From contig JASXTE010000005.1 of assembly GCA_030280995.1 (NCBI GenBank), forward strand, positions 21,046,501 to 21,110,500: a stretch of DNA of 64,000 nucleotides, in the 5' to 3' direction. Positions 1-64,000 of this stretch are shown here, piece by piece. The stretch's first letter is position 1, and every line of letters starts with the position of its first letter. Source of the stretch: Hemileia vastatrix (taxonomy: Eukaryota; Basidiomycota; Pucciniomycetes; Pucciniales; Zaghouaniaceae). The notes below the pieces were generated by a model, which saw only the letters and a list, made by a program, of their open reading frames with translations, was not told the origin of the DNA and made no database searches. The position numbers and the translations under genes were made by a program.

Positions 1-3000
1 TTTCAATTTACAACCTGATACTTCCATCAAAGATTTCCAGAACTCTGAAGTAAATTTAGGGTCTGTGTCAGAGATTATGGCTTTGGGGAACCAAGCAGTA
101 TTTATCATTTGAGTCCACCATAGTAATGCCATGTCTTTTGCAGATAACTCTTTATGGGTAGGAATAAATTTACAGATTTTGGTTAATCTATCCACAATTA
201 CCCAGAAAGAATTGAAACTTTCCTTTCCTGCTAATGGAAAGCAAGTGACAAAATCCATGTTTATAATTTCCCATGGAGCTTTGTGCTGCTCTATTTGTTG
301 TAACACCCCAGCTCTCTTCCCAGTAAATCTCTTAGATTTCTGACAAGAATCACATGTTTCAATGTATTTTTGTACATCTTCTTTCATGTTTATCCACCAG
401 GCTGTATTTTTAACTCTGGTAAATGTTTTGTTAAAATCAAAATGACCAGCTAAGGTTTCATCATGACAAGTACTCAACATTAACTCTTTCATAGAATTTG
501 GTATTACTATTACATTACTTACCTTTTTCCTGTAATATATATATCCATCTTCAATTGATAGTTTACCTTTTTCCAACACATTTCTATACTTTGGAGGTAA
601 GGTTTTAATTAGTGCACTCATGGAGGCATTAGTTGGATCATTTAGAATGGTAGATAGTTTAGTCAAATATTTATCAGATAAATAATTTTCCAATATAGTT
701 TGCATAAAATCCTCCTCTAAATCCACTATATAAATCCCAAATATATGTATAACCTCATTTTCAGGTACATAAGCTGGGTTGTCAGTATCATTTGGCAAAG
801 GACTTCTGGATAATAAATACACATTAGAATGCAATGTTCCTTCTCTATGAGTGATTTTCATTCTTCCTCTGTACTCTTGTACAGCTAGTTGCCATCTAAA
901 TATGTGCCTTTTAGGTGTTTTCATGTTGAGCAATGATTTTACTGCACTGCAATCTGTTATTAGTTCAAACTTCTGGTCTTCCAGATAGTAATGAAGTTTC
1001 TCCAAGGCACACACCATGGCTAAACATTCCAGTTGTGTAGAAACATACCTTAATTCTCTCTTTCTTAAGGTTCTGGATATATAACAGATAACTATTTCAG
1101 ATAATTTTCCATTTATTACCTGTTTTTGCTGTGAAGCAGCACCTAACCCTGTGAAGCTTGCATCAGTGTACAAGATAAAAGGTAGGGTAAAATCTGGAAG
1201 TCCCAATATTTGAGCTGACATTAAAAGTTCCTTTAATTTATTAAAGGCGTTTTATCTTTCATTATTCCAAATGAAAGCCTCATTTTTCCTGATTAACATT
1301 GTTAAAGGAGCTGCAATGGATTGGTAGCTTTTAATATACTGTCTATAATATCCACACATACCCAAAAAACTTTGAACATCTTTTACATTCTTAGGTATAC
1401 CAATGTTTTTAATTTCCACCACCTTATTCTTGTCAACACAAATTTGTAATCCAGATACAACATGTCCAAGTACTTTCAAGGATTGAAATCCAAACTTACC
1501 TTTCTTTAATGCAATTGTTATACTAATTTCATCCATCTTTTGAAAGACTCTCTTCAGGTGATTTAAATGTTCATCATATGTTTTTGAAAACAATATGATG
1601 TCATCAATATAAACCAAAAGCCATCCTTCAAACATTTCGTGATGAAAGACACTATCCATCAATTTTTGGAAGACTGAAGGTGCATTCTTTGGGCCAAATG
1701 GCATTCTCACATACTTATATATTCCCATATGTGTGGTTATTAATAAGTAATTTTGAGAATTCTTTTCCACAGGAATCTGGTGGTAACTTTTGTTTCCATC
1801 CAGACAGGAAATATATTTTGCTCCTTGTAAGGTAGCATGGATAGAAGCTATCCTTGGTAGAGGGTAAATATCACCTAAAGTGTATGTATTCAGAGCTCTA
1901 TAATCACTGCATAATCTTGCCTTATCTTTTTCATAAGAGATTAATACTGGTGAAATAAAACAATACTTAGGTTTTGTGTCTACTTTTTTAACAATACCCA
2001 TTTCCAACAACATTTTTATATTGTCTTCAATATCTTTCCTTTTTGCAGGAGATGCTGGGTAAGTTTTCTTTTTCAAGCTGCCAGGAATATTATCCAAGTC
2101 ACAACTTAAAGAGATTTTAATCTCATGGTCTTTGACCAATCCTAGTTCATTTGAAACATGGGAAAATGCCATAGGATAAGATTTGATCAACCTCAAAATA
2201 TTGTCTTCTTCAATTTTTGAGAGTTGAGGACTGAAAGAGGCCTTTTGGATTTCATTTTCCAATTCTACCACTTTAGTGGTGGTTTTTCCACCTTGCAGTT
2301 GTTCCTCTCTAGGAGAAATGGAATATACTGAATTTTCAGAACATATTTTGAATTTTCTCTTACCATTCACACCTATAGTGAAGCAACTGTTTGCAGGATC
2401 TAATTTAATGCCAGATTTTGTTAATAAGTCATTGACAATAATAAACCAATCACTGCAATTATTATTATCCATTACAACAAATTCACACACTGATCTTACA
2501 TATCCATTACTATACTTAAATAATACAGCAGTTTTGTATTTGCCAATTGGATTTAAAACTGAACCAAAACCCCTCCAGTTCTTTGTCTATACAGGTTCTA
2601 GTTTTTCCTTATACTTACTGTCAAGTTTCATTAATATATTAATAGAAACTTCACTACCTGCAGCCCCAGTGTCAGGAATGGCATTCATTTCTCTTCCACA
2701 TATAATAACAGGTGCTCTGATAGGTGTTATTTTGTAAGTATCATGAGATACATCTTTAATTATTTCAGCTTCTTCAATGGAAGTTAAAGATGTATCTGTA
2801 TGAGGTATAGCATCATTTAGGAACATAATATCCTGTTCTAATACAAATATCTCATTTTCATCATCACTGTAAGAAATGTTACTTTTACAATCCTCACTGG
2901 ATTCCGCGTTCTCATCTTCATGATTACTTGGTTCAGAGTTTTGTGAGGTTTCAATGACATCAATTCTTTTCTTACATGTGTGACCCTTAACCCAAGGTTC

Positions 3001-3014
3001 ATTACATTTATAAC
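1..3014 (-). pseudogene. pol: Ty3/Gypsy pol (zinc knuckle, protease, RT, RNase H, integrase), decayed
   Basis: One reading frame runs from a zinc knuckle near 3010 to the window edge, broken only by TAG at 2587-2589 and TAA at 1252-1254. In order: a C-x2-C-x7-H-x-C knuckle; an aspartic protease with DTGA near 2670; reverse transcriptase with YIDD at 1600-1611; RNase H with TDAS; and an integrase with an H-H-C-C zinc domain (about 450-345), MDF near 260 and SDTD near 80. The last third of the integrase lies outside the window. The RNase H motif before LLSR has Tyr (817-819) where the family has Asp, so a catalytic residue is lost. Both stops are explained by C-to-T change of a Gln codon. The protein would have processed, copied and integrated the element; this copy cannot. 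Family call is firm, clade is not. Confidence 0.9.
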
Positions 3015-3023
3015 AAGTGCTAT

Positions 3024-4290
3024 TTATTGTCTTTTAGGGAAAAGGGGAGCTGAAGGTTTTTTCTTCTCCACTGGCAACTTACTTGTAGTAGGTTTTACTA
3101 CGTCAACACTTTGTTTGTAGTTATTATACTTGGTTTCATATTTGTGGTTTAATAATATCTCATTGCATATATTAATGAATCCAGAGGTATCTCTGATGGT
3201 TTCAGTTCTAGCTACAATAATGTCTCTAACTGATATAGGCAACTTGTATATTATCTTTTCTTTCCACTCTTCATAATCCATTTTTGGATCCATAGCTTTC
3301 ATAATTTTTATTAAATTCATTAAAAAGACCATGGGTTTATCTCCAGCATTTGAATTATATCTGGCTCTTTCATGCAATCTTTTTTGAGTGATTCTGAATT
3401 TTGGGCCACCAAATTTCCTTTCAATTAGTGCCTTCCATTCATTCCAGGAGTAGTTAATTCCATCACTCAATACAGATTCAAACCATAATAAGGCCACATC
3501 GTAAATAAAGATATTATATTTGATGTAATTTCTTCATCAGGTAATTTGTATAAAAATTTTAAGTTATCAATTCTTTGAATGAATTGTTGCCAATCAGATT
3601 TTGAATCCCTGTCAAAAGAAGGGTACTGATCTAACTTAGGCCAGTTTTTTTTGGCTAGTTTTTGCTTCCCTAACCTGGGGAATATTGAGTAATTCACTTA
3701 CTTTAGAAATATGATCATTTATTTCATCTTTTACTGGTTTTATATTCTCAGAGCCCATGACACTATGTTCATGTTCAATCATTGGTTTATCATCAGAGTG
3801 TTTCATAAAATCTGGTACTCTTTCCACATAAGAGGTATTACCTTTTATTTTATCAGTATTTTTCAAAATTTTAGCTACTTCAATTTATACTCTTTGTAAC
3901 CTATCTTTTATTACAGGTACATGAGTTAAGGTATCATTCACATTTGAAAAAGACAATTTTACACATCCCTCTATGGTAACCATAATATTCTGAGAATGTT
4001 CCAATTTATTTTCTAAATTTTTAATCTCAGAGTTTAATCTTTTGTTTTCATTGATTAATTCATTATTTGAATTCTCAATAATTTTTAACCTATTGGCTGT
4101 TGTACTCAATGATTGTGTGTGGTGTAATAATACACTTTCTGTATTATTGTTCGACTCTCTAGAGAATTCTTCCAATTTTTCAATTCTTAATAATAATTTA
4201 CTAATTATTTTTGATTCCATTGGATTTTCTTTTAGAAAATATTCAATTTTTTCTGTGTCCAATTCAGAAGACTCATCATCAGGTTAAAGA
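3024..4290 (-). pseudogene. gag: Ty3/Gypsy gag region, frameshifted
   Basis: Four overlapping fragments (4262-3885, 3866-3636, 3697-3467, 3497-3024) form one gag-like reading. The N-terminal part is a charged coiled coil. The later part resembles a retrotransposon capsid, with W-rich stretches around the NxW-NEWKALIERKFGGP-like segment near 3440-3400. Breaks are a TAA at 3885-3887, a frameshift in an A8 run near 3660, a shift near 3490, and a shift near 3024 where the reading passes into the pol frame. The gene would form the virus-like particle shell. The call rests on position upstream of the zinc knuckle and pol rather than on a strong motif. Confidence 0.7.
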
Positions 4291-4529
4291 TTTAATTCAT
4301 TTGGTTCCATTTTTATATTAATAGCATTTTCCTGGTGGTCAATAAAACTATGTACATTGTCCTCATTTAAAAACAAGTTTAACATGTTATTTTCAAATCA
4401 ATAATTTTTTAAATCCTTATCAATTATATCCAATAACTCTCTATCAATTTCATTACCTATAAGTAATTCATTGTTAGGATTATATAATTGATGCTGAGAA
4501 GATGGATGACTTACCAAGGTCTTATTCCA

Positions 4530-4990
4530 TTTCCCCTGCCTCTCCTTGGCTTTCCCCTGTAAGGGTGACTGCTAGAGCCCTGCTGTTGAGGAGGGTTGTT
4601 GTAATTTTGGGAGTACCAATCCCACTTCCATTTGCTGACTGTAATTTTTTGGTCCTCCTATTGGACTGGAGGTTTTGCTATGGAATTGTTTGGTGCCACT
4701 GTTGGTGGTTGAGCCTTTATTTCTACTAGAGCTTGATTGACTTCTACAAAACCCTGAGCTTCTCTTTTCTCCAGATTGTTTATCTGGTCCACTATATTGT
4801 TTACTCTTATTGTCAAGGTGTTCAGTAGAGTGGAGAGGGAGTGAATTTGTTCTTGTGAGGTATTTTTTGTTTTCTTTATTGATACCTGTTTTAATAGTTT
4901 TTCCCTTTCCTCCAGAGACATTTGTGGAGTGATGGTGTTTGTGGGGGAATCCTGGCCCTCCATTCGAATGTCCTGTACCAGGTCTCTCAG
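4530..4990 (-). pseudogene. First small ORF of the Gypsy element (coiled coil plus RG-rich tail)
   Basis: An open stretch from 4990 reads as a leucine-rich coiled coil (Met at 4963). It ends at 4658 in one frame, but in a neighbouring frame it continues through an Asn/Gln/Pro-rich piece to a basic RG-rich tail (YRGKPRRGRG) that stops near 4530 with PW. The tail resembles nucleic-acid-binding ends of Gag-like proteins. It lies directly inside the presumed 5' LTR and ahead of the gag fragments, so the element may have had two structural ORFs, or this is the original N-terminus of gag cut off by stops. I cannot decide between these. Confidence 0.5.
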
Positions 4991-5376
4991 CTCTAGGTCT
5001 TAAGCTATAAGGTTATGCCTTATTACTCACAATATCATTGTTGTCACACATCTTTACGTGGAATTTAATCAAAGAATTGAAATTTTAGATTTTAAAACTT
5101 CAAAAAGGAGTTTTATCAGTATTTATTAATACCACTGAAGACAATTTTATTGCTTACTTGTAGGTATGAAGTGAATTTAGAAGTGCCAAAAGTCAAATAT
5201 GCTTTTATGTGGTCACTTGATTTAACTGGTCTACAATATGTAGCCATGTTTTTATATTTAAAAAAGAAAATTTGTCAGTAAGATTCTTTCTAAATATTAA
5301 ATGAATTTTACAAACCAATAAAAAGGGATTAAGAGTCCTGTTAAAAGAAAACAATTAATCAGTTTAATTGGTTATC

Positions 5377-5481
5377 ATCTGCAAAGATCACAAATTTAAT
5401 TGGTCTATTGACAGACTCCCACTAAGAAAAATTTTATGTTAAATTAGTGGTAAAAATTTTTATCTGCAAAGATCACAAATT
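5377..5481. repeat. 85-bp tandem repeat inside the LTR
   Basis: A unit beginning ATCTGCAAAGATCACAAATT occurs at 5377 and again at 5462. The second unit is cut by element A1 and resumes at 9211 with TTTAATTGGTCTATTGACAG. This intact neighbour copy gives the exact sequence of the empty target site of A1. Confidence 0.85.
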
Positions 5482-5789
5482 AGGGGGTGTCAGTTCTGGC
5501 AAATCCGCACTTACAAATCTTCACTTAAATTTGACCAAATCCGCACTTAAATAAGTGCGGATTTCCAAAACACACTAGCCCCAATACTGGTGGATTTCAA
5601 AATGAAATAAGTCACTTATTTCACTCAAATCCACACTTTCTCAACCAAAAGTGCTGATTTCACCATCAAGTCCCATTTCACTGATTTGTCAGCATCATCC
5701 CATTCATACGCAGCACTCCGCAGCATAACACTTCATAACTCAAAACATCGCACATCACTTACATCTTCATATCATATCATATAAGTGTT

Positions 5790-6424
5790 ATGCCTTCCTC
5801 ACTTTCAAATCGTGATAAATTACATAAAGCAATGACTTTCATGGCTCTTGAACTGCTCTTTGACTCTGATTGCAATTCTGATTCTGATCTAGAAGAAGAT
5901 TTCGTCTTTTTATCAAAAATGGCCATGAAACGTTACCTTCTTCCCAGAAAGCCTCAAGTACTTCATACCCCCAAGTACACCATCCAAACACTTCTTAAAC
6001 TATCTACACCCAGTTTTAGACAGCTGTTCAGGACTTCTCAGGAATGTTTCCTTAAATTGCTTGAGCTTATTCAGGATCATCCCATGTTTCACAATAATTC
6101 TCAAAAAGAACAACAACATCCTTCAATTCAATTGGCCATCGCACTATGTCATTTGGGTTCAAATGGTAATGGAGCCGCTTTGAAACGTTTAGAAAATGTC
6201 TTTGATTTAGGGTATGTTTCAGTTAACACTTATACCAAACAATGTATCACTGCCATCAACTCCTTGTAATCTCAACTTCTCACCTGGCCAACAAAAGAAG
6301 AGCGACTTGAATCATCTCAGGTTATGCAAGCAGAGGGCTTCCCAGGATGTATTGGTTTTGTTGATGGTACTGCTATTCCTTTGAGCCAGAAACCTGCTCA
6401 AGGTGGAAACAATTACTTTCACAT
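5790..6424 (+). pseudogene. PIF/Harbinger-type DDE transposase, 5' two-thirds
   Basis: Starts MPSSLSNRDKLHK at 5790 with an acidic DSDCNSDSD segment, a PKYTIQ motif and an F-R-T-S-QECFLKLLELI helix. It then runs into the DDE domain with CHLGSNGNG and FPGCIGFVDGTAIPLS (first catalytic Asp in FVDGT), and breaks off after NNYF at about 6424 where a repeat block begins. A TAA at 6267-6269 interrupts the frame; the paralogue in A3 has Gln at that place, so this is a CAA-to-TAA change. The second Asp and Glu are missing. The protein would cut and join TIR ends. HARBI1/DDE_4 family assignment rests on these motifs. Confidence 0.85.
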
Positions 6425-6645
6425 TCTTGTCAAAAATTTTCACCAAAATATTTACAAGTCAAAAAAATTCTATATCTGTTTTAAAAAATTGGCAATACTC
6501 TCCCCTGCATTTTATTGAAGCAAGGGGTGGATATCACCAAAATTTTTCTAAGTCATCAATTTCACATGTCAGATTTGAAAAATTTGGCAATACCCCCCCC
6601 CTGCATTTTATTGAAGTAAGTGGTGGAAGTCATCTAAATTTAATA
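6425..6645. repeat. Two units of the CAATACCC...TGCATTTTATTGAAG minisatellite
   Basis: Two units of about 100 bp, each with a C-run followed by TGCATTTTATTGAAG and ending in a TCACCAAAAT-like stretch. The same unit is found at 11130-11640, 58150-58315 and 63250-63320, always between the 3' flank of a TET-like gene and the 3' end of a transposase or SANT-like gene. Confidence 0.85.
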
Positions 6646-6939
6646 TAATTACGTAAATTATTAAATAAATATCTAATATATATCACTTTCCCTAGTTTAA
6701 AGTAATGACAATCCCTCAAGCCAAAATGCAGACCAAGTCTAGAAACAAAAGTTTGGGACATTCCACAGGTATAGGCTAGAGGAACCCCATGAAACAAATA
6801 AATGTTATCATGATTACCATTTATACAACACAAGGTCATGGGCCCATTACTTTAGTTGAGGAAATTGATACATAAAAAATATTTATTAAAAATTTTCGAT
6901 GACAACTCTAATCCCCATATTTTTGGATCTAAATAAAGT

Positions 6940-7533
6940 TTATTTAAATCGATTAACTTTACCTTCTTTCATTACCTTATTGATTCTTTGAATCAACTTA
7001 TGACTGATTTGAAATGAGCAACCAAAATGTGTTAAATCTTGACAGGATTCCAAACCAGGAGGAGCTTTGGTTGTTTGATGATTATCCTTAGAAGAATTCC
7101 AAATAGTTTTGATGATACCATTTCCCAAACCAAAATCAATGATGCACCGGTGGTCTGGAAAATATAAACCATGTCATTTGATTTTAGCTGGAGATGGTAT
7201 TGGTTGGCCAGTAATCGGTTTGATATATGAGAATATACCAAAAGTAAGAAAATTGGTGTCCTTGATATCGGTGTGAATTTTATTGTGAAATCCAGAATGA
7301 GTGATAATAACATTAGAAAATAAAAGATATTCGTGGCTTATATCTTCCCATTTGGAGTCACACCAATTCGGTATTCCAACTTTGGTTGCAAGTTCATGAT
7401 TTTTTTCAAATGCTTTATTACAGTGCTTTTTGAGTCGAAGAGCAAGAAAAGAGTTAAAGGAAGGTAGAGTGTCCCAAAAGCAAAAATCTTCATCTTTTTG
7501 AGCTTTAGTGATATTCTTGAGCAAAGAATACAT
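6940..7533 (-). pseudogene. TET/JBP-like 2-oxoglutarate/Fe(II) dioxygenase, catalytic part
   Basis: One frame of about 197 codons with a single stop (TGA at 7174-7176). Fe(II)-binding HTD sits in NKIHTDIKD near residues 87-89 (about 7275-7267), followed by FLTFGIFSYI, PITGQPIPSP, YFPDHRCIIDFG and a distal His in NHQTTKAPPG near residue 152. This order, with the HxD after a beta strand and a WFxxD-like PITGQ turn, is that of the fungal Tet-like 2OG-Fe(II) oxygenase family known from rusts. In the usual SRRL segment, where I expect the 2OG-contacting Arg, this copy reads SHKL. Members oxidise 5-methylcytosine; activity here is only inferred by homology. Copy A3 (23945) and copy B2 (58534) are related. 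An upstream acceptor (ATAG just before 7533) and further upstream exons are likely. Confidence 0.78.
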
Positions 7534-7639
7534 GCCTATATAATTGAAATGCCTAGATAATAATCATATAAGAGTTTCAGAATCCTTATCCTCTAAATAT
7601 GCAATATAAAAATGTGAAATAAGACAAGTGAAATTTGGA

Positions 7640-7980
7640 AAAAAGGCTCAACTTCAAAGGTCAAAATCTCAGCAACCACTGAACCTAATTCAAACCTGTT
7701 TGAGGGAAATGAAAGATATGCTTTAGTAGAATCTTCAGTTAAAGGACATGTGATTTAAATAAACCTAACCCTAATTTGTTACATAAAAAATGAAATAAAA
7801 ATTTAAATTGGGAAAAAAAGGCTCAACTTTAACGGTCAATATCTCAGCAACCACTGAATCAAATTCAAATCTGTTTGTGGGAAATGAAAGGTAGCCTTCA
7901 GGAGAATCTTCAGTAAAAAGAACATTAGATTTGAATAAACCTAACCCTAATTTCGAGTCTGATTTTCAAAATTTTACAAA
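7640..7980. repeat. Direct repeats in the TET gene 5' region
   Basis: Two direct units of about 150-170 bp containing AAAAGGCTCAACTT, TATCTCAGCAACCACTGAA and AAACCTAACCCTAATT. The same unit recurs at 58935-59580 (three units, same orientation to TET) and on the other strand at 55310-55610 and 61565-61950. It has no convincing reading frame and probably lies in an intron. Confidence 0.8.
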
Positions 7981-8095
7981 AACTTGAAAAGTGGTAATGA
8001 AGATGAGATCAAAAGGAGTTTTATAAGTTCACTGTTATCCAGATAAGAGTCATACATATATTTAAGCATGAACTGTTCATAAAAGGAATGAGATA

Positions 8096-8930
8096 TCATA
8101 TAGGCATGAAAAAAAGGAGATGAAACTTACCTTGATTGAAAAGTAGGAAAAATAGAGTGAGAAAGATTGATGTTAGAATTGTGGGGAAATTGAATATGGA
8201 GTAAGTGAAATGCATAAAGAATGTGCAATGTATGTGTTTCAATGAAATGGAGCCAAAAAAAAGTGAAATAAGGGAAAGGGGGGATAATGACCATGCCAAG
8301 GAGGGATGAAGAGTAGGGTGATGGAGCTAAAAAAGAAAGTAAAGAGGGAGAGAAAAAAAGGTTAATTATACCATTGAAATCCAAAATAACCACTTACAAA
8401 AAAAATTTAGATAAAAAAAATAAAATAAACAGAAAAAAACAAAAAAAATTATAATAGTAATCAAAAAATCAAAAAAAAAGAATAAAGTGACTTACCTGGA
8501 GAGATGAGATGACAAAATGAATGAAACCAAATTGTTTGAGGGATGTTGGAGGAGAATAGGAAAAGGATATCAGGGATGAATGAAAAAAAAAATCACTGAC
8601 AAAATATGCAATTTCAGAAATTATGCGATTTCATGTTGAGCTGGTGAAAGAAAACCAATGAGCCATCCAAAAAAAAATTTTTCACCGTAAATTCCAAAAA
8701 AAAATGAATATGCAACAAACCAAAATACCAACCCAAGTGAATGAAGTACACAAAGAGGACATTTGGAGAGTACAAAATGGTATGGGAAAGAAAGGGATGA
8801 TGTGGCCAACATGTGGTTTTGAAAAAAAAAATCACAAAAAAAGTGCTGATTTGAGGTCAGAACTGACACCCATAGAAAAAAGATTAAGAAGTAGAAGAAA
8901 TAAGTAAAAAAGAATGTAAACATACCTGGT
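8096..8930 (-). other. Putative upstream exons of the TET-like gene in A1
   Basis: Two stretches end in strong donors on the minus strand: one ending at 8508 before GTAAGTCACTTT, and one (about 8393-8130) ending TFQSR before GTAAGTTTCATC. The second contains APSPYSSSLLGMVIIPPFPY and keeps the same frame and donor in the copies at 54937-55194 (+) and 59994-59728 (-), which is what conserved coding exons would do. The first is conserved at 54680-54848 and 60240-60086. I do not recognise a domain; the sequence is hydrophobic. They could instead be conserved 5' UTR. Confidence 0.45.
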
Positions 8931-9210
8931 CAAAATATTGAAAATGTCAGGAAGGGGTGTGTGCCGAGGATTGATGGCTAGGTAGCGAGGAAGGTCAGTG
9001 TGTCACATGTGGCAGGGATGGGGTAAGAAATGAAGGGATGTTTTGTGGCCATAATGTGGTTGTGAAAAAAAACGGGAAAAAAGTGCTGATTTGAGGTCAT
9101 AACTGACACCCTTTTTTGAAATAAGTGACTTTTTTGCAAAATTTAAGTGCTGATTTGGTTTGAAATCTGCACTTAAGTTAAGTGCAGATTTGCCAGAACT
9201 GACACCCCCT

Positions 9211-10230
9211 ATTTAATTGGTCTATTGACAGACCCACTAATAACAATTATATGTTAAATTAGTGGTAAAATTGTTGATTCAATATCACAATTTTATTATA
9301 TAACAGGGCTTCTTTTTCTGAAATCACTATATAAGTGACCCCAACCTGTTGTAATTATCCAAATATTTCTATAGGGATTTTATTTACTTGTAGCCTCTTT
9401 TTTGAATTTTTTACTTACTGGAAGATAACCAACAGAATTCTTGAGGAAAGGTCCCCAATTTTCAGGCTGAGGTCAAGTAAAAAGACGTGAACTAGCTTGA
9501 ATGATCATTTGTCTAGAAGATTTTAATGGTCCTATATGAATACTGTAGTAAAAATCAAATAAGTATTAAAATAACTCAAAGTAAGGGTCTCAGTAATTCT
9601 AATCTCACTAATTATATGTGGCTTACAATCTTTATAGTTGGTAGAAACATATATTTAATAATTCATATACTATTCAAAGAATATATAAGTGCTATTGATA
9701 TGTATTGTAAATTTATTTGGTTATATGATTGAATTGTAATGATAAAGAATGTAGAAAACAAGACCCAAATCCTCCTCCTTTTATACACAATAAGTTCCCA
9801 AATGAATCCCTTGATTTACCAGTACAATATACAATTAATGACACCTCCATTCAAATAATAGACATGTCCATCAACATCCCTAGTGACCCATAACATAATT
9901 AGAAGAGTAACTCCCGCCAAAATCCTGGAATAATAGGGAAAATCCATCAAAATTAAAGAGTAAGTAAAAAATAGAGTATATGCATATTATATATGAATAT
10001 AAAAGACTAAAGAGTGAAAATTAAGGCTAATAAGAGCTTAATAATAAGGGGGATTCACTGTAGAAATGATGGGGCTGATCCTGACATTATACTACATGAA
10101 ATTCCCATTCAAAAATGACCAAAATTGACTGAGAAACCACCTAGAAACCCAAAAAAAGGCGTGAGAGGTGGGGTAACTACATGCAGTTCTTGGCAGGCGC
10201 TTGCATGGGTAAATCCTTGACTAATTTTAG
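9211..10230. other. Left part of LTR after A1, no gene
   Basis: Resumed LTR sequence. Only short chance ORFs are present. Nothing else is recognised beyond the repeat unit at 9211-9275. Confidence 0.6.
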
Positions 10231-10954
10231 GTGAATTTAAGCATGGTAGTGAAATAAGGCGCCAAGAGTGAGGTTATTAATGAAATTAGTGCATATAAAG
10301 AGGGCCAATGCATTATTAATTAAGCTAGGACACTAAATAAGCACCTGTTGCCTATTTTAGTGTTTTTCCCCACAGTGGGCATAGAATGTGGGGTAATTAT
10401 AGTGTGAAAAAGCCAACTTTTCTAAAAATGAAGCTATTCACACAGGAAAAATGCAGGCAGTATGTGGCCAGTACACAGAAGCCATTTCTGGCATAAAAAT
10501 CACCAAATTTAAAAAGTTTTATTTTTATGCATTTAAGTATCCGAATCAATAGTCCTAAATGAGACAAATTGAACTGTCAAAGCACATTTTTAATATTCTT
10601 AAATTTATAGTGCATATAATCAACTTTAAGTGAAATAAAGTGCATTTCTTGTTTTTTGCATAAAACAATGAAAATAACAGCTTTAAGTATACTTAAAAAC
10701 TATGTAGCCATATAATTAAGGTTATTAAGGTTACCCTAACATATTGCAACTTAATATTAAGTAAATAAGACTTATAAAAGGTGGATATATGCGTGTATAT
10801 AAGGTGTTATAATGGCATTTTTTGTGTATTATCATAATTTTACTTATGTATACTGTTTGTGTACTCTTATTTATTGTTCCCATGTATAGTTCATGTGTTT
10901 AACATAACTTATAAGTACTTTTTACTCAGTCCTGGGGATATAAAGGCTGACAGG

Positions 10955-11130
10955 AATCATGAAAACATTTATTTGTTTCATGAGGTTCCTTAGCCTACAC
11001 TTGTGGAAAGTCCCAAACATTTGTTTCTAGATTTTATCCATATTTTTCCTTGAGGAATTTACATTACTTTAAAACTAGGGATATTGATATATATTAGTTG
11101 TTTATATATTAATTTATGTAATTATATTAA
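10955..11130 (+). other. 3' flank of a TET-like gene
   Basis: Matches the downstream sequence of the TET-like gene in A1 (complement of about 6820-6670), in B2 (complement of about 58500-58340) and at 63045-63200: CATTTATTTGTTTCATGAGG, then a CCACAxxTGTxGGCT-like stretch. The gene body is missing here because the Gypsy LTR is inserted immediately to the left. Confidence 0.65.
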
Positions 11131-11645
11131 ATTTTAGTGATTCCCACCCCTTACTTCAATAAAATGCAGGAAGGGTATTGTCAAATTTTCAAATCTGACA
11201 TGCAAAATTCATGACTTGTAAAAATTTTGTTGATACTCACCCCTAAGTTCAATAAAATGCAGGGGGGGTATTTCCAAATTTTCAAATCTGACATGTAAAA
11301 ATTTTGGTGATAAGAATACCTTACTTCTATAAAATGCAGGGGGGGGGGGGGGAGGGGTATTGCCAAATTTTTATATCAGACTTGCAAAATTTTTGAATTG
11401 AAATTTTGGTGATACCCGTCCCTTAATTCAATAAAATTCAGGGGGGAGTATTGCCAAAATTTCTTATAAGACTTGCAAAATTCTTGACTTGAAAGAATTT
11501 TGGTGATACCTGTAAAATGCAGGGGGTAGTAGTGCCAAATTTTCACAAGACTCTTAAGATTCTTGACTTGAAAGAATTTTGGTGATACCCACCTCTTACT
11601 TCAAAAAAATGCAGGGGGGGGGGATTGGCAAATTTTCAAATGAGA
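11130..11645. repeat. Minisatellite with long G-runs, about six units
   Basis: Units of 75-105 bp run GGTGATACCCACCCCTTACT, then AATAAAATGCAGG with 6-14 G, then TATTGCCAAATTTTC, then GACTTGCAAAATTCTTGACT. Unit starts are near 11135, 11230, 11310, 11410, 11500 and 11578. The G-run length varies strongly between units (up to 14 G at 11339-11352). Confidence 0.9.
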
Positions 11646-11649
11646 CTTG

Positions 11650-11925
11650 AAAATTTATTTAAAAAAGAATTTTTAAAATAAAAATACAAAAATTCAACTA
11701 ATGATGGATAGAGTAATGAAACACAGGAAATTATTGTAAAATTTTACATAAAAGTAATTATGAATAGTTGAAGTATGAAAGAAATAAAACAAACTAGTCA
11801 TTAAAAAACTTCATTAGACATTTAATTTCCTTATGAGATTTATTTTCTTTAACACATTCCATTGAAAAAAATTTCTTCTTTGAATTTTCTTTGAGATAAT
11901 GCTTTAATTTCATCTGTTCCATTAA
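11650..11925. other. No gene recognised
   Basis: AT-rich spacer between the minisatellite and the 3' end of the SANT-like gene; it includes the probable 3' UTR of that gene. Confidence 0.5.
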
Positions 11926-11928
11926 GTT

Positions 11929-13238
11929 TTAATGCTTGAGTGTTTTCTCCTCTTTCTTTGATTTTTCAATACTAAGAGTTAGCTCAAATTTCTTGTCCTC
12001 CAAGTTTTGTGCCCTATAATCCTTCCATAAAAAGAGCTCATACTTCTTCTCCTCAAAGTCTTTTGCCCTATCATCCTTCCATAAAAAGAGATCATACTTC
12101 CTCTCCTCCAAGTCTTGTACCATATCATCCTTCTGTAAATAGAGCTGGTACTTCCTTTCTTCTAATTCATGTACTCTTTCATCCCTCCTTAAAGAGAGCT
12201 TGTATTTTTTCTTTTCAAGATTTAGAGTCTCTTTAGAAACTTCCACTTGTTCTAGAGTGATAAGAAATATTAAAAAAAAGTAGAAGAAAATCAGAGTAAA
12301 GTAATAAGAGGTATGGTATCACTTACCAGCATTACATTTATCCAAAAATTCATTGATAGAAGAAAAAGGGGTTTGAGATGAAGTATCACTTTTTCTTCTT
12401 CTTTGGGAGTAGAAATTTAGACTACTTGAAGCCCTTTTCTTTTTGTTCAAGTCACATTTTCCTCCTCATCATTGTTGCTGGCTTCAGACTTGGTTGATTG
12501 TAGCTCCTGCATTTGTTCTCCAGCCTTTTTAGAAATAAGAAAATGTAAATAAAAAAAATTGGTAAGATAAAATTAAAAAAACATACTTGAGTTAGATCAG
12601 GTTGGTTTATATTGCCATAAGGATCTATTGAAAATATATATTTATTTGTGAAAGTTAAATGAGGGGAGGCTTGGGTAGAAGAAGAAGGAAAAAGATTTCT
12701 TTTGACATCATGTTCGGAAATAGCATCTTCACCATCAAATTTTTTTTTCAGGATTAAAATCAGCTTGCTTTTTAAAAATAGTATCCATCTCTTTAAATTA
12801 AGGACATAAATATTCAAGTTTATTATCTATGGATTTTATGCCTTTACTGATATCAATGTTGGTAATACCAAAACCAGTGGAAGATGAAAGAGTCTTTGCC
12901 TTCTTGTATTTGGCTTGGTAATGCTTGAGAAGTTAAGACATATGTTTGGGTAAAAGATCTATCTTTTCTTTGGTCTTATTCCATAATTCATTGGCCATTA
13001 GTAGATAACCATTAACTTTTGATGCAGGAGGCTGTCCTGATTTAGTTGCATTTTCAGTACCAAAACAAGAATCATACTTAAATTTAGTTTTCAGCCAGTT
13101 TATAAGAATAAGATTATCATCTTTTTTTAGTTGAATGGTCTATGATTTCTTGTCTAAGCAGGGGAAAGAGGCAGTAGTGAAATTTGAAGAGCAAGTGGTG
13201 GAAGGCTTTCTTTGAGAAGATCTATGATGGTGGGGCAT
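11929..13238 (-). pseudogene. SANT/Myb-like transposon protein with charged coiled-coil tail (B1)
   Basis: Starts MPHHHRSSQRKP at 13238. After a Ser-rich leader comes a domain with LKKDDNLILINWL, YDSCFGTENATK, SKVNGYLLMANELW and YQAKYKKAKTLSSSTGFGI, which resembles the trihelix/SANT DNA-binding partner proteins of Harbinger-like transposons. Then come DGEDAISEHD and DPYGNINQPDL, an intron 12586-12525 (GTATGT...AAAAAG), an acidic linker, an intron 12326-12252 (GTAAGTGATA...CTCTAG), and a Lys/Glu-rich tail ending at 11929. The tail contains five copies of an approximately 18-20-residue unit (RxxxLEEKKYELFLxKDD). Stops at 13140, near 12940 and near 12817 show it is decayed. A close paralogue lies at 56502-57849. 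The role, guiding the transposase to TIRs, is inferred from Harbinger biology. Confidence 0.65.
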
Positions 13239-13608
13239 GTTAAGATAATTGAAGATGAAAAGGAGAAAAAACAAGCAGATGAGATTGTGAGGTGTTCTGA
13301 ATGGAGAGAATAGACAGGATGAGATGAGAATATGAGTTTGCAGCAAGTTAGAAGGGATATCCAGAGAGTAGTCAAAAAGGTGGTTATGAATGAAAGTAGG
13401 CCAATATGTGGTTGTGACAGAAAGTTGTCCAATATGTGGTTATGAAAAATTGAGTAAAAAAATGTTGGATAAGAGGTCAACTTTGACACTTAAAATTTCT
13501 AATAGACCCATTATTAGAAAAAATAATTGCAGAAAATATTTGGGGTATAAGGATTTTTATACGCAATTAATTTAATTGCAGATCAGTTAACTTTTATACC
13601 CCCTATTA

Positions 13609-16600
13609 TTATCTAACACCCAAATTAACATATTCTATACTGTGTAAAATATTACCCAAGATTTTAGTCATCATATCTGCAACCTGTTCCCCAGTTTCAA
13701 GCCATTTTACTTCAGAATTTTTCTTGTATAATTGTTCATTTACATAAAAAAATTCTTTCTCAATGTGTCTAGTTTGTTTGTTGAAAGATTTGTCAGATGT
13801 CACTTTTACTGTTGATTGGTTGTCACATTTCAGATATATGGGAGAGCTTATCATCATTAGTTTTTTCAAAAGGTGTTTAATTCACATGCTGTTTCTGGTA
13901 GCTGCTCCCAGTGCCATTAGTTCCGCAATTCTTACTGAGACTGCTACACAGGAAATGTGCTTTGAACTACAATACAGGGGTTATTTGTTTAAAAGAATTA
14001 TGGTGCCACCTGTCAAAAGTTCAGCTTCCCCTCCCCAATTTGAATTTGAATAAACTTCTATCTTTAAGGCTGACTTTATTGGGCAGATTTCTAGGTTCCT
14101 GTCCCTTGTGTGGTGAAAGTACCCTAATAGGTGGTACAGTGCATCCCAATGATCCTTTTGGGGGCATTTAGCAAATCTTGACAACAATTTAATGGAGGAA
14201 GCTATATCAGGGCATGTACCAGAAATGATGTAGCTGAGGGAGCCAATTGTCAAGAGGTATTACTTAGGGTTTACAGGCTGTGCTTTTTCTGGTGCAGATA
14301 GTAATGATTTTTTTTAGGCAATGGTGTAGTTTTTATGGATATTTGTTGTAGGTGCAATTTGAGAAATTTATCAATTAGGTGAGACTGACTTAATTTGAAG
14401 CCGTTTGAAACTTGTTTGATTGTTATTCCTACTATTGAATCTAGGCTTTCTTCCCATTTTATGATCAATTATTTCTTTAGGCTATGTTCCAGTTTTTTTA
14501 GTGTTGCTATGGAGTCTCCATTCACAAGGCCATTTTCAACATGAATCCAGATCAAGGTCATATTTTATGAGTTGGTTGTTAGGTGGTACATGTTGTTGTC
14601 ATAGTTGGAGATGTTGTAGCCAACTGATCTGATTGTGCTACTAAGGTGTTGCCACCAGCACCTGGTGGCCTGGCACGCTCTTCAGAGTGCCTTCTTAAGT
14701 TTCCATGCGCAGTCTTCATGTTTTTCAAACCTGGGGGATCTTTTACCTAAAGTTCCTCTTCAATGGGTGAGTGCAGGTATGCGGCTGTGAAATTGAATGT
14801 ATGAACTGGCCAACTATTAATAGTGGTGATAGACAGTATAAGGCACTGTGACATATAAGTTGCTGTTGGAGAGAGAGTGTCAATGAAGTCAATACCCTGT
14901 AATTTCTTGAAGCCTTTTGCCACATATCTTGCCTTATTTTTTAATAAATTCATTGGAAGAATTTTTTTTTTTGGAAAAAACCCATTTAGAATTGAGTATT
15001 TGGGCTTTATCTGGCATTTTGCTTCTTTCCCATACATACATTCTGGTGAGATTCTCCATTTCTTCTTTGCATGCTTGAAGCCACTTCTGTGAGTGTTTGG
15101 ATTCAAGGGAATCTTTGTAAGAACTTTGGGTGGCCAATTCAAAGTGCTTTGAGTTGTTGACGATTAGTTCACTGAGTTTTTCTTGTTCATCAAGCTGTCA
15201 CTCAGCTGAGAAGTCACCAAGGGTGAGAGATTAATGTTTTTGAATTGGATTGCATACATTCAGTAGATGAGATATCAAAATTTTGTTTGGCTTGCTATAT
15301 GGAGGTTTGCAGAATTCAGCCCAAGCAGATGAGATTAATTTTTCCTTTTCTGGAACCCAGAAAAGCCATCCCTTTGATCCTTGTGGGTAACCTACAACAA
15401 TGCATTTGGTAGCGCATGCGTAAAGTTTGAGGCCTTTCTCTTTTGGAATGTGAAAAATCACCATTTCACCAAAATTGCATAGGATATCTAGCTGCAGGTT
15501 CAGGTCAAACATCATCTCAAAAGGGGTCATGTCTCTGGTGTTGAAATTAGGTAAAAATTCAAGAGGAAGGATGCCCATCAGTAGGCCAATCCCCAGAAGA
15601 GCTTCGGAAGGCCGCTTTCATACAGGATTTTTTTGCCCATTGTTTCTACCAATTGGTTGTAGTGCTTGAATCTGCCATTTTGTTCATGAAAGTATGCTTG
15701 TTTCAACTCATAAACTATGCTTTTGTTATTGAAGAAATTATCCAACTTTTTGTTGTTAAGTTTGCCACTGTTGTCAGATTGGAAAACTTTGACTTGTTTT
15801 CAAATTTGGGTTTCTAATTTTGTGATAATTTTCATTATCATATCAGCTGCTTCCGATTTTTTTACCAGAATATTGCATTCACCATAGGTGGTGGCAATGT
15901 CTTTGATTTTCAGAGCGTATAACCCATTTTGAAAGGTGGTTTCTTTGATTGGTCCTATTAAGTCCGCTGTTAGAATCTCAAGTTTTGATGGGTTTCTCCA
16001 AGTAGAATCTAGAAGAAAGCCACACTTACTTTTGCACAGTTTACATGCTTTGCAGATAATTTTTCCAGGTGGAAGCTTTTCAGGGAGACCAAGAGCCCTT
16101 TTTTGGTAAGCATTTGTCTGAGCTGTCATAGGCTGGCATGCCCAAAATTGAAATGCCACATGTAAATAATTTCTTCATTGGCAGTTTGTATGAGACCTTG
16201 GATTTTTGTGTTGTCTAGAGGTAAGTTCAAAGGTATAGAGATCATGGCATGGGGGTCCCTTGTAATTGGGGATTTTTAAACAATGTTTGTTTGTTTCTTC
16301 TTTATTTGTTGTGAGTGAAGCGCCTTGTAGTAGTTGTAGCCACAACCATTTTCTGTCTATTAACCTGGAATGAAAGTATTGTACATTGTCTCTTTTAAAT
16401 ACAAAAGATGAGCCCAATACTAGCATTAGCATGCCAATCCTAATCAATGTTTCAGGTGAAATTAAAGTACCATCTGCTTTTTTGCAGTAATATACTGGAC
16501 TAATAATGATAATAACCCCATTCTTCCAGGAAAAGTATAGAGTCCCCATCCCTGTAATGAAAGTAGGTGTTGTTTCAGTTTCAACTTGTAATTGGACTGG

Positions 16601-17933
16601 ATGGTGTATGGGAGAGAAATTGACTAACAAATCCTGGTCACCTGTATCTAGGATCAGCTGAGAGGAGGCATTTTGTTCTTGGCTGGGGAGGCATTCCAGG
16701 ATTACAGTAGATGCCATTGGCTGTTTGTCTTTGATCTCTACTATTTTTTCTTGTGGTTGTGAATATTTAGGATTGGCTGAGATTGGACAATAGACTTTGG
16801 ATGGGTATGTAGGTCAGTAACTATCAACTTTTCTGCAAATTTTTTGTGGTGGCTGGTACTGAGGTTTTTTGTATTCAGCTTTCTATGGTACAAGGGCTAG
16901 AACAGGGTAAAATTCTTGATAGGTTTTATTTTAATTTTGTTGATGGCTTAATGTTTGTTGGCTGAATGAAGGAGCTGTGTAACAGTTTGCTTAAAGGTGG
17001 TCATGTGAGTTTCAATTCCAGAACAATGGTGGTCTGAAAGCTAGTGCTTGACTTGGACTGGTACTTCCAGAAAGTTGGCTGTTGACAATATCAACATTTG
17101 CAAGTTGAGCTGTATAATTTTTGAAGCTTTCATTACTGGTACTTGGTATGAGTTTTGTGGTAATGTTAAATTTGTCCCAGGTGATGGCAGAAGTACATTA
17201 AATTTCAATGAGGGTTGGAAATTAAGCTGTGACCTTAGGATGGTATTTGGTCTCTTCAAGCACCAACTCATAGAGTTTGGGGTGGTGGCTGAATACTTGC
17301 TGGAGGAAAAGGCTGTAAAATGTGTTCTTTTTCATCTCTCGACCCTGTTCTTCAAGGCATGAGACAATTTCCTTAAATTTTTTGATGAGGACAGTTGGTT
17401 CATTTGATTTTTTGAACCGCAAGTGACACAGGCGGTTGAAGCAATGTTGTACATGCTGTTGAGTTTGGCAAACGCTTTCCCAGTTGGAAGAATTTCAAGT
17501 AGTTGAGTTTTTATTTCCGGTGAAACCAAGTTGAGTAGGACCATTCTTGCTATTATGTCTCTGGTTATAGTTGCATTTTTTTCCAGGAGTGTTAGGTAGT
17601 TTGGGAAATCAATGGTTTTTCAAGTAATACTCTTACATCCTTGTACCAGGTTTTGAAGTTTGACCCATCCATTTTTAAATTGTTTGTCCATATGTGTAGC
17701 TCAGATTTAAAATTCAACATTGCTTGGTTTAAGTGTCTCATTTTGTCATTTGAAACTCAGTCAATTAGGTGACAATAGCCTTGATACGCGGATAGGTTCA
17801 TTGGAGGTAGTTGGATTGAGTCTGTGGCTTGTGTGCTCATTTTTTGAGGTAAGTGAGGAGGGCCACCTCTTGTGTTCTGGGTTGGCATTTGGGATTGTGG
17901 GGTGGGTATGGCGGGAATCTTTGAGGTCATCAT
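13609..17933 (-). pseudogene. Ty1/Copia gag-pol, heavily decayed
   Basis: From right to left: gag beginning MMTSKIPAIPTPQ at 17933 with frame breaks; a gag body (17544-17041); protease-like LILDTGDQD (about 16655); a zinc-type CKACKLCKSKC segment near 16055; integrase TADLIGP near 15965; RT with ARYVAKGFKKLQGIDFIDT and FNFTAAYLHSP near 14900-14760, where the family usually has Asp and this copy has Asn; and RNase H with YSNSNWGGE and TRHIEKEFFYV ending GVR at 13609. At least eight stops or frameshifts are present. It would have encoded a Copia polyprotein; order PR-IN-RT-RH fixes the superfamily. The 3' LTR is absent because element B1 lies directly after the stop codon. Confidence 0.88.
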
Positions 17934-18435
17934 TGTGTGAATATATATTATTTATTTATTTTATTTTATTTATTATATTTATTTTATTTTTTTATTTGAG
18001 TCTACTAGGGGAAGTCAGAAAAACAAAAGACTAGAGAAATAAAGGAAAGAAAAAAATAAAAGATAATGAAATGAAAAAATGGAAAGAATGAAAGAAAAAA
18101 GGAAATTTGAAGATGAGAGAAAAAATGGAAAAAATGGGAGATAATCAAAGATAACTGGTAGAGATTTGTAATGGAAAAAACTGAGATTTTGGTTGACTAG
18201 ACCCTAGTTAGTCAGTTCAGCTACTTCTGGGAATGTTTAGAGGAGAAGAAGAGAAAAAGAGATTTGATAAAGAAATTAGACTGATGTATAGGTAGGCTCA
18301 GAAGTTTTGTGCTTATAAGCCCATAACCTATTGTGATGGGGTCTCAATGATTGGATCTAAATATCAATGAATCATTATGTTATTGGACTTGTTAGATTAT
18401 ATACATTCTGGTGTTAGGTTTTGTGTACTGTGGCG
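17934..18435. other. Copia 5' flank, no gene
   Basis: Contains an A/T-only tract (17940-18000, TTTATTTTA repeats) and a purine-rich stretch (18020-18130, GAAAGAAAAA). It presumably holds the leader and 5' LTR of the Copia element, but I could not set the LTR ends. Confidence 0.4.
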
Positions 18436-18439
18436 TAGG

Positions 18440-18645
18440 TGAGTAGGTTACAACAGCCCTATCCCCAACCATTTTGAATAGGCAAATCATTTTTTGTTGA
18501 GAACAAATTTTATTTTTTTGTCAAAAATTCCACAAGCCTTTATGACTTAGCTGTAAACAAATTCTTGAAAGTTTTCATTTTTGTCTCAATGTTTTTGGAT
18601 CTGGCTGTATCACTCTAACATTTGAACCTTCATTCATTAAAAATT
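18440..18645 (-). pseudogene. Fragment of a minus-strand LINE 3' coding end
   Basis: Positions 18470-18560 match 42905-43000 (TTTTGAATAGGCAAATCATT and the following TTTATGACTTxGCTGTAA). There the sequence is the region just upstream of the C-terminal zinc-finger-like DDTPEHFLLF segment of a LINE. Only the short match remains. Confidence 0.5.
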
Positions 18646-18661
18646 AGCAAGAAAATATTTC

Positions 18662-20266
18662 ATGGAACTTGAAAAAAACAACCGTGATGTGCACATGCGC
18701 ACATCCCCTCCCGCCCCTGAAACTCACACAACTCCCCCTCCTCTTCTTCCGGATCACCCCCTTTCCCCTCAAGTTCCAGATATTCTTGCCTCCTCCCCTC
18801 CTCTCTTGCCTATCTATCCCCTTCGTCCCCCTCTCCACATCAACCTGGTGCCTGCTCAACAAGCTCCTCACTCCCCCCTACCCCCTACCCCAATTCCAAA
18901 CAAAATACCCAGCAGCTAAAAAATACCACTACTCCTCCCCTTCCCTCAGAAGAAGCACTCTGTCAAATGAATCAATGGATGAAGCCAGAGAACTTCACCC
19001 AGAGCTCTTCCCCCCCAAGCAGCACATCTAGCTCAGAAGGTAGCACAATTCCTAATAAAATTCCCCAAGTTAACCCAATCCCTCCTCCCCCCAAATATGT
19101 CTTCCTACATGCCTCTGTTCATAACCCAGACAACCCCTTCTCTGTGTTTGGTCTCTCCTCCACTCCCCAACCCCCCTTTTCCTCCTCAATTGATTCCAAT
19201 ACCCTGGTAGCCCACATCATCTATCTGATTAGTATGGACTATGCAAATAATCCTCAGTCCCTGATCCCTGCCTCAAAAATATCCTCAGAACCATCAGGGA
19301 TCCCCCCCTCCCCAGTAAAGGTATTAAAGTTACAGTTCACATTGCCACACTATGATATCTGCACTTTTACAGCTGCCTTGTTCCCCCTGGACTCTCAGTC
19401 CTCTTTCCATCATGAGTCCTCCTCCTCCACCTCTCCTCCTACTTCCTCATCAATTTCCAGAAAATTGGATGAGATCCTTTCATGCCTTCCACCTAAAAGA
19501 AACTCTCATCCTCCTTCTACTTCCTCTGCTCCTCCCTACCCCTCTTTTTCTCAATCCACTGCCACTGGTCTCCCCTCCCAAAATTAATCTCACCCACTAC
19601 CCCAACCCAGCCCCTCCCTCCCCTTCTTTACCATTAAACAGGAAGACTTAGCTAACCCTGTCCTCAGATACTTCCCTGACCCCAAGCTCTTATCATTTAT
19701 CAATAGTTGACTAATCACCATAAAAGTAATCAACCCAAAATCCAAAGCCCCTGTCAAAGTCAAATGTGTGATACACCACAGGTCTAATTATCTCAAGATA
19801 ATCCTGACCTCCAAGGAGGAACTGCTCCTCCTTACCAACTCCTGGAAGGAGTGGATCCCCCAAGGCATGATATACAAGCCCCCCACCTTCCCGGTTGTTG
19901 CCCATTGATTTCCCAAATATTATGACCTAAACAATCAAGCCTGCATCAACTCTATCATTGAAGAAAACCCTTACTCTCTCAAATCACTATACCATATTTA
20001 ATGGCTCAGATTCCCAGAAACTAAGAATGGAAAAAACCATTCCTCTGTTATTTTACACTTGTTTAATAAAAATGACACTGATTCTCTAGTCTCTCCCCTT
20101 CCCACTTGCCCCCTCACCATTGAAGGCCAGGTCTTCCAAACAGAAATGATCAATTGGGAGAGAAGTACTTGCTTCCAGTGCTGGGGCAAAGGTCACCTCT
20201 CTATCCACTTCTCCCTTCCCCCCTTTTGCTCTAACTGTGCCAGACACCACAACACTAAAACTTGAA
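18662..20266 (+). pseudogene. LINE ORF1 (Gag-like with two zinc knuckles), decayed
   Basis: Pro/Ser-rich N-terminus from Met 18662, continued in other frames at 18967-19587 and up to 20266. The C-terminal part has a knuckle CFQCWGKGH followed by Phe where Cys is expected, then CSNCARHH ending in a stop (TGA) where the final Cys would be. Paired knuckles of this type occur in ORF1 of fungal Tad/I-like LINEs. Multiple stops make it non-functional. It would coat the LINE RNA. Confidence 0.7.
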
Positions 20267-20625
20267 AATCTCAAAAGTTGACATCCCCTGTTTGTTTTAG
20301 ATGAGTAGATGCCCTCCTTCATGATCACCCTCTCAAAAATTCTGCTACCTCTCTCCACTCCCATCTCAACAACCCTCTTTCCTCCCCTCCCATTTTACAC
20401 TTTAATCACACCTAATCCTGCCCTCATAAAAATCCCTTATGATATATAGAAAATCTAATCTGTCTGCCTATGCTCCCTTTTTTACATATTTCCAACTTTA
20501 TTGTAACCACTCATTTTATGTTTTCTACTCAATATTTACTTACCCTAAAATTAACTCATATGATTTATTAGTTTTCTAGGAACCTTTCTTTTCACCTAAT
20601 TACCACACCCCAGCCTTGTACAAAG
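20267..20625. other. LINE ORF1/ORF2 junction, no clear frame
   Basis: Decayed pyrimidine-rich sequence between the last knuckle and the endonuclease region; only fragments of reading frame are visible. Confidence 0.4.
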
Positions 20626-20626
20626 G

Positions 20627-21560
20627 ATGGAGACTAATCACCCCTCTCCATGCTCCATGCTCCACCCTCTCCTCCCCCCTCACCTATTAGGCATTGCTTT
20701 TATGTTAACAATAGACATCCTATTCATCAATTCACCCCTCTTCCTGGTCCTTCTCTCAACCTCACTCTCTTTCAACTTAATATCTTCTTCCCCCCTCTTA
20801 CCTGAACCAACATTTACAAACTTCCCTCCTCCTTTTTAACAACTCAATTCATCTCCCCCTTGCTTTCACCCTTCAAAAACTCTCCTATTTTCTTTTTTTC
20901 TGACTCCAATTTAGGCAATTATCTATGGGCTGACCCCAACAAGCACCATAATAACCATCCTGTTTCTTCCTCCTTCCTAGATTCCCTGTTGGAACCTGAC
21001 ATGACCCTCATGTCCCAATATGAGGTCCTGTTAGGACCTAAGAAGTTGGACTACTACTAGTGCTGACACTAGCCTGGGACGGGACTGAATATGCTACTAA
21101 GATGTGAGACTAATGAGACTGACTATGTTGGGGTTACCAAAAGTGAGGTGAGACTGACTATGCTGATACAGCAGTGAGACTAAGAAGTAAATGGATTACT
21201 ATATAAGTTGTCTGATGAGGAGCACTCCACAGTGCTTGTCCCATATAACTCCCTTATGTAATATCCCCACTTCCGCCTCTCATAATAGATAGAGCCCATA
21301 GTATCCCCTCTCCCACCTCTCACAATGCATAGTGCCCATAGTGCCCCTCCTCCTCACCTCTCAACCAAAACCTAACAGGTCCTAACTTTCTTCAAATCAT
21401 GAAATTTCACCTCTGGGATTGATCTTGTGTTTTCTAACAGTAAGGTCTCAGATATGGTCATAAGTTGCATCACAAATGTGGAAAGCTTTTACTCCCATCA
21501 ATCAGATCACAAATCTATCCTTACTCACATCTCTTACCAGCTCCCCTTCTCACTAATTGT
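20627..21560 (+). pseudogene. LINE ORF2, AP-type endonuclease domain, split by a solo LTR
   Basis: Segments with FFSDSNLGNYLWAD, SSFLDSLLEPDMTLMSQYE and, beyond the solo LTR, SDHKSILTHISY give the order of the C-terminal half of an apurinic-like LINE endonuclease, including the SDH catalytic motif. Removing the 349-bp LTR plus one 5-bp duplication joins SQYEV to LTFFKS in frame. A stop follows soon after, so the gene is also decayed in its own right. Confidence 0.72.
21029..21377. mobile_element. Solo LTR, 349 bp, TSD GGTCC
   Basis: Begins TGTTAGGACCTAAGAAG and ends CAAAACCTAACA, so it has TGTTAGG/CCTAACA inverted ends. Flanks are GGTCC at 21024-21028 and 21378-21382. It interrupts the LINE endonuclease. 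Superfamily is unknown, since no internal region remains. Confidence 0.92.
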
Positions 21561-21839
21561 AAACCTACCTTCAAACAGAAAGGTTTTTATGAGTCCCTCC
21601 TATCCCTCTCTTTCCTCCCCCATCCCCCCTTCTATCTGCTTCATCTATAGAAAAGGCTTGCAAAACTGTTATGTCCCAATTTACCAAACCAATGGAAAGT
21701 TCTTTCTTTCCACAGAAGCCTGAATTGTCATATCAAGCCTGGTGGAACCATAGTATCTTGGATCCCCTTAAAAATAAATGATACAAGACCCAAACAAAAT
21801 TCAGGTATTCTCCAGCTCCTCATGTTGCATCCAAGTTCC

Positions 21840-22785
21840 TGTTGGAAAGGAGGACTTTCTGTGCTAAAATAAAATACTTGTGGAAGCTTCACTGGAGAAA
21901 ATACCTCTCTTCCCTCACCCCAAATACCCTTATCAAACCAGCTAAGTCTACCTCTCATATCTCAGATTTCAATTTCAATCCCCCATTAACTCACACAGAT
22001 GGGTCCCTGATCACTGATAGCATTCTTAAAGAACATGCCGTATTTTTAGGCAACTCAGTTGCACAGCTTAGTTGCAAACTATCTGACATCCCTCCTCCCC
22101 CTTCTTCACCCTCTGCGAAATCCCCCCCTTTACTATTGAAGAGGTCAAAGCAGCTCTCCTCAAAACCAAGAAGGGAAGGGCCCCTGGCTTGGATGGAATT
22201 CCTAATGCCTTCCTCCACTCCAACCCCCATTCATCCACCTCCAACCTCCTCCCAATAATTCAAGCCTACCTCACTTGAGGTCACTACCCAGCTCCCTGGA
22301 AGATTTCCAATACTGTCATTGTTCCAAAGCCCAATCACCCTGACTACATGACTCCCACTCCCTATTTCCCTATTGCCCTACTAAATACCATGGGTAAACT
22401 ATTAGATTCCTTGCTGAAAAAACATTTATTCTTCCTAGTAGAGTCTGGTAACTTATTCACAGAAACCCATTATAGCGGCTTCCCTCTGAGGAGAACCTCT
22501 GATGTCCTTCTCCACCTCACCATGTGGATAAAAGATCAGTGGCAGAAATGTAAGGTGGTGGGAACCCTTTCACTTGATGTGAAAGAAGCATTCCCCTCTG
22601 TCAATTTCCCAAGATTGGCTTTCATCCTTCACACTTTTTCCCTCCCCAAAAACCTCATTAACCTTATTTCTCACTTCCTTGAAGGAAGGTGTACCAGTAT
22701 TGCCTTCTTAGCCTTTGAATACCCCCTTACCTTTTATCCCAAAGTTCCTCATCAGGGTTACCCTCTTTCCCCCATCTTATACATT
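21840..22785 (+). pseudogene. LINE ORF2, reverse transcriptase domain, first part
   Basis: Includes FPIALLNTMGKLLDSLLKK, FPLRRTSDVLLHLTMW, the active-site strand TLSLDVKEAFPSVNFPRL (first catalytic Asp) and HQGYPLSPILY, the classic order of LINE RT blocks. It stops at 22785 where element A3 is inserted and resumes at 26491. Frameshifts and stops upstream (near 22260) show decay. Confidence 0.85.
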
Positions 22786-22799
22786 AAGGGGCGTCAAAC

Positions 22800-23340
22800 A
22801 TTACCATATATGCCTGGCAGACTTCAGTCTCAAAACTTCATTCCAAGACGCCATCATAAATGGAAGACTATGGGTTAGACATGTCAAACATTTGGTCAAA
22901 TACCTCATAAAATACTTCCTATTCTTTCACCATACCCCCAACCACAATTCAGTCAACCAATACACACATTCCCACAATCCACTGTACATCAGACCCCTTT
23001 GCCCCCAACTCCACATTATCCTGGACTCCCACTCAAATTTATATATTCATCCATTTCAGAAAAAATTTCAAAACACATTTCTGAGCGAATTTCATAACAC
23101 ATATCCTAATAATCATGCAATTCTTCTTCTAGATCCCCCCAGCTCTCTTTCTCTATGCATCTTTTTCTGCCCTTTCTTCAAGGTATGTTTTTTTGATATC
23201 TTCACAGCTTCACAGCTTCACATGTTCTTCATTTCTCTCCTCAAGCCCCTTCCAAAACTTACCTAAGGTGAGTGGTGCCTGATCCTGCTTTTCTTCTTAC
23301 TAATTTTTTTTCTCTTATTTTTCCCTTTTTTTGGGTTTTT
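22800..23340. other. Left part of A3, no gene recognised
   Basis: A long frame exists (22715-23266) but it starts inside the LINE, crosses the TIR and has no recognised motif, so I treat it as chance. Probable 5' flank of the TET-like gene. Confidence 0.4.
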
Positions 23341-23925
23341 TTTTCCAAATCACTTTGGAAACAGTCCCAGAACAATTCTAGACTGTTTTTAAAAGTTTTT
23401 GGGAACTTTTTTTTCTTTTTCCTTGGAAAGGTGCTGGTGGAATTCCGGCACATTTCCTAGCATTTTTACTAACATTTTTTTCAAATTGATTTGGAAACAG
23501 TACCAAAACATTTATAGACTGTTTCCCAGTGTTTTGGTAATTTTTTTTTGTTTTTTTTGCCTCAGAAACATTCTGGAAGCATGCCCAGCACATTTCCTAG
23601 CGTTTTTATTAAAAAATTTTTGTTATTCATTCAAATCGATTTGAAAAGAGTACCAGAACATTTCTAGACTGTTTCCAAGTATTTTGGTAAGTTTTTTTTT
23701 GTTTTTTTGTCTCAGAAACGTGCTGGAAGCATTCCCAGCATATTTAAAAGTGTTTTTACTAAAAAAAATTTTGTTTCTTTCCAAATCAATTCAGAAACAG
23801 TACCAGAAAATCTCTAGACTGTTTCCAAAAATTTTGGTTAGGTTTATTTTTTTATTTTTTAGTTTTTTTTCCCTTGGAAAAGCGCTGGAAGCATGCCCAG
23901 CACATTTCCAAGTGTTTTCACTAAC
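23340..23925. repeat. About 145-150-bp tandem repeat, four units
   Basis: Units share CAAATCxxTTTGGAAACAGT, then CTAGACTGTTTCC, then TTTTGGTAA, a T-run, and GCTGGAAGCATKCCCAGCA. Starts are near 23345, 23482, 23632 and 23779. The block lies directly upstream of the TET-like catalytic region and is not seen in A1. Confidence 0.88.
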
Positions 23926-23944
23926 AATTTTTTTCACCAAATTG

Positions 23945-24330
23945 TACAGATATGGAATGGGTCAATCTTGAAGATGATTATATCTTTTCATCTAACATTA
24001 TTATTACATATGAAGGTTTACACAACAAGATTCATATGGATAAAAATGATTCTAACTTTCTTACATTTGGGATTTTCACTTATATTGATCCTATTACTGG
24101 ACTACCAATTCCCTCACCAGCTTAACTCAATGGTCATGAATTATACTTTCCCAATCACAAATATATTATTGATTTCGGATTAGGGAATGGTCTGGTGGAA
24201 TAAATTTGGAACTCTTTGTGTGATCAAGCAAAATTTGATAAAGAGGGTAAGTAAAGTGAGGCAAGAAGGTTTGATGAAAAGTGAAGCTACAGGGAGGGAG
24301 GCTAAGTATGGTAAATAAAGGATTTCCAAA
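23945..24330 (+). pseudogene. TET/JBP-like dioxygenase, catalytic part (A3)
   Basis: Reads MEWVNLEDDYIFSSNIIITY, then NKIHMDKNDSNFLTFGIF with the HMD iron motif at 24033-24041, PITGLPIPSPA, and a stop. It continues in the same frame to YFPNHKYIIDFGLGNG and a second stop before IWNS. The segment that holds the distal His in A1 (TTKAPPG) is deleted, so iron binding is lost. The end matches the C-terminus of the A1 copy in another frame (about 24230-24320). Sequence identity to A1 is high around HxD, which supports a real protein family rather than chance. Confidence 0.8.
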
Positions 24331-24334
24331 GATT

Positions 24335-25150
24335 CATTTTTATTTCTTAAATTTATAATTAATCAATCATTGAAGATAATAATCAACTTTAAGTAATGGG
24401 CCATTGGACCTTGCTGCTGTATAAAGGTAGCCATTCAAGCAATTATTTGATCAAATGAGTTCACAATACAATTCCATGTCAATGTATTCTTTGGCTTAGG
24501 TCATATCTGAACTCATTGGCTGGTAGTATTCTGAATGCCATTACTTTTACTTGGTTGATTATCTTTTTTAAATGATTTATTTATTCATTCATTTAATAAA
24601 AATGAAAATTTGGCAATCCTGACCCCCTCTCAGAGTAAATTACTGGGGAGGATATTGCCATTTTTTTCTTTGTGTGATTTGGTTGGAATATTTTTTAAAT
24701 GTATATACACTTAAAAGACAAAAAATCTCCCTTTGAAGATTAAAAATGCATGAAACATGAATTTACTTACATGTTAAGCAGAAAGTGCATAATCCAAAAA
24801 AACATCCAACTAAGCAGGTCTTAATCCTCAAGATAGTACAAACAAACAGAAACTTCAAAATAAAAAGATTAACAAAAATATGAGTGTGGAATATATAAAA
24901 TTTGGTTCCTTCCCCCAAAAAATTATACTAGCTTTCTAGAAAAATACAAAGATTTCATCTTGTCCTCTCTAGTGACATTCAAAAATTTTACTTAGTCCTT
25001 TATAGCTTCTCAATATTAAATCTCTACCATCATCTATATCTACTTCAAAAGAGCATAGTACAAAAGACTATAAGCTTACAAGGGGATACTGCATTCCTTG
25101 AACTCATTGTGAAAGGTCCAATTAATATTGTTTTAAAAACACTGGAGTGA
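24335..25150. other. Spacer between convergent TET and transposase genes
   Basis: Contains the TET 3' flank (AAGTAATGGGCCAT near 24390) and one diverged copy of the TTGGCAAT...GGGGAGGATATTGCC repeat (24605-24665). No gene seen. Confidence 0.5.
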
Positions 25151-26119
25151 AGAGATTCACTTCAACTTGTGAATGTTGTTGATGGCATCATTTACAATGT
25201 GATGTCCTTAAGCTCAATCCAAATACTCAAGGCCAATTTATGTGGTGTAAGAAGAGTTGGCAAGAAGATATTGATGTTTATCAAAGTAATTCTCAGGGTT
25301 TTGAGAAATCATCATTTGTTTAAAAAATGAAGAGTCATGGTGAGCACCAGGAAATCTGGCATGAAATGCAATAAACTTCTTATTTATATTGCAAACCAAT
25401 TGGAGAGCAATAGAATACCTGAAAAAAGAAAAAGTAAGAGAGGATTAGTATTATATGTAAAAATATGTAAGATATAGATAAGCACTGACCTCTTTTTCCA
25501 ATCAAAATAATTATTTCCATCCTTTTCAGAATTTTGGCTCAAAGGGATGGTTGTGCTATCAACAAAACCAATGCATCCAGGGAATCCTTCATTTTGCATG
25601 ACCTGTGAGTTTTCCAGTCTAACCTCCTTAGTGGGCCATGTGAGGAATTGGGATTGAAGTGAACGGATGGCTTGGATGGTTCTCTTGGTGTATAAATCTA
25701 CTGTTCCATGACTTATACTGAAGAGGCTCTTGAGACAAGTTATGGCAGAACCCTTCCCATTTGAACCAAATTTGCAAAGTGCCACAAAGATTTGTATTGA
25801 AGGGTCCCTCTATGGGAAATGAGAATTGTTGTGGTAAATAGAATGATCATGAATCAAATCATGTAGGTATTTAAAACCATGATAAGTAGTTTGTAAAATT
25901 TGCTGAAAACTGGGTTCAGGTATTTCAGAAAGTTTGTGAAGTTTATATCATGGTTGATGGTGAATGGATGGGGTTTGGGAAGTAAGGTAGCGGTTCTCTA
26001 ACAGGTGACTCATATAAAAAAATCAAACTCAGCATCAGAATCTGGATCAGACTCAACCAAAAGTTCAAGGGCTAGAGCATCAGTAATTGTTTGAAGCTGT
26101 TGACAAAGTGAAGGAGTCA
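25150..26119 (-). pseudogene. PIF/Harbinger-type transposase (A3), most complete copy
   Basis: Begins MTPSLCQQLQTITDALA at 26119 with an acidic SDPDSDAE stretch. A frameshift near 26010 and two stops lead into CKFGSNGKG, TWPTKEVRLE, FPGCIGFVDSTTIPLS (first Asp) and NNYFDWKKR. An intron follows (donor GTCAGT near 25490, acceptor TTTTTTCAG near 25423). The next exon reads YSIALQLVCNINKKF, FPGAHHDSSFF (second Asp) and LLANSSYTT, where the family has D-S-x-Y, so Asp has become Asn. A stop follows and the final Glu region is not found. It shows that the stop in A1 was a Gln codon. Function: cut-and-paste transposase of the DDE_4 type. Confidence 0.85.
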
Positions 26120-26490
26120 TGTTAGTGTTTGGAGGAAAAAAAAAGAGCAAGAGTAATAAAGTGTGGGATAAATTAAGTGTTATACTATGATATAAGGGTG
26201 CCTTAAGACTTGATACACCATGTACTGTGTGTGTATAAATAGGCTCATAAGGATTAGGTGAAGAGAAATTCTAAGGTATGGGCATGTGTGTACCTAATGC
26301 TGACTAATCAAGTTAAGGGGAATAAGTGCTTGAGGGGCTTGGATGTACCCAACAAATGGTGTGTGTAGGGAAAAGCATGCTGTTGAAGTATACCCGTTAA
26401 TGGGGTATGTAATTAAAATTAAAATGACTTACTTGGTACCTTTTTTGAGGCTTGCTTGAATGGCATATATGGTAATGTTGGACACCCCCT

Positions 26491-27100
26491 ATTATATACA
26501 ACTCTAACCTCCTCATGCTCCCATCCCTCTCCCCCTCTTCTCTTGCTCTGGGATATATTGACAATATCATTTACCTTGCAGCAGATCCTGACCAGAGCAG
26601 AGTAATGGACCAACTATCTCTCCTTGGCTCAAAAGCAATCAAATGGGGCAGTAAACATGCTGCTATTTTTGACCTTCCTAAAACTAAATGGTTACTTCTC
26701 AATAAGTGTCACTCTCTCCTTAGATCCCCCTCTCCCTAACCTTTGATGGGATTTCCCTTGTCCCCTCCCCTAGCCTCAAATGGCTGGGTACCCTCATTGA
26801 TCCAACCCTCTCCTTCAAACCCAACAGCAACAAACTCATTGCTGCTGGGCTGAAAACTTCCACTGAAATTCATTGCCTAGTCTCCTCTGTCTGAGGAATC
26901 CCCCTGAAACAATACAAGATTCTCACATCCTCACTTATTCACTCCTGCACTGACTATGTGGCAATTGTTTGGCACCAACCCAAGAAAAACAGTTGCACCA
27001 CTAGATTACTCCAAGTCGTGGACAACAAAGCCATCCAACGCGCTCTTGGGTGTTTCAAATCTACTCCCACTTGCATCCTACTTCATGATTCTCATTCATT
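26491..27100 (+). pseudogene. LINE ORF2, reverse transcriptase domain, second part
   Basis: Continues the RT frame after A3 with the palm motif ALGYIDNIIYLAADP, where the canonical YxDD is YIDN, so a catalytic Asp has become Asn (G-to-A). GSKAIKWGSKHAAIFDLPKTK and the thumb region follow in another frame. The RT is inactive on two counts: the Asn and the frame breaks. Confidence 0.82.
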
Positions 27101-28290
27101 AACTTGCAAACAATGACTTGATCTTGCAGTCAATAAAGCCTGGGCTTGCCTTCTCACTATCCCATCAACCAATCTCATGGCTCGGCTGGTGAAATCCCTC
27201 ATCAACTCCCCACTTCCCAAATCCCATCTGCACCAACTCCACCTCCTATCCTCAAATCACATCTTCCCACAATCCACTCCACTTGGGCTTATGGATATCT
27301 GTAACCCTCCCTCCCTCCCATATTGGTTCCCCCCCTTATTTAGAGGAGTTATTGCCTCTTCCAAGGACAAAACCTTCACTGATGTCCTTTCCATTACCCG
27401 CTCCTCCTCACCATCCTCCTATTTCATTTACTCTAATGGTTCAAAATCCATTGAGGGCATTTTTGCTGCTGCCTTTGACCCCCACCAGCAGCTCCCCTAT
27501 GTTTCCCACCTTCGAACTTCACCCCTCCTCTCAGTCTTTGAATCTGAATTTATGGGTGTTCTTCTGGGCCTAACGCTATTCCACAACAACCCGCTTCATT
27601 ATTTTTATAGCACCCTTACCATCTTCACAGAAAACCAAGCTGTGGTCCATTCCCTCTCATCCCTTTCTTCCCCCACCTCCAACTCTTCCATCTTCTTCTC
27701 TCTCCTCACTATCACAAACAAACTCCGAAGCCACTATCCTAACCTGTCTCTCACTCTTCACTGGTTCCCAGGTCACTCAGGTGTTGCAGGGAATGAGATT
27801 GCAGATTCTCTTGATAATGGTTCCCATCCTTTAGCTGACTCAGCTAAGTCCTACCTTACTTTTCAATCCCCCCCTTCCATCTCACACCTAAACTCAGCCC
27901 TGAAATTGCACACTAAAACTCTTCTTCTCACCCCCCCCAAATGCTAGTTCCCTAAGGAAGCTTCGAGGAAAGTTTGACCCTTCCGGCATGTATAATACTT
28001 TATCATATCTCCCCAGAGCAGATGTCGATCGGGTCACTCTCCCTTGAAAAACTACCTTTTCTGCTTCAAAGCCTCAGATTCTCCTTATTGCCCCTTTTTC
28101 TCTTCTTCTATGAAGGATACTCCTGAGCATGTTCTACTTTTTTGTCCCTCTCATATAGAGGCTCAAAAACATAGAATCTCATTTACTACATCTAACCTTC
28201 TCTCCCCCTCCCCAATAGCTCCCGCTGTTGCCAAATTTCTTGTCTCAACTGGTATATTCCCAAATAATACCCCTCTCTCAAAGTAGTTCC
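27101..28290 (+). pseudogene. LINE ORF2, RNase H domain and C-terminal zinc motif
   Basis: An open stretch of 256 codons (27177-27947) has the RNase H order YSNGSKS (Asp changed to Asn at 27435-27437), ESEFMGVLLGL, FTENQAVV (usual Asp is Glu) and WFPGHSGVAGNEIAD. After a stop, the C-terminal motif CPFFSSSMKDTPEHVLLFCP (28090-28150) resembles the C-x-H-x-C element at LINE ends, and translation ends at 28286. RNase H after RT and endonuclease before it suit the I/Tad group of LINEs. Confidence 0.82.
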
Positions 28291-28555
28291 CATTATAGTT
28301 CCTTGCTATATTGCCCTCTGCCTCTGCCTATCACTCTTGCTTCACCTTCCTTGTACTTACCCATGTTAGCCTCCAATCCTTCATGCCCTTTACTGGGTGA
28401 GATTGTATGAAATAAATAAAAAAAAGTAGCGAGACAACATAAAAAATATGCACAGCCAAGTCTCAAAAGCTTGCGGGATTTTTGACGAAAAGATAAAAGT
28501 TTAGCCCACAAAAAAATAATTTGCTTATTCAAAAGGAAATCAACCCGAAGTATCC
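28291..28555 (+). other. LINE 3' UTR and A-rich tail
   Basis: Short 3' UTR ending GAGATTGTATGAAATAAATA followed by an A-run near 28421-28427. It abuts, tail to tail, the 3' end of another LINE on the minus strand. Confidence 0.5.
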
Positions 28556-28735
28556 CCCACCCCCCCTTTTTTTCATACAACTCACCCAATATGGGGCATG
28601 AAGGAGGGGGACACAGATATAGTAAACTAAAAATGGGGAGAAAACTATGGCAGAGTGGGGAAGTGCAATATGCGTTGCAAAGGTAAAGAAGACTCAGGGG
28701 AAACTATGGTTGTTAACAAATCTCCCCGTGTGTAC
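28555..28735 (-). pseudogene. 3' end of minus-strand LINE (left of Copia insertion)
   Basis: Continues the minus-strand frame of 42935-42756 once the Copia element and one TGTAC are removed, so that AAYLV is followed by STHGEIC, matching the FLVST-G end of the plus-strand LINE. Its 3' terminus carries GGGTGAGTTGTATGAAAAAAA, nearly the same as the end of the plus LINE. Confidence 0.65.
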
Positions 28736-29481
28736 TAAAAGCCTTTTAAATATAATAATGCGACTAATCAGTAAAATGTCGCTCGTGCCTTAAGCAAGAA
28801 AATGGTCTCTGCTGCTAATACCTTTTAAATATAATAATGCTACTAATCAGTAAAATGTCACTCGTGCCTTAAGCAAGAAAATGGTCTCTGCTGCTAATAC
28901 CTAAATCAATGAGATGATAATAAGACTATCAATATATGAAATAGTAAGAGATAAGAAAAATGATCAGACCTATAAAGGTAGAATAAAATAATATTGAGCG
29001 AGAATGAAAAGACCTAAAATAATTACAACAACTATCCAACCTTTTAAATATAATAATGCGACTAATCAGTAAAATGTCGCTTGTGCCTTAAGCAAGAAAA
29101 TGGTCTCTGCCGCTAATACCTAAATCAATGAGATGATAATAAGACTATCAATATATGAAATAGTAAGAGATAAGAAAAATGATCAGACCTATAAAGGTAG
29201 AATAAAATAATATTGAGCGAGAATGAAAAGATAAAGAAATCTACTCAGATAGGGATACTATTAAATACCTGAGTGTTCTTGCTCAATACATAAGTAGAAT
29301 ATGATTGAGCAGCACGCAAACAGAGACATATCACATCATAATAGATTATGTATTAACTAACCATGTGTATGACAGTTCAGAATTGAGGCAGTATGACATG
29401 TCGCTATTAAAATAAAGTTGGATTAAAAGAACATAACGAAATAAATGAATAAAATATCACAAATAATTATATATTTTCACA
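28736..29481 (-). repeat. 3' LTR of Copia element (746 bp)
   Basis: Ends TAAAAGCC (28736) and TATTTTCACA (29481) on the plus strand; TSD TGTAC at 28731-28735 and 42751-42755. It contains three copies of an 80-bp unit (ATAATAATGCGACTAATCAG...) and a second tandem copy of a segment of about 219 bp, absent from the 5' LTR, which explains the length difference. On the minus strand a purine tract (AAGGAGGAG) directly precedes it and serves as the PPT. The last codons of pol overlap it. Confidence 0.93.
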
Positions 29482-32400
29482 CTCCTCCTTGCCGCCAATC
29501 ATATTCTCCTTCAAACCAATTTTACCTGAAAATTTGGAGAATTTCTCCTTATTAAGTGATTTTGTAAATATGTCGGCTATCATATCTGCGGTTGGAGTGT
29601 AGCGTAAATCAATTTTGCCAGAGATTACTTGCTCTCGGATCCAGTGAAATTGAATCTCGATGTGCTTTGTCCTAGCATGAAAAACAGGGTTTTTACACAA
29701 TGCAATACTACCTTGATTATCTGAGTATAAAGTTGACGAAGTTTTATGGTCATAACCAAGATCTACCAAAAGTGTTTGTAACCAAATGGCCTCTTGTGCA
29801 GCGTCAACAGTTGCTTTACTCTCGGCTTCTGATGTACTCAGAGCTACAGTCGGCTGCTTCTTACATCTCCAACTGACGGCTGTACCATTGACAGTAAAAA
29901 CATACCCAGTTGTTGATTGACGAGTATTTTTGCAGCCAGCCCAATCTGCATCTGCGTAACCGTTTGGCAAAGAGTGACTGATATTACCATCATTGCGAAA
30001 AACATTGAATGGATTAAAATTTAAAGAAAGATCAATAGTTCCTTTAAGAAAACGCAGAACTCTTTTGAATGCAATCCAATGTTTGATCCCAGGAGCATTG
30101 AGATGTTGAGCCAATTGACTGTTGGCAAAAGAGATATCGGAACAAGTTGCTTGCGCAATGTAGTTAAGCCTGCCAATGGCCCGTCTGTAATTGATGTTTA
30201 AGTTATTAAATAGTTCAATCTCTTCATCTGTTGCCTTTTCTAATTGGCTATTAGGTATCATAGGAGTACTGATTGGTTTGCAATCTTGCATGTCATAAGA
30301 ACTGAGTAAATCTCTTATTTCTTGATCTTGACAAAGTGACAAAGTTTTGTTTGTCCTATTACGACAAACTCTCATCCCAAGGATAAACTTGGAATCCCCT
30401 AAATCCTCCATATCAAAATGTGATTTTATAGCATCTCTAAACCATGAGACATCTTTACCAAAAATTGATAAATCGTCAACATGCACATGCACATAACAGG
30501 GATTGCTATCACTTTCATGAATAAAGAGACATGGATTGGCCGATGAAGGATAAAAGTTGATAGAGAAGAAGAAGTTCAGAAGTTCATTATACCAACAACG
30601 AGAAGCTTGTTTCAATCAATATAATGAACGTTTAAGTAATAAAACTGGATCTTTGAATTTTGAAGTTTTTCTCATTCCCAAAGGAAAATTCATGTATACG
30701 TCTTCATCTGGTTTTCCGTATAGAAAAGCTCCCTTTACGTCCATTTGTATGAAGTCCCAATCCTCACTGTTTGCCAAACTGATAAGAATGCGAAGTGTTG
30801 TCAACCTTCCAGTCGGCGCAAAAGTTTCAAAATAGTTTATTCCAGCTTTCTGTGAACAACCTCTAGCACATAAACGGGCTTTATATTTACTAATGTTTCC
30901 ATTAGCATCTCGTTTTATTTTGAATACCCAGATTGAACCTATTATTGGCACATCAGTTGGTCGCTCAACAACTTCCCAAACCTTTTGATCTTCAATCATT
31001 TTTAATTCCTTATCAATAGAAACAATCCATTCATCTCCATCAGCACGGTTTATTGCTTCATAGTATGTAAGAGGGTCAGAAAATACTGAGTTTGTTGTAA
31101 AATCGTGAATAGAATGATCTGTAAGAGCAGCAGTTGAACAAACATATTCATTAATTAAAGAGGCTGAATTTAATATTCTTTTAGTACGTGTCCTTCTTCC
31201 TTCTATTATGTTATTTGAATCAATTGATGAATTGATATCTTTTGGTGCGCAATCGGAGGTTAATTTATATTCGCAATGTTTGTTCGAAACTTCGGGCAAC
31301 TCTTCATATGTGTTCATGGGTGTATCATTGATGATATCAATAACTTCTGAGTTGGTATCATTAACTTCCTCGTGAGATGACACTATTGGAAAAGGTATTA
31401 AATCAGTGTCCGAGAAATTTTCAATCAAACTTGAACTGATATTAGTTGGATTTGACAAAGGAAAATTTGTTTCATCAAATATCACACTATGAGAATAGAA
31501 AATCCTTCTATTGTCCAGTCTAATCAAACGATATGAAGTCATGTGCTCAGAATACCCAAGGAAACAACACTTTATAGAATTTGGAGAAAATTTTCCTTGT
31601 CTTAAACTTTTGTCAATTAGTGCATATGCTGCACAACCAAAGATTCGCAAGTGTTCGATTTTTGGAAACTTGTTGTACCTCATTTGGTAAGGTGTTTTAA
31701 AGTCAATTGACAAAGAGGGTACACAGTTTTCTAAATAGACAGCAGTGTTAACTGCCTCTCCCCAGAAAGATAAGGGCATTTTGGCATGAAATAGAAGAGC
31801 TTTTGCCATTTCAGTGGTGGTTCAATTACCGCGCTCGGCTATTGGATTTTGTTGAGGGGTATAAGGTGATGAGGTGATGAATTTAATACCATTCTCAATT
31901 GCAAAATCTTTAAAGTCTTTATTCAAAAATTCAGTCCCATTGTCGCAAACAATATTTGAAATTTTATTTGTGGAAGAATTTTCAATTTCATATTTAAACT
32001 TGACAAATGTATGAAAAGTATCAGATTTATTTGCGATTGTAAATACAAATCTAAAAGATGTAAAGAAGTCGGTGACTTTAAAATAATAAAGTGCTCCTCC
32101 TTCCAATGGTGGATAAATTTTCCCACTTAAATCTAAATGTAGATATTCTAGAAATCTGCTCCCTCGTGGTATAGTTCCCGAGAATGGCAATCAATGATGT
32201 TTAGCGTCTATACAAGGTTCACCAACGGTGAGATCATTCGTAAATTTAAAATCAAGATTTGATTGCAGTTTATTTAAATAATCTTCATTTAAGTGGCCTA
32301 ATCTGTAATGCCAAAGCAATTTGGATCTGTTAGAAATAAAACAATTAATAGAGGAAATGAAAGACTCACCAATTTTGGCATCTAGTACAACTAGTCCCTC

Positions 32401-32984
32401 ATTGGGGTCCCATTTTCCATCTAAAATTGTTTCCGCATTTTTTGAAATGGTCACTTTTCCATCAGGATAGGTGGTCTGAGTGCATCCAAGTCTAATGAAA
32501 GGACCAACACCAATTAAATTTTGATTAATGCGGGGAACATGAAGACAATTTGAAAGCGTGATGGCTTCTCTGGGAGTGACTAAATTAATTGATCCTATGC
32601 CTTGACTATAGATATAAGAGCCGTCTCCCAGTTTAATTGGCTTTCGATCTCTTCAGTAATTTTTGAAAGCGCTCCAATCCTTGAACATATGAACAGTGGC
32701 TCCACTGTCAAAAATAATAAGATTATGATTTGCCTTTCCAGAATTATTGCAAGCCTTAAAGATTTTAGTAGGCCCACAACTAATACTAGCATGAATCTCG
32801 GAGTCAGTTGAGGTTGAATTCTGATTGACACTTCGACTTTTCTTCTTCTCAGGATGAAGCTCAAAACAATTCTCTTCGCTATGCTTCATTTTTGGATTAT
32901 GCTTGCCGTTTTGACAAACAGGCCATTTTGGCTTATCAGATTGTTTGCTTGAAATAAGAGCAGAATTCTCAGCAACATCCGGTT
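29467..32984 (-). pseudogene. Copia pol: protease, integrase, RT, RNase H
   Basis: After KHNPKMKHSEENCFELHPEK (zinc-like) the frame shows protease IFDSGATVHM (32730), GAG-pre-integrase HYRLGHLNEDYL, integrase HLDLSGK and CDNGTEFLN with TPQQNPIAERGN, RT with VKGAFLYGKPDEDVYM and YVHVDDLSIFG (HVDD at about 30490), and RNase H with YADADWAGC, STSEAESKATVDAAQE, YSDNQGSIAL and the C-terminal FTKSL. The reading is one frame with four stops: near 32656, 32191 and 31822 (all TGA, matching CGA) and 30616 (TGA where GGA fits). Catalytic residues are otherwise intact, so decay is recent. Confidence 0.93.
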
Positions 32985-32989
32985 CAACT

Positions 32990-33762
32990 TGTCACCGGAC
33001 GACCTACGCACAAGGTCGAGGATGTTCCTGAAAGTGAGATGAGGGATTTAGAAACTTCTTCGAAGCACAGAGGAATGATTCGAGGAAATTATTCGAAGGT
33101 CACTCGAAGTAATAGCTATAGGTTCGAGGTTTGTTCGAGAAGAATTATAAACTAGTTCCAAGGTAATAATAATTCTTAAAATCTCACGAAGGGTTGGAAA
33201 CTCAATAGTCAAAGATTTAGGATTTAGAAATGAATATTGAGAAGGTAAAAGAAAGATACAATAACAATGATTTAACTTTTAAGGTTTTTCCACTATTAAT
33301 GTAAATACGATATTATAATTTAATTCTAAGGAATATTGAACCAAATACCCAACTCCTTTTATATCCTTTGTTCCTCCTCGCATTGACCTCCCTTCCATCG
33401 CAGTATTCCCATTCCATTGACCATTACTAACATACACTTAGACCCTCTTCACTAAATATCCGTCCATGCTCAATATACCCCTTTTTAATTAATTAACAAA
33501 ACTTTAATAAAAAACTACTACTGTACTATTTCGTTGATCCTAGCGCTGTGCGTCGCTTATTGAAAAGGACTAAGGTACCCTATTGGGAGATTGACTAATT
33601 TAGATTTAGAGTTTAGGCTAGCGCAGTTAAATAGTAAGTACACAAAGGAAAAATCGCAGTTTCTATGGAGAATTGCTTTCTGCGCTTTGAGTATAGATGT
33701 AGGACTCGATATTATTGATTTATTGAGTTAATTTTGCCTCGAGTGTCACGTGGCGCGTGACA
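32990..33762 (-). repeat. 3' LTR of chromovirus
   Basis: Nearly identical to 40723-41495. No purine-rich tract is seen directly inside it; that position holds the TATA box region of the antisense gene. Confidence 0.95.
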
Positions 33763-33772
33763 GATGCCCGGG

Positions 33773-33780
33773 TATAAAAA
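33773..33780 (+). promoter_or_regulatory. TATA box of the antisense zinc-cluster gene
   Basis: TATAAAAA 98 bp upstream of the ATG at 33871, only 10 bp inside the LTR boundary. The GC-rich CCCGGG and CGCG around it contrast with the AT-rich window. Confidence 0.55.
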
Positions 33781-33870
33781 CGCGAACTCCGTTGAGCTTG
33801 AACCATCTTCCCACACTAATTTCACTTGTCTAATACTTTTTTCCCGCATCTCTCAATTATTTATTTTATA

Positions 33871-34822
33871 ATGAACTGCCCTACCCCCACACCCACGCCT
33901 CCACACCCTAAAGCGGATGGGGGAATAATCACACGACAGTTTTCACGGACTTGCACGGCTTGTGAAAGCATGGAATATTTCTGTGTCAAAAGTACGGCGA
34001 CTCGAGGCCCTTGCCAGAAATGCGAGTTTTGCCGTTGGCGGCGAGTGGCGTGCGATGCGTTGACGAAGAACGCGGAAATCGAAAATCGATTCACAAAAAC
34101 AAAATTTTGGGTAGTTCCAAAGACTAAAGAGGTGGTCGAAGACATTTGGGATGTCTCGATCGAAGATGAACAATCGGTGGGGGAAAATGATAAGGAGATG
34201 AACAACGAGATCTCAACCTGGGTAACCCAGGCCACGAGTTCGAAGCGAGGTGTCGAGGAAGAGGTCGATGAATTGGTGGAGGAGGATGAAGATGAAGTCC
34301 CTGTTCCAGGGCGGGCACCCAAGAAACGTCGGGTGGTCATCGAGGACGATGAGGAAGAGAGAGAGGTAGAAGTCGGAGTGGTGCCCAGGTTATTTCTGGA
34401 GCCTGATCCCATCTTCGAGGTAAGTTTTAATTGTTTTATTTCAAGGATGAAGTTACTGATGAGTCGCGTTTTAGACATCGAATAACCTGGAAGAGCCGAT
34501 TGCGGAGCCTGCGCCGGTTATACCAACTGAGGCAAACCCTCCGGCCACGGAAGTGGTTGAAGAGCCCGAAGACACCCTGGACCAGGTGTGGTCGAAGAAA
34601 CCTCGTCAAGGTCGACGAGTAAGTTTCACGGAAGAACTATGTGGGGAGGTCGACGCTATTATTGACACTGCTTCCTTCGATGTGGCGGAGGAGCTCTTGG
34701 AGATTGGAGAGGTGGTTCCGGTAGGAGAGGAGGAGGTATTTGATAAATGCAGGAAGGAGATAAGGGTAGTTTTGGAGAAAATGAAAAGATTGGTTCGAGA
34801 AAAATTAAAAGAAAAAATTTGA
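33871..34822 (+). CDS. Antisense GAL4-type Zn2Cys6 protein carried by the chromovirus
   Basis: Two exons: 33871-34419 and 34475-34822, joined across a 55-nt intron (GTAAGT, branch-like TTACTGAT, TTTTAG); the joined frame is open, about 298 residues. Residues 28-62 hold six cysteines spaced C-x2-C-x6-C-x12-C-x2-C-x6-C, the zinc binuclear cluster pattern of fungal transcription factors, with basic RWRRVA between the last pair. The middle is strongly acidic (EEEVDELVEEDEDE), with PKKRR as a possible nuclear signal. The end is a charged helix (VLEKMKRLVREKLKEKI). It lies between integrase and 3' LTR, transcribed opposite to the element, with its own TATA box. Possible roles are element or host transcription control, or antisense regulation; none is shown. 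No stop or frameshift is seen although pol has three. Confidence 0.75.
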
Positions 34823-34824
34823 AA

Positions 34825-35814
34825 ATGAAAAGGAGATGGAAAGAAGTAGAAGAAAAAATTGTATTTTAGTTTTATTTTATTTTTATTTTATTTTATTATT
34901 AGTATTATTTTTTTTTTTTATATATTGTGGGTGAATGTTGTTAATTTTACAAGATTTGAGAAAGAGAGAAAAAGAAAAAAAAGAAAAAAGAAGTTTTAAA
35001 TAAAAAATTTTAGAATTTGAAAGAAGAATTTTAAAGAAAGAAAAAAAGGTTGTTTTAATTGAAGGAAGTTTTAGTGTTTTTTTTTTTTAAAAAAAAAAGG
35101 AAAATTTTTATGTAAGAAAAGAGAGAGAAAAAGAAACGGTTTTGTGATTGAGATGAGTTGTTAAATTGAGGATTTTTTTAAAAAAATTTTTTTTTTTTTT
35201 TTTTTTAAAGAAATTTTAGTTTGAAAAAGAGGAGAAAGAAAAGAAAAAAAACAAAGGGTAGAATTTAAGAGAGTTTGAAAAGAAGATTTATTTGTTTCGA
35301 AGAATTATTATAGGGAGATTCAGGGGTTGAAGTTAAGTTCGAGGAAATGGTCGTGCCATACAGGATTTGATGATTCGAAGAAAAGAAAGTCTTTAAAAGA
35401 GAGAATAAAAAATTTTTTAAAGAGAAAATTTTGAAGAGAATTTTAAATTTAAGAAAAGAATGTATTTAAAGAATTGAAGAAAGAAAAGAAGAAAATATTT
35501 AGAGAGATTTATGAGTTTTTTATTTTATTTTATTATTTATGTTTATTCTATTTTATTTTATTTTATTTTATTTAATTTAATTTAATTTAATTTAATTTTA
35601 TTTAATTTTAATTTTTATTTTATTTTATTTTTATTTTTTTTATTGTATTTAATTTTAATTTTGATTTTATTTTTGGTTGGTTTTGGAGGAAATTTATAGA
35701 AGGAGAAGAAAGAAAAAGAAGAGAGAAAAAAGAAAACAAGGCTAAGAAATTTAAGAGGTGTTTTAGATTTTAAAGAAAGAAAGAAAAGAAAAGAAAATTT
35801 TAAATAAAGAAATT
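34825..35814. repeat. Low-complexity purine and TTTTA tracts between antisense gene and pol
   Basis: Runs of GAAAAGAAAA type, T-runs of up to 22 (35191-35205) and a TTTTA/TTTAA microsatellite (35517-35665). No gene. The 3' ends of the two convergent genes fall here. Confidence 0.8.
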
Positions 35815-38800
35815 TTAAGGTTTTGGTTTTAAAGGATATTTCGAATGAAAAGATTTTAGGAGTTCAGGAGCATTGGAAACATTGATGGCTGGTTCCCAGG
35901 ATGTTTTGTCTGAGTCATTGAGGAAGCCTTCCCATTCCACAAGGTATTGAAGTTTCCCCTTGCGTATTCTTGAATCAAGGATACAACTTACTTCCCACTC
36001 TAGATGATCTTCTACTTCGACCGGTTCCGGAGGGGTTTGGTTCTTGCCCAGGTATATTTCTCGAGCCAGTTCCAGGAGAGATACATGGAAAACAGGGTGA
36101 ATCGCCTGCCATTTAGGAGGTAACTTGAGTCGAAATGCAGTTTTAGAGACTTCAGAGTCGATTTCGAATGGTCCCAAGCGCTTTTCAGCCAGTTTCTTTG
36201 ATGGTCTTGTTGTTCGGATGTTTCGTGCATCGAGCCATACTTTGTCGCCTGGTTTAAAGGAAGGAGCAGATTGTCGATGTTTGTCGGCCTGTTCCTTGTA
36301 TCTTCGAATCGCTGATTCCAAATTTGTTTTAAGTTCTTCTTGGAGTCGTGATATAGTTCGAAGATAATGTTCTGCAGGATGATTAGTTCCTACATGAATT
36401 GAGTTGAATTGAGGATGTCGTCCATAAATGGTTTCGAAGGGAGATTGTCGTATCGAAGAATGAGTCGAGTTATTATAAGCAAATTCGGCCAATGGTAGCC
36501 ATGTGGTCCAATCGTCTTGTTGGTAACTGACATACATTCGAAGATATTGTTCGAGGATTTGGTTAACTCTTTCTGTTTGACCATCGGTTTCAGGGTGATA
36601 GGCCGTGGAGAGATTCCTCGTGATATTGAGTTGTCGACACAGTTGGGTCCAGAATGTGGATACAAAAAATGAGCCTCTATCTGAAATAATGTCATTTGGT
36701 AAGCCGTGTTTAGAAAATACATATTCTAGAAACAATTTTGACAAATCTTCTGCTGTAGCAGTAGTAGTGGTTTTAACAAAAATAGACATTTTTGAAAATC
36801 TATCTACTATTACTAATATAGCATCAAAATCATTAGAAATAGGAAGTTGAGAAATGAAATCCATCGATAAAGATTCCCAAGGTTTAGAGGGAATAGGAAG
36901 TGGTTGAAGCAACCCATGCTTCCGGTGACGGGGAGCCTTATTCCTATTACATTCGTAACAAGCTTTTATATAGGCCTTGATTTCCTTGGTCATACCTGGC
37001 CAGAAGAAATCCCTCGCTATTAACTGGTAGGTTTTATCAACCCCAAAATGACCAGCTAACGGAGAATCATGTCGACTATTGAAAATCCATAATTTTATCT
37101 CATTGTTGTCGGGTATGACTACTCTACCTTCGAAGACTAATAGACCTGATTCAATACTAAATCTTTTGGCCCCTTGCTTCGAGAGTATTTTTTCTTTTAA
37201 CCCTAAACAATAATCGTCCTTCGACTGAGCTTCGAGGATGTTGGATAGTGGATTTCAAAAAGATTGAATTGTCATCGAATTAAGTTGATGAGTTGTTAAC
37301 ATTGATTCGTTGAAGATTGATTGCACATTTGCTGGGTTCTTGTCAGCAAATGCGTCCCCCCGCTGTGGGTAAACATCGTCCCGACGTGACAAGATATCTG
37401 GGACAATGCAGTTTTTTCCTGGGCGATAGGAAATAGAGAAAGAAAATTCAGACAAAAGTTCAGCCCACCTGGCTTGACGCCTGGTTAACACTTTAGAAGA
37501 CATGAAGTATTTCAAAGCATTTTGATCAGTTAAAATTTGAAAAGGACTATCTAGGCTGAGAAGAAAAGAACGCCATTTTTTAAGACAATGGATAATAGCT
37601 AAAAGCTCTTTGTCATGAATTTCATAATTTAATTCCGCGGCTATGAGTTTGCGTGACTCAAAAGCAACAGGATGAAACAAATTTGTTTCAGGATTTAATT
37701 GGGAGATGACCCCTGCAATAGCATAATCGCTCGCATCTGTCTCAACTATTGTTGAGGCCGAAGGATCAAAATGCCGAAGAATTGGGGCTGTGGTGAACGC
37801 CGTTTATAGTGCTTCGAATTCCTTTCGTGCTGTAGAAGTAAAAACAAAAGGAATATCTTTTCTAAGAAGAGAAGTAAGATTGGAAATAGTTTTAGAGTAA
37901 TCTTTAATAAATCTTCTATAGAAGTTTGCAAAACCCAAAAATCCTTGGAGTGATTTAATGTTTTTGGGCTCAGGCCATTCCAGGATTTTCTGGACTTTTT
38001 TGTCATCCATGACTAAACCGTCAGTGGACAACGTAAACCCCAAAAAATCAATTGATTTGAGGTGGAATTCGCATTTATTATGCTTGGCGTAGAGACCATG
38101 ATCTCGAAGACGATTTAGGACCTGTCAAACATGATGAATATGTTCATCCAGTGTTTTCGAGATTATTAAAATATCATCTAAATAGACGACTACAAATTGT
38201 TCAACAACATCTTGAAAGATATCATTAACAAAAGTTTGAAAAGTTGAAGGTGCGTTACATAATCCAAAAGGCATAACTAAATATTCAAAACTACCAAATC
38301 TAGTGCGCATTGCAGTCAGTGGTTCATGACCTTCCGCAATGCGAATAAGATTGTAAGCGCCTCTAAGATCAATTTTAGAAAAGAAACTAGCACCATTGAA
38401 AAGGGTAAGAAGTAATGACATAGGAGGAACAGGATATGCATTTTTCTTTGTGACTGTGTTGAGCTGTCTATAGTCAACACACAACCTAAGACTACCGTCC
38501 TTCTTTTTTACAAAGAGGACTGGGGAGCCGGTTGGAGATTTACTGGCTCTGATGAAACCATTGGCTACATTCTCTGCAATGTAGTCTCGAAGAACTTGAG
38601 ATTTGTCCTTCAATAGAGAATAGACAGGACCTGCCGGAGGTACTGGGCCTATTAGCTCTATTTGATGGTCGTAGGGTCGATGAGGTGGTAACTTATCGGC
38701 CTTGCGGATTGAGAAAACATCGAGGAAATCGTGGTAGATTTCCGGTAGAGTTGATTTAATGGCTTCAACGTTGATTTGGTCATCCTCTTCATCTTCGAGA

Positions 38801-39471
38801 GAATCTGTCGAGGTGATACCTGTATTGAGAGAGCATAATTCGATTACTTCGAGGCAATTTAAATCCTCTTCGAGTGAAGTCATCGAGCTAGAAGGGTTAG
38901 CCAATTGCTCATTTAAAGAAGGTACAGATGCTTGCAAGTCATCTGGCAGAGATTTGTCCTCTAGCAGGACGTTGTCAGGCGGGTTGTTTAACTCCCTATT
39001 GACCTGCATTAAAGAATCAGAAATATACTTAGAGCGTGGGGTGATCAATCCCCGGGTCCAATCAATTTCGGGATTCCAATACGTTAAAAAGTCATGGCCA
39101 AGAATGGTATCGTCCATCCTTGGCGCGTCCAAGACTGATAATTCCCACTTGAAGGGGGGAAAATTCGGAAAGTTGAAAACCCATAAAACTTTCTTACTTA
39201 CCCAATATTTGGGTTCCTCTGATTCGACCAAATAGATGGGAGTTCGATCGATATCTGTAAATGTTAGTTGAAGCTTCTCGGCAAAAGATAAACTAACAAA
39301 AGAAATTGAAGCTCCAGAGTCTATAAGACAACTGAAGGGGATATCCTCCTTAAAAAGAATGAATCTCAAGCGGTTTAAGGCAACTCCAGTCCTTAAGACA
39401 TGGAGGTTCTGTGCACTGGGAGAGATAAGATAGTTTGCTTTGCACACAAGTAAACTATCTACTAGTTTTTT
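35815..39471 (-). pseudogene. pol: Chromovirus pol: protease, RT, RNase H, integrase, chromodomain
   Basis: One frame from the frameshift site to 35815 with three stops: TGA 38125-38127, TAA 37804-37806, TGA 37255-37257. Protease DSGASISFVS; RT with DLRGAYNLIRI, MPFGLCNAPSTF and YLDD (about 38170); RNase [28 protein letters not shown] and PDILSRRDD; integrase with HDSPLAGHFG and CYECN, MDFISQLP, SDRGSFFVS and the Glu in ERVNQILEQ; GPFEID and HPVFHVSLL after it; then a chromodomain (EVSCILDSRIRKGKLQYLVEWEGF, about 36000-35870). The chromodomain would direct integration to histone-marked chromatin. Every catalytic residue I checked is present, so only the stops disable it. CGA-to-TGA explains 38125; 37255 may be the same. 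Confidence 0.95.
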
Positions 39472-40649
39472 GACTTCGAACTAGTACCTTCTCTTTCCTT
39501 CAACTTTACACAGTCTTCCAACTTGTGCTTACCCCCACAATACATACATAACCCATTATCTGCTCTTCTCTTCCTCTCAGCTTCTTTAAGTTCCCCTTTA
39601 GGATCCAGTACTTTGCTGATATCGCCTGGGGTTGAGCCTTTTGGTCGAGTTTTATCCTTTCCCTTATTGGGTTTGGATTGAGTCGAGGAGGATTGATTTG
39701 GTCGTGGGTGTGAAGAAGGTCCCGATTTAAACTTTAGGCCTTGAGATTTGTTGGCATATCGACGATGTTGAAGTCGTCCTTGATAAACGCCGTCAAGTTT
39801 GAGGGTTCGATCCATTAAATCCGTTAAAGTAGTCATCTTCTGACCGTGAAGATTTAATTGATCCAGAATCCTCGAATGAAGTCCTTTCTTGAAATGATAC
39901 TTAAGGGCAGCATCATTCCAACCTACTCGAGTTTGAAGTGCTCTGAAGTTCGAGATATATTCAGAGGCTTTACCATTATCACTCATGCAAAGAAAATCAA
40001 GTTCAATTTCTGCGTTGTCCGTTTCATTAGGATCCCCAAACAACGTAAAAAGTTGGTCTTCGAACTTTTCCCAATTATTGATAAGTAAGTGGGTTTCTGT
40101 CGAAGAAAGCATGAGTAGATAAGGTTCGAACCATCTTGCTGCTTTCCCGGCTAGGAATGAAGAAGCGTAAACAACCTTTGATCGGTCGCTGTTAAAGGTT
40201 CGAGGGTCATTATGGAACAGTAGCTTGCAGGTTTGCAAGAAGGGTTGCAATCTGTTGGGGTGATCTCCGTCGAATTTGTCAGGAGATTTCATAGAAGGAG
40301 TTTTGAACTTAGATCCTTCTGAAGACATTGGATTTGAAAGGGTTTTCATAAAAAGTCTCATGAAATCTTCCAGAGAGTTAGATGGTCCCGGTTCTGAGGA
40401 TTGGCCAGAAGGGTGATTGGTAGGGGCGGATGGTGCCTCATGCATTGTATCCTCTCCTTCTTCTTCATCACTAGAATCCTCAAAATCTTGTGGAATGTCT
40501 TCTACAGATTGAACTGAGTGTTGCCGTTCCCTAAGGTCGAGTGGTTCCAAAGAGTGAGTGCGAGAAACAGACCTTGTGGCTGTTGGCCTGCCTCTAGCGC
40601 GAGCTCTAGTAGTAGCGCCCGTAGGAGGAGTGCGTTGAACAGGTGCCAT
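39462..40649 (-). CDS. gag: Chromovirus Gag, 395 aa
   Basis: Intact frame from ATG 40649 to TAG 39462-39464. A basic Arg/Thr-rich and acidic leader is followed by a capsid region (KFDGDHPNRLQPFLQTC, AARWFEPYL, WEKFEDQLFTLFGDP, YISNFRALQTRVGWND) typical of retrotransposon_gag. The knuckle near the end is CMYCGGKHKLEDC (C-x2-C-x3-H-x4-C, one residue short of the usual). It forms the particle and packages RNA. A predicted leader of about 412 nt separates it from the proposed start site at 41060. Gag and pol are in different frames, with pol in -1. Confidence 0.93.
   Translation of the reverse strand: MAPVQRTPPTGATTRARARGRPTATRSVSRTHSLEPLDLRERQHSVQSVEDIPQDFEDSSDEEEGEDTMHEAPSAPTNHPSGQSSEPGPSNSLEDFMRLFMKTLSNPMSSEGSKFKTPSMKSPDKFDGDHPNRLQPFLQTCKLLFHNDPRTFNSDRSKVVYASSFLAGKAARWFEPYLLMLSSTETHLLINNWEKFEDQLFTLFGDPNETDNAEIELDFLCMSDNGKASEYISNFRALQTRVGWNDAALKYHFKKGLHSRILDQLNLHGQKMTTLTDLMDRTLKLDGVYQGRLQHRRYANKSQGLKFKSGPSSHPRPNQSSSTQSKPNKGKDKTRPKGSTPGDISKVLDPKGELKEAERKRRADNGLCMYCGGKHKLEDCVKLKEREGTSSKSKN
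39465..39471 (-). promoter_or_regulatory. -1 ribosomal frameshift site A_AAA_AAC at the gag stop
   Basis: In the gag frame the last codons read TCA AAA AAC TAG. A -1 slip on A_AAA_AAC gives AAA AAA CTA and enters the open pol frame, which has no other in-frame ATG before the protease. The heptamer touches the stop codon. Confidence 0.75.
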
Positions 40650-40707
40650 TTAAAATTTTTAGAAGCACCTAAAAAAGACGTAGTAGTGCAAAGAATGAGA
40701 ACTACGG

Positions 40708-40721
40708 AGAATTAAATTATA
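40708..40721 (-). promoter_or_regulatory. Putative self-priming primer-binding site
   Basis: One base inside the 5' LTR, the transcript reads UAUAAUUUAAUUCU, the exact complement of 14 nt in the LTR (41047-41060) that would form the 5' end of the RNA. No tRNA-type TGG site is present. This matches the Tf1/sushi style of priming. Confidence 0.65.
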
Positions 40722-40722
40722 C

Positions 40723-41495
40723 TGTCACCGGACGACCTACGCACAAGGTCGAGGATGTTCCTGAAAGTGAGATGAGGGATTTAGAAACTTCTTCGAAGCA
40801 CAGAGGAATGATTCGAGGAAATTATTCGAAGGTCACTCGAAGTAATAGCTATAGGTTCGAGGTTTGTTCGAGAAGAATTATAAACTAGTTCCAAGGTAAT
40901 AATAATTCTTAAAATCTCACGAAGGGTTGGAAACTCAATAGTCAAAGATTTAGGATTTAGAAATGAATATTGAGAAGGTAAAAGAAAGATACAATAACAA
41001 TGATTTAACTTTTAAGGTTTTTCCACTATTAATGTAAATACGATATTATAATTTAATTCTAAGGAATATTGAACCAAATACCCAACTCCTTTTATATCCT
41101 TTGTTCCTCCTCGCATTGACCTCCCTTCCATCGCAGTATTCCCATTCCATTGACCATTACTAACATACACTTAGACCCTCTTCACTAAATATCCGTCCAT
41201 GCTCAATATACCCCTTTTTAATTAATTAACAAAACTTTAATAAAAAACTACTACTGTACTATTTCGTTGATCCTAGCGCTGTGCGTCGCTTATTGAAAAG
41301 GACTAAGGTACCCTATTGGGAGATTGACTAATTTAGATTTAGAGTTTAGGCTAGCGCAGTTAAATAGTAAGTACACAAAGGAAAAATCGCAGTTGCTATG
41401 GAGAATTGCTTTCTGCGCTTCGAGTATAGATGTAGGACTCGATATTATTGATTTATTGAGTTAATTTCGCCTCGAGTGTCACGTGGCGCGTGACA
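40723..41495 (-). repeat. 5' LTR of chromovirus
   Basis: 773 bp, TSD CAACT directly after it at 41496. See the element entry for divergence. Confidence 0.95.
41047..41096 (-). promoter_or_regulatory. Predicted chromovirus promoter: TATA box and RNA 5' end
   Basis: TATAAAA at 41096-41090 (minus strand) lies 36 nt upstream of AGAATT at 41060, the 5' base of the sequence complementary to the primer-binding site. The 3' LTR carries the same arrangement near 33363-33314. Confidence 0.6.
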
Positions 41496-42198
41496 CAACT
41501 TCAATCGCCAGTCTCGCAAGTTGGGATAATAAGTTGTGCACTGAGAGTGTTTGATGTGAAACCTCTGACGAATGTAAAATTAGTGCCTTATGAGTTTGAT
41601 AGGAATCAGGCAGAAGTCGTAATATTCGGTGAGCTTCAACTTCACTTTCCACAGATACTCCAACCGAACCAAGTTCGTTGATTCTTGTCCTTAAGTCGTT
41701 AACAAAAGTTTTAAGTCCTTTATCATGACATTTCACATCATGATAGCGAGTAGAGATTGATGCTCAATTGGAAGCGTCATCAGTGGCATATTGATTCGTT
41801 AATTTGGACCAAATCAACCAAGGGCTCTCCATATCATCTTCAGTGACAAAAGCAGCAAGATTCCTGGCATCAATCTTGGAGATGATGATATCAGTGGCTT
41901 TATCGACTTTGGACTGAAAAACGTCTTTGATATTTTGTGCAGCATCATTAGGAGGTCTTGTTTCTTTACCAAGTACAAGAGCTTTGAGCTTGTGGCAAGT
42001 TAAAAGAGCTAGCATTCGCATTTTCCACTCATGAAAATTGTCAGAAGATAAGATAGGTATATTGCAGGAGGAATCTGTGTTGGAGTCTTGGTTTTCCATA
42101 TTGAAAACTTGATTAGGATGTATAGTTTCAGCGGAATCAGAGGATGTCTCGTAGGATGGAGCTGGTGATGGTATATCGAAGTTATCAGTGGTTGACAT
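41496..42198 (-). pseudogene. gag: Copia gag, split by the chromovirus
   Basis: Starts MSTTDNFDIPSPAPSY at 42198 and reads DNFHEWKMRMLALLTCHKL, a Copia Gag signature with LIWSKLTNQYA. A TGA at 41764-41766 (CGA fits) is followed in the same frame by TRYHDVKCHDKGLKTFVNDL and LRLLPDSYQTHKAL. It breaks at 41500 at the chromovirus and continues with the zinc-like segment at 32984. It forms the particle of the Copia element. Confidence 0.88.
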
Positions 42199-42223
42199 TC
42201 AATTTTGGCCTGGGCCCATAACC

Positions 42224-42750
42224 TAAAAGCCTTTTAAATATAATAATGCGACTAATCAGTAAAATGTCGCTCGTGCCTTAAGCAAGAAAATGGTCTCTGC
42301 CACTAATACCTTTTAAATATAATAATGCGACTAATCAGTAAAATGTCGCTCATGCCTTAAGCAAGAAAATGGTCTCTGCCGCTAATACCTAAATAAATGA
42401 GATGATAATAAGACTATCAATATATGAAATAGTAAGAGATAAGAAAAATGATCAGACCTATAAAGGTAGAATAAAATAATATTGAGCGAGAATGAAAAGA
42501 TAAAGAAATCTACTCAGATAGGGATACTATTAAATACCTGAGTGTTCTCGCTCAATACATAAGTAGAATATGATTGAGCAGCACGCAAACAGAGACATAT
42601 CACATCATAATAGATTATGTATTAACTAACCATGTGTATGACAGTTCAGAATTGAGGCAGTATGACATGTCGCTATTAAAATAAAGTTGGATTAAAAGAA
42701 CATAACGAAATAAATGAATAAAATATCACAAATAATTATATATTTTCACA
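42224..42750 (-). repeat. 5' LTR of Copia element (527 bp)
   Basis: Starts TAAAAGCC at 42224, ends TTTTCACA at 42750. It has two copies of the 80-bp ATAATAATGCGACTAATCAG unit rather than three. Confidence 0.92.
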
Positions 42751-42755
42751 TGTAC

Positions 42756-43010
42756 TAAGTAAGCGGCAACCTCAGTCATAATACACGACGAGGAAGGAAG
42801 AGCAGAAGTATTGAAGGGGATCTTATGGGATTTGGCTATCTTAATGAGTGTTAGCCGTAATTCAGTGTGGGCAGGGAAAAAAAGTAAGAAGTGTTCAGGG
42901 GTGTCATCCCCGACCCTTTTGAATAGGCAAATCATTTTTTTGGTCAGAACAACTTTGATTTTTTCTTTAAATTTTCTGCAAGCGTTTATGACTTGGCTGT
43001 AACTAAAAAA
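42756..43010 (-). pseudogene. Minus-strand LINE ORF2 C-terminus
   Basis: Reads ICLFKRVGDDTPEHFLLFFPAHTELR and IMTEVAAYLV up to the Copia insertion, matching the C-terminal zinc-like motif of the plus-strand LINE (KDTPEHVLLFCPSHIE). It resumes at 28735. Cys-to-Phe changes show decay. The upstream part beyond 43010 is not recognisable. Confidence 0.75.
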
Positions 43011-44681
43011 TACCTAAAAATTAATTTTTATTGTTCCGAATTTCATTAATGACATCATTGCAACTTGGCAGCTTCCAACTACCTTGAAATGCCAAAATTG
43101 ATCGTCCACAAAGGCACCATTTTTGTCAGCCTTTTATGAAAGCTACTTATGATTTCATATCATTATATTCTAATAACTCTACAACTTCATCAAGTAAATT
43201 ACAAAGAAGCTGTTATGGTTCAATTTTTATCCTAAAAGTTGAAAATATTGTTGCCATAGCGATCTTTTGAGTTAGAATTTTGTTTTTATTGAACTTCTAT
43301 TGTCTAATACTACTGAAGGAAAAGGGGGAGAAGAGTGAAAAAGGGAACAGAGTATTTATTTTGGATTTTTGATACTTTTACTAATGTAGTGAAGTGACGT
43401 CCACAAGAGACTTGGGAAAAAATGATGGCTTATATCCTAAATAGCGAAAGGAATATGTCACAGCTGACGAATGAAGTGAAGGAGCGTCTGAGAGTAGCTA
43501 GGAATGTGTGTCGCATCCTGACCTGCGACGCCCAGCCGAACCCACACTGCTGGACTAAATTCACTACATTTCCATTCCAAAAAATCATTTAACAATCATT
43601 TAGGAAGTTTCAGGCCTCATCAGGCGCCCTGGCAGGAAAAATTTAGATTTATCAAAATTTTTACCCCTCCTATTTGTTTTTATGGCCAACATTTACGGCT
43701 GTTTGTAAAAAGCTTGGTGGTTTTTTTTGGGAGGGAGGGGGAAATTGGATGACCACCAGCTTTCTGAAAATAGGTGTATAAACCTGAACTTCTTCCCACG
43801 TAGTTTGAGGCACTTGGGAACGTGGAGTGAGAGCTAGGGGGTTGGAGGTTAACTCGCCTGTTTTCGAGCCTAATTATCAAAATTTTTAGGATGTAGAACG
43901 CCCTGAAAGACCGCCATTCGCAAAAATGCTAGTCAAATAAGAAACCTGAGAAGGAACTGATTGCTGGTGAGGCCTCACTGCTGCCCTGGAGGATAATCTA
44001 GGGTTGAATGTAGGAATGGGAGTGCACATCAGCTAAAAATGGAGGACGAATGATTGATCCAAATGAGCAAACTAACTCCGCATTTCCATAAACATAGTCC
44101 TAGAATTCTTCTTGTGATACCGTCGCCAGCCGTCATGTATGAAGTCAAGTTATCCTGTATTCCCCGTGATTGATAAAATTGCATTTTTGAATAAATTAAT
44201 TAATGAGTAGCGCTGGATTAATTACTTATTTATAATATGCCATCGATAATAGGTTTCACTTGAAATTGCAACACAGAAATTATCGAAATACTTAAATTAG
44301 GTGATACCATTACAATATTGGGAGGTTTTTAAAATGTCACAACATCTGTACTAATGGATCGTGACATGTTTTGCCATTGTAAGCTGAGAAAAAATAATGA
44401 AAAAGAGACTATAGAATGATCTTGTAACCCTAAAGGTTAATATGGCAACCGGCTGGGTGTCCAGTGCCTTATCTGGAGTAGATTATTATAATCTTATCAT
44501 CCAAATACAGTGCTATAAAGAACAAAATTTCTTACATACATTTTTTGGAGTGATCTTGGTTTTTCAAGCAAGCAAACAAAAAAATTGGGCAATTTCACTC
44601 GTTCATTCACTCATTAATTTTAAACTTCTTTTTTATAGGTACAATCATACTTATAATATTTTCACGGAAAGCACATAAATC
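43011..44681. other. Intergenic region, higher complexity, no gene recognised
   Basis: Not AT-simple and without visible repeats. Only short ORFs in random frames. It probably includes the promoter of the gene at 44682. Confidence 0.5.
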
Positions 44682-46267
44682 ATGCACTCCTTCCTTTCAA
44701 TTTGGATCTTTATTTTTTCTAGAGGCCTTTTTCTTAATTTCACGACGGTAATCAACTCAGTGGCAATATTACCCCATGAACCTTCATCTCAAGGGCCATT
44801 GACCGTTAACACAACATTTACTGTCGCTCTGCATGATCCTTATCTTACTTATATTTCTACACCTGGCTCAGGTGTTTTGGTAAATTGCCCTGCTGCAATA
44901 TATTGGAATGAAGAAATTACTGCGGAATATAATGCTACTCACCCGCTGAGCCCTGACGAATTAGAAGAACAGCAGATTTCTTCCTATCTAAATACGCATC
45001 CCGACAAGACTCTATGGGAGCTTTTTACAAGTACTTTGAGTCGTGATATTGAAAGGTGGAGGGCTGGCGAACACCCCACTGAGGCAGCAGCAGATGCAAC
45101 CGTCGAATTCGTAGGAGAAACCGTAAAGGATTTAATCATTTACAGCTGGGATGCTGTCAAATGGCTAATAAAATTTCCGTTTGAGGCCAAAGAAGAATCA
45201 AGACAAGTTTGTATTCAAATTTATCTTAATGGTTTCTTTGTTTCTCACAATATAAAATTGAAGCGTATTTATTTCGTTTTTTTGTCACAAATATTGAATG
45301 TTTGATGTACTTAGGTGGAGCTGTTTTTCAGGGAATTATGGGAAGGTAGGTTTTTTTTTCTTTTTTTTGATTTGTAAAATAACTTTTTTTTTTTTTTACA
45401 TTTGTAAATAATCAGGAGGGAAATTAGCTGGAGGCTTGTTCCAAGAAAATGCTATGGATGGCTTGAAAATGGTTGCGGGAGGATTAGCAATCCATTTACT
45501 ACTTCATGGATCTGAATTCACAGCCGAAAGTATTCTTCTAGTAGGAGTAGGTTTCAAAGTGATACATTTAATAATGCATGCAGTTGAAGCATTAGGTAAC
45601 TAGTTGACTAAATGGTTCTGGTCTAGAGCTGAAGGATTCAGTAGCATGTCTAAACTGATCCCTGCATTTATACTTTTTTAATATTTGTTAAGCTGGAAGC
45701 CTTCCAGCAGGCATAGCGGGGGCTATACAAGCTGGCTTAATATTTTTACATTGTCTCGATGACCCTCTCCTCATCCTTACCCCAATATTAACAAACACTG
45801 CACAAGTACTAGGATCATCCAAGAGTGTCCTAGTTACCTCAACAGATGGTGAATCAGAGGGAGGTTTTACTTCTACTGACGGGAAGAAATTAGTTGACTT
45901 GCCACCCAAAACTATAATTCCTGCGTCATCCACATGTCCTTTAAAGCCAGGCCAGCTAGGAGCTCCACCTTTAACCTATGATCAACTATGTATCAATTCT
46001 AATTCATCAAACATTCGAAAATTAATTTTTGGGACTTCTAAAGCGACAGAAAAATTATCCAGAGAAGAGAGGCTTGACGCTTTTGAACATGTTCGAAAAT
46101 TTTGGTGCTGTTATGGAAAAAGTGGAAAACTTCCGGACTCAGTGCTGGAAAGCATTCCAGGAAAAGAGCCTTGGGAAGGTCACTTAACCTGGGATACACT
46201 TGGAAACTGTGAGAATCTGGTAGAAGAGAAGTCAGTCAACTCAGCAAAAATACAAATTACACTATAG
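44682..46267 (+). CDS. Four-exon gene of unknown function, possibly secreted
   Basis: Exons 44682-45206, 45315-45345, 45416-45595 and 45693-46267 give one open frame of 436 residues. Introns: GTTTGT...CTTAG (108 nt), GTAGGT...ATCAG (70 nt), GTAACT...GTTAAG (97 nt). The first donor is weak. The N-terminus (MHSFLSIWIFIFSRGLFLNF) is hydrophobic like a signal peptide or anchor. Residues about 185-290 are rich in Gly and hydrophobics (LAGGLFQENAMDGLKMVAGG, LLVGVGFKVIHLIMHAVEAL, AGIAGAIQAGLIFLHCLDD), like packed membrane-active helices. The C-terminus is hydrophilic, with several Cys. No family is recognised. Intact codons and splice sites across decayed surroundings suggest a real host gene. Function is not assigned. 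Confidence 0.65.
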
Positions 46268-47021
46268 TTCTATTTATTTAGTAGGGTCAATTTATTTTTA
46301 AGGCTTTTAGATTTTTTAATCTAGTCTTTATAAAACTTTTTTATCGTTATTTTTCATTTTATGTCTTGATTTTACTTTTGTAACGAGAACATATATTATG
46401 ACTGTCTAGCCAGATAATATCCTCTGAGCTCACGTCACCTTTAACATCTTGGTTGACTCTGAGATGTTTTTTCCGATATAGATGAATGCTGAACTTTGTA
46501 TTTGGGTATTTTTTGGAGTGGAATATTTGAGTTGTTGAAGATTAGGTTGATGGGGCAGATTGTATGTGTCCGATATTTAGAGCATGTACAATCGACCATC
46601 AACATGCCCTACTTTCCCTAACCGGAGCATTCTGGAGCTTGGCCGGAGTTCCAGACTCAATTAGTACCTTTAAATTATCAATAAAAAATATAGAAAAATT
46701 ACAGATGATAGAGCTAAGTCTCTTTTATCATCCATTCAAATTTTTGTAGTCTGCACAGCCCTATTCACCTAGTAAAAAATTATCAAAGCTAATAAAATTA
46801 TGAAAAATCAAATATAATCAAATATATTTATAAAATTATTAAAAATAGTAGAAAAATAGTAAAAATTCCAGAAAAATTCCCAAAGATTCTTGAGACTTCT
46901 GAATTTAATTTCCATGAGCATTCAAACCTATTATTGCATTTCCCGTCTGATAATTCTTTTTTAAATCTTGACCCATAAAATTAACCCTTTTAAACCACTT
47001 TTAATACTCAATTTCTTTTAG
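46268..47021. other. Intergenic with a dispersed repeat (about 46590-46930)
   Basis: CCGGAGCATTCTGGAGCTTGGCCGGAGTTCC, AATTAGTACCTTTAAA, TAGAGCTAAGTCTC, CTGCACAGCCCTATTCA and TTCTTGAGACTTCTGA recur as the reverse complement in 55855-56170. No coding capacity is seen. Likely a short non-autonomous repeat. Confidence 0.6.
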
Positions 47022-47292
47022 AGTAACACCACACAATATGGGGGGTAGACTTGCTAGAAAGTCCACAACTTTGGACCCAAATTCATCTAATATTGAAGGC
47101 ACATTGAGCTATTGACAAAGGAACCATACAATCAGGGATGAACACCACTCAGCTGAAAAGTTTGAGGTGGGTGTTCAAGTAGAGTTCAGTATGGGTTCAG
47201 TATAAGTTCAGTCTGAGTTCCATCTGAATTCCATCTGAGTTCAGTTTGGGGACTTGCTAGCAAGTCCACCCCCTATACTGTGTAGTGTAACC
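47022..47292. mobile_element. MITE-like element with about 43-bp inverted ends
   Basis: Left AGTAACACCACACAATATGG then GGGGTAGACTTGCTAGAAAG; right is the complement of GGTTACACTACACAGTATAG then GGGGTGGACTTGCTAGCAAG. The inside holds a short GAGTTCAGT/GAGTTCCAT tandem (47160-47245). The TSD is not certain. Confidence 0.75.
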
Positions 47293-47537
47293 ATTCTAAA
47301 CTAGATTGGCCTTTCCAATCTCAGTAATCATTTGCCAAAAAAATTTTATAATAAACCTGAGTGCCCTACTAAGCTTTAGAATGCCACATCCTCCCTCCAA
47401 TGAAGAATTCCCTCATTCTTTAAGTTTTCATAATTGATCAAACAAATATTCATTCTCTCTTCATCCTCATCAATCAATTTCCTTAACTATTCCCAAATAT
47501 TTCCACCTTTTATTTCTAAATCAATATCATCATCAAT
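47293..47537. promoter_or_regulatory. Upstream region of the zinc-cluster gene
   Basis: No TATA box is obvious. Pyrimidine-rich near the start (TTCATTCTCTCTTCATCCTC), as is common in fungal promoters. Confidence 0.35.
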
Positions 47538-48210
47538 ATGTCATCAAAAGACCTCACTGTTCCTTGTGAACTTTGCACCAAATACCAGGTTCCTTGTCTG
47601 ATTTCAAACCTAGGTCTTCCTGGAAGAATTGCCTGTGATCTTTGCAGGATTAAGAAAATCAAGTGTAATAGTCCAATTATACCTTCCAGAACTAACATCT
47701 ATACTGGAACAGCTGCTCTTCCTAATCCAACTCTTCCTAAAAAGAGATTATCAAAAATTTCCACCTTTTTTTGTAATATAAAGGCTAAAAAAGCTTCTTC
47801 ATCTAAAAATCCCAATGCTGAGCTTCCTCCTCCATCTCAGATCCTAATTCTATTATTCCAGTTTATTCATTCAGTTTCTCTGAAACATTTTTTCCCTGGA
47901 TAAAAAAATTAGTCTTTTAATTTTAAATGTACTAAATCTCCTAATAATTCCAAATCCAACTACTATCTCTTCCAACTCCTAAGCTATTGAAATCACCAAT
48001 ACAGATGATGTTGGTCAGGTGCATAATTATTACATTGATCATTATTCTAAGCTTCATAGATATCTCTTTCTTGATTTTTGTGATGATATGAAGCATAAAT
48101 TTTTAATATATTTTCAGGAAACTCCTGCTAATAATACTGAAGATTTAATGAAGATAAGAACTTTAATTAAAAGCTTTGATAATGATGTAGAAAGATTCCA
48201 AAGGGATTAA
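47538..48210 (+). pseudogene. Zn2Cys6-type zinc-cluster protein, frame broken
   Basis: Starts MSSKDLTVPCELCTKYQ. Residues 10-45 have C-x2-C-x6-C-x12-C-x2-C-x6-C with the basic RIKKIK typical of GAL4-type DNA-binding clusters, and the same x12 loop as the antisense gene at 33871. The first frame stops at 47901-47903. A second open piece (48019-48210) reads YIDHYSKLHRYLFLDFCDDM and ends VERFQRD, looking like a C-terminal helical domain. Either an intron joins them or the gene is decayed; stops between (47904-48018) favour decay or an unrecognised intron. Ser/Pro-rich linker between. Function would be DNA binding. Confidence 0.55.
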
Positions 48211-48945
48211 ATATTTTGATTGACTTCTTTAAAATTTTAATACTTTGATTCTCTTTATTTTTTAGTGCTGATGATCATTATTGTGTGGTTGATTTTAACT
48301 CTTTAAATTTGTCATATATTTTTGAATAAAAATTTATAAACTGTATTTTCCTTGTGATGATTCCACTACTTAGAGAAAGGTTTGAATCCCTTCAGACTCC
48401 CACTACCAGGCTCCATTATTCTCACAGCATGAGAGAGCAGGCCTCTCTAATGAGCTGAATACTTTTGATTCCACTCCTGTTGGGCTTCCCCCTTAGCCAA
48501 ATACTATTATTCCATTCTTGCTATAAGGTCCTCCAAGATTCACCTAAAATAGTCTACCAAAGATAGCCACTAAATCCAAACCCTATCCTTCTTCTTTGTT
48601 TCAGCATCACAATATTCAAATAAACTTCTAACCCTTTAAAATCACTCCTACTCTCATCATAAACCATAAATTTTCAGACATTCTTAGCACCTATATTTTT
48701 GAGGTTTAACGGTCTCCATAAATAACCTTTAAAACCTAAATCTTTCTTTAATCCTAAATAACTTCATTTAATGACATATCCATTGCCTAAAGTTAGTTTC
48801 ACTATTTTCATTAATGACTGAGTTGTCCAAATGAGTGAGTACCAGTTTGAGTACTGATGAGCCAGTGATAGATTAAAAATGACTGAATTGAATATCCCAC
48901 TTGATTAAACTTCCCAACTAATATCCTTAAGATCCAAAATTTTAA
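48211..48945. other. No gene recognised
   Basis: AT-rich sequence downstream of the zinc-cluster gene with pyrimidine-rich fragments similar in style to Gypsy gag leaders, but no frame longer than about 40 codons. Confidence 0.4.
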
Positions 48946-49117
48946 TTGATTGCCAGTTTATAGTCTTGCTGGACCAAAGTGAAAGTAATTTGCCAGTTTA
49001 AGGTCATAGGGGAGCAATGATTGACACTTTGATGTTATTTCCAGTTTAAGGTCTTAGAGGACCAAATCCAATAGTTCATTTCCAGTTTTAAGTCATAGTG
49101 GACCAAAGATTGTGTCA
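48946..49117. repeat. About 40-45-bp tandem repeat, four units
   Basis: Units TGCCAGTTTATAGTCTTGCT..., TGCCAGTTTAAGGTCATAGG..., TTCCAGTTTAAGGTCTTAGA..., TTCCAGTTTTAAGTCATAGT..., each followed by GGACCAAA-like bases. A lone unit is at 50896. Confidence 0.85.
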
Positions 49118-49227
49118 ATTCCAACTACCTACTACTAAACTTGAGCCCCTTTTCACCACATTTTTCTCCCCTTCCTATTTGCCAATCCATGTTATCATTT
49201 TTCATCCTAATTTTCAAATTTTGAAGA

Positions 49228-50370
49228 TGACTCCTTCCAGATTCACTGCTTCTAGTGACCAAACCTGTGATTACTTCTCCTTTACCCATCAAGAGTGCAC
49301 CTTTACCTATAAATAGAAAAGATATAACCTACAACAGGGCCTGTCTCAACTTATTTGAGAAGAAGATAAAATGCTCTGGCCTTAAATATGGGTTGATCCC
49401 ACTTCCTATTACCAGGTTTGCCTCCCATTGGAAGCCTTCTACTCTTTCTCCAAATTATTCTCCTCCAAAAAACCTACTCCTTTCACACAATCAGCTTTTT
49501 TAAATATTCCCTCTGACTCTGAGTCTCTGGGTCCACCCCCTTCTACTCTTTAAGATGCTCCTTCTCTGCAATCAAGACTCTCTTCTGTCATCCCTATAAC
49601 TCCTATTGCTCCCAAAGCAATGTTAAACCCACCTAAATTATTTCTGGATGTATCTCCTTCTCCTTCTTCTTTCTCTCAACCTCCTATAACAGAGAATATT
49701 CCTCCTCAAACTAAATTTAGCATCCCTCATCATCCTTCTTCATTGTCAAGAAGACCCAGATCTCCTAGCCCTCCAATGGTTTGTTTTAAGAAAAGAAATC
49801 TTCCTCCAGTTAATGGTTCTCCAATCCCTGCTCCTTCCAGGGACATCCTAACTTTTCTAAAGCCACCTTCATATCACAGCATTCAAAATCCATACTCTTC
49901 CCTTCTTGAAGAAAAATTTCTGCAAAGCCTGCCTTTAAATCTTGAAATTTACACAGTTGACTCTAGTAAGCAATTAATATTTTCATTCTTCTTTTAAAAT
50001 CTTTCTCTTGATTTTTTATAGATGACCTGATCTATATTCTTCTGAATCCTGTTGTTCTCCATCTGCTTATTTTATCCCTGATCCAGAACCCACTACAACT
50101 ATGGTGAAATGTAATGAGCTCTCTCAACAACTATACTCTATTTTCAACATTAACTTGGCCCATTATAAAGGTTATCTGACAAAAGATTGTGCAGAAGTAT
50201 TTTCCAGAGAGCAAGTTTTTAAATTTCACTTTAAATAAGCCACTGGCTGGACCATAAACAATGTTGTCAATTTGAAGAGATTGAAAAATTTCATAGAGCC
50301 TCTCCTGAAAACATCACTGTGCCATCTTCATCAAAAGAGAAACTTCCTTAATTCTTCAAGCTCATGCTAG
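49228..50370 (+). pseudogene. Second zinc-cluster gene, decayed
   Basis: Starts MTPSRFTASSDQTCDYFSFT. The first half of the cluster is C-x3-x6-C with the second Cys replaced by Phe. After a frameshift the second half reads ACLNLFEKKIKC with another Cys lost. Pro/Ser-rich fragments follow (49620-49997), then a helical part (LAHYKGYLTKDCAEVFSREQ near 50160-50215) in yet another frame. It parallels 47538-48210 in layout, so it is a tandem paralogue. Confidence 0.5.
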
Positions 50371-50374
50371 AAAT

Positions 50375-51160
50375 TTTAAAGAAACTAAAATAAATCTATA
50401 TATATCAAATCCTAAAAACTACATACTACTTATTTTATTTTATTTTCAATTTTAATTTTAATTTAATTTTAATTTTATTATTATTTTATTACTATTATTA
50501 TGAATAGTCCTAAAATTTAAAATTTAAAATTAAATATAATTAAAAGAAGCCCCCCAGCCATTTGATGAGCTGTACCCCTGACATCATACCAACATCCAAG
50601 TGCACCTTGATATGGGATACAAAAGAAAGAAATAGAAAAGAAAGATAAATAGTTTTTGAGAAATTTTGAAAACAAAATAACTAAAAAATAAAAATGATCA
50701 CTGGGTGGGCTCCCTCCAATTTGTAAAAATGATTTGAGACCACCAGTAATCATATTTTTAATAATTTTAAAATGAAATTAAAATAAAATTGTAAAAAAAA
50801 AAAAATTCAAAAAAAATTCATAAATCAAAAAAAAAACATAAAGAAAATCCTTGAATCTGGCTTCGAATGAGCCTAATTGTTTAAATGTTGTGTTGATCCA
50901 GTTTATAGTCTTATTGGACTTCCTATATAACAAAAACAGTGCCAGGATTCAACTAGAAACAGGGAAAATATGGTAACAAACATTGTGGGGTAATTGTGTA
51001 TAGAGCAGCCAGCCCATCAATTACCCCCAAACTTACCAATATTAAGTTTAGAAGGTTCCCCTGTGAACACTTCTACCAAAAATAAATACATTCCTACATA
51101 ACTCTTCACCATAAACTTTTAACATTCAAATTTAATGATTGATAATTTTAATGATAGTTG
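50375..51160. other. Low-complexity and AT-rich spacer
   Basis: TTTTAATTTTAATTTAATTT tracts at 50425-50500 and A-runs at 50795-50840. No gene seen. Confidence 0.6.
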
Positions 51161-51164
51161 TTAG

Positions 51165-51368
51165 TTTATAATCTCTTGTGGAGTGAATCTTCTTTAAACA
51201 ATAATAAAGTAGTTTATCCACATTTCAGGGGTATTCTTCTTAACAATGGTAAGTAGTTTATCCTCATTTCGGAGGAAATACTCATAAACAATGGTAGGTA
51301 GTTTATCCTCATTTTGGAGTTAGACTTTGTAACAATAGTAGGTAGTTTATCCTTATTTTGGAGTTATT
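51165..51368. repeat. About 50-57-bp tandem repeat, four units
   Basis: Units contain AACAATxGTAxGTAGTTTATCC followed by xCATTTxGGAG. Starts are near 51199, 51245, 51291 and 51342. It lies at the 3' end of the Gypsy integrase fragment. Confidence 0.85.
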
Positions 51369-51369
51369 C

Positions 51370-51850
51370 TTAAGCACACCTTGTTCCCCTAGGATGAAAC
51401 TGCTTTACTTGAACAGAAGCTACCCTCTTTTTCAATAGAACTCCATCCAACTCTTCTAACACATATGAACCCCCAGATTCCTGTTCTCTAACTCTGTATG
51501 GTCCATTCCACCTATCTGCAAACATTCTTCCCCATTGAATTTCCAAACTCCTATTATACACCAAGACCATATCTCCAGTTTTCAATGGATTACTAAGCCT
51601 ATGAGCCAACTATTATCCCAATATCAAACTGACTGATTCCTAATATTCATCATTTCCAAATATGCCTTTTCCAGGGTTTCATCTTTCTTTTCTAGCTGAA
51701 CCATTCTTGCACATAATAATTCTTTAATATTTTTGACTGTGTCCAAATCTACTCAAATATATGATTCATCCTCTAAATCATGTGCTAAAACTGCTTTCTG
51801 TCCAAAAACTAGTTTTTATGGTGAATATTGAGTTGTTTTAAAGATGGTAG
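51370..51850 (-). pseudogene. Gypsy integrase C-terminus fragment
   Basis: KTGDMVLVYNRSLE, then FADRWNGPYRV (the GPY/F module) and VKQFHPRGT at the end. Upstream, in broken frames, are KLVFGQKAVLAHDLEDESYI and LCARMVQLEKKDETLEKAY, the usual region after the DDE domain. It is probably from the same family as the element at 1-5000, since the adjoining sequence is that element's LTR. Confidence 0.8.
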
Positions 51851-52894
51851 TGAAATCTGGGCACAAATCTTGAGGTTATTAATTAAATTAGTGCATATTA
51901 TGAGGTCAAGGCACTAATAATAAAATTAGGACACTAAATAAGCTCCTCTTTCCTACTATAGTGTGTTTAAACATATGGAGCATACAATGTGGGGTAATTT
52001 TAGTCTGAAATTACAAACTTTGTTAATAATAGGGGGTATAAATTTTAAGGGATCTGCAGTAAGGGATCAGAAATTTTGTTTGCCAGAATCAGACATTATT
52101 AATTGATAAAGATTCTTATCTACTAGCCTTGAGGCTTGTGGATTAGAATTTCACAAAAATGCATTATCCCACCTCTTATACCCCAATTTCCATTCCTAAC
52201 TCCTAATCCTAAACTCATCACATTTATGATTTATTTGTCAGAAAGTCACATGACATATAATTTTGGATTCCATCCTTATGTCTATCTTCACTCTATGCAT
52301 GATGTGGTTATGAAAGAAAGTTTTCCAAGATGTGGTTAGGAAAAATGAGTAGAAATATGTTGGATAGAGGTGAATATTGACATGTAAAATGTCTAATAAC
52401 CCAATTATTAGCAAAAATAATTACAGAAGATAATTAAGGTATTATGATTTTTATCTAAAATCAATTTAATTTTGTATCCCCTACTATTGATACCCTTTAA
52501 TGAAGCTATGCATAAGGGATAAATGCAGGAAGCATAAGGCCAGTACACAGAAGCCATTTTAAGGTTAAAAAACATCAACTTTTAAAAGTGTTATTTTTAT
52601 ACATTTAAGTAGCTAAATAAATAGTCTTAAATAAGGCAAGTTGATCTGTCAAAGCTCAACTTTAATATTATAAGATTTATAGCACATAGATTCAAATTTT
52701 AAGTGATTTAAAGTGCATTTATTCATTCTTTCAATATAATAGTGAAAATAACAGCTTTAAGTCCACTTAAAAGTTATGTAATCTAATTTACAAGTTTCTT
52801 AATAATACCTCAACATATTACAACCTAATTTTAAGTACATAAGACCTATAAAAGGTGAATATATGTGTTTATTGAAAGTATTATAATGGCATAT
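51850..52894 (-). repeat. Fragment of the long Gypsy LTR
   Basis: Matches 10230-10820 over GGTAGTGAAAT, GTTATTAATxAAATTAGTGC, AATGTGGGGTAATT, CCAGTACACAGAAGCCATTT and ACAGCTTTAAGT. It is broken by the small element at 52031-52482 and ends at TIR element A2. Confidence 0.8.
52031..52482. mobile_element. MITE derived from type B elements
   Basis: The left half matches the transposase-side end of B2 (complement of 61014-60740), including GGGATCTGCAxTxAGGGATCAG. The right half matches the SANT-side end (13400-13604 and 56195-56400). It begins AGGGGGTATAAA and ends TATCCCCT, so it is an internal deletion derivative joining the two ends. The duplication is not clear. Confidence 0.7.
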
Positions 52895-53182
52895 ATTAGG
52901 GGGTGTCAATTCTGGAAAATCTACACTTTCAAATCTGCACTTGTTTGGGTTCAGATTTCCAAAACACACTAGCCCCAACACTTGTGGATTTCAAAATTAA
53001 ATAATTCACTTATTTCACTCAAATCTGCACTTTCTCAACCAAAAGTTTTGGTTTCACGATAACCTCTCATTTCACTGATTTTTCAGCATCATACCATTCA
53101 TACACAATGCTCTGAAGCATAACACTGTATAACTCAAAACATCATACATAATTTACATTTTTATACCATACAAGAACCATGC

Positions 53183-54360
53183 TGTCAGTGTGTGCTAGTA
53201 TCTAAGTATGATTTAATAGTGAATACTAATGGTACTACTACTTATTGTTAAATGATTTAGTGATTAAACCTCAAGGAAGACTAATAAACTAGTTATTCTC
53301 AATATAAACTCACAATACTTGGATTTTTATGCGTGCTAGTGGTGGAAAATAGATCAATAAAATATAGTTATAGCTTATATAAAAATAATATCAATTTATA
53401 AATGCTTTATAATATAATTATATATTATAATAATTGTTTTTATAATGTTTATTTGAAGTGTAGTAAGTAAGTTATGTCCAATAACCCGTCAAATCCTCCC
53501 TTACTTATACCAAAATCCACTGGAGTGCACAGACCTTCAATCCAGATGATGTCACTTCTATCCCCAGAATTTACAGCACTGTGAGGGCCCATCACCTCCC
53601 CATGGCCTCCACTTCAAGAATTTTCAACACCCAGACCGCCAGTTAGAACCCTCCATCACAATTAATGATACCAGAGACCCATACCATAAATAGAATAAAC
53701 AGATAAAAGCGGATACCATAAAGAAACAGGTAAAATAACTCACCCAAAGAGTATATAATGAAACCCAAAGCATATAAATGAACCAAATTAACTTTCCAAG
53801 CCCCCAATAACATCCCCAAGAATCCATATTAACCCAGTAATCATATACCAACCCATAAATCCGTGAAAAACCATCAAAGGAAGCAGATTAAGTTGTCCAA
53901 ACTGGATATATGCGCCTGAAATAGGTGTATATGCTTGTGTAAGCGTTGTGAGTCCACTGAATACTTCCATATGACCTAAAATAAGCAGAAAAATAAAGTT
54001 TATAGGCTATTAAGAGGTTAAAACCCACTTATAGACCTAAATATACATAATATAACTTCATATTTCGCTGAATATGAGGTTTATGTATACATATAAGCTT
54101 ATGTATGTCTATAATTACTTAATATCACTTAAGATAAGTATATTATGACTCCATTAACACCTTAATAAGTATTTTTAGGCTATGGATAAGCTTTTTAAAC
54201 TACTATAAGTCATATAATAGTGTAATAATTATATATATATGTATTATAACCATATATATATGCATTATAACCTTATTTTTAAGTAATAAGCTTAATTTAA
54301 TTAAGGTTATCTTATTTTAATTATAAGAATTACTCAGTCCTGAAGATACCTAGGCTGACA
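53183..54360. mobile_element. Solo LTR, 1178 bp, TSD CATGC
   Basis: Begins TGTCAGTGTGTGCTAG and ends GATACCTAGGCTGACA. CATGC flanks both sides (53178-53182, 54361-54365). The TSD spans the ATG of the transposase gene. Its end resembles that of the long Gypsy LTR (ACTCAGTCCTGxxGATAxxxxGGCTGACA), so the two LTR families may be related. Confidence 0.92.
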
Positions 54361-54361
54361 C

Positions 54362-54640
54362 ATGCCTTCCTTTTTCTCAAATCATGATAAGCTAAATCAA
54401 GCAATGACTTTCACAGCTCTTTATCTCCTCTTGGACTCGGATTGCTTTTCTAATTCTGATCTTGAAGAAGATTTTCTTTTTTTGTCAAAAGTGGGTAGGA
54501 AATTTTACCTTCTTCCAAGTAAGGCTCAAGTACTTCATACCCCCAAGTACACCATCCAAAAACTTCTTAACCTATTTGTACCCAGTTTTACACTGTTTTT
54601 CAGGACTTCTCAGGAATGTTTCCTTAGAATGGTTATTTGT
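54362..54640 (+). pseudogene. Harbinger-type transposase, N-terminal fragment (A2)
   Basis: MPSFFSNHDKLNQAMTF, SDCFSNSDLEEDFLFLSK, VLHTPKYTIQKLLNL and FRTSQECFLRM match A1 residue by residue. After about residue 90 the sequence switches to TET upstream material in the same orientation, so the catalytic domain is absent. B2 shows a similar junction (60640-60370). Confidence 0.82.
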
Positions 54641-54649
54641 ATTTGCATC

Positions 54650-55200
54650 TTGACATTAATTTTGAATTTTCTGTTATACTCTCTTTGTTTTCCTTCATCA
54701 ACTCAAGATGAAATTGCATATTTTCTGGAATTACATAATTTTTCAGTCATTCTTTTTTTCTTTCATCACTCATATCTATTTCCTCCTCTCTTCTTTCATC
54801 CATCAAATAATTTGAAGTCAATTGTTTTCTCAACTAATCTCTGCAGGTAGTTCATTTTTTCATTTTTACTTATGTATTTGCTAATTAATATTTTTTTGTT
54901 TTTTGTATCTAAATTTTTTTAGTAAGTGTTTATTTTTTGACTTTAAAGGTAAAGAAATCTTTTTTCTTCTCTCCCTCTATTCCTTCTTTTTTAGCTCCAT
55001 CATCCTACTCTTCATCCCTCCTTGGGATGGTCATTATTCCCCCTTTCCCCTATCTCACTTTTTTTTGGTTCCATGTCATTGAAACACATACATTGAAAGT
55101 TCTTTATGAATTTCACTTGCTCAATATTCAATTTCCCCTAAATTTTAACTTTACTCTTTCTAACTCTATTTCTCCTACCTTTCAATCAAGGTAAGTTTCA
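54650..55200 (+). other. TET-gene upstream exons (A2 copy)
   Basis: The stretch ending LCR before GTAGTTCATTTT (54848) and the exon 54937-55194 ending TFQSR before GTAAGTTTCATC match the A1 and B2 copies. The frame is kept through APSSYSSSLLGMVIIPPFPY. Confidence 0.45.
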
Positions 55201-55309
55201 TCTCCTTTTTTTCATATCTTTATAATACATCTTGCTTTATTTGACAATTTCATAATTAAATATACGTAGGACTCATATCTGGATAGTTGTGGACTTATTA
55301 AACTCCTAA

Positions 55310-55640
55310 TGTTGTCATTTTCATTATCACATTTCAAGTTTATGTCAAAATTTTGAAAATCAAAGTCAGAATTAGGGTTATGTGTAATAGAGTCTAATGT
55401 CCCTTTATCTGGAGACTCTCCTAAAGGCTATCTTTCATATCCCACAAACAGATTTGAATTTGGCTAAGTGTTTTCTGAGTTATTGAACTTTAAAGTTGAG
55501 CCTTTTTTCCCCAATTTGACTTTTTTTTCTTTCATGTTTTCATATAAAAAATTAGGTTTAGTTTTATTTAAGTCACATGTACTTAAACTTAAAATTCTCC
55601 TGAAGCCTAGATTTAATTTCTCACAAATGGTGTGGCATCA
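55310..55640. repeat. TET-region direct repeats (plus orientation)
   Basis: Reverse-complement relatives of the 7640-7980 repeat (AATTAGGGTTA, GGAGACTCTCCTAAAGGCTATC, AAAGTTGAGCCTTTTTTCCC), one full and one partial unit. Confidence 0.7.
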
Positions 55641-55849
55641 TAAAGATTGATATGGCACTAGTGTTTATTTAAGGATGATATTGAAAGTTTATTATAAAGA
55701 CAGGAAAGGTCAATCTAAATTTATATAATTTTTATTTATTTTAAAGAATGGATTTTATTTATGTTGTGAACAGGTTAGTTTTACAAGTTAAGATTAAAAA
55801 AATATTTAATGGTCAAGAAATGCAAGTATAGGCTTAAAAAAGAATAGAA

Positions 55850-56190
55850 ATGAAAGTCAGGAGTCTCAGGAGCTTTTGAAATTTTTTTGGTAATTTTTAC
55901 TATTTTTCTACAATTTTTATAATTTTATAAAGTATTTTTGATTATTTTTGATTTTTATAATTTACTCAACTTTGATATTTTTTATTAGATGAATAGGGCT
56001 GTGCGGAATATAAAATTTAGTTGGAAACGTAGAGGGAAAGTAGCTCTATCATCACTAATTTTTCTAGATTTTGATTAAGATTTTAAGGTTCTAATTGAGC
56101 CCAGAAGTCCTTACAAGCTCTGTGCAGACTCCAGGATACTCTGGATGAGCTCCAGGATGCTACAGGCAGGGAAAATCAGGAACGTGACCT
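55850..56190. repeat. Dispersed repeat, inverted relative to 46590-46930
   Basis: CAGGAGTCTCAGGAGCTTTT, TAGATGAATAGGGCTGTGC, AGTAGCTCTATCATC and CTCTGGATGAGCTCCAGGAT correspond to the 46590 repeat in reverse. No ORF. Confidence 0.65.
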
Positions 56191-56501
56191 AATTAGGGAG
56201 TATGAATGTTGACCAATCCGCAATTAAATTAATTTTGGATAAAAATAATTATACCACAATTATCTTCCTTCATTATTTTTGCTAATAATCGGGTTATTAG
56301 ATCTTTTACATGTCAAATTTCACCTCTATCAAACATTTTTATCCTCCATTTTTCATAACCACATCTTGGACAACTTTCTGGATATCCCAGGCTTCCTGCC
56401 TTGCTGCGCACTCCCATCCTGTCTATTCATTCTATCTGCTCAGAACCACTCCCCATCTCATCCATTTTTTTCTTCTCCTTTTCATCTTCAAATATCTTAA
56501 C

Positions 56502-57849
56502 ATGCCTTGTTGTGATAGATCTTCTCAAAGGCAGGCTCCCCCAAGTTGTTCAACAAATCCCATTACTCCCTCTTTCCCCCTATCAGCTGAGAAATCAAAG
56601 ACTTTTCAACTAAAAAAAGATGATCATCTCATACTTATTAACTGGCTAAAAATAAAAACTAATTATGATTCTTGTTTTGGTACTGAGATTTCAACTAAAG
56701 TAGGATGGCCCCCTACATCAAAAGTCAATGGCTATCTTCTAATGGCTAATTAATTACAAAATAAGACAATGAGAAGGATTGATATTTTGCATAAATAGAT
56801 GTCTGAGTGTTTCAAGAATTACTGAGCCAAATACAAGAAGGCAAAGACTCTTTCATTTTCTACTGGTTTTGGTATTACTAACATTGATATCAGTAAGGGC
56901 ATAAAATCCATAAATGATAAGCTTGAATCTCTATGTCCATAATTTAAAGATATGGATGCTATTTTTGGAGAGAAAGCTGATTTTAATCCTGAAAGTATGT
57001 TGGATGGTGAAGATGCTATCTCCAAACATGATATTGAAGCAAATATTTTTCATTCTTCTTCTACTCAAGATTTTCTTCATTTGGATTCCACAAATCAAGT
57101 TATCTTTTCAATATATCCTTATGGAAATATAAATAAACCTGATCTAACTCAAGTATATTTGTATTTCTTGTCAAGTTTTTTTATTTTTTTATTTATAAAA
57201 AGGCTAATGAACAAACCCGGGAACCTCAAGCAAGTGAATCTGAAGCTAGCATCAATGATGAAGAGGAAAAAGTTACCTTAAAAAAAGCAAAGACCATCAA
57301 CTACTTTGAATTTCAACAGTCAAAGAAAGAAAAACATAGATAGTTTTTCCCAGCCCTTTTTCTTCCATTGATTATTTTCTGGAGAAACGTGAATCTGGTA
57401 AGTGATAGCAAATTTCTTAATAATTAAGTGGGCTTTTTTTCTTTTTTTAATATTCCTTTTCACTCTAGGTAAATTTGAAGTTGCAAGAGATACTCTCAAC
57501 TTTCAAAAGAAACAATACAAGCTCTCTTTACAAAGGGATGATAGGGCAAAAACTTGAAGGAGAAGAAATTTTAGTTTTTTTAAAGAGGGATGAAAGGGTA
57601 AAAGACTTGGAGGAGAAGAAATTTGAGCTTTCTTCAAAGAGGGGTGAGAGGGCACATGAATTGGAGGAGAAGAAATTTGAGATAAAGAAAGAGGAGAAGG
57701 TTCTTGAGTATAATTTCCTATTGGATCAAATGAAACTCAAGTATCAACTTGAAGAGAATTCAAAAAAGGATGATTTCTTGAGAGAATGTGTTAAAGCTAA
57801 TAAATCTATTGGGGAAGTTAAACGCTTAATGAAAATGTTTGATAACTAG
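56502..57849 (+). pseudogene. SANT/Myb-like transposon protein (B2)
   Basis: From MPCCDRSSQRQAPP through QLKKDDHLILINWL, YDSCFGTEISTKV, SKVNGYLLMAN, a decayed part, KAKTLSFSTGFGITNIDISK, FKDMDAIFGEKADFNPE, DGEDAISKHDIEAN and YPYGNINKPDLTQ. An intron follows (GTATAT...AAAAAG near 57205), then a Lys/Glu linker, a second intron (GTAAGTGATA near 57399 to CACTCTAG near 57468) and the coiled-coil tail with LEEKKFELSSKR units, ending at 57849. It keeps the same exon borders as B1. Stops at 56751, near 56820 and near 56940 disable it. Role as transposase partner is inferred. Confidence 0.7.
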
Positions 57850-58145
57850 TTTTTTTATTTTGTTGAGAAAGTTTTCTTTATAGAATGCATTAAAGCTAAT
57901 AATCAATGCTTGGAATGCACTCCTCACTGAGATGTGAAAAATTTTATTGCAACATTTTAGATTATTTGTTTGTTTGGTAAAAAAAAAATTTATTTCTTTT
58001 TGGTGATAATTTCATATGTACTGACTTCTAAAAGGTCTTGATTCTAGATGATTTTTTTTGAAAAAATTTGAAAAACTCATACATTTTTTTCTTCTTTACA
58101 TTCAAATCATTAAATTTACTTTTCTAAATACAGCTAAGTCAACAA
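57850..58145. other. SANT gene 3' flank
   Basis: AT-rich; contains a second partial GAATGCATTAAAGCTAATAA repeat. No gene seen. Confidence 0.4.
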
Positions 58146-58149
58146 AACT

Positions 58150-58315
58150 CTATATCTGTTTTAAAAAATTGACAATACCCTCCCCTGAATTTTATTGAAG
58201 CAAGGAGTGGGTATCACAAAAATTATTCTAAGTGATCAATTTCACATGTCAGATTTGAAAATTTGGAAATACCCTCCCCTGCATTTTATTGAAGTAAGGG
58301 GTGAAAATCACCAAA
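58150..58315. repeat. Two minisatellite units of the TGCATTTTATTGAAG type
   Basis: Nearly the same two units as in 6455-6640, in the same orientation, between the SANT and TET 3' ends. Confidence 0.85.
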
Positions 58316-58519
58316 ATTGAATATAATTACATAAATTAATATATAAAAAACTAATATATATCCATTTCCCTAGTTTTAAAGTAATGAAAATTCCTCTAGC
58401 CAAAATGTGGATACATCTAGAAACAAATGTTTGGAACTTTCCACAAGTGTAGGCTGAGGAACCTCATGAAACAAATAAATGTTGTCATGATTCACATTTG
58501 TACAACTCAAGGTCGTTGG

Positions 58520-58800
58520 ACCATTACTTTACTTTAGGAATTTAAAATATAAGAGTTTTTTAAAAAAAATTTATGAAAAAATAAAAAATATTTGATGACT
58601 CTACTCATCCCCATAATTTTTTGATCTACATAAAGTTTTTTTAGATTTTTTAAATTTACCTTTTTTTTTACCTTGGTTATTTGGTGGATTAATTTTTGAC
58701 TTATTTTTAATGAATATCTGAAATGTGTGAACTCTTGACAAGATTCTAAGCCAGGTGGAGCTTGGGACATTTGGTGATGGTCTTGAGAAACTTTTTTTAA
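58520..58800 (-). pseudogene. TET/JBP-like dioxygenase, C-terminal remnant (B2)
   Basis: SQDHHQMSQAPPGLESCQEF and SLKISQKLIHQITKV match the end of the A1 protein, including the distal His. The HxD core is absent; upstream sequence runs directly into repeats. The 3' flank (58500-58330) also matches A1. Confidence 0.72.
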
Positions 58801-58934
58801 GTAAAGAATAGATGCCTGTGGAAATAAAATGAGTGACATGATTTTAAGAATGAAACATATATTATCAGACATACCAAGAGAATAGCCTTTAAAAGATCCT
58901 GATCTAAACATGAAATGAATTAAGTGAAATTTAG

Positions 58935-59590
58935 AAAAAAGGCTCAACTTTAAAGGTCAATATCTCAGCAACAACTGAACCAAATTCAAATCCATTTACA
59001 GGAAATGAAAGATAGGCTTCAGAAGAGTCTTCAGCTAAAAGAACATAAGATTTGAATAAACCTACCCCTAATTTTAACTCTGATTTTCAAAATTTCACAA
59101 AAATTTGAAAATTGATGATGAAAATTCCACCAACATGGAGATTTAAGCCTAGATAATCATCAGATAAGAGTTTCAGAAGCCTTGTTCTCTAATTATGTAA
59201 TATAAAAACATAAAATAAATTAAGTAACATTCAGAAAAAAAGGCTCAACTTTTAAGGTCAAATTCTCAGCAACCACTGAACCAAATTTAAACCTTTTTGT
59301 GGGAAATAAAAGATAGGCTTCAGGAGAATCTTCAGTTAAAGGAAATGTTATTTGAATAAACCTAACTATAATTTTTTACATAAAAACATGTAATAAGAAA
59401 TTAAATTGTGAAAAAAAGGCTCAAATTTAAAGGTTAATATCTCAGAGACCACTGAACCAAATTCAAATCTATTTGTGGGAAATGAAAGGTAGTCTTCAGG
59501 AGAATCATCAGTCAAAAGGAAATTAGATTAAAATAAACCTAACCCTAATTCTGAGTCTGATTTTCAAAATTTTACAAAAACTTGAAAAGT
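58935..59590. repeat. TET-region direct repeats, three units
   Basis: Each unit has AAAAGGCTCAAxTTTAAAGG, CTCAGxxACxACTGAACCAA and AAATAAACCTAAC. Starts are near 58940, 59225 and 59410. Confidence 0.85.
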
Positions 59591-59727
59591 GGTAATGGAG
59601 ATGAGAACAAGAAGAGTTTAATAAGTCCACTGTTATCCAGATAAGAGTCATGCATATATTTAAGTATGAAATTTTCATAGAAGGAAAGAGATATTATTTA
59701 GGCATAAAAAAGGAAATGAAACTTACC

Positions 59728-60250
59728 TTAATTGAAAAGTACAAAAAATAGAGTGAGAAGGAATGATGGTGGAATTTGGGGGAAATTGAATATGCAGTAA
59801 GTGAAATGCATAAAGAATGTGCAATGTATGTATTTTAATGACATGGAACCAAAAAAAAGTGAAATAGGGGAAAGGGGGATAATTACCATGCCAAAGAGGA
59901 ATGATGAGTAGGGTGATGGAGCTAAAAAAGAAAGAAAAGAGGGAGAGAAAAAAAGGTTAATTTTACCATAAAAATCAAAAATAACCACTTCCAAAAAAAA
60001 TTTAGATACAAAAAAGAAAAAAAACAGAAAAAAAACAAAAAAATATAATTAGCAATCAAAAAATTGAAAAAATGAATAAAATGACTTACCTGGAGAAATG
60101 AGATGAGAAAATAAATAAACCCAAATTGTTTGAGGGATGTTTGAGGAAAGGAGGAAAGGATAGGAGGGATGAATGAAAAAAAAAGAAACAGTGAAAAATT
60201 ATGTGATTGCAGAAAATATGTAATTTCATGTTAAGCTGGTGAATGAAAGT
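59728..60250 (-). other. TET-gene upstream exons (B2 copy)
   Basis: Two blocks end in donors: FIFSSHFSR before GTAAGTCATTTT (about 60086), and the block with APSPYSSFLFGMVIIP whose end at 59728 precedes GTAAGTTTCATT. The frame is shifted after MVIIP relative to A1. Confidence 0.4.
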
Positions 60251-60369
60251 AAATGAGAAATTTAAAAAAGAAAAATTAAGCATAATTTCAAAATTAAAAT
60301 GAATATGAAAAAAATAAAAACCACAAACCAAGTGAATAAAGCACACAAGCTGAAAATCTGGAGAGTATG

Positions 60370-60840
60370 AAAAAAAATTTAAAGGGTTGCGTTTCAAAAT
60401 GTTGGAGGGTAATTGGCATAATGACAGATTGTATTTTTGTGGAAAGAATTTTTTGTGATTCAAGAAGGGGAGAGATGGTGAAGTTTTGGGATCCTCTTCT
60501 TCATAAAGATCATTGAAAAGACATATAAGCTAAATTGTCTTCCAACCCAGAGTCAGAGTCAGAGCCAGAAGCTAAAAATAAAGTGATAGAATGCATAGCT
60601 GTGTGAAATTTCTTCCTAGTAGAGAGGTGCTTCATTATTGTCATTAGAAGGTTTAGGTGATGAGTGGGAAGTGGGAATTTGCCACCAAATGAGCAGGTGG
60701 GGTGTGTAGATAGAAAATAATGTTATGTGTTTGCCACCAAAGTTAAGTAGCATAGAGTGATGAGATACACAAGTATGGCATCCACAATTATAAGTCATGT
60801 GACCTTCTTTCAAATCAATCATGGATGTGATGAGTTTGGG
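60370..60840 (-). pseudogene. Transposase-like N-terminal piece near the right end of B2
   Basis: In broken frames: KFHTAMHSITLFLASGSDSD followed by SGLEDNLAYMSF, similar in layout to KLHKAMTFMALELLFDSDCN and SDLEEDFVFLS of the A1 transposase. Next is NHKKFFPQKYNLS. A short leader (MIDLKEGHMTYNCG, 60822) precedes. The catalytic domain is missing. Confidence 0.5.
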
Positions 60841-61017
60841 GTCAGGAATAAGGAACAGAAATTGGGCAATAAGAGGCGGGATAATGCATAATTGTGGATT
60901 CCTTATCCACTAGCCCCAGGGCTAGTAGGTAAGAATCTTCTGCAATTAATGTCTTACCCTGGGAAAAAAAATTCCTGATCCCTAATTGCGGATCCCTCAG
61001 CATTGATACACCCTATT

Positions 61018-61560
61018 ATGCATATAAAGCTGTAGACTCAAAATTAGATTAGATAGCTTATCATATTATCATATCACACTATCAGAGTGCCTTATCATAA
61101 TTAACCACAACAATGCATAATAACAATTATTAAATTGTAATACCCTTATAAAAATAACACTTTTATATAAAATTTCATAAATATTATTCCACAACACATT
61201 TACATATACTTATAGGGCTTGATTGTAAAGTCTTAACTTCAGGGACTCAATTATAACACCTGTTAGAAGAAATTTAAACCTCATAAAAATATAAATATTC
61301 AATCATTTAAATAATTTTTATGGTACAACCTTATTGTTGTATTTTATTCATCTAAACAAAAAGAACATAGATTTTACATCTTAAAACTATTATTTTCAAG
61401 TAGTCAACAGGTCTTTCTTTATCAAGTAGACCAATCGGCTTATTCAGTTGTGAGCTCTTATTTTAATTAAAGGGACAGGGTTTTTTTAGGTTTATCCAAC
61501 TCCCTTGGATTCTGCTTACAGCAAGGAAACTTTAAGATTCTTTCAAAAATGTGTTTAAAT
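61018..61560. other. AT-rich spacer, no gene
   Basis: Flank of B2. No reading frame or repeat recognised. Confidence 0.5.
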
Positions 61561-61564
61561 TAGG

Positions 61565-61960
61565 TTTAATGGCTGCTAAGATTTCAAACTTTAAAGTTGA
61601 GCCCTTTTTTCCAAATTTAACTTAATTTATTTCATGTCTTTAAATTTCATAATTAGAGAATAAGGCTTCTGAAACTCTTATCTGATGATTATCTAGGCTT
61701 TTATCTCCCTCTTGTTTGAATTTTCATCATCACTTTTCAAGTTTTTGTGAAATTTTTAAAATCAGAGTCAGAATTAGGGTTAGTTTTATTCAAATATACT
61801 TTCCTTTTAGCTGAAGATACTTATGAAGCCTATCTTTAATTCTCTGTAAACCAATTTGATATTGGTTGAGTGTTTTCTAAGATATTGACCTTGTAAGTTG
61901 ATCCCTTTTTTCCCAATTTCACTTTTATTTATTTCATAATTCATATCATAAGGTTTACAT
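61565..61960. repeat. TET-region direct repeats, plus orientation
   Basis: Two units (AAAGTTGAGCCCTTTTTTCC near 61585 and TAAGTTGATCCCTTTTTTCC near 61895), marking another TET-bearing element copy running rightward. Confidence 0.75.
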
Positions 61961-62101
61961 CATGTCTTTATCCTTCTAGATTCCTCAAAAAGCCTGTCTC
62001 TTTACTTATTATTCTTACCTTTCATCAAGGTGTGTTTTTTTCTTTTTTTAATATTTTCATATGTCTAACCCTTCACTCATTTTGGCTGCTATTATCAAAT
62101 T

Positions 62102-62881
62102 TGTCAGCCAGGCTACTAGACTTACCCGGTAAAATAATTAATTATTTTACTGAGTTGAAGCCATGCCTTTCTTCTTAATAATAATTATTTATTTATTTAC
62201 TTAAGTAGTACTTAAAATTAACTAAGTTAAGTACATTAAGTAGTATAAATAAATAATATAAATAAAATGTCCCTTACAATTTTTACTCCCTAACACCGTG
62301 CTCAAAGGTATATGTCAAAGGGAATAAAATTAATAATAAATTTATAATATAAAAACTTTAAAACAATTATATTACCTCAGTGAGAGATCTGTAATCCTGT
62401 GAAAGTCATATAATTGATTATTTATTGTGTAATAATTGTGACAGTCCAAGGAATTCAAACTTTGTTGCTAATAAATTTGATGCCCTTGTTGACGTACTAA
62501 TTTATTATTTTCTTATGTCATTTATGTACTCCTTTTTCTTGTCATTCTTTTCTCTCACACTCACAGTAGACGGTGTAAATTCCTTATATTTTATTCTCTC
62601 ATATTTTGCCTATAAAAGGCCTCTGATTTTGTGCCTTTCATTCCATTCTTTCTACATATTACAACACAAACTTATATTTTATACTTTATTCACATTAGTA
62701 TTTACAATAGCGTAATTCTAATCAATAGACTATAACAATATTAAAATTCTACCTCTTTTATTTGAGTAAAAAATCACTTAGATTAAGAAATACGTACCAG
62801 TCTTTGAGAGTCCATTTAAAACCTTTAAAATCCTTGAAAAACTCCGTACCAAATCTTCTAGACCAAAAGCGTACCTTGACA
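62102..62881. mobile_element. Solo LTR, 780 bp, TSD AAATT
   Basis: Begins TGTCAGCCAGGCTACTAG and ends GCGTACCTTGACA. AAATT flanks it at 62097-62101 and 62882-62886. A TATA box in GCCTATAAAAGGCC (62609-62622) suits a plus-strand LTR promoter. The 96-codon ORF at 62425-62715 lies inside it and is not taken as a gene. Confidence 0.88.
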
Positions 62882-62886
62882 AAATT

Positions 62887-63210
62887 AGTCAAAATTTAGT
62901 CCAATGAATCATCAAGGTAAAAAAAGAAGTTAAAATTTAGGTAGATAAAAGTAGTATGGGTATTTAAAAATTCATCAAATATTTTTTATTTTTTCATAAA
63001 TATTTAATAAATAAATTTGATATTTGAATTTACTAAATTAAAGTAATGAGCCAACAACTTTGTGTTGTATAAACAGTAATCATTAAAAAAATAAATTATT
63101 TCATGGGGTTTCTCTAGCCAATAGTTGTGGAAAGTCCCAAACTTAGTTTCTAGACCTTTCTGCAATTCAGTTTGAGGAATTTTCATTACTTTAAAATTAG
63201 TGAATTTGAC
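62887..63210 (+). other. TET 3' flank, copy B3
   Basis: AGTATGGGTATT, TCATCAAATATTTTTTATTT, AAAGTAATGxGCC, TTGTGTTGTATAAA and TTTCATGGGGTTTCTCTAGCC match the sequence downstream of TET in B2 and A1. The gene body is deleted. Confidence 0.65.
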
Positions 63211-63249
63211 TTATCTTATTTATTTATTTATTAATTTATTTAATCATAT

Positions 63250-63325
63250 TAGATTTTGGTGATTAAAACCCCTTACTTCAACAAAATTCAGGGGAAGGTA
63301 TTTCCGAATTTCTCAAACAGATGTA
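63250..63325. repeat. One minisatellite unit
   Basis: GGTGATTAAAACCCCTTACT, then TCAACAAAATTCAGGGGAAG and GTATTTCCGAATTT. Orientation as at 11130-11640. Confidence 0.75.
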
Positions 63326-63399
63326 GAAATTGTTTGACTTTGCTTTATTTAGAAATGAAAATTGGAGGTAATTTAATTAAATTATGTTGGTGATGAGGA

Positions 63400-64000
63400 T
63401 TTTTGCACAGGTTTCAGCATTATTTTACCATCTGAAATTCTAAAAGTGAAATATTTTAAAGTTCAGTAAGTACAAATGGTGTTATAAGAGTCTCACAATA
63501 TAACTATTTTTGATAAGATTAAAAGTAACTGTTAATTTGGAAACCAAAAGTATTATATCTATTTCCTCATATAGAATACACATGACATTGACCTTTTTTG
63601 AATCAGTAGTAATTCCACTCTACAAATCATAATCATTAATACTAAAGCTAGTAGAATTGGAAGCAAAAGGAGCCTATTTATATTTTTTTGATAGCCTTTG
63701 AATCACTCATTCATTTTCTTAGGATTGATGTCAATTCTCCCCTTTTATTTCTTCTTTAATTCATTTACCATCAACAAGAAGTTATTGACCTTTGATGATG
63801 GTGAAAATCTTATTCAAGTGGACTTCTCACATCCAAAAAATGTATCATAAGTTGATTTATTTTTAAGTAAGTTGATAATGATGAGATAATCTTCCTTTGT
63901 TAGCTGTCCAGACTTTGATTTCTCAGTTGAGGGGCTTGCATTATGGGAAGACCTTTGTGATGAAGCTTTTTTGATTTGCCTTTTGAGTGTTTGACTTTCT
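63400..64000 (-). pseudogene. SANT/Myb-like transposon protein, N-terminal part (B3), cut by window edge
   Basis: From the right edge: KASSQRSSHNASPSTEKSKS, QLTKEDYLIIINLLKNK, YDTFFGCEKST, a stop (TGA), then SSKVNNFLLMVNELKKK, a stop, and RIDINPKKMN. These match B1 and B2 in order. The start codon lies outside. Same convergent layout with a TET 3' flank as in the other type B copies. Confidence 0.65.

What the first reader, a model, noticed from the sequence alone, without database searches (positions are those of the whole stretch)
5482..9210. TIR transposon carrying a TET/JBP-like dioxygenase next to a Harbinger-type transposase (A1)
Seen: a 3729-bp unit with inverted ends, an ATT duplication and an empty-site sequence available from a neighbouring tandem repeat, holding a DDE_4-type transposase (+) and a TET-like gene (-). 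Known: fungal TET/JBP genes have been linked to KDZ-type DNA transposons; I do not know of a PIF/Harbinger-type carrier. Inferred: the element may use a 5mC oxidase to escape methylation or expose its ends.
Basis: partly seen in the sequence, partly recalled or inferred. Interest (0 to 1): 0.88.

Follow-up and report, generated by a model that had tools for sequence, protein, structure and literature searches.

The report
Broken chimeric transposon with TET fragment
The unit is a real but disabled jumping gene, pieced together from two related families whose full-length members each carry a transposase and a gene for a DNA-demethylating type of enzyme; such carriers were already described in rust fungi in 2025, so this adds a variant to a known kind.

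Summary
The unit at 5482-9210 is real: inverted ends (TIRs), an ATT duplication and a neighbouring empty site, in a family with 11,228 matching ends in a 748-Mb genome. But this copy is a relic and a chimera. The transposase is cut short and has a stop; the TET is a C-terminal piece with two stops. Ends and transposase head are family T1 (97% to one full-length copy); the inverted interior is from a second family, T2 (TET piece 91% to T2, 79% to T1). The left junction occurs 1,406 times. Full-length T1 (6.6-6.8 kb, two read) and T2 (7.8 kb, one read) carry transposase, TET and a third, perhaps Myb-like gene between TIRs with a 3-bp AAT or ATT duplication; none of the three copies is shown intact in all genes. 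TET diverged between families under purifying selection. Copies show strong CpG decay, so the presumed substrate existed. TET-less derivatives are the youngest sampled class. Rust Harbinger elements with TET are published (PHISTA, Kojima 2025), defined by TA duplications. Anti-silencing remains inferred. Verdict: new variant of a known kind.

The parts
5372..5418 (+). neighbouring repeat copy that shows the empty target (CACAAATTTAATTGG, ATT once)
   Evidence: (D20)
5479..5481 (+). target-site duplication ATT, left
   Evidence: 32 of 33 related units have identical 3-bp flanks
5482..5513 (+). left terminal inverted repeat, AGGGGGTGTC...
5482..6419 (+). family-T1 shell, left part (97% to full-length T1 copy C338 1-932)
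5739..6419 (+). transposase exon-1 remnant, in-frame stop at 6267-6269; the second exon with the DDE_Tnp_4 core is absent
   Evidence: core seen in L041 exon 2
6432..7550 (-). inverted segment from family T2 (91.1% to the T2 copy on C26, 78.7% to T1 copy L023)
6913..7539 (-). C-terminal Tet-like (PF20515) remnant; profile positions 1-46 missing, stops at 7174-7176 and 6940-6942
7606..7953 (+). two tandem copies of a 175-bp unit; this stretch has no match in the C26 T2 copy but matches the T2 derivative at 59147-60367 (86%)
8329..8772 (-). T2-like sequence from downstream of the transposase, inverted (81%)
8874..9210 (+). family-T1 shell, right part (97% to C338 6267-6603)
9179..9210 (-). right terminal inverted repeat
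9211..9213 (+). target-site duplication ATT, right
56195..61014 (-). T2-family deletion derivative in the same window; its interior 58136-60367 has the order of A1's inverted interior (80-86%), with most of the TET part missing

Best explanation
A1 is a non-autonomous chimera. The T1 family is a Harbinger-type DNA transposon whose full-length form carries a two-exon DDE_Tnp_4 transposase, a Tet-like dioxygenase on the same strand and a third, possibly Myb/SANT-like protein on the other strand. Shown: in A1 the T1 interior is replaced by an inverted interior piece of a second TET-carrying family, T2, and neither gene is whole. Inferred: the exchange arose once, perhaps by template switching during gap repair, and the chimera then spread to about 1,400 junction matches with transposase made by other copies. 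Inferred: the dioxygenase of working copies oxidises 5-methylcytosine on silenced copies and acts in trans, so relics and TET-less derivatives can profit.
For: T1 copy C338, 6,603 bp, exact ends, ATT/ATT, open transposase frames of 230 and 193 aa, TET frame 354 aa, third frame 252 aa; T1 copy C67, 6,796 bp, ATT/ATT, TET frame 393 aa and third frame 252 aa with early methionines. PF20515 E 6.6e-32, DDE_Tnp_4 E 4.1e-26. T2 copy of 7,794 bp, AAT/AAT, same three genes in the same order. A1 TET segment 91% to T2, shell 97% to C338. TET of class A against class C: dN 0.138, dS 1.22 (88 pairs), while transposase exon 1 dS is 0.036. A1 TET pieces against T2: dS 0.15 and 0.05. Left junction 729 + 677 times, reversed control 0. 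T1 against T2 pN/pS: TET 0.24 (0.18-0.31), transposase 0.30 (0.25-0.35). CpG transitions 0.1425 against 0.0076 at other C/G sites in class A.
Against: Demethylation and trans action rest on no experiment. The youngest sampled class, B (1.1% pairwise divergence, against 3.0% for A and 4.2% for C), has lost TET, so TET in cis is not needed for recent spread. CpG-decay ratios do not differ consistently between classes with and without a native TET. Changes within each class look neutral for TET (N/S observed/expected 0.93, 0.98, 0.99), so selection is seen only on the deep branch, where dS is near saturation. No copy read whole is shown intact in all three genes: C338 lacks early methionines in the TET and third frames, C67 has a broken transposase exon 1, T2 has two stops in its transposase. 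Myb/SANT hits of the third protein are below cut-off. Only one T2 copy was read whole.
Confidence: 0.7

Rival explanations
1. A1 is a simple internal deletion and inversion of a T1 copy; its TET is T1's own, much mutated.
For: The inverted segment aligns to T1 L023 4730-3567, the same gene in the same neighbourhood.
Against: The segment is 78.7% to T1 (L023) but 91.1% to T2; TET dS to T1 is 1.0-2.0, to T2 0.05-0.15, while the shell is 97% to C338 and 92-94% to L023.
Confidence: 0.05
2. The Tet-like gene is passive cargo, kept only because it hitchhikes.
For: TET-less class B is the youngest and 10 of 33 units; class A spreads with a dead TET, 9 of 11 copies sharing one stop; changes within classes are neutral.
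Against: Two families keep TET in the same place with pN/pS 0.24, no looser than the transposase at 0.30; 21 of the 30 best-scoring TET hits have no stop in the match, though these are a biased sample of 150 scored and 12,380 candidates.
Confidence: 0.2
3. The dioxygenase serves the transposon's own DNA transactions (exposing TIRs, aiding excision) and not transcription.
For: Compatible with the data; A1's left TIR holds one CpG, its right TIR none.
Against: Nothing here separates it from relief of transcriptional silencing; with one CpG at most per 32-base end the target would be small.
Confidence: 0.1
4. The CpG decay is a RIP-like mutation process at TCG that the TET opposes, as Kojima proposes.
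For: TCG is the most affected CpG triplet in all three alignments: class A 66/279 against 19/191 CCG, 21/206 ACG, 10/138 GCG.
Against: All CpG contexts are raised, and TC without G only mildly (0.007-0.029), which ordinary deamination of 5mC could also give.
Confidence: 0.35

Closest known systems
PHISTA, TET-carrying Harbinger families of Pucciniales (Kojima 2025, PMC12730594)
   Same: Harbinger-type transposase, Tet-like gene and a third protein in one TIR element; TET-less relatives exist.
   Different: PHISTA is defined by TA duplications; T1 and T2 show 3-bp AAT or ATT. Kojima finds no Myb/SANT domain in the third protein; here a weak one. Kojima reports one case of TET DNA above 70% identity between different transposons (Harbinger and ESTA); here a 91% piece moved between two families, but within Harbinger, so the cases are not alike.
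Canonical PIF/Harbinger and Nuwa
   Same: DDE_Tnp_4 transposase, short TIRs, 3-bp duplication, perhaps a DNA-binding-like second protein.
   Different: Nuwa encodes two proteins, without TET, in Kojima's account; target here AAT or ATT.
KDZ transposons (Kyakuja, Dileera, Zisupton) with TET/JBP
   Same: Element-borne Tet-like gene in fungi.
   Different: Other transposase; 7- or 8-bp duplications in Kojima's text.
Fungal TET CcTET (Coprinopsis cinerea)
   Same: Tet-like 2OG-Fe(II) oxygenases; HxD and distal H seen by eye in T1 TET.
   Different: AG type in Kojima's text; phmmer of the T1 TET found no PDB chain up to E 1.

Membership tests
PIF/Harbinger superfamily | DDE_Tnp_4 (PF13359) transposase | tested here: met
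   exon 2 of L041 E 4.1e-26, T2 E 8.7e-12; absent from A1 itself
PIF/Harbinger superfamily | 3-bp target-site duplication | tested here: met
   32 of 33 T1 units AAT/AAT or ATT/ATT (16 each); L018, a rearranged unit, ATT/AAT; T2 AAT/AAT
PIF/Harbinger superfamily | second protein with Myb/SANT domain | tested here: inconclusive
   PF13837 E 0.0021, 0.021, 0.013 for three third proteins, no hit for the 142-aa piece from L023; all under the 27-bit cut-off
PHISTA | TA dinucleotide duplication | tested here: not met
   TA does flank GGGGG in all 33 units, but the next base agrees left and right in 32 of 33, and the neighbouring empty site gives ATT
PHISTA | transposase clusters with PHISTA transposases | not testable with these tools
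   no PHISTA sequences at hand; protein searches with TET and the third protein gave no relatives; none was made with the transposase
PHISTA | Tet-like gene inside the element | tested here: met
   T1 copies C338 and C67, T2 copy
TET/JBP dioxygenases (PF20515) | profile match over the whole domain | tested here: met
   T1 7-211 of 211, E 6.6e-32; A1 only 47-159 and 177-211
TET/JBP dioxygenases (PF20515) | oxidises 5-methylcytosine | not testable with these tools
   no assay
KDZ | KDZ transposase and 7-8-bp duplication | tested here: not met
   DDE_Tnp_4 transposase, 3-bp duplication

The most novel reading that the evidence does not exclude
T1 and T2 are a TET-carrying Harbinger lineage of its own, with 3-bp duplications, in which the dioxygenase is shared in trans: working copies keep the whole population of deletion and chimeric derivatives, thousands of units, open to transposase, and TET exons are swapped between families by inverted template switching.
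Probability: 0.25. Interest if true: 0.65.

Novelty: new variant of a known kind. Interest (0 to 1): 0.42.

Why it matters
It gives one genome with thousands of related copies, some with a full-length dioxygenase gene, some with none, and with a strong CpG-decay mark in each sampled class. That makes the idea that transposons carry demethylases against silencing open to a direct test with methylation data. It also resolves to a junction how a TET piece passed between two transposon families.

Tried and rejected
Rejected: simple inversion of T1 (divergence pattern); TA duplication; TET as a late insertion into a TET-free T1 (class B keeps the first part of the third gene). Tested and not claimed: that TET moved between T1 and T2 more recently than the transposase; pS was lower for TET (0.581 against 0.763, bootstrap 0.0005), but four-fold sites differ about equally (40/73 against 46/88). 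Inconclusive: whether TET-bearing copies decay less at CpG. Led nowhere: protein database searches (no hit), PDB by sequence (none), paper search for Tet-like proteins in rusts (three listed, none on the point by title and abstract start). Structure prediction was not used: its rule does not list loci from genome searches, and A1's own piece is truncated. Genome-wide counts of T2 ends and of the T1 TET pattern were not obtained.

Full report
What was checked. The window lies in G000, a 747.6-Mb genome in 791 contigs without a name here. Low GC (0.27-0.44 in 2-kb steps), Copia- and Gypsy-like ORFs (named by eye) and many PF20515 candidates (10,849 at first look, 150 scored) fit a rust fungus; that is inference, since no record names it.

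The unit. A1 (5482-9210) has inverted arms at 94%, ATT on both sides, and a neighbouring copy of the flanking repeat with ATT once. The 24-base end occurs 11,228 times with up to 3 mismatches, the reversed control never. That call lists 100 places, all on contig C2 with no mismatch. From these I took the 33 adjacent forward-reverse pairs less than 10 kb apart and dropped four wider pairs and the single ends. 32 of 33 have identical 3-bp flanks, 16 AAT and 16 ATT; L018 has ATT/AAT. TA stands next to GGGGG in all 33, so a reading as TA is possible by eye, but agreement of the next base in 32 of 33 and the empty site speak for 3 bp.

Classes among the 33. A, like A1: 10. B, transposase frames as in L041 without TET: 10. 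C, transposase and TET on one strand: 6. Others (L010, L012, L017, L018, L019, L020, L033): 7. TET is thus found in 16 of 33. The sample holds only units with both ends exact, from the first 12 Mb of one contig. For later counts A1 joins class A (n=11), and two copies picked for open TET frames, C338 and C67, join class C (n=8; 7 in the class-C spectrum, L013 left out; 6, C2 units alone).

Full-length element. C338:3162798-3169400 (6,603 bp) has exact ends, ATT/ATT and open stop-to-stop frames for transposase exon 1 (230 aa) and exon 2 (193 aa), TET (354 aa) and the third protein (252 aa); its TET and third frames have no methionine before residue 93. C67 (6,796 bp, one mismatch in one end, ATT/ATT) has TET and third frames with early methionines (residues 5 and 11) but a broken transposase exon 1. 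So no copy read whole is shown intact in all three genes, and starts and splicing were not shown. Transposase exon 2 gave 150 scored matches of 11,134 candidates, all 150 at 99-100% without stops, which speaks for recent activity. DDE catalytic residues and the HxD...H motif are seen by eye in the translations (labels recalled; the H and D roles also in Kojima's text).

A1 as chimera. A1 1-938 and 3393-3729 match C338 at 97% and L023 at 92-94%. A1 951-2069 matches T1 L023 inverted at 78.7% and T2 at 91.1%. A1 2848-3291 matches T2 inverted at 81%; the stretch between has no match in that T2 copy. T2 was found through the PF20515 search and fetched in three pieces: a 7,794-bp element with AGGGGGTATC ends, AAT/AAT, transposase at 56-61% identity to T1 with two stops, TET in two frames, third protein. 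In the same window, 56195-61014 is a T2 deletion derivative with ATT on both sides; its 58136-58789 and 59147-60367 parts match A1 975-1612 and 2070-3291 in the same order at 80% and 86%. Most simply, the interior came from a T2-like copy that had already lost TET exon 1. The junction near A1 938 occurs 1,406 times, the corresponding uninterrupted transposase sequence 2,268 times, each with up to 3 mismatches; both reversed controls were 0. The mechanism of exchange is inferred.

Is the TET kept by selection? Class A against class C: dN 0.138, dS 1.22, 88 pairs. T1 against T2: pN/pS 0.24 (0.18-0.31) for TET, 0.30 (0.25-0.35) for transposase, 0.48 (0.39-0.59) for the third protein. Within classes, changes match a neutral expectation that allows for CpG (0.93 class A, 0.98 class C, 0.99 for 29 best-scoring hits; stops 9, 8 and 17 against 8.0, 12.8 and 32.8 expected, the last set being chosen by score). 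In class A, 9 of 11 copies share a stop after KIK or KVK; L022 and L031 have a leucine there; none of the 11 gave a convincing match to the N-terminal part. The chimera therefore mostly spread with a dead TET.

Methylation mark. CpG transitions and other C/G transitions: class A 116/814 and 99/12,942; class C 157/964 and 230/13,595; transposase region of B and C 125/1,165 and 138/10,718. TCG is highest of the CpG triplets in each. Ratios over the shared 930 bp against one joint consensus are A 19.5, B 11.1, C 12.3; against own-class consensus 13.0, 19.5, 10.8. The order changes with the yardstick and class C is oldest, so this neither supports nor refutes protection by TET. Class B is youngest (1.1% against 3.0% and 4.2%), so loss of TET did not stop spread.

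TET-less copies. All 10 class B units keep the left part up to C338 1758 (8 units) or 1782 (L034, L038), three with a small loss near the left end, and the right end from C338 6170 on, which includes the first part of the third gene. They most simply descend from one deletion and do not show a TET-free ancestor.

Literature. Kojima 2025, PMC12730594: I saw the abstract, passages, part 1 of 3 of the results, section 3.4 and part 1 of 2 of the discussion, not its figures or supplements. It reports TET-carrying Harbinger families with TA duplications in six Pucciniales, a third protein without Myb/SANT, transfers between superfamilies, and the anti-silencing proposal. Searches: 12 papers listed; 3; 1; 6. 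In those listings I saw no report of TET-carrying Harbinger elements with 3-bp duplications; of other papers I saw only the listings.

Conclusion. New, as far as these searches show, are the 3-bp duplication, the two-family chimera with 1,406 junctions and the combination of selection and CpG-decay data. Function is inferred.

Noticed in passing
window 23925-26490: A decayed second Harbinger-like copy: transposase remnant (-) 26022-25504, TIR-like end GGACACCCCCT before ATT at 26480, Tet-like remnant (+) 23925-24242 with stops.
   Followed up: partly
window 56195-61014: T2-family deletion derivative with ATT on both sides, transposase largely deleted, TET and third-gene remnants.
   Followed up: yes
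window 52031-54643: T2-like end at 52031 and T1-like end at 52898 with a transposase head at 54362-54643 (69% aa); right ends not found.
   Followed up: partly
L018 1-7636: Both ends are T1 right-end sequence facing outward around transposase pieces; the only one of 33 units with unmatched flanks.
   Followed up: partly
L024, L028, L030, L035, L036, L038, L041 right ends: Class B copies carry two to four tandem copies, some partial, of the stretch next to the right end; L009, L029 and L034 have one.
   Followed up: no
window 29467-32652, 35815-40649, 1252-3533: Long retrotransposon-like ORFs on the minus strand (Copia- and Gypsy-like by eye).
   Followed up: no
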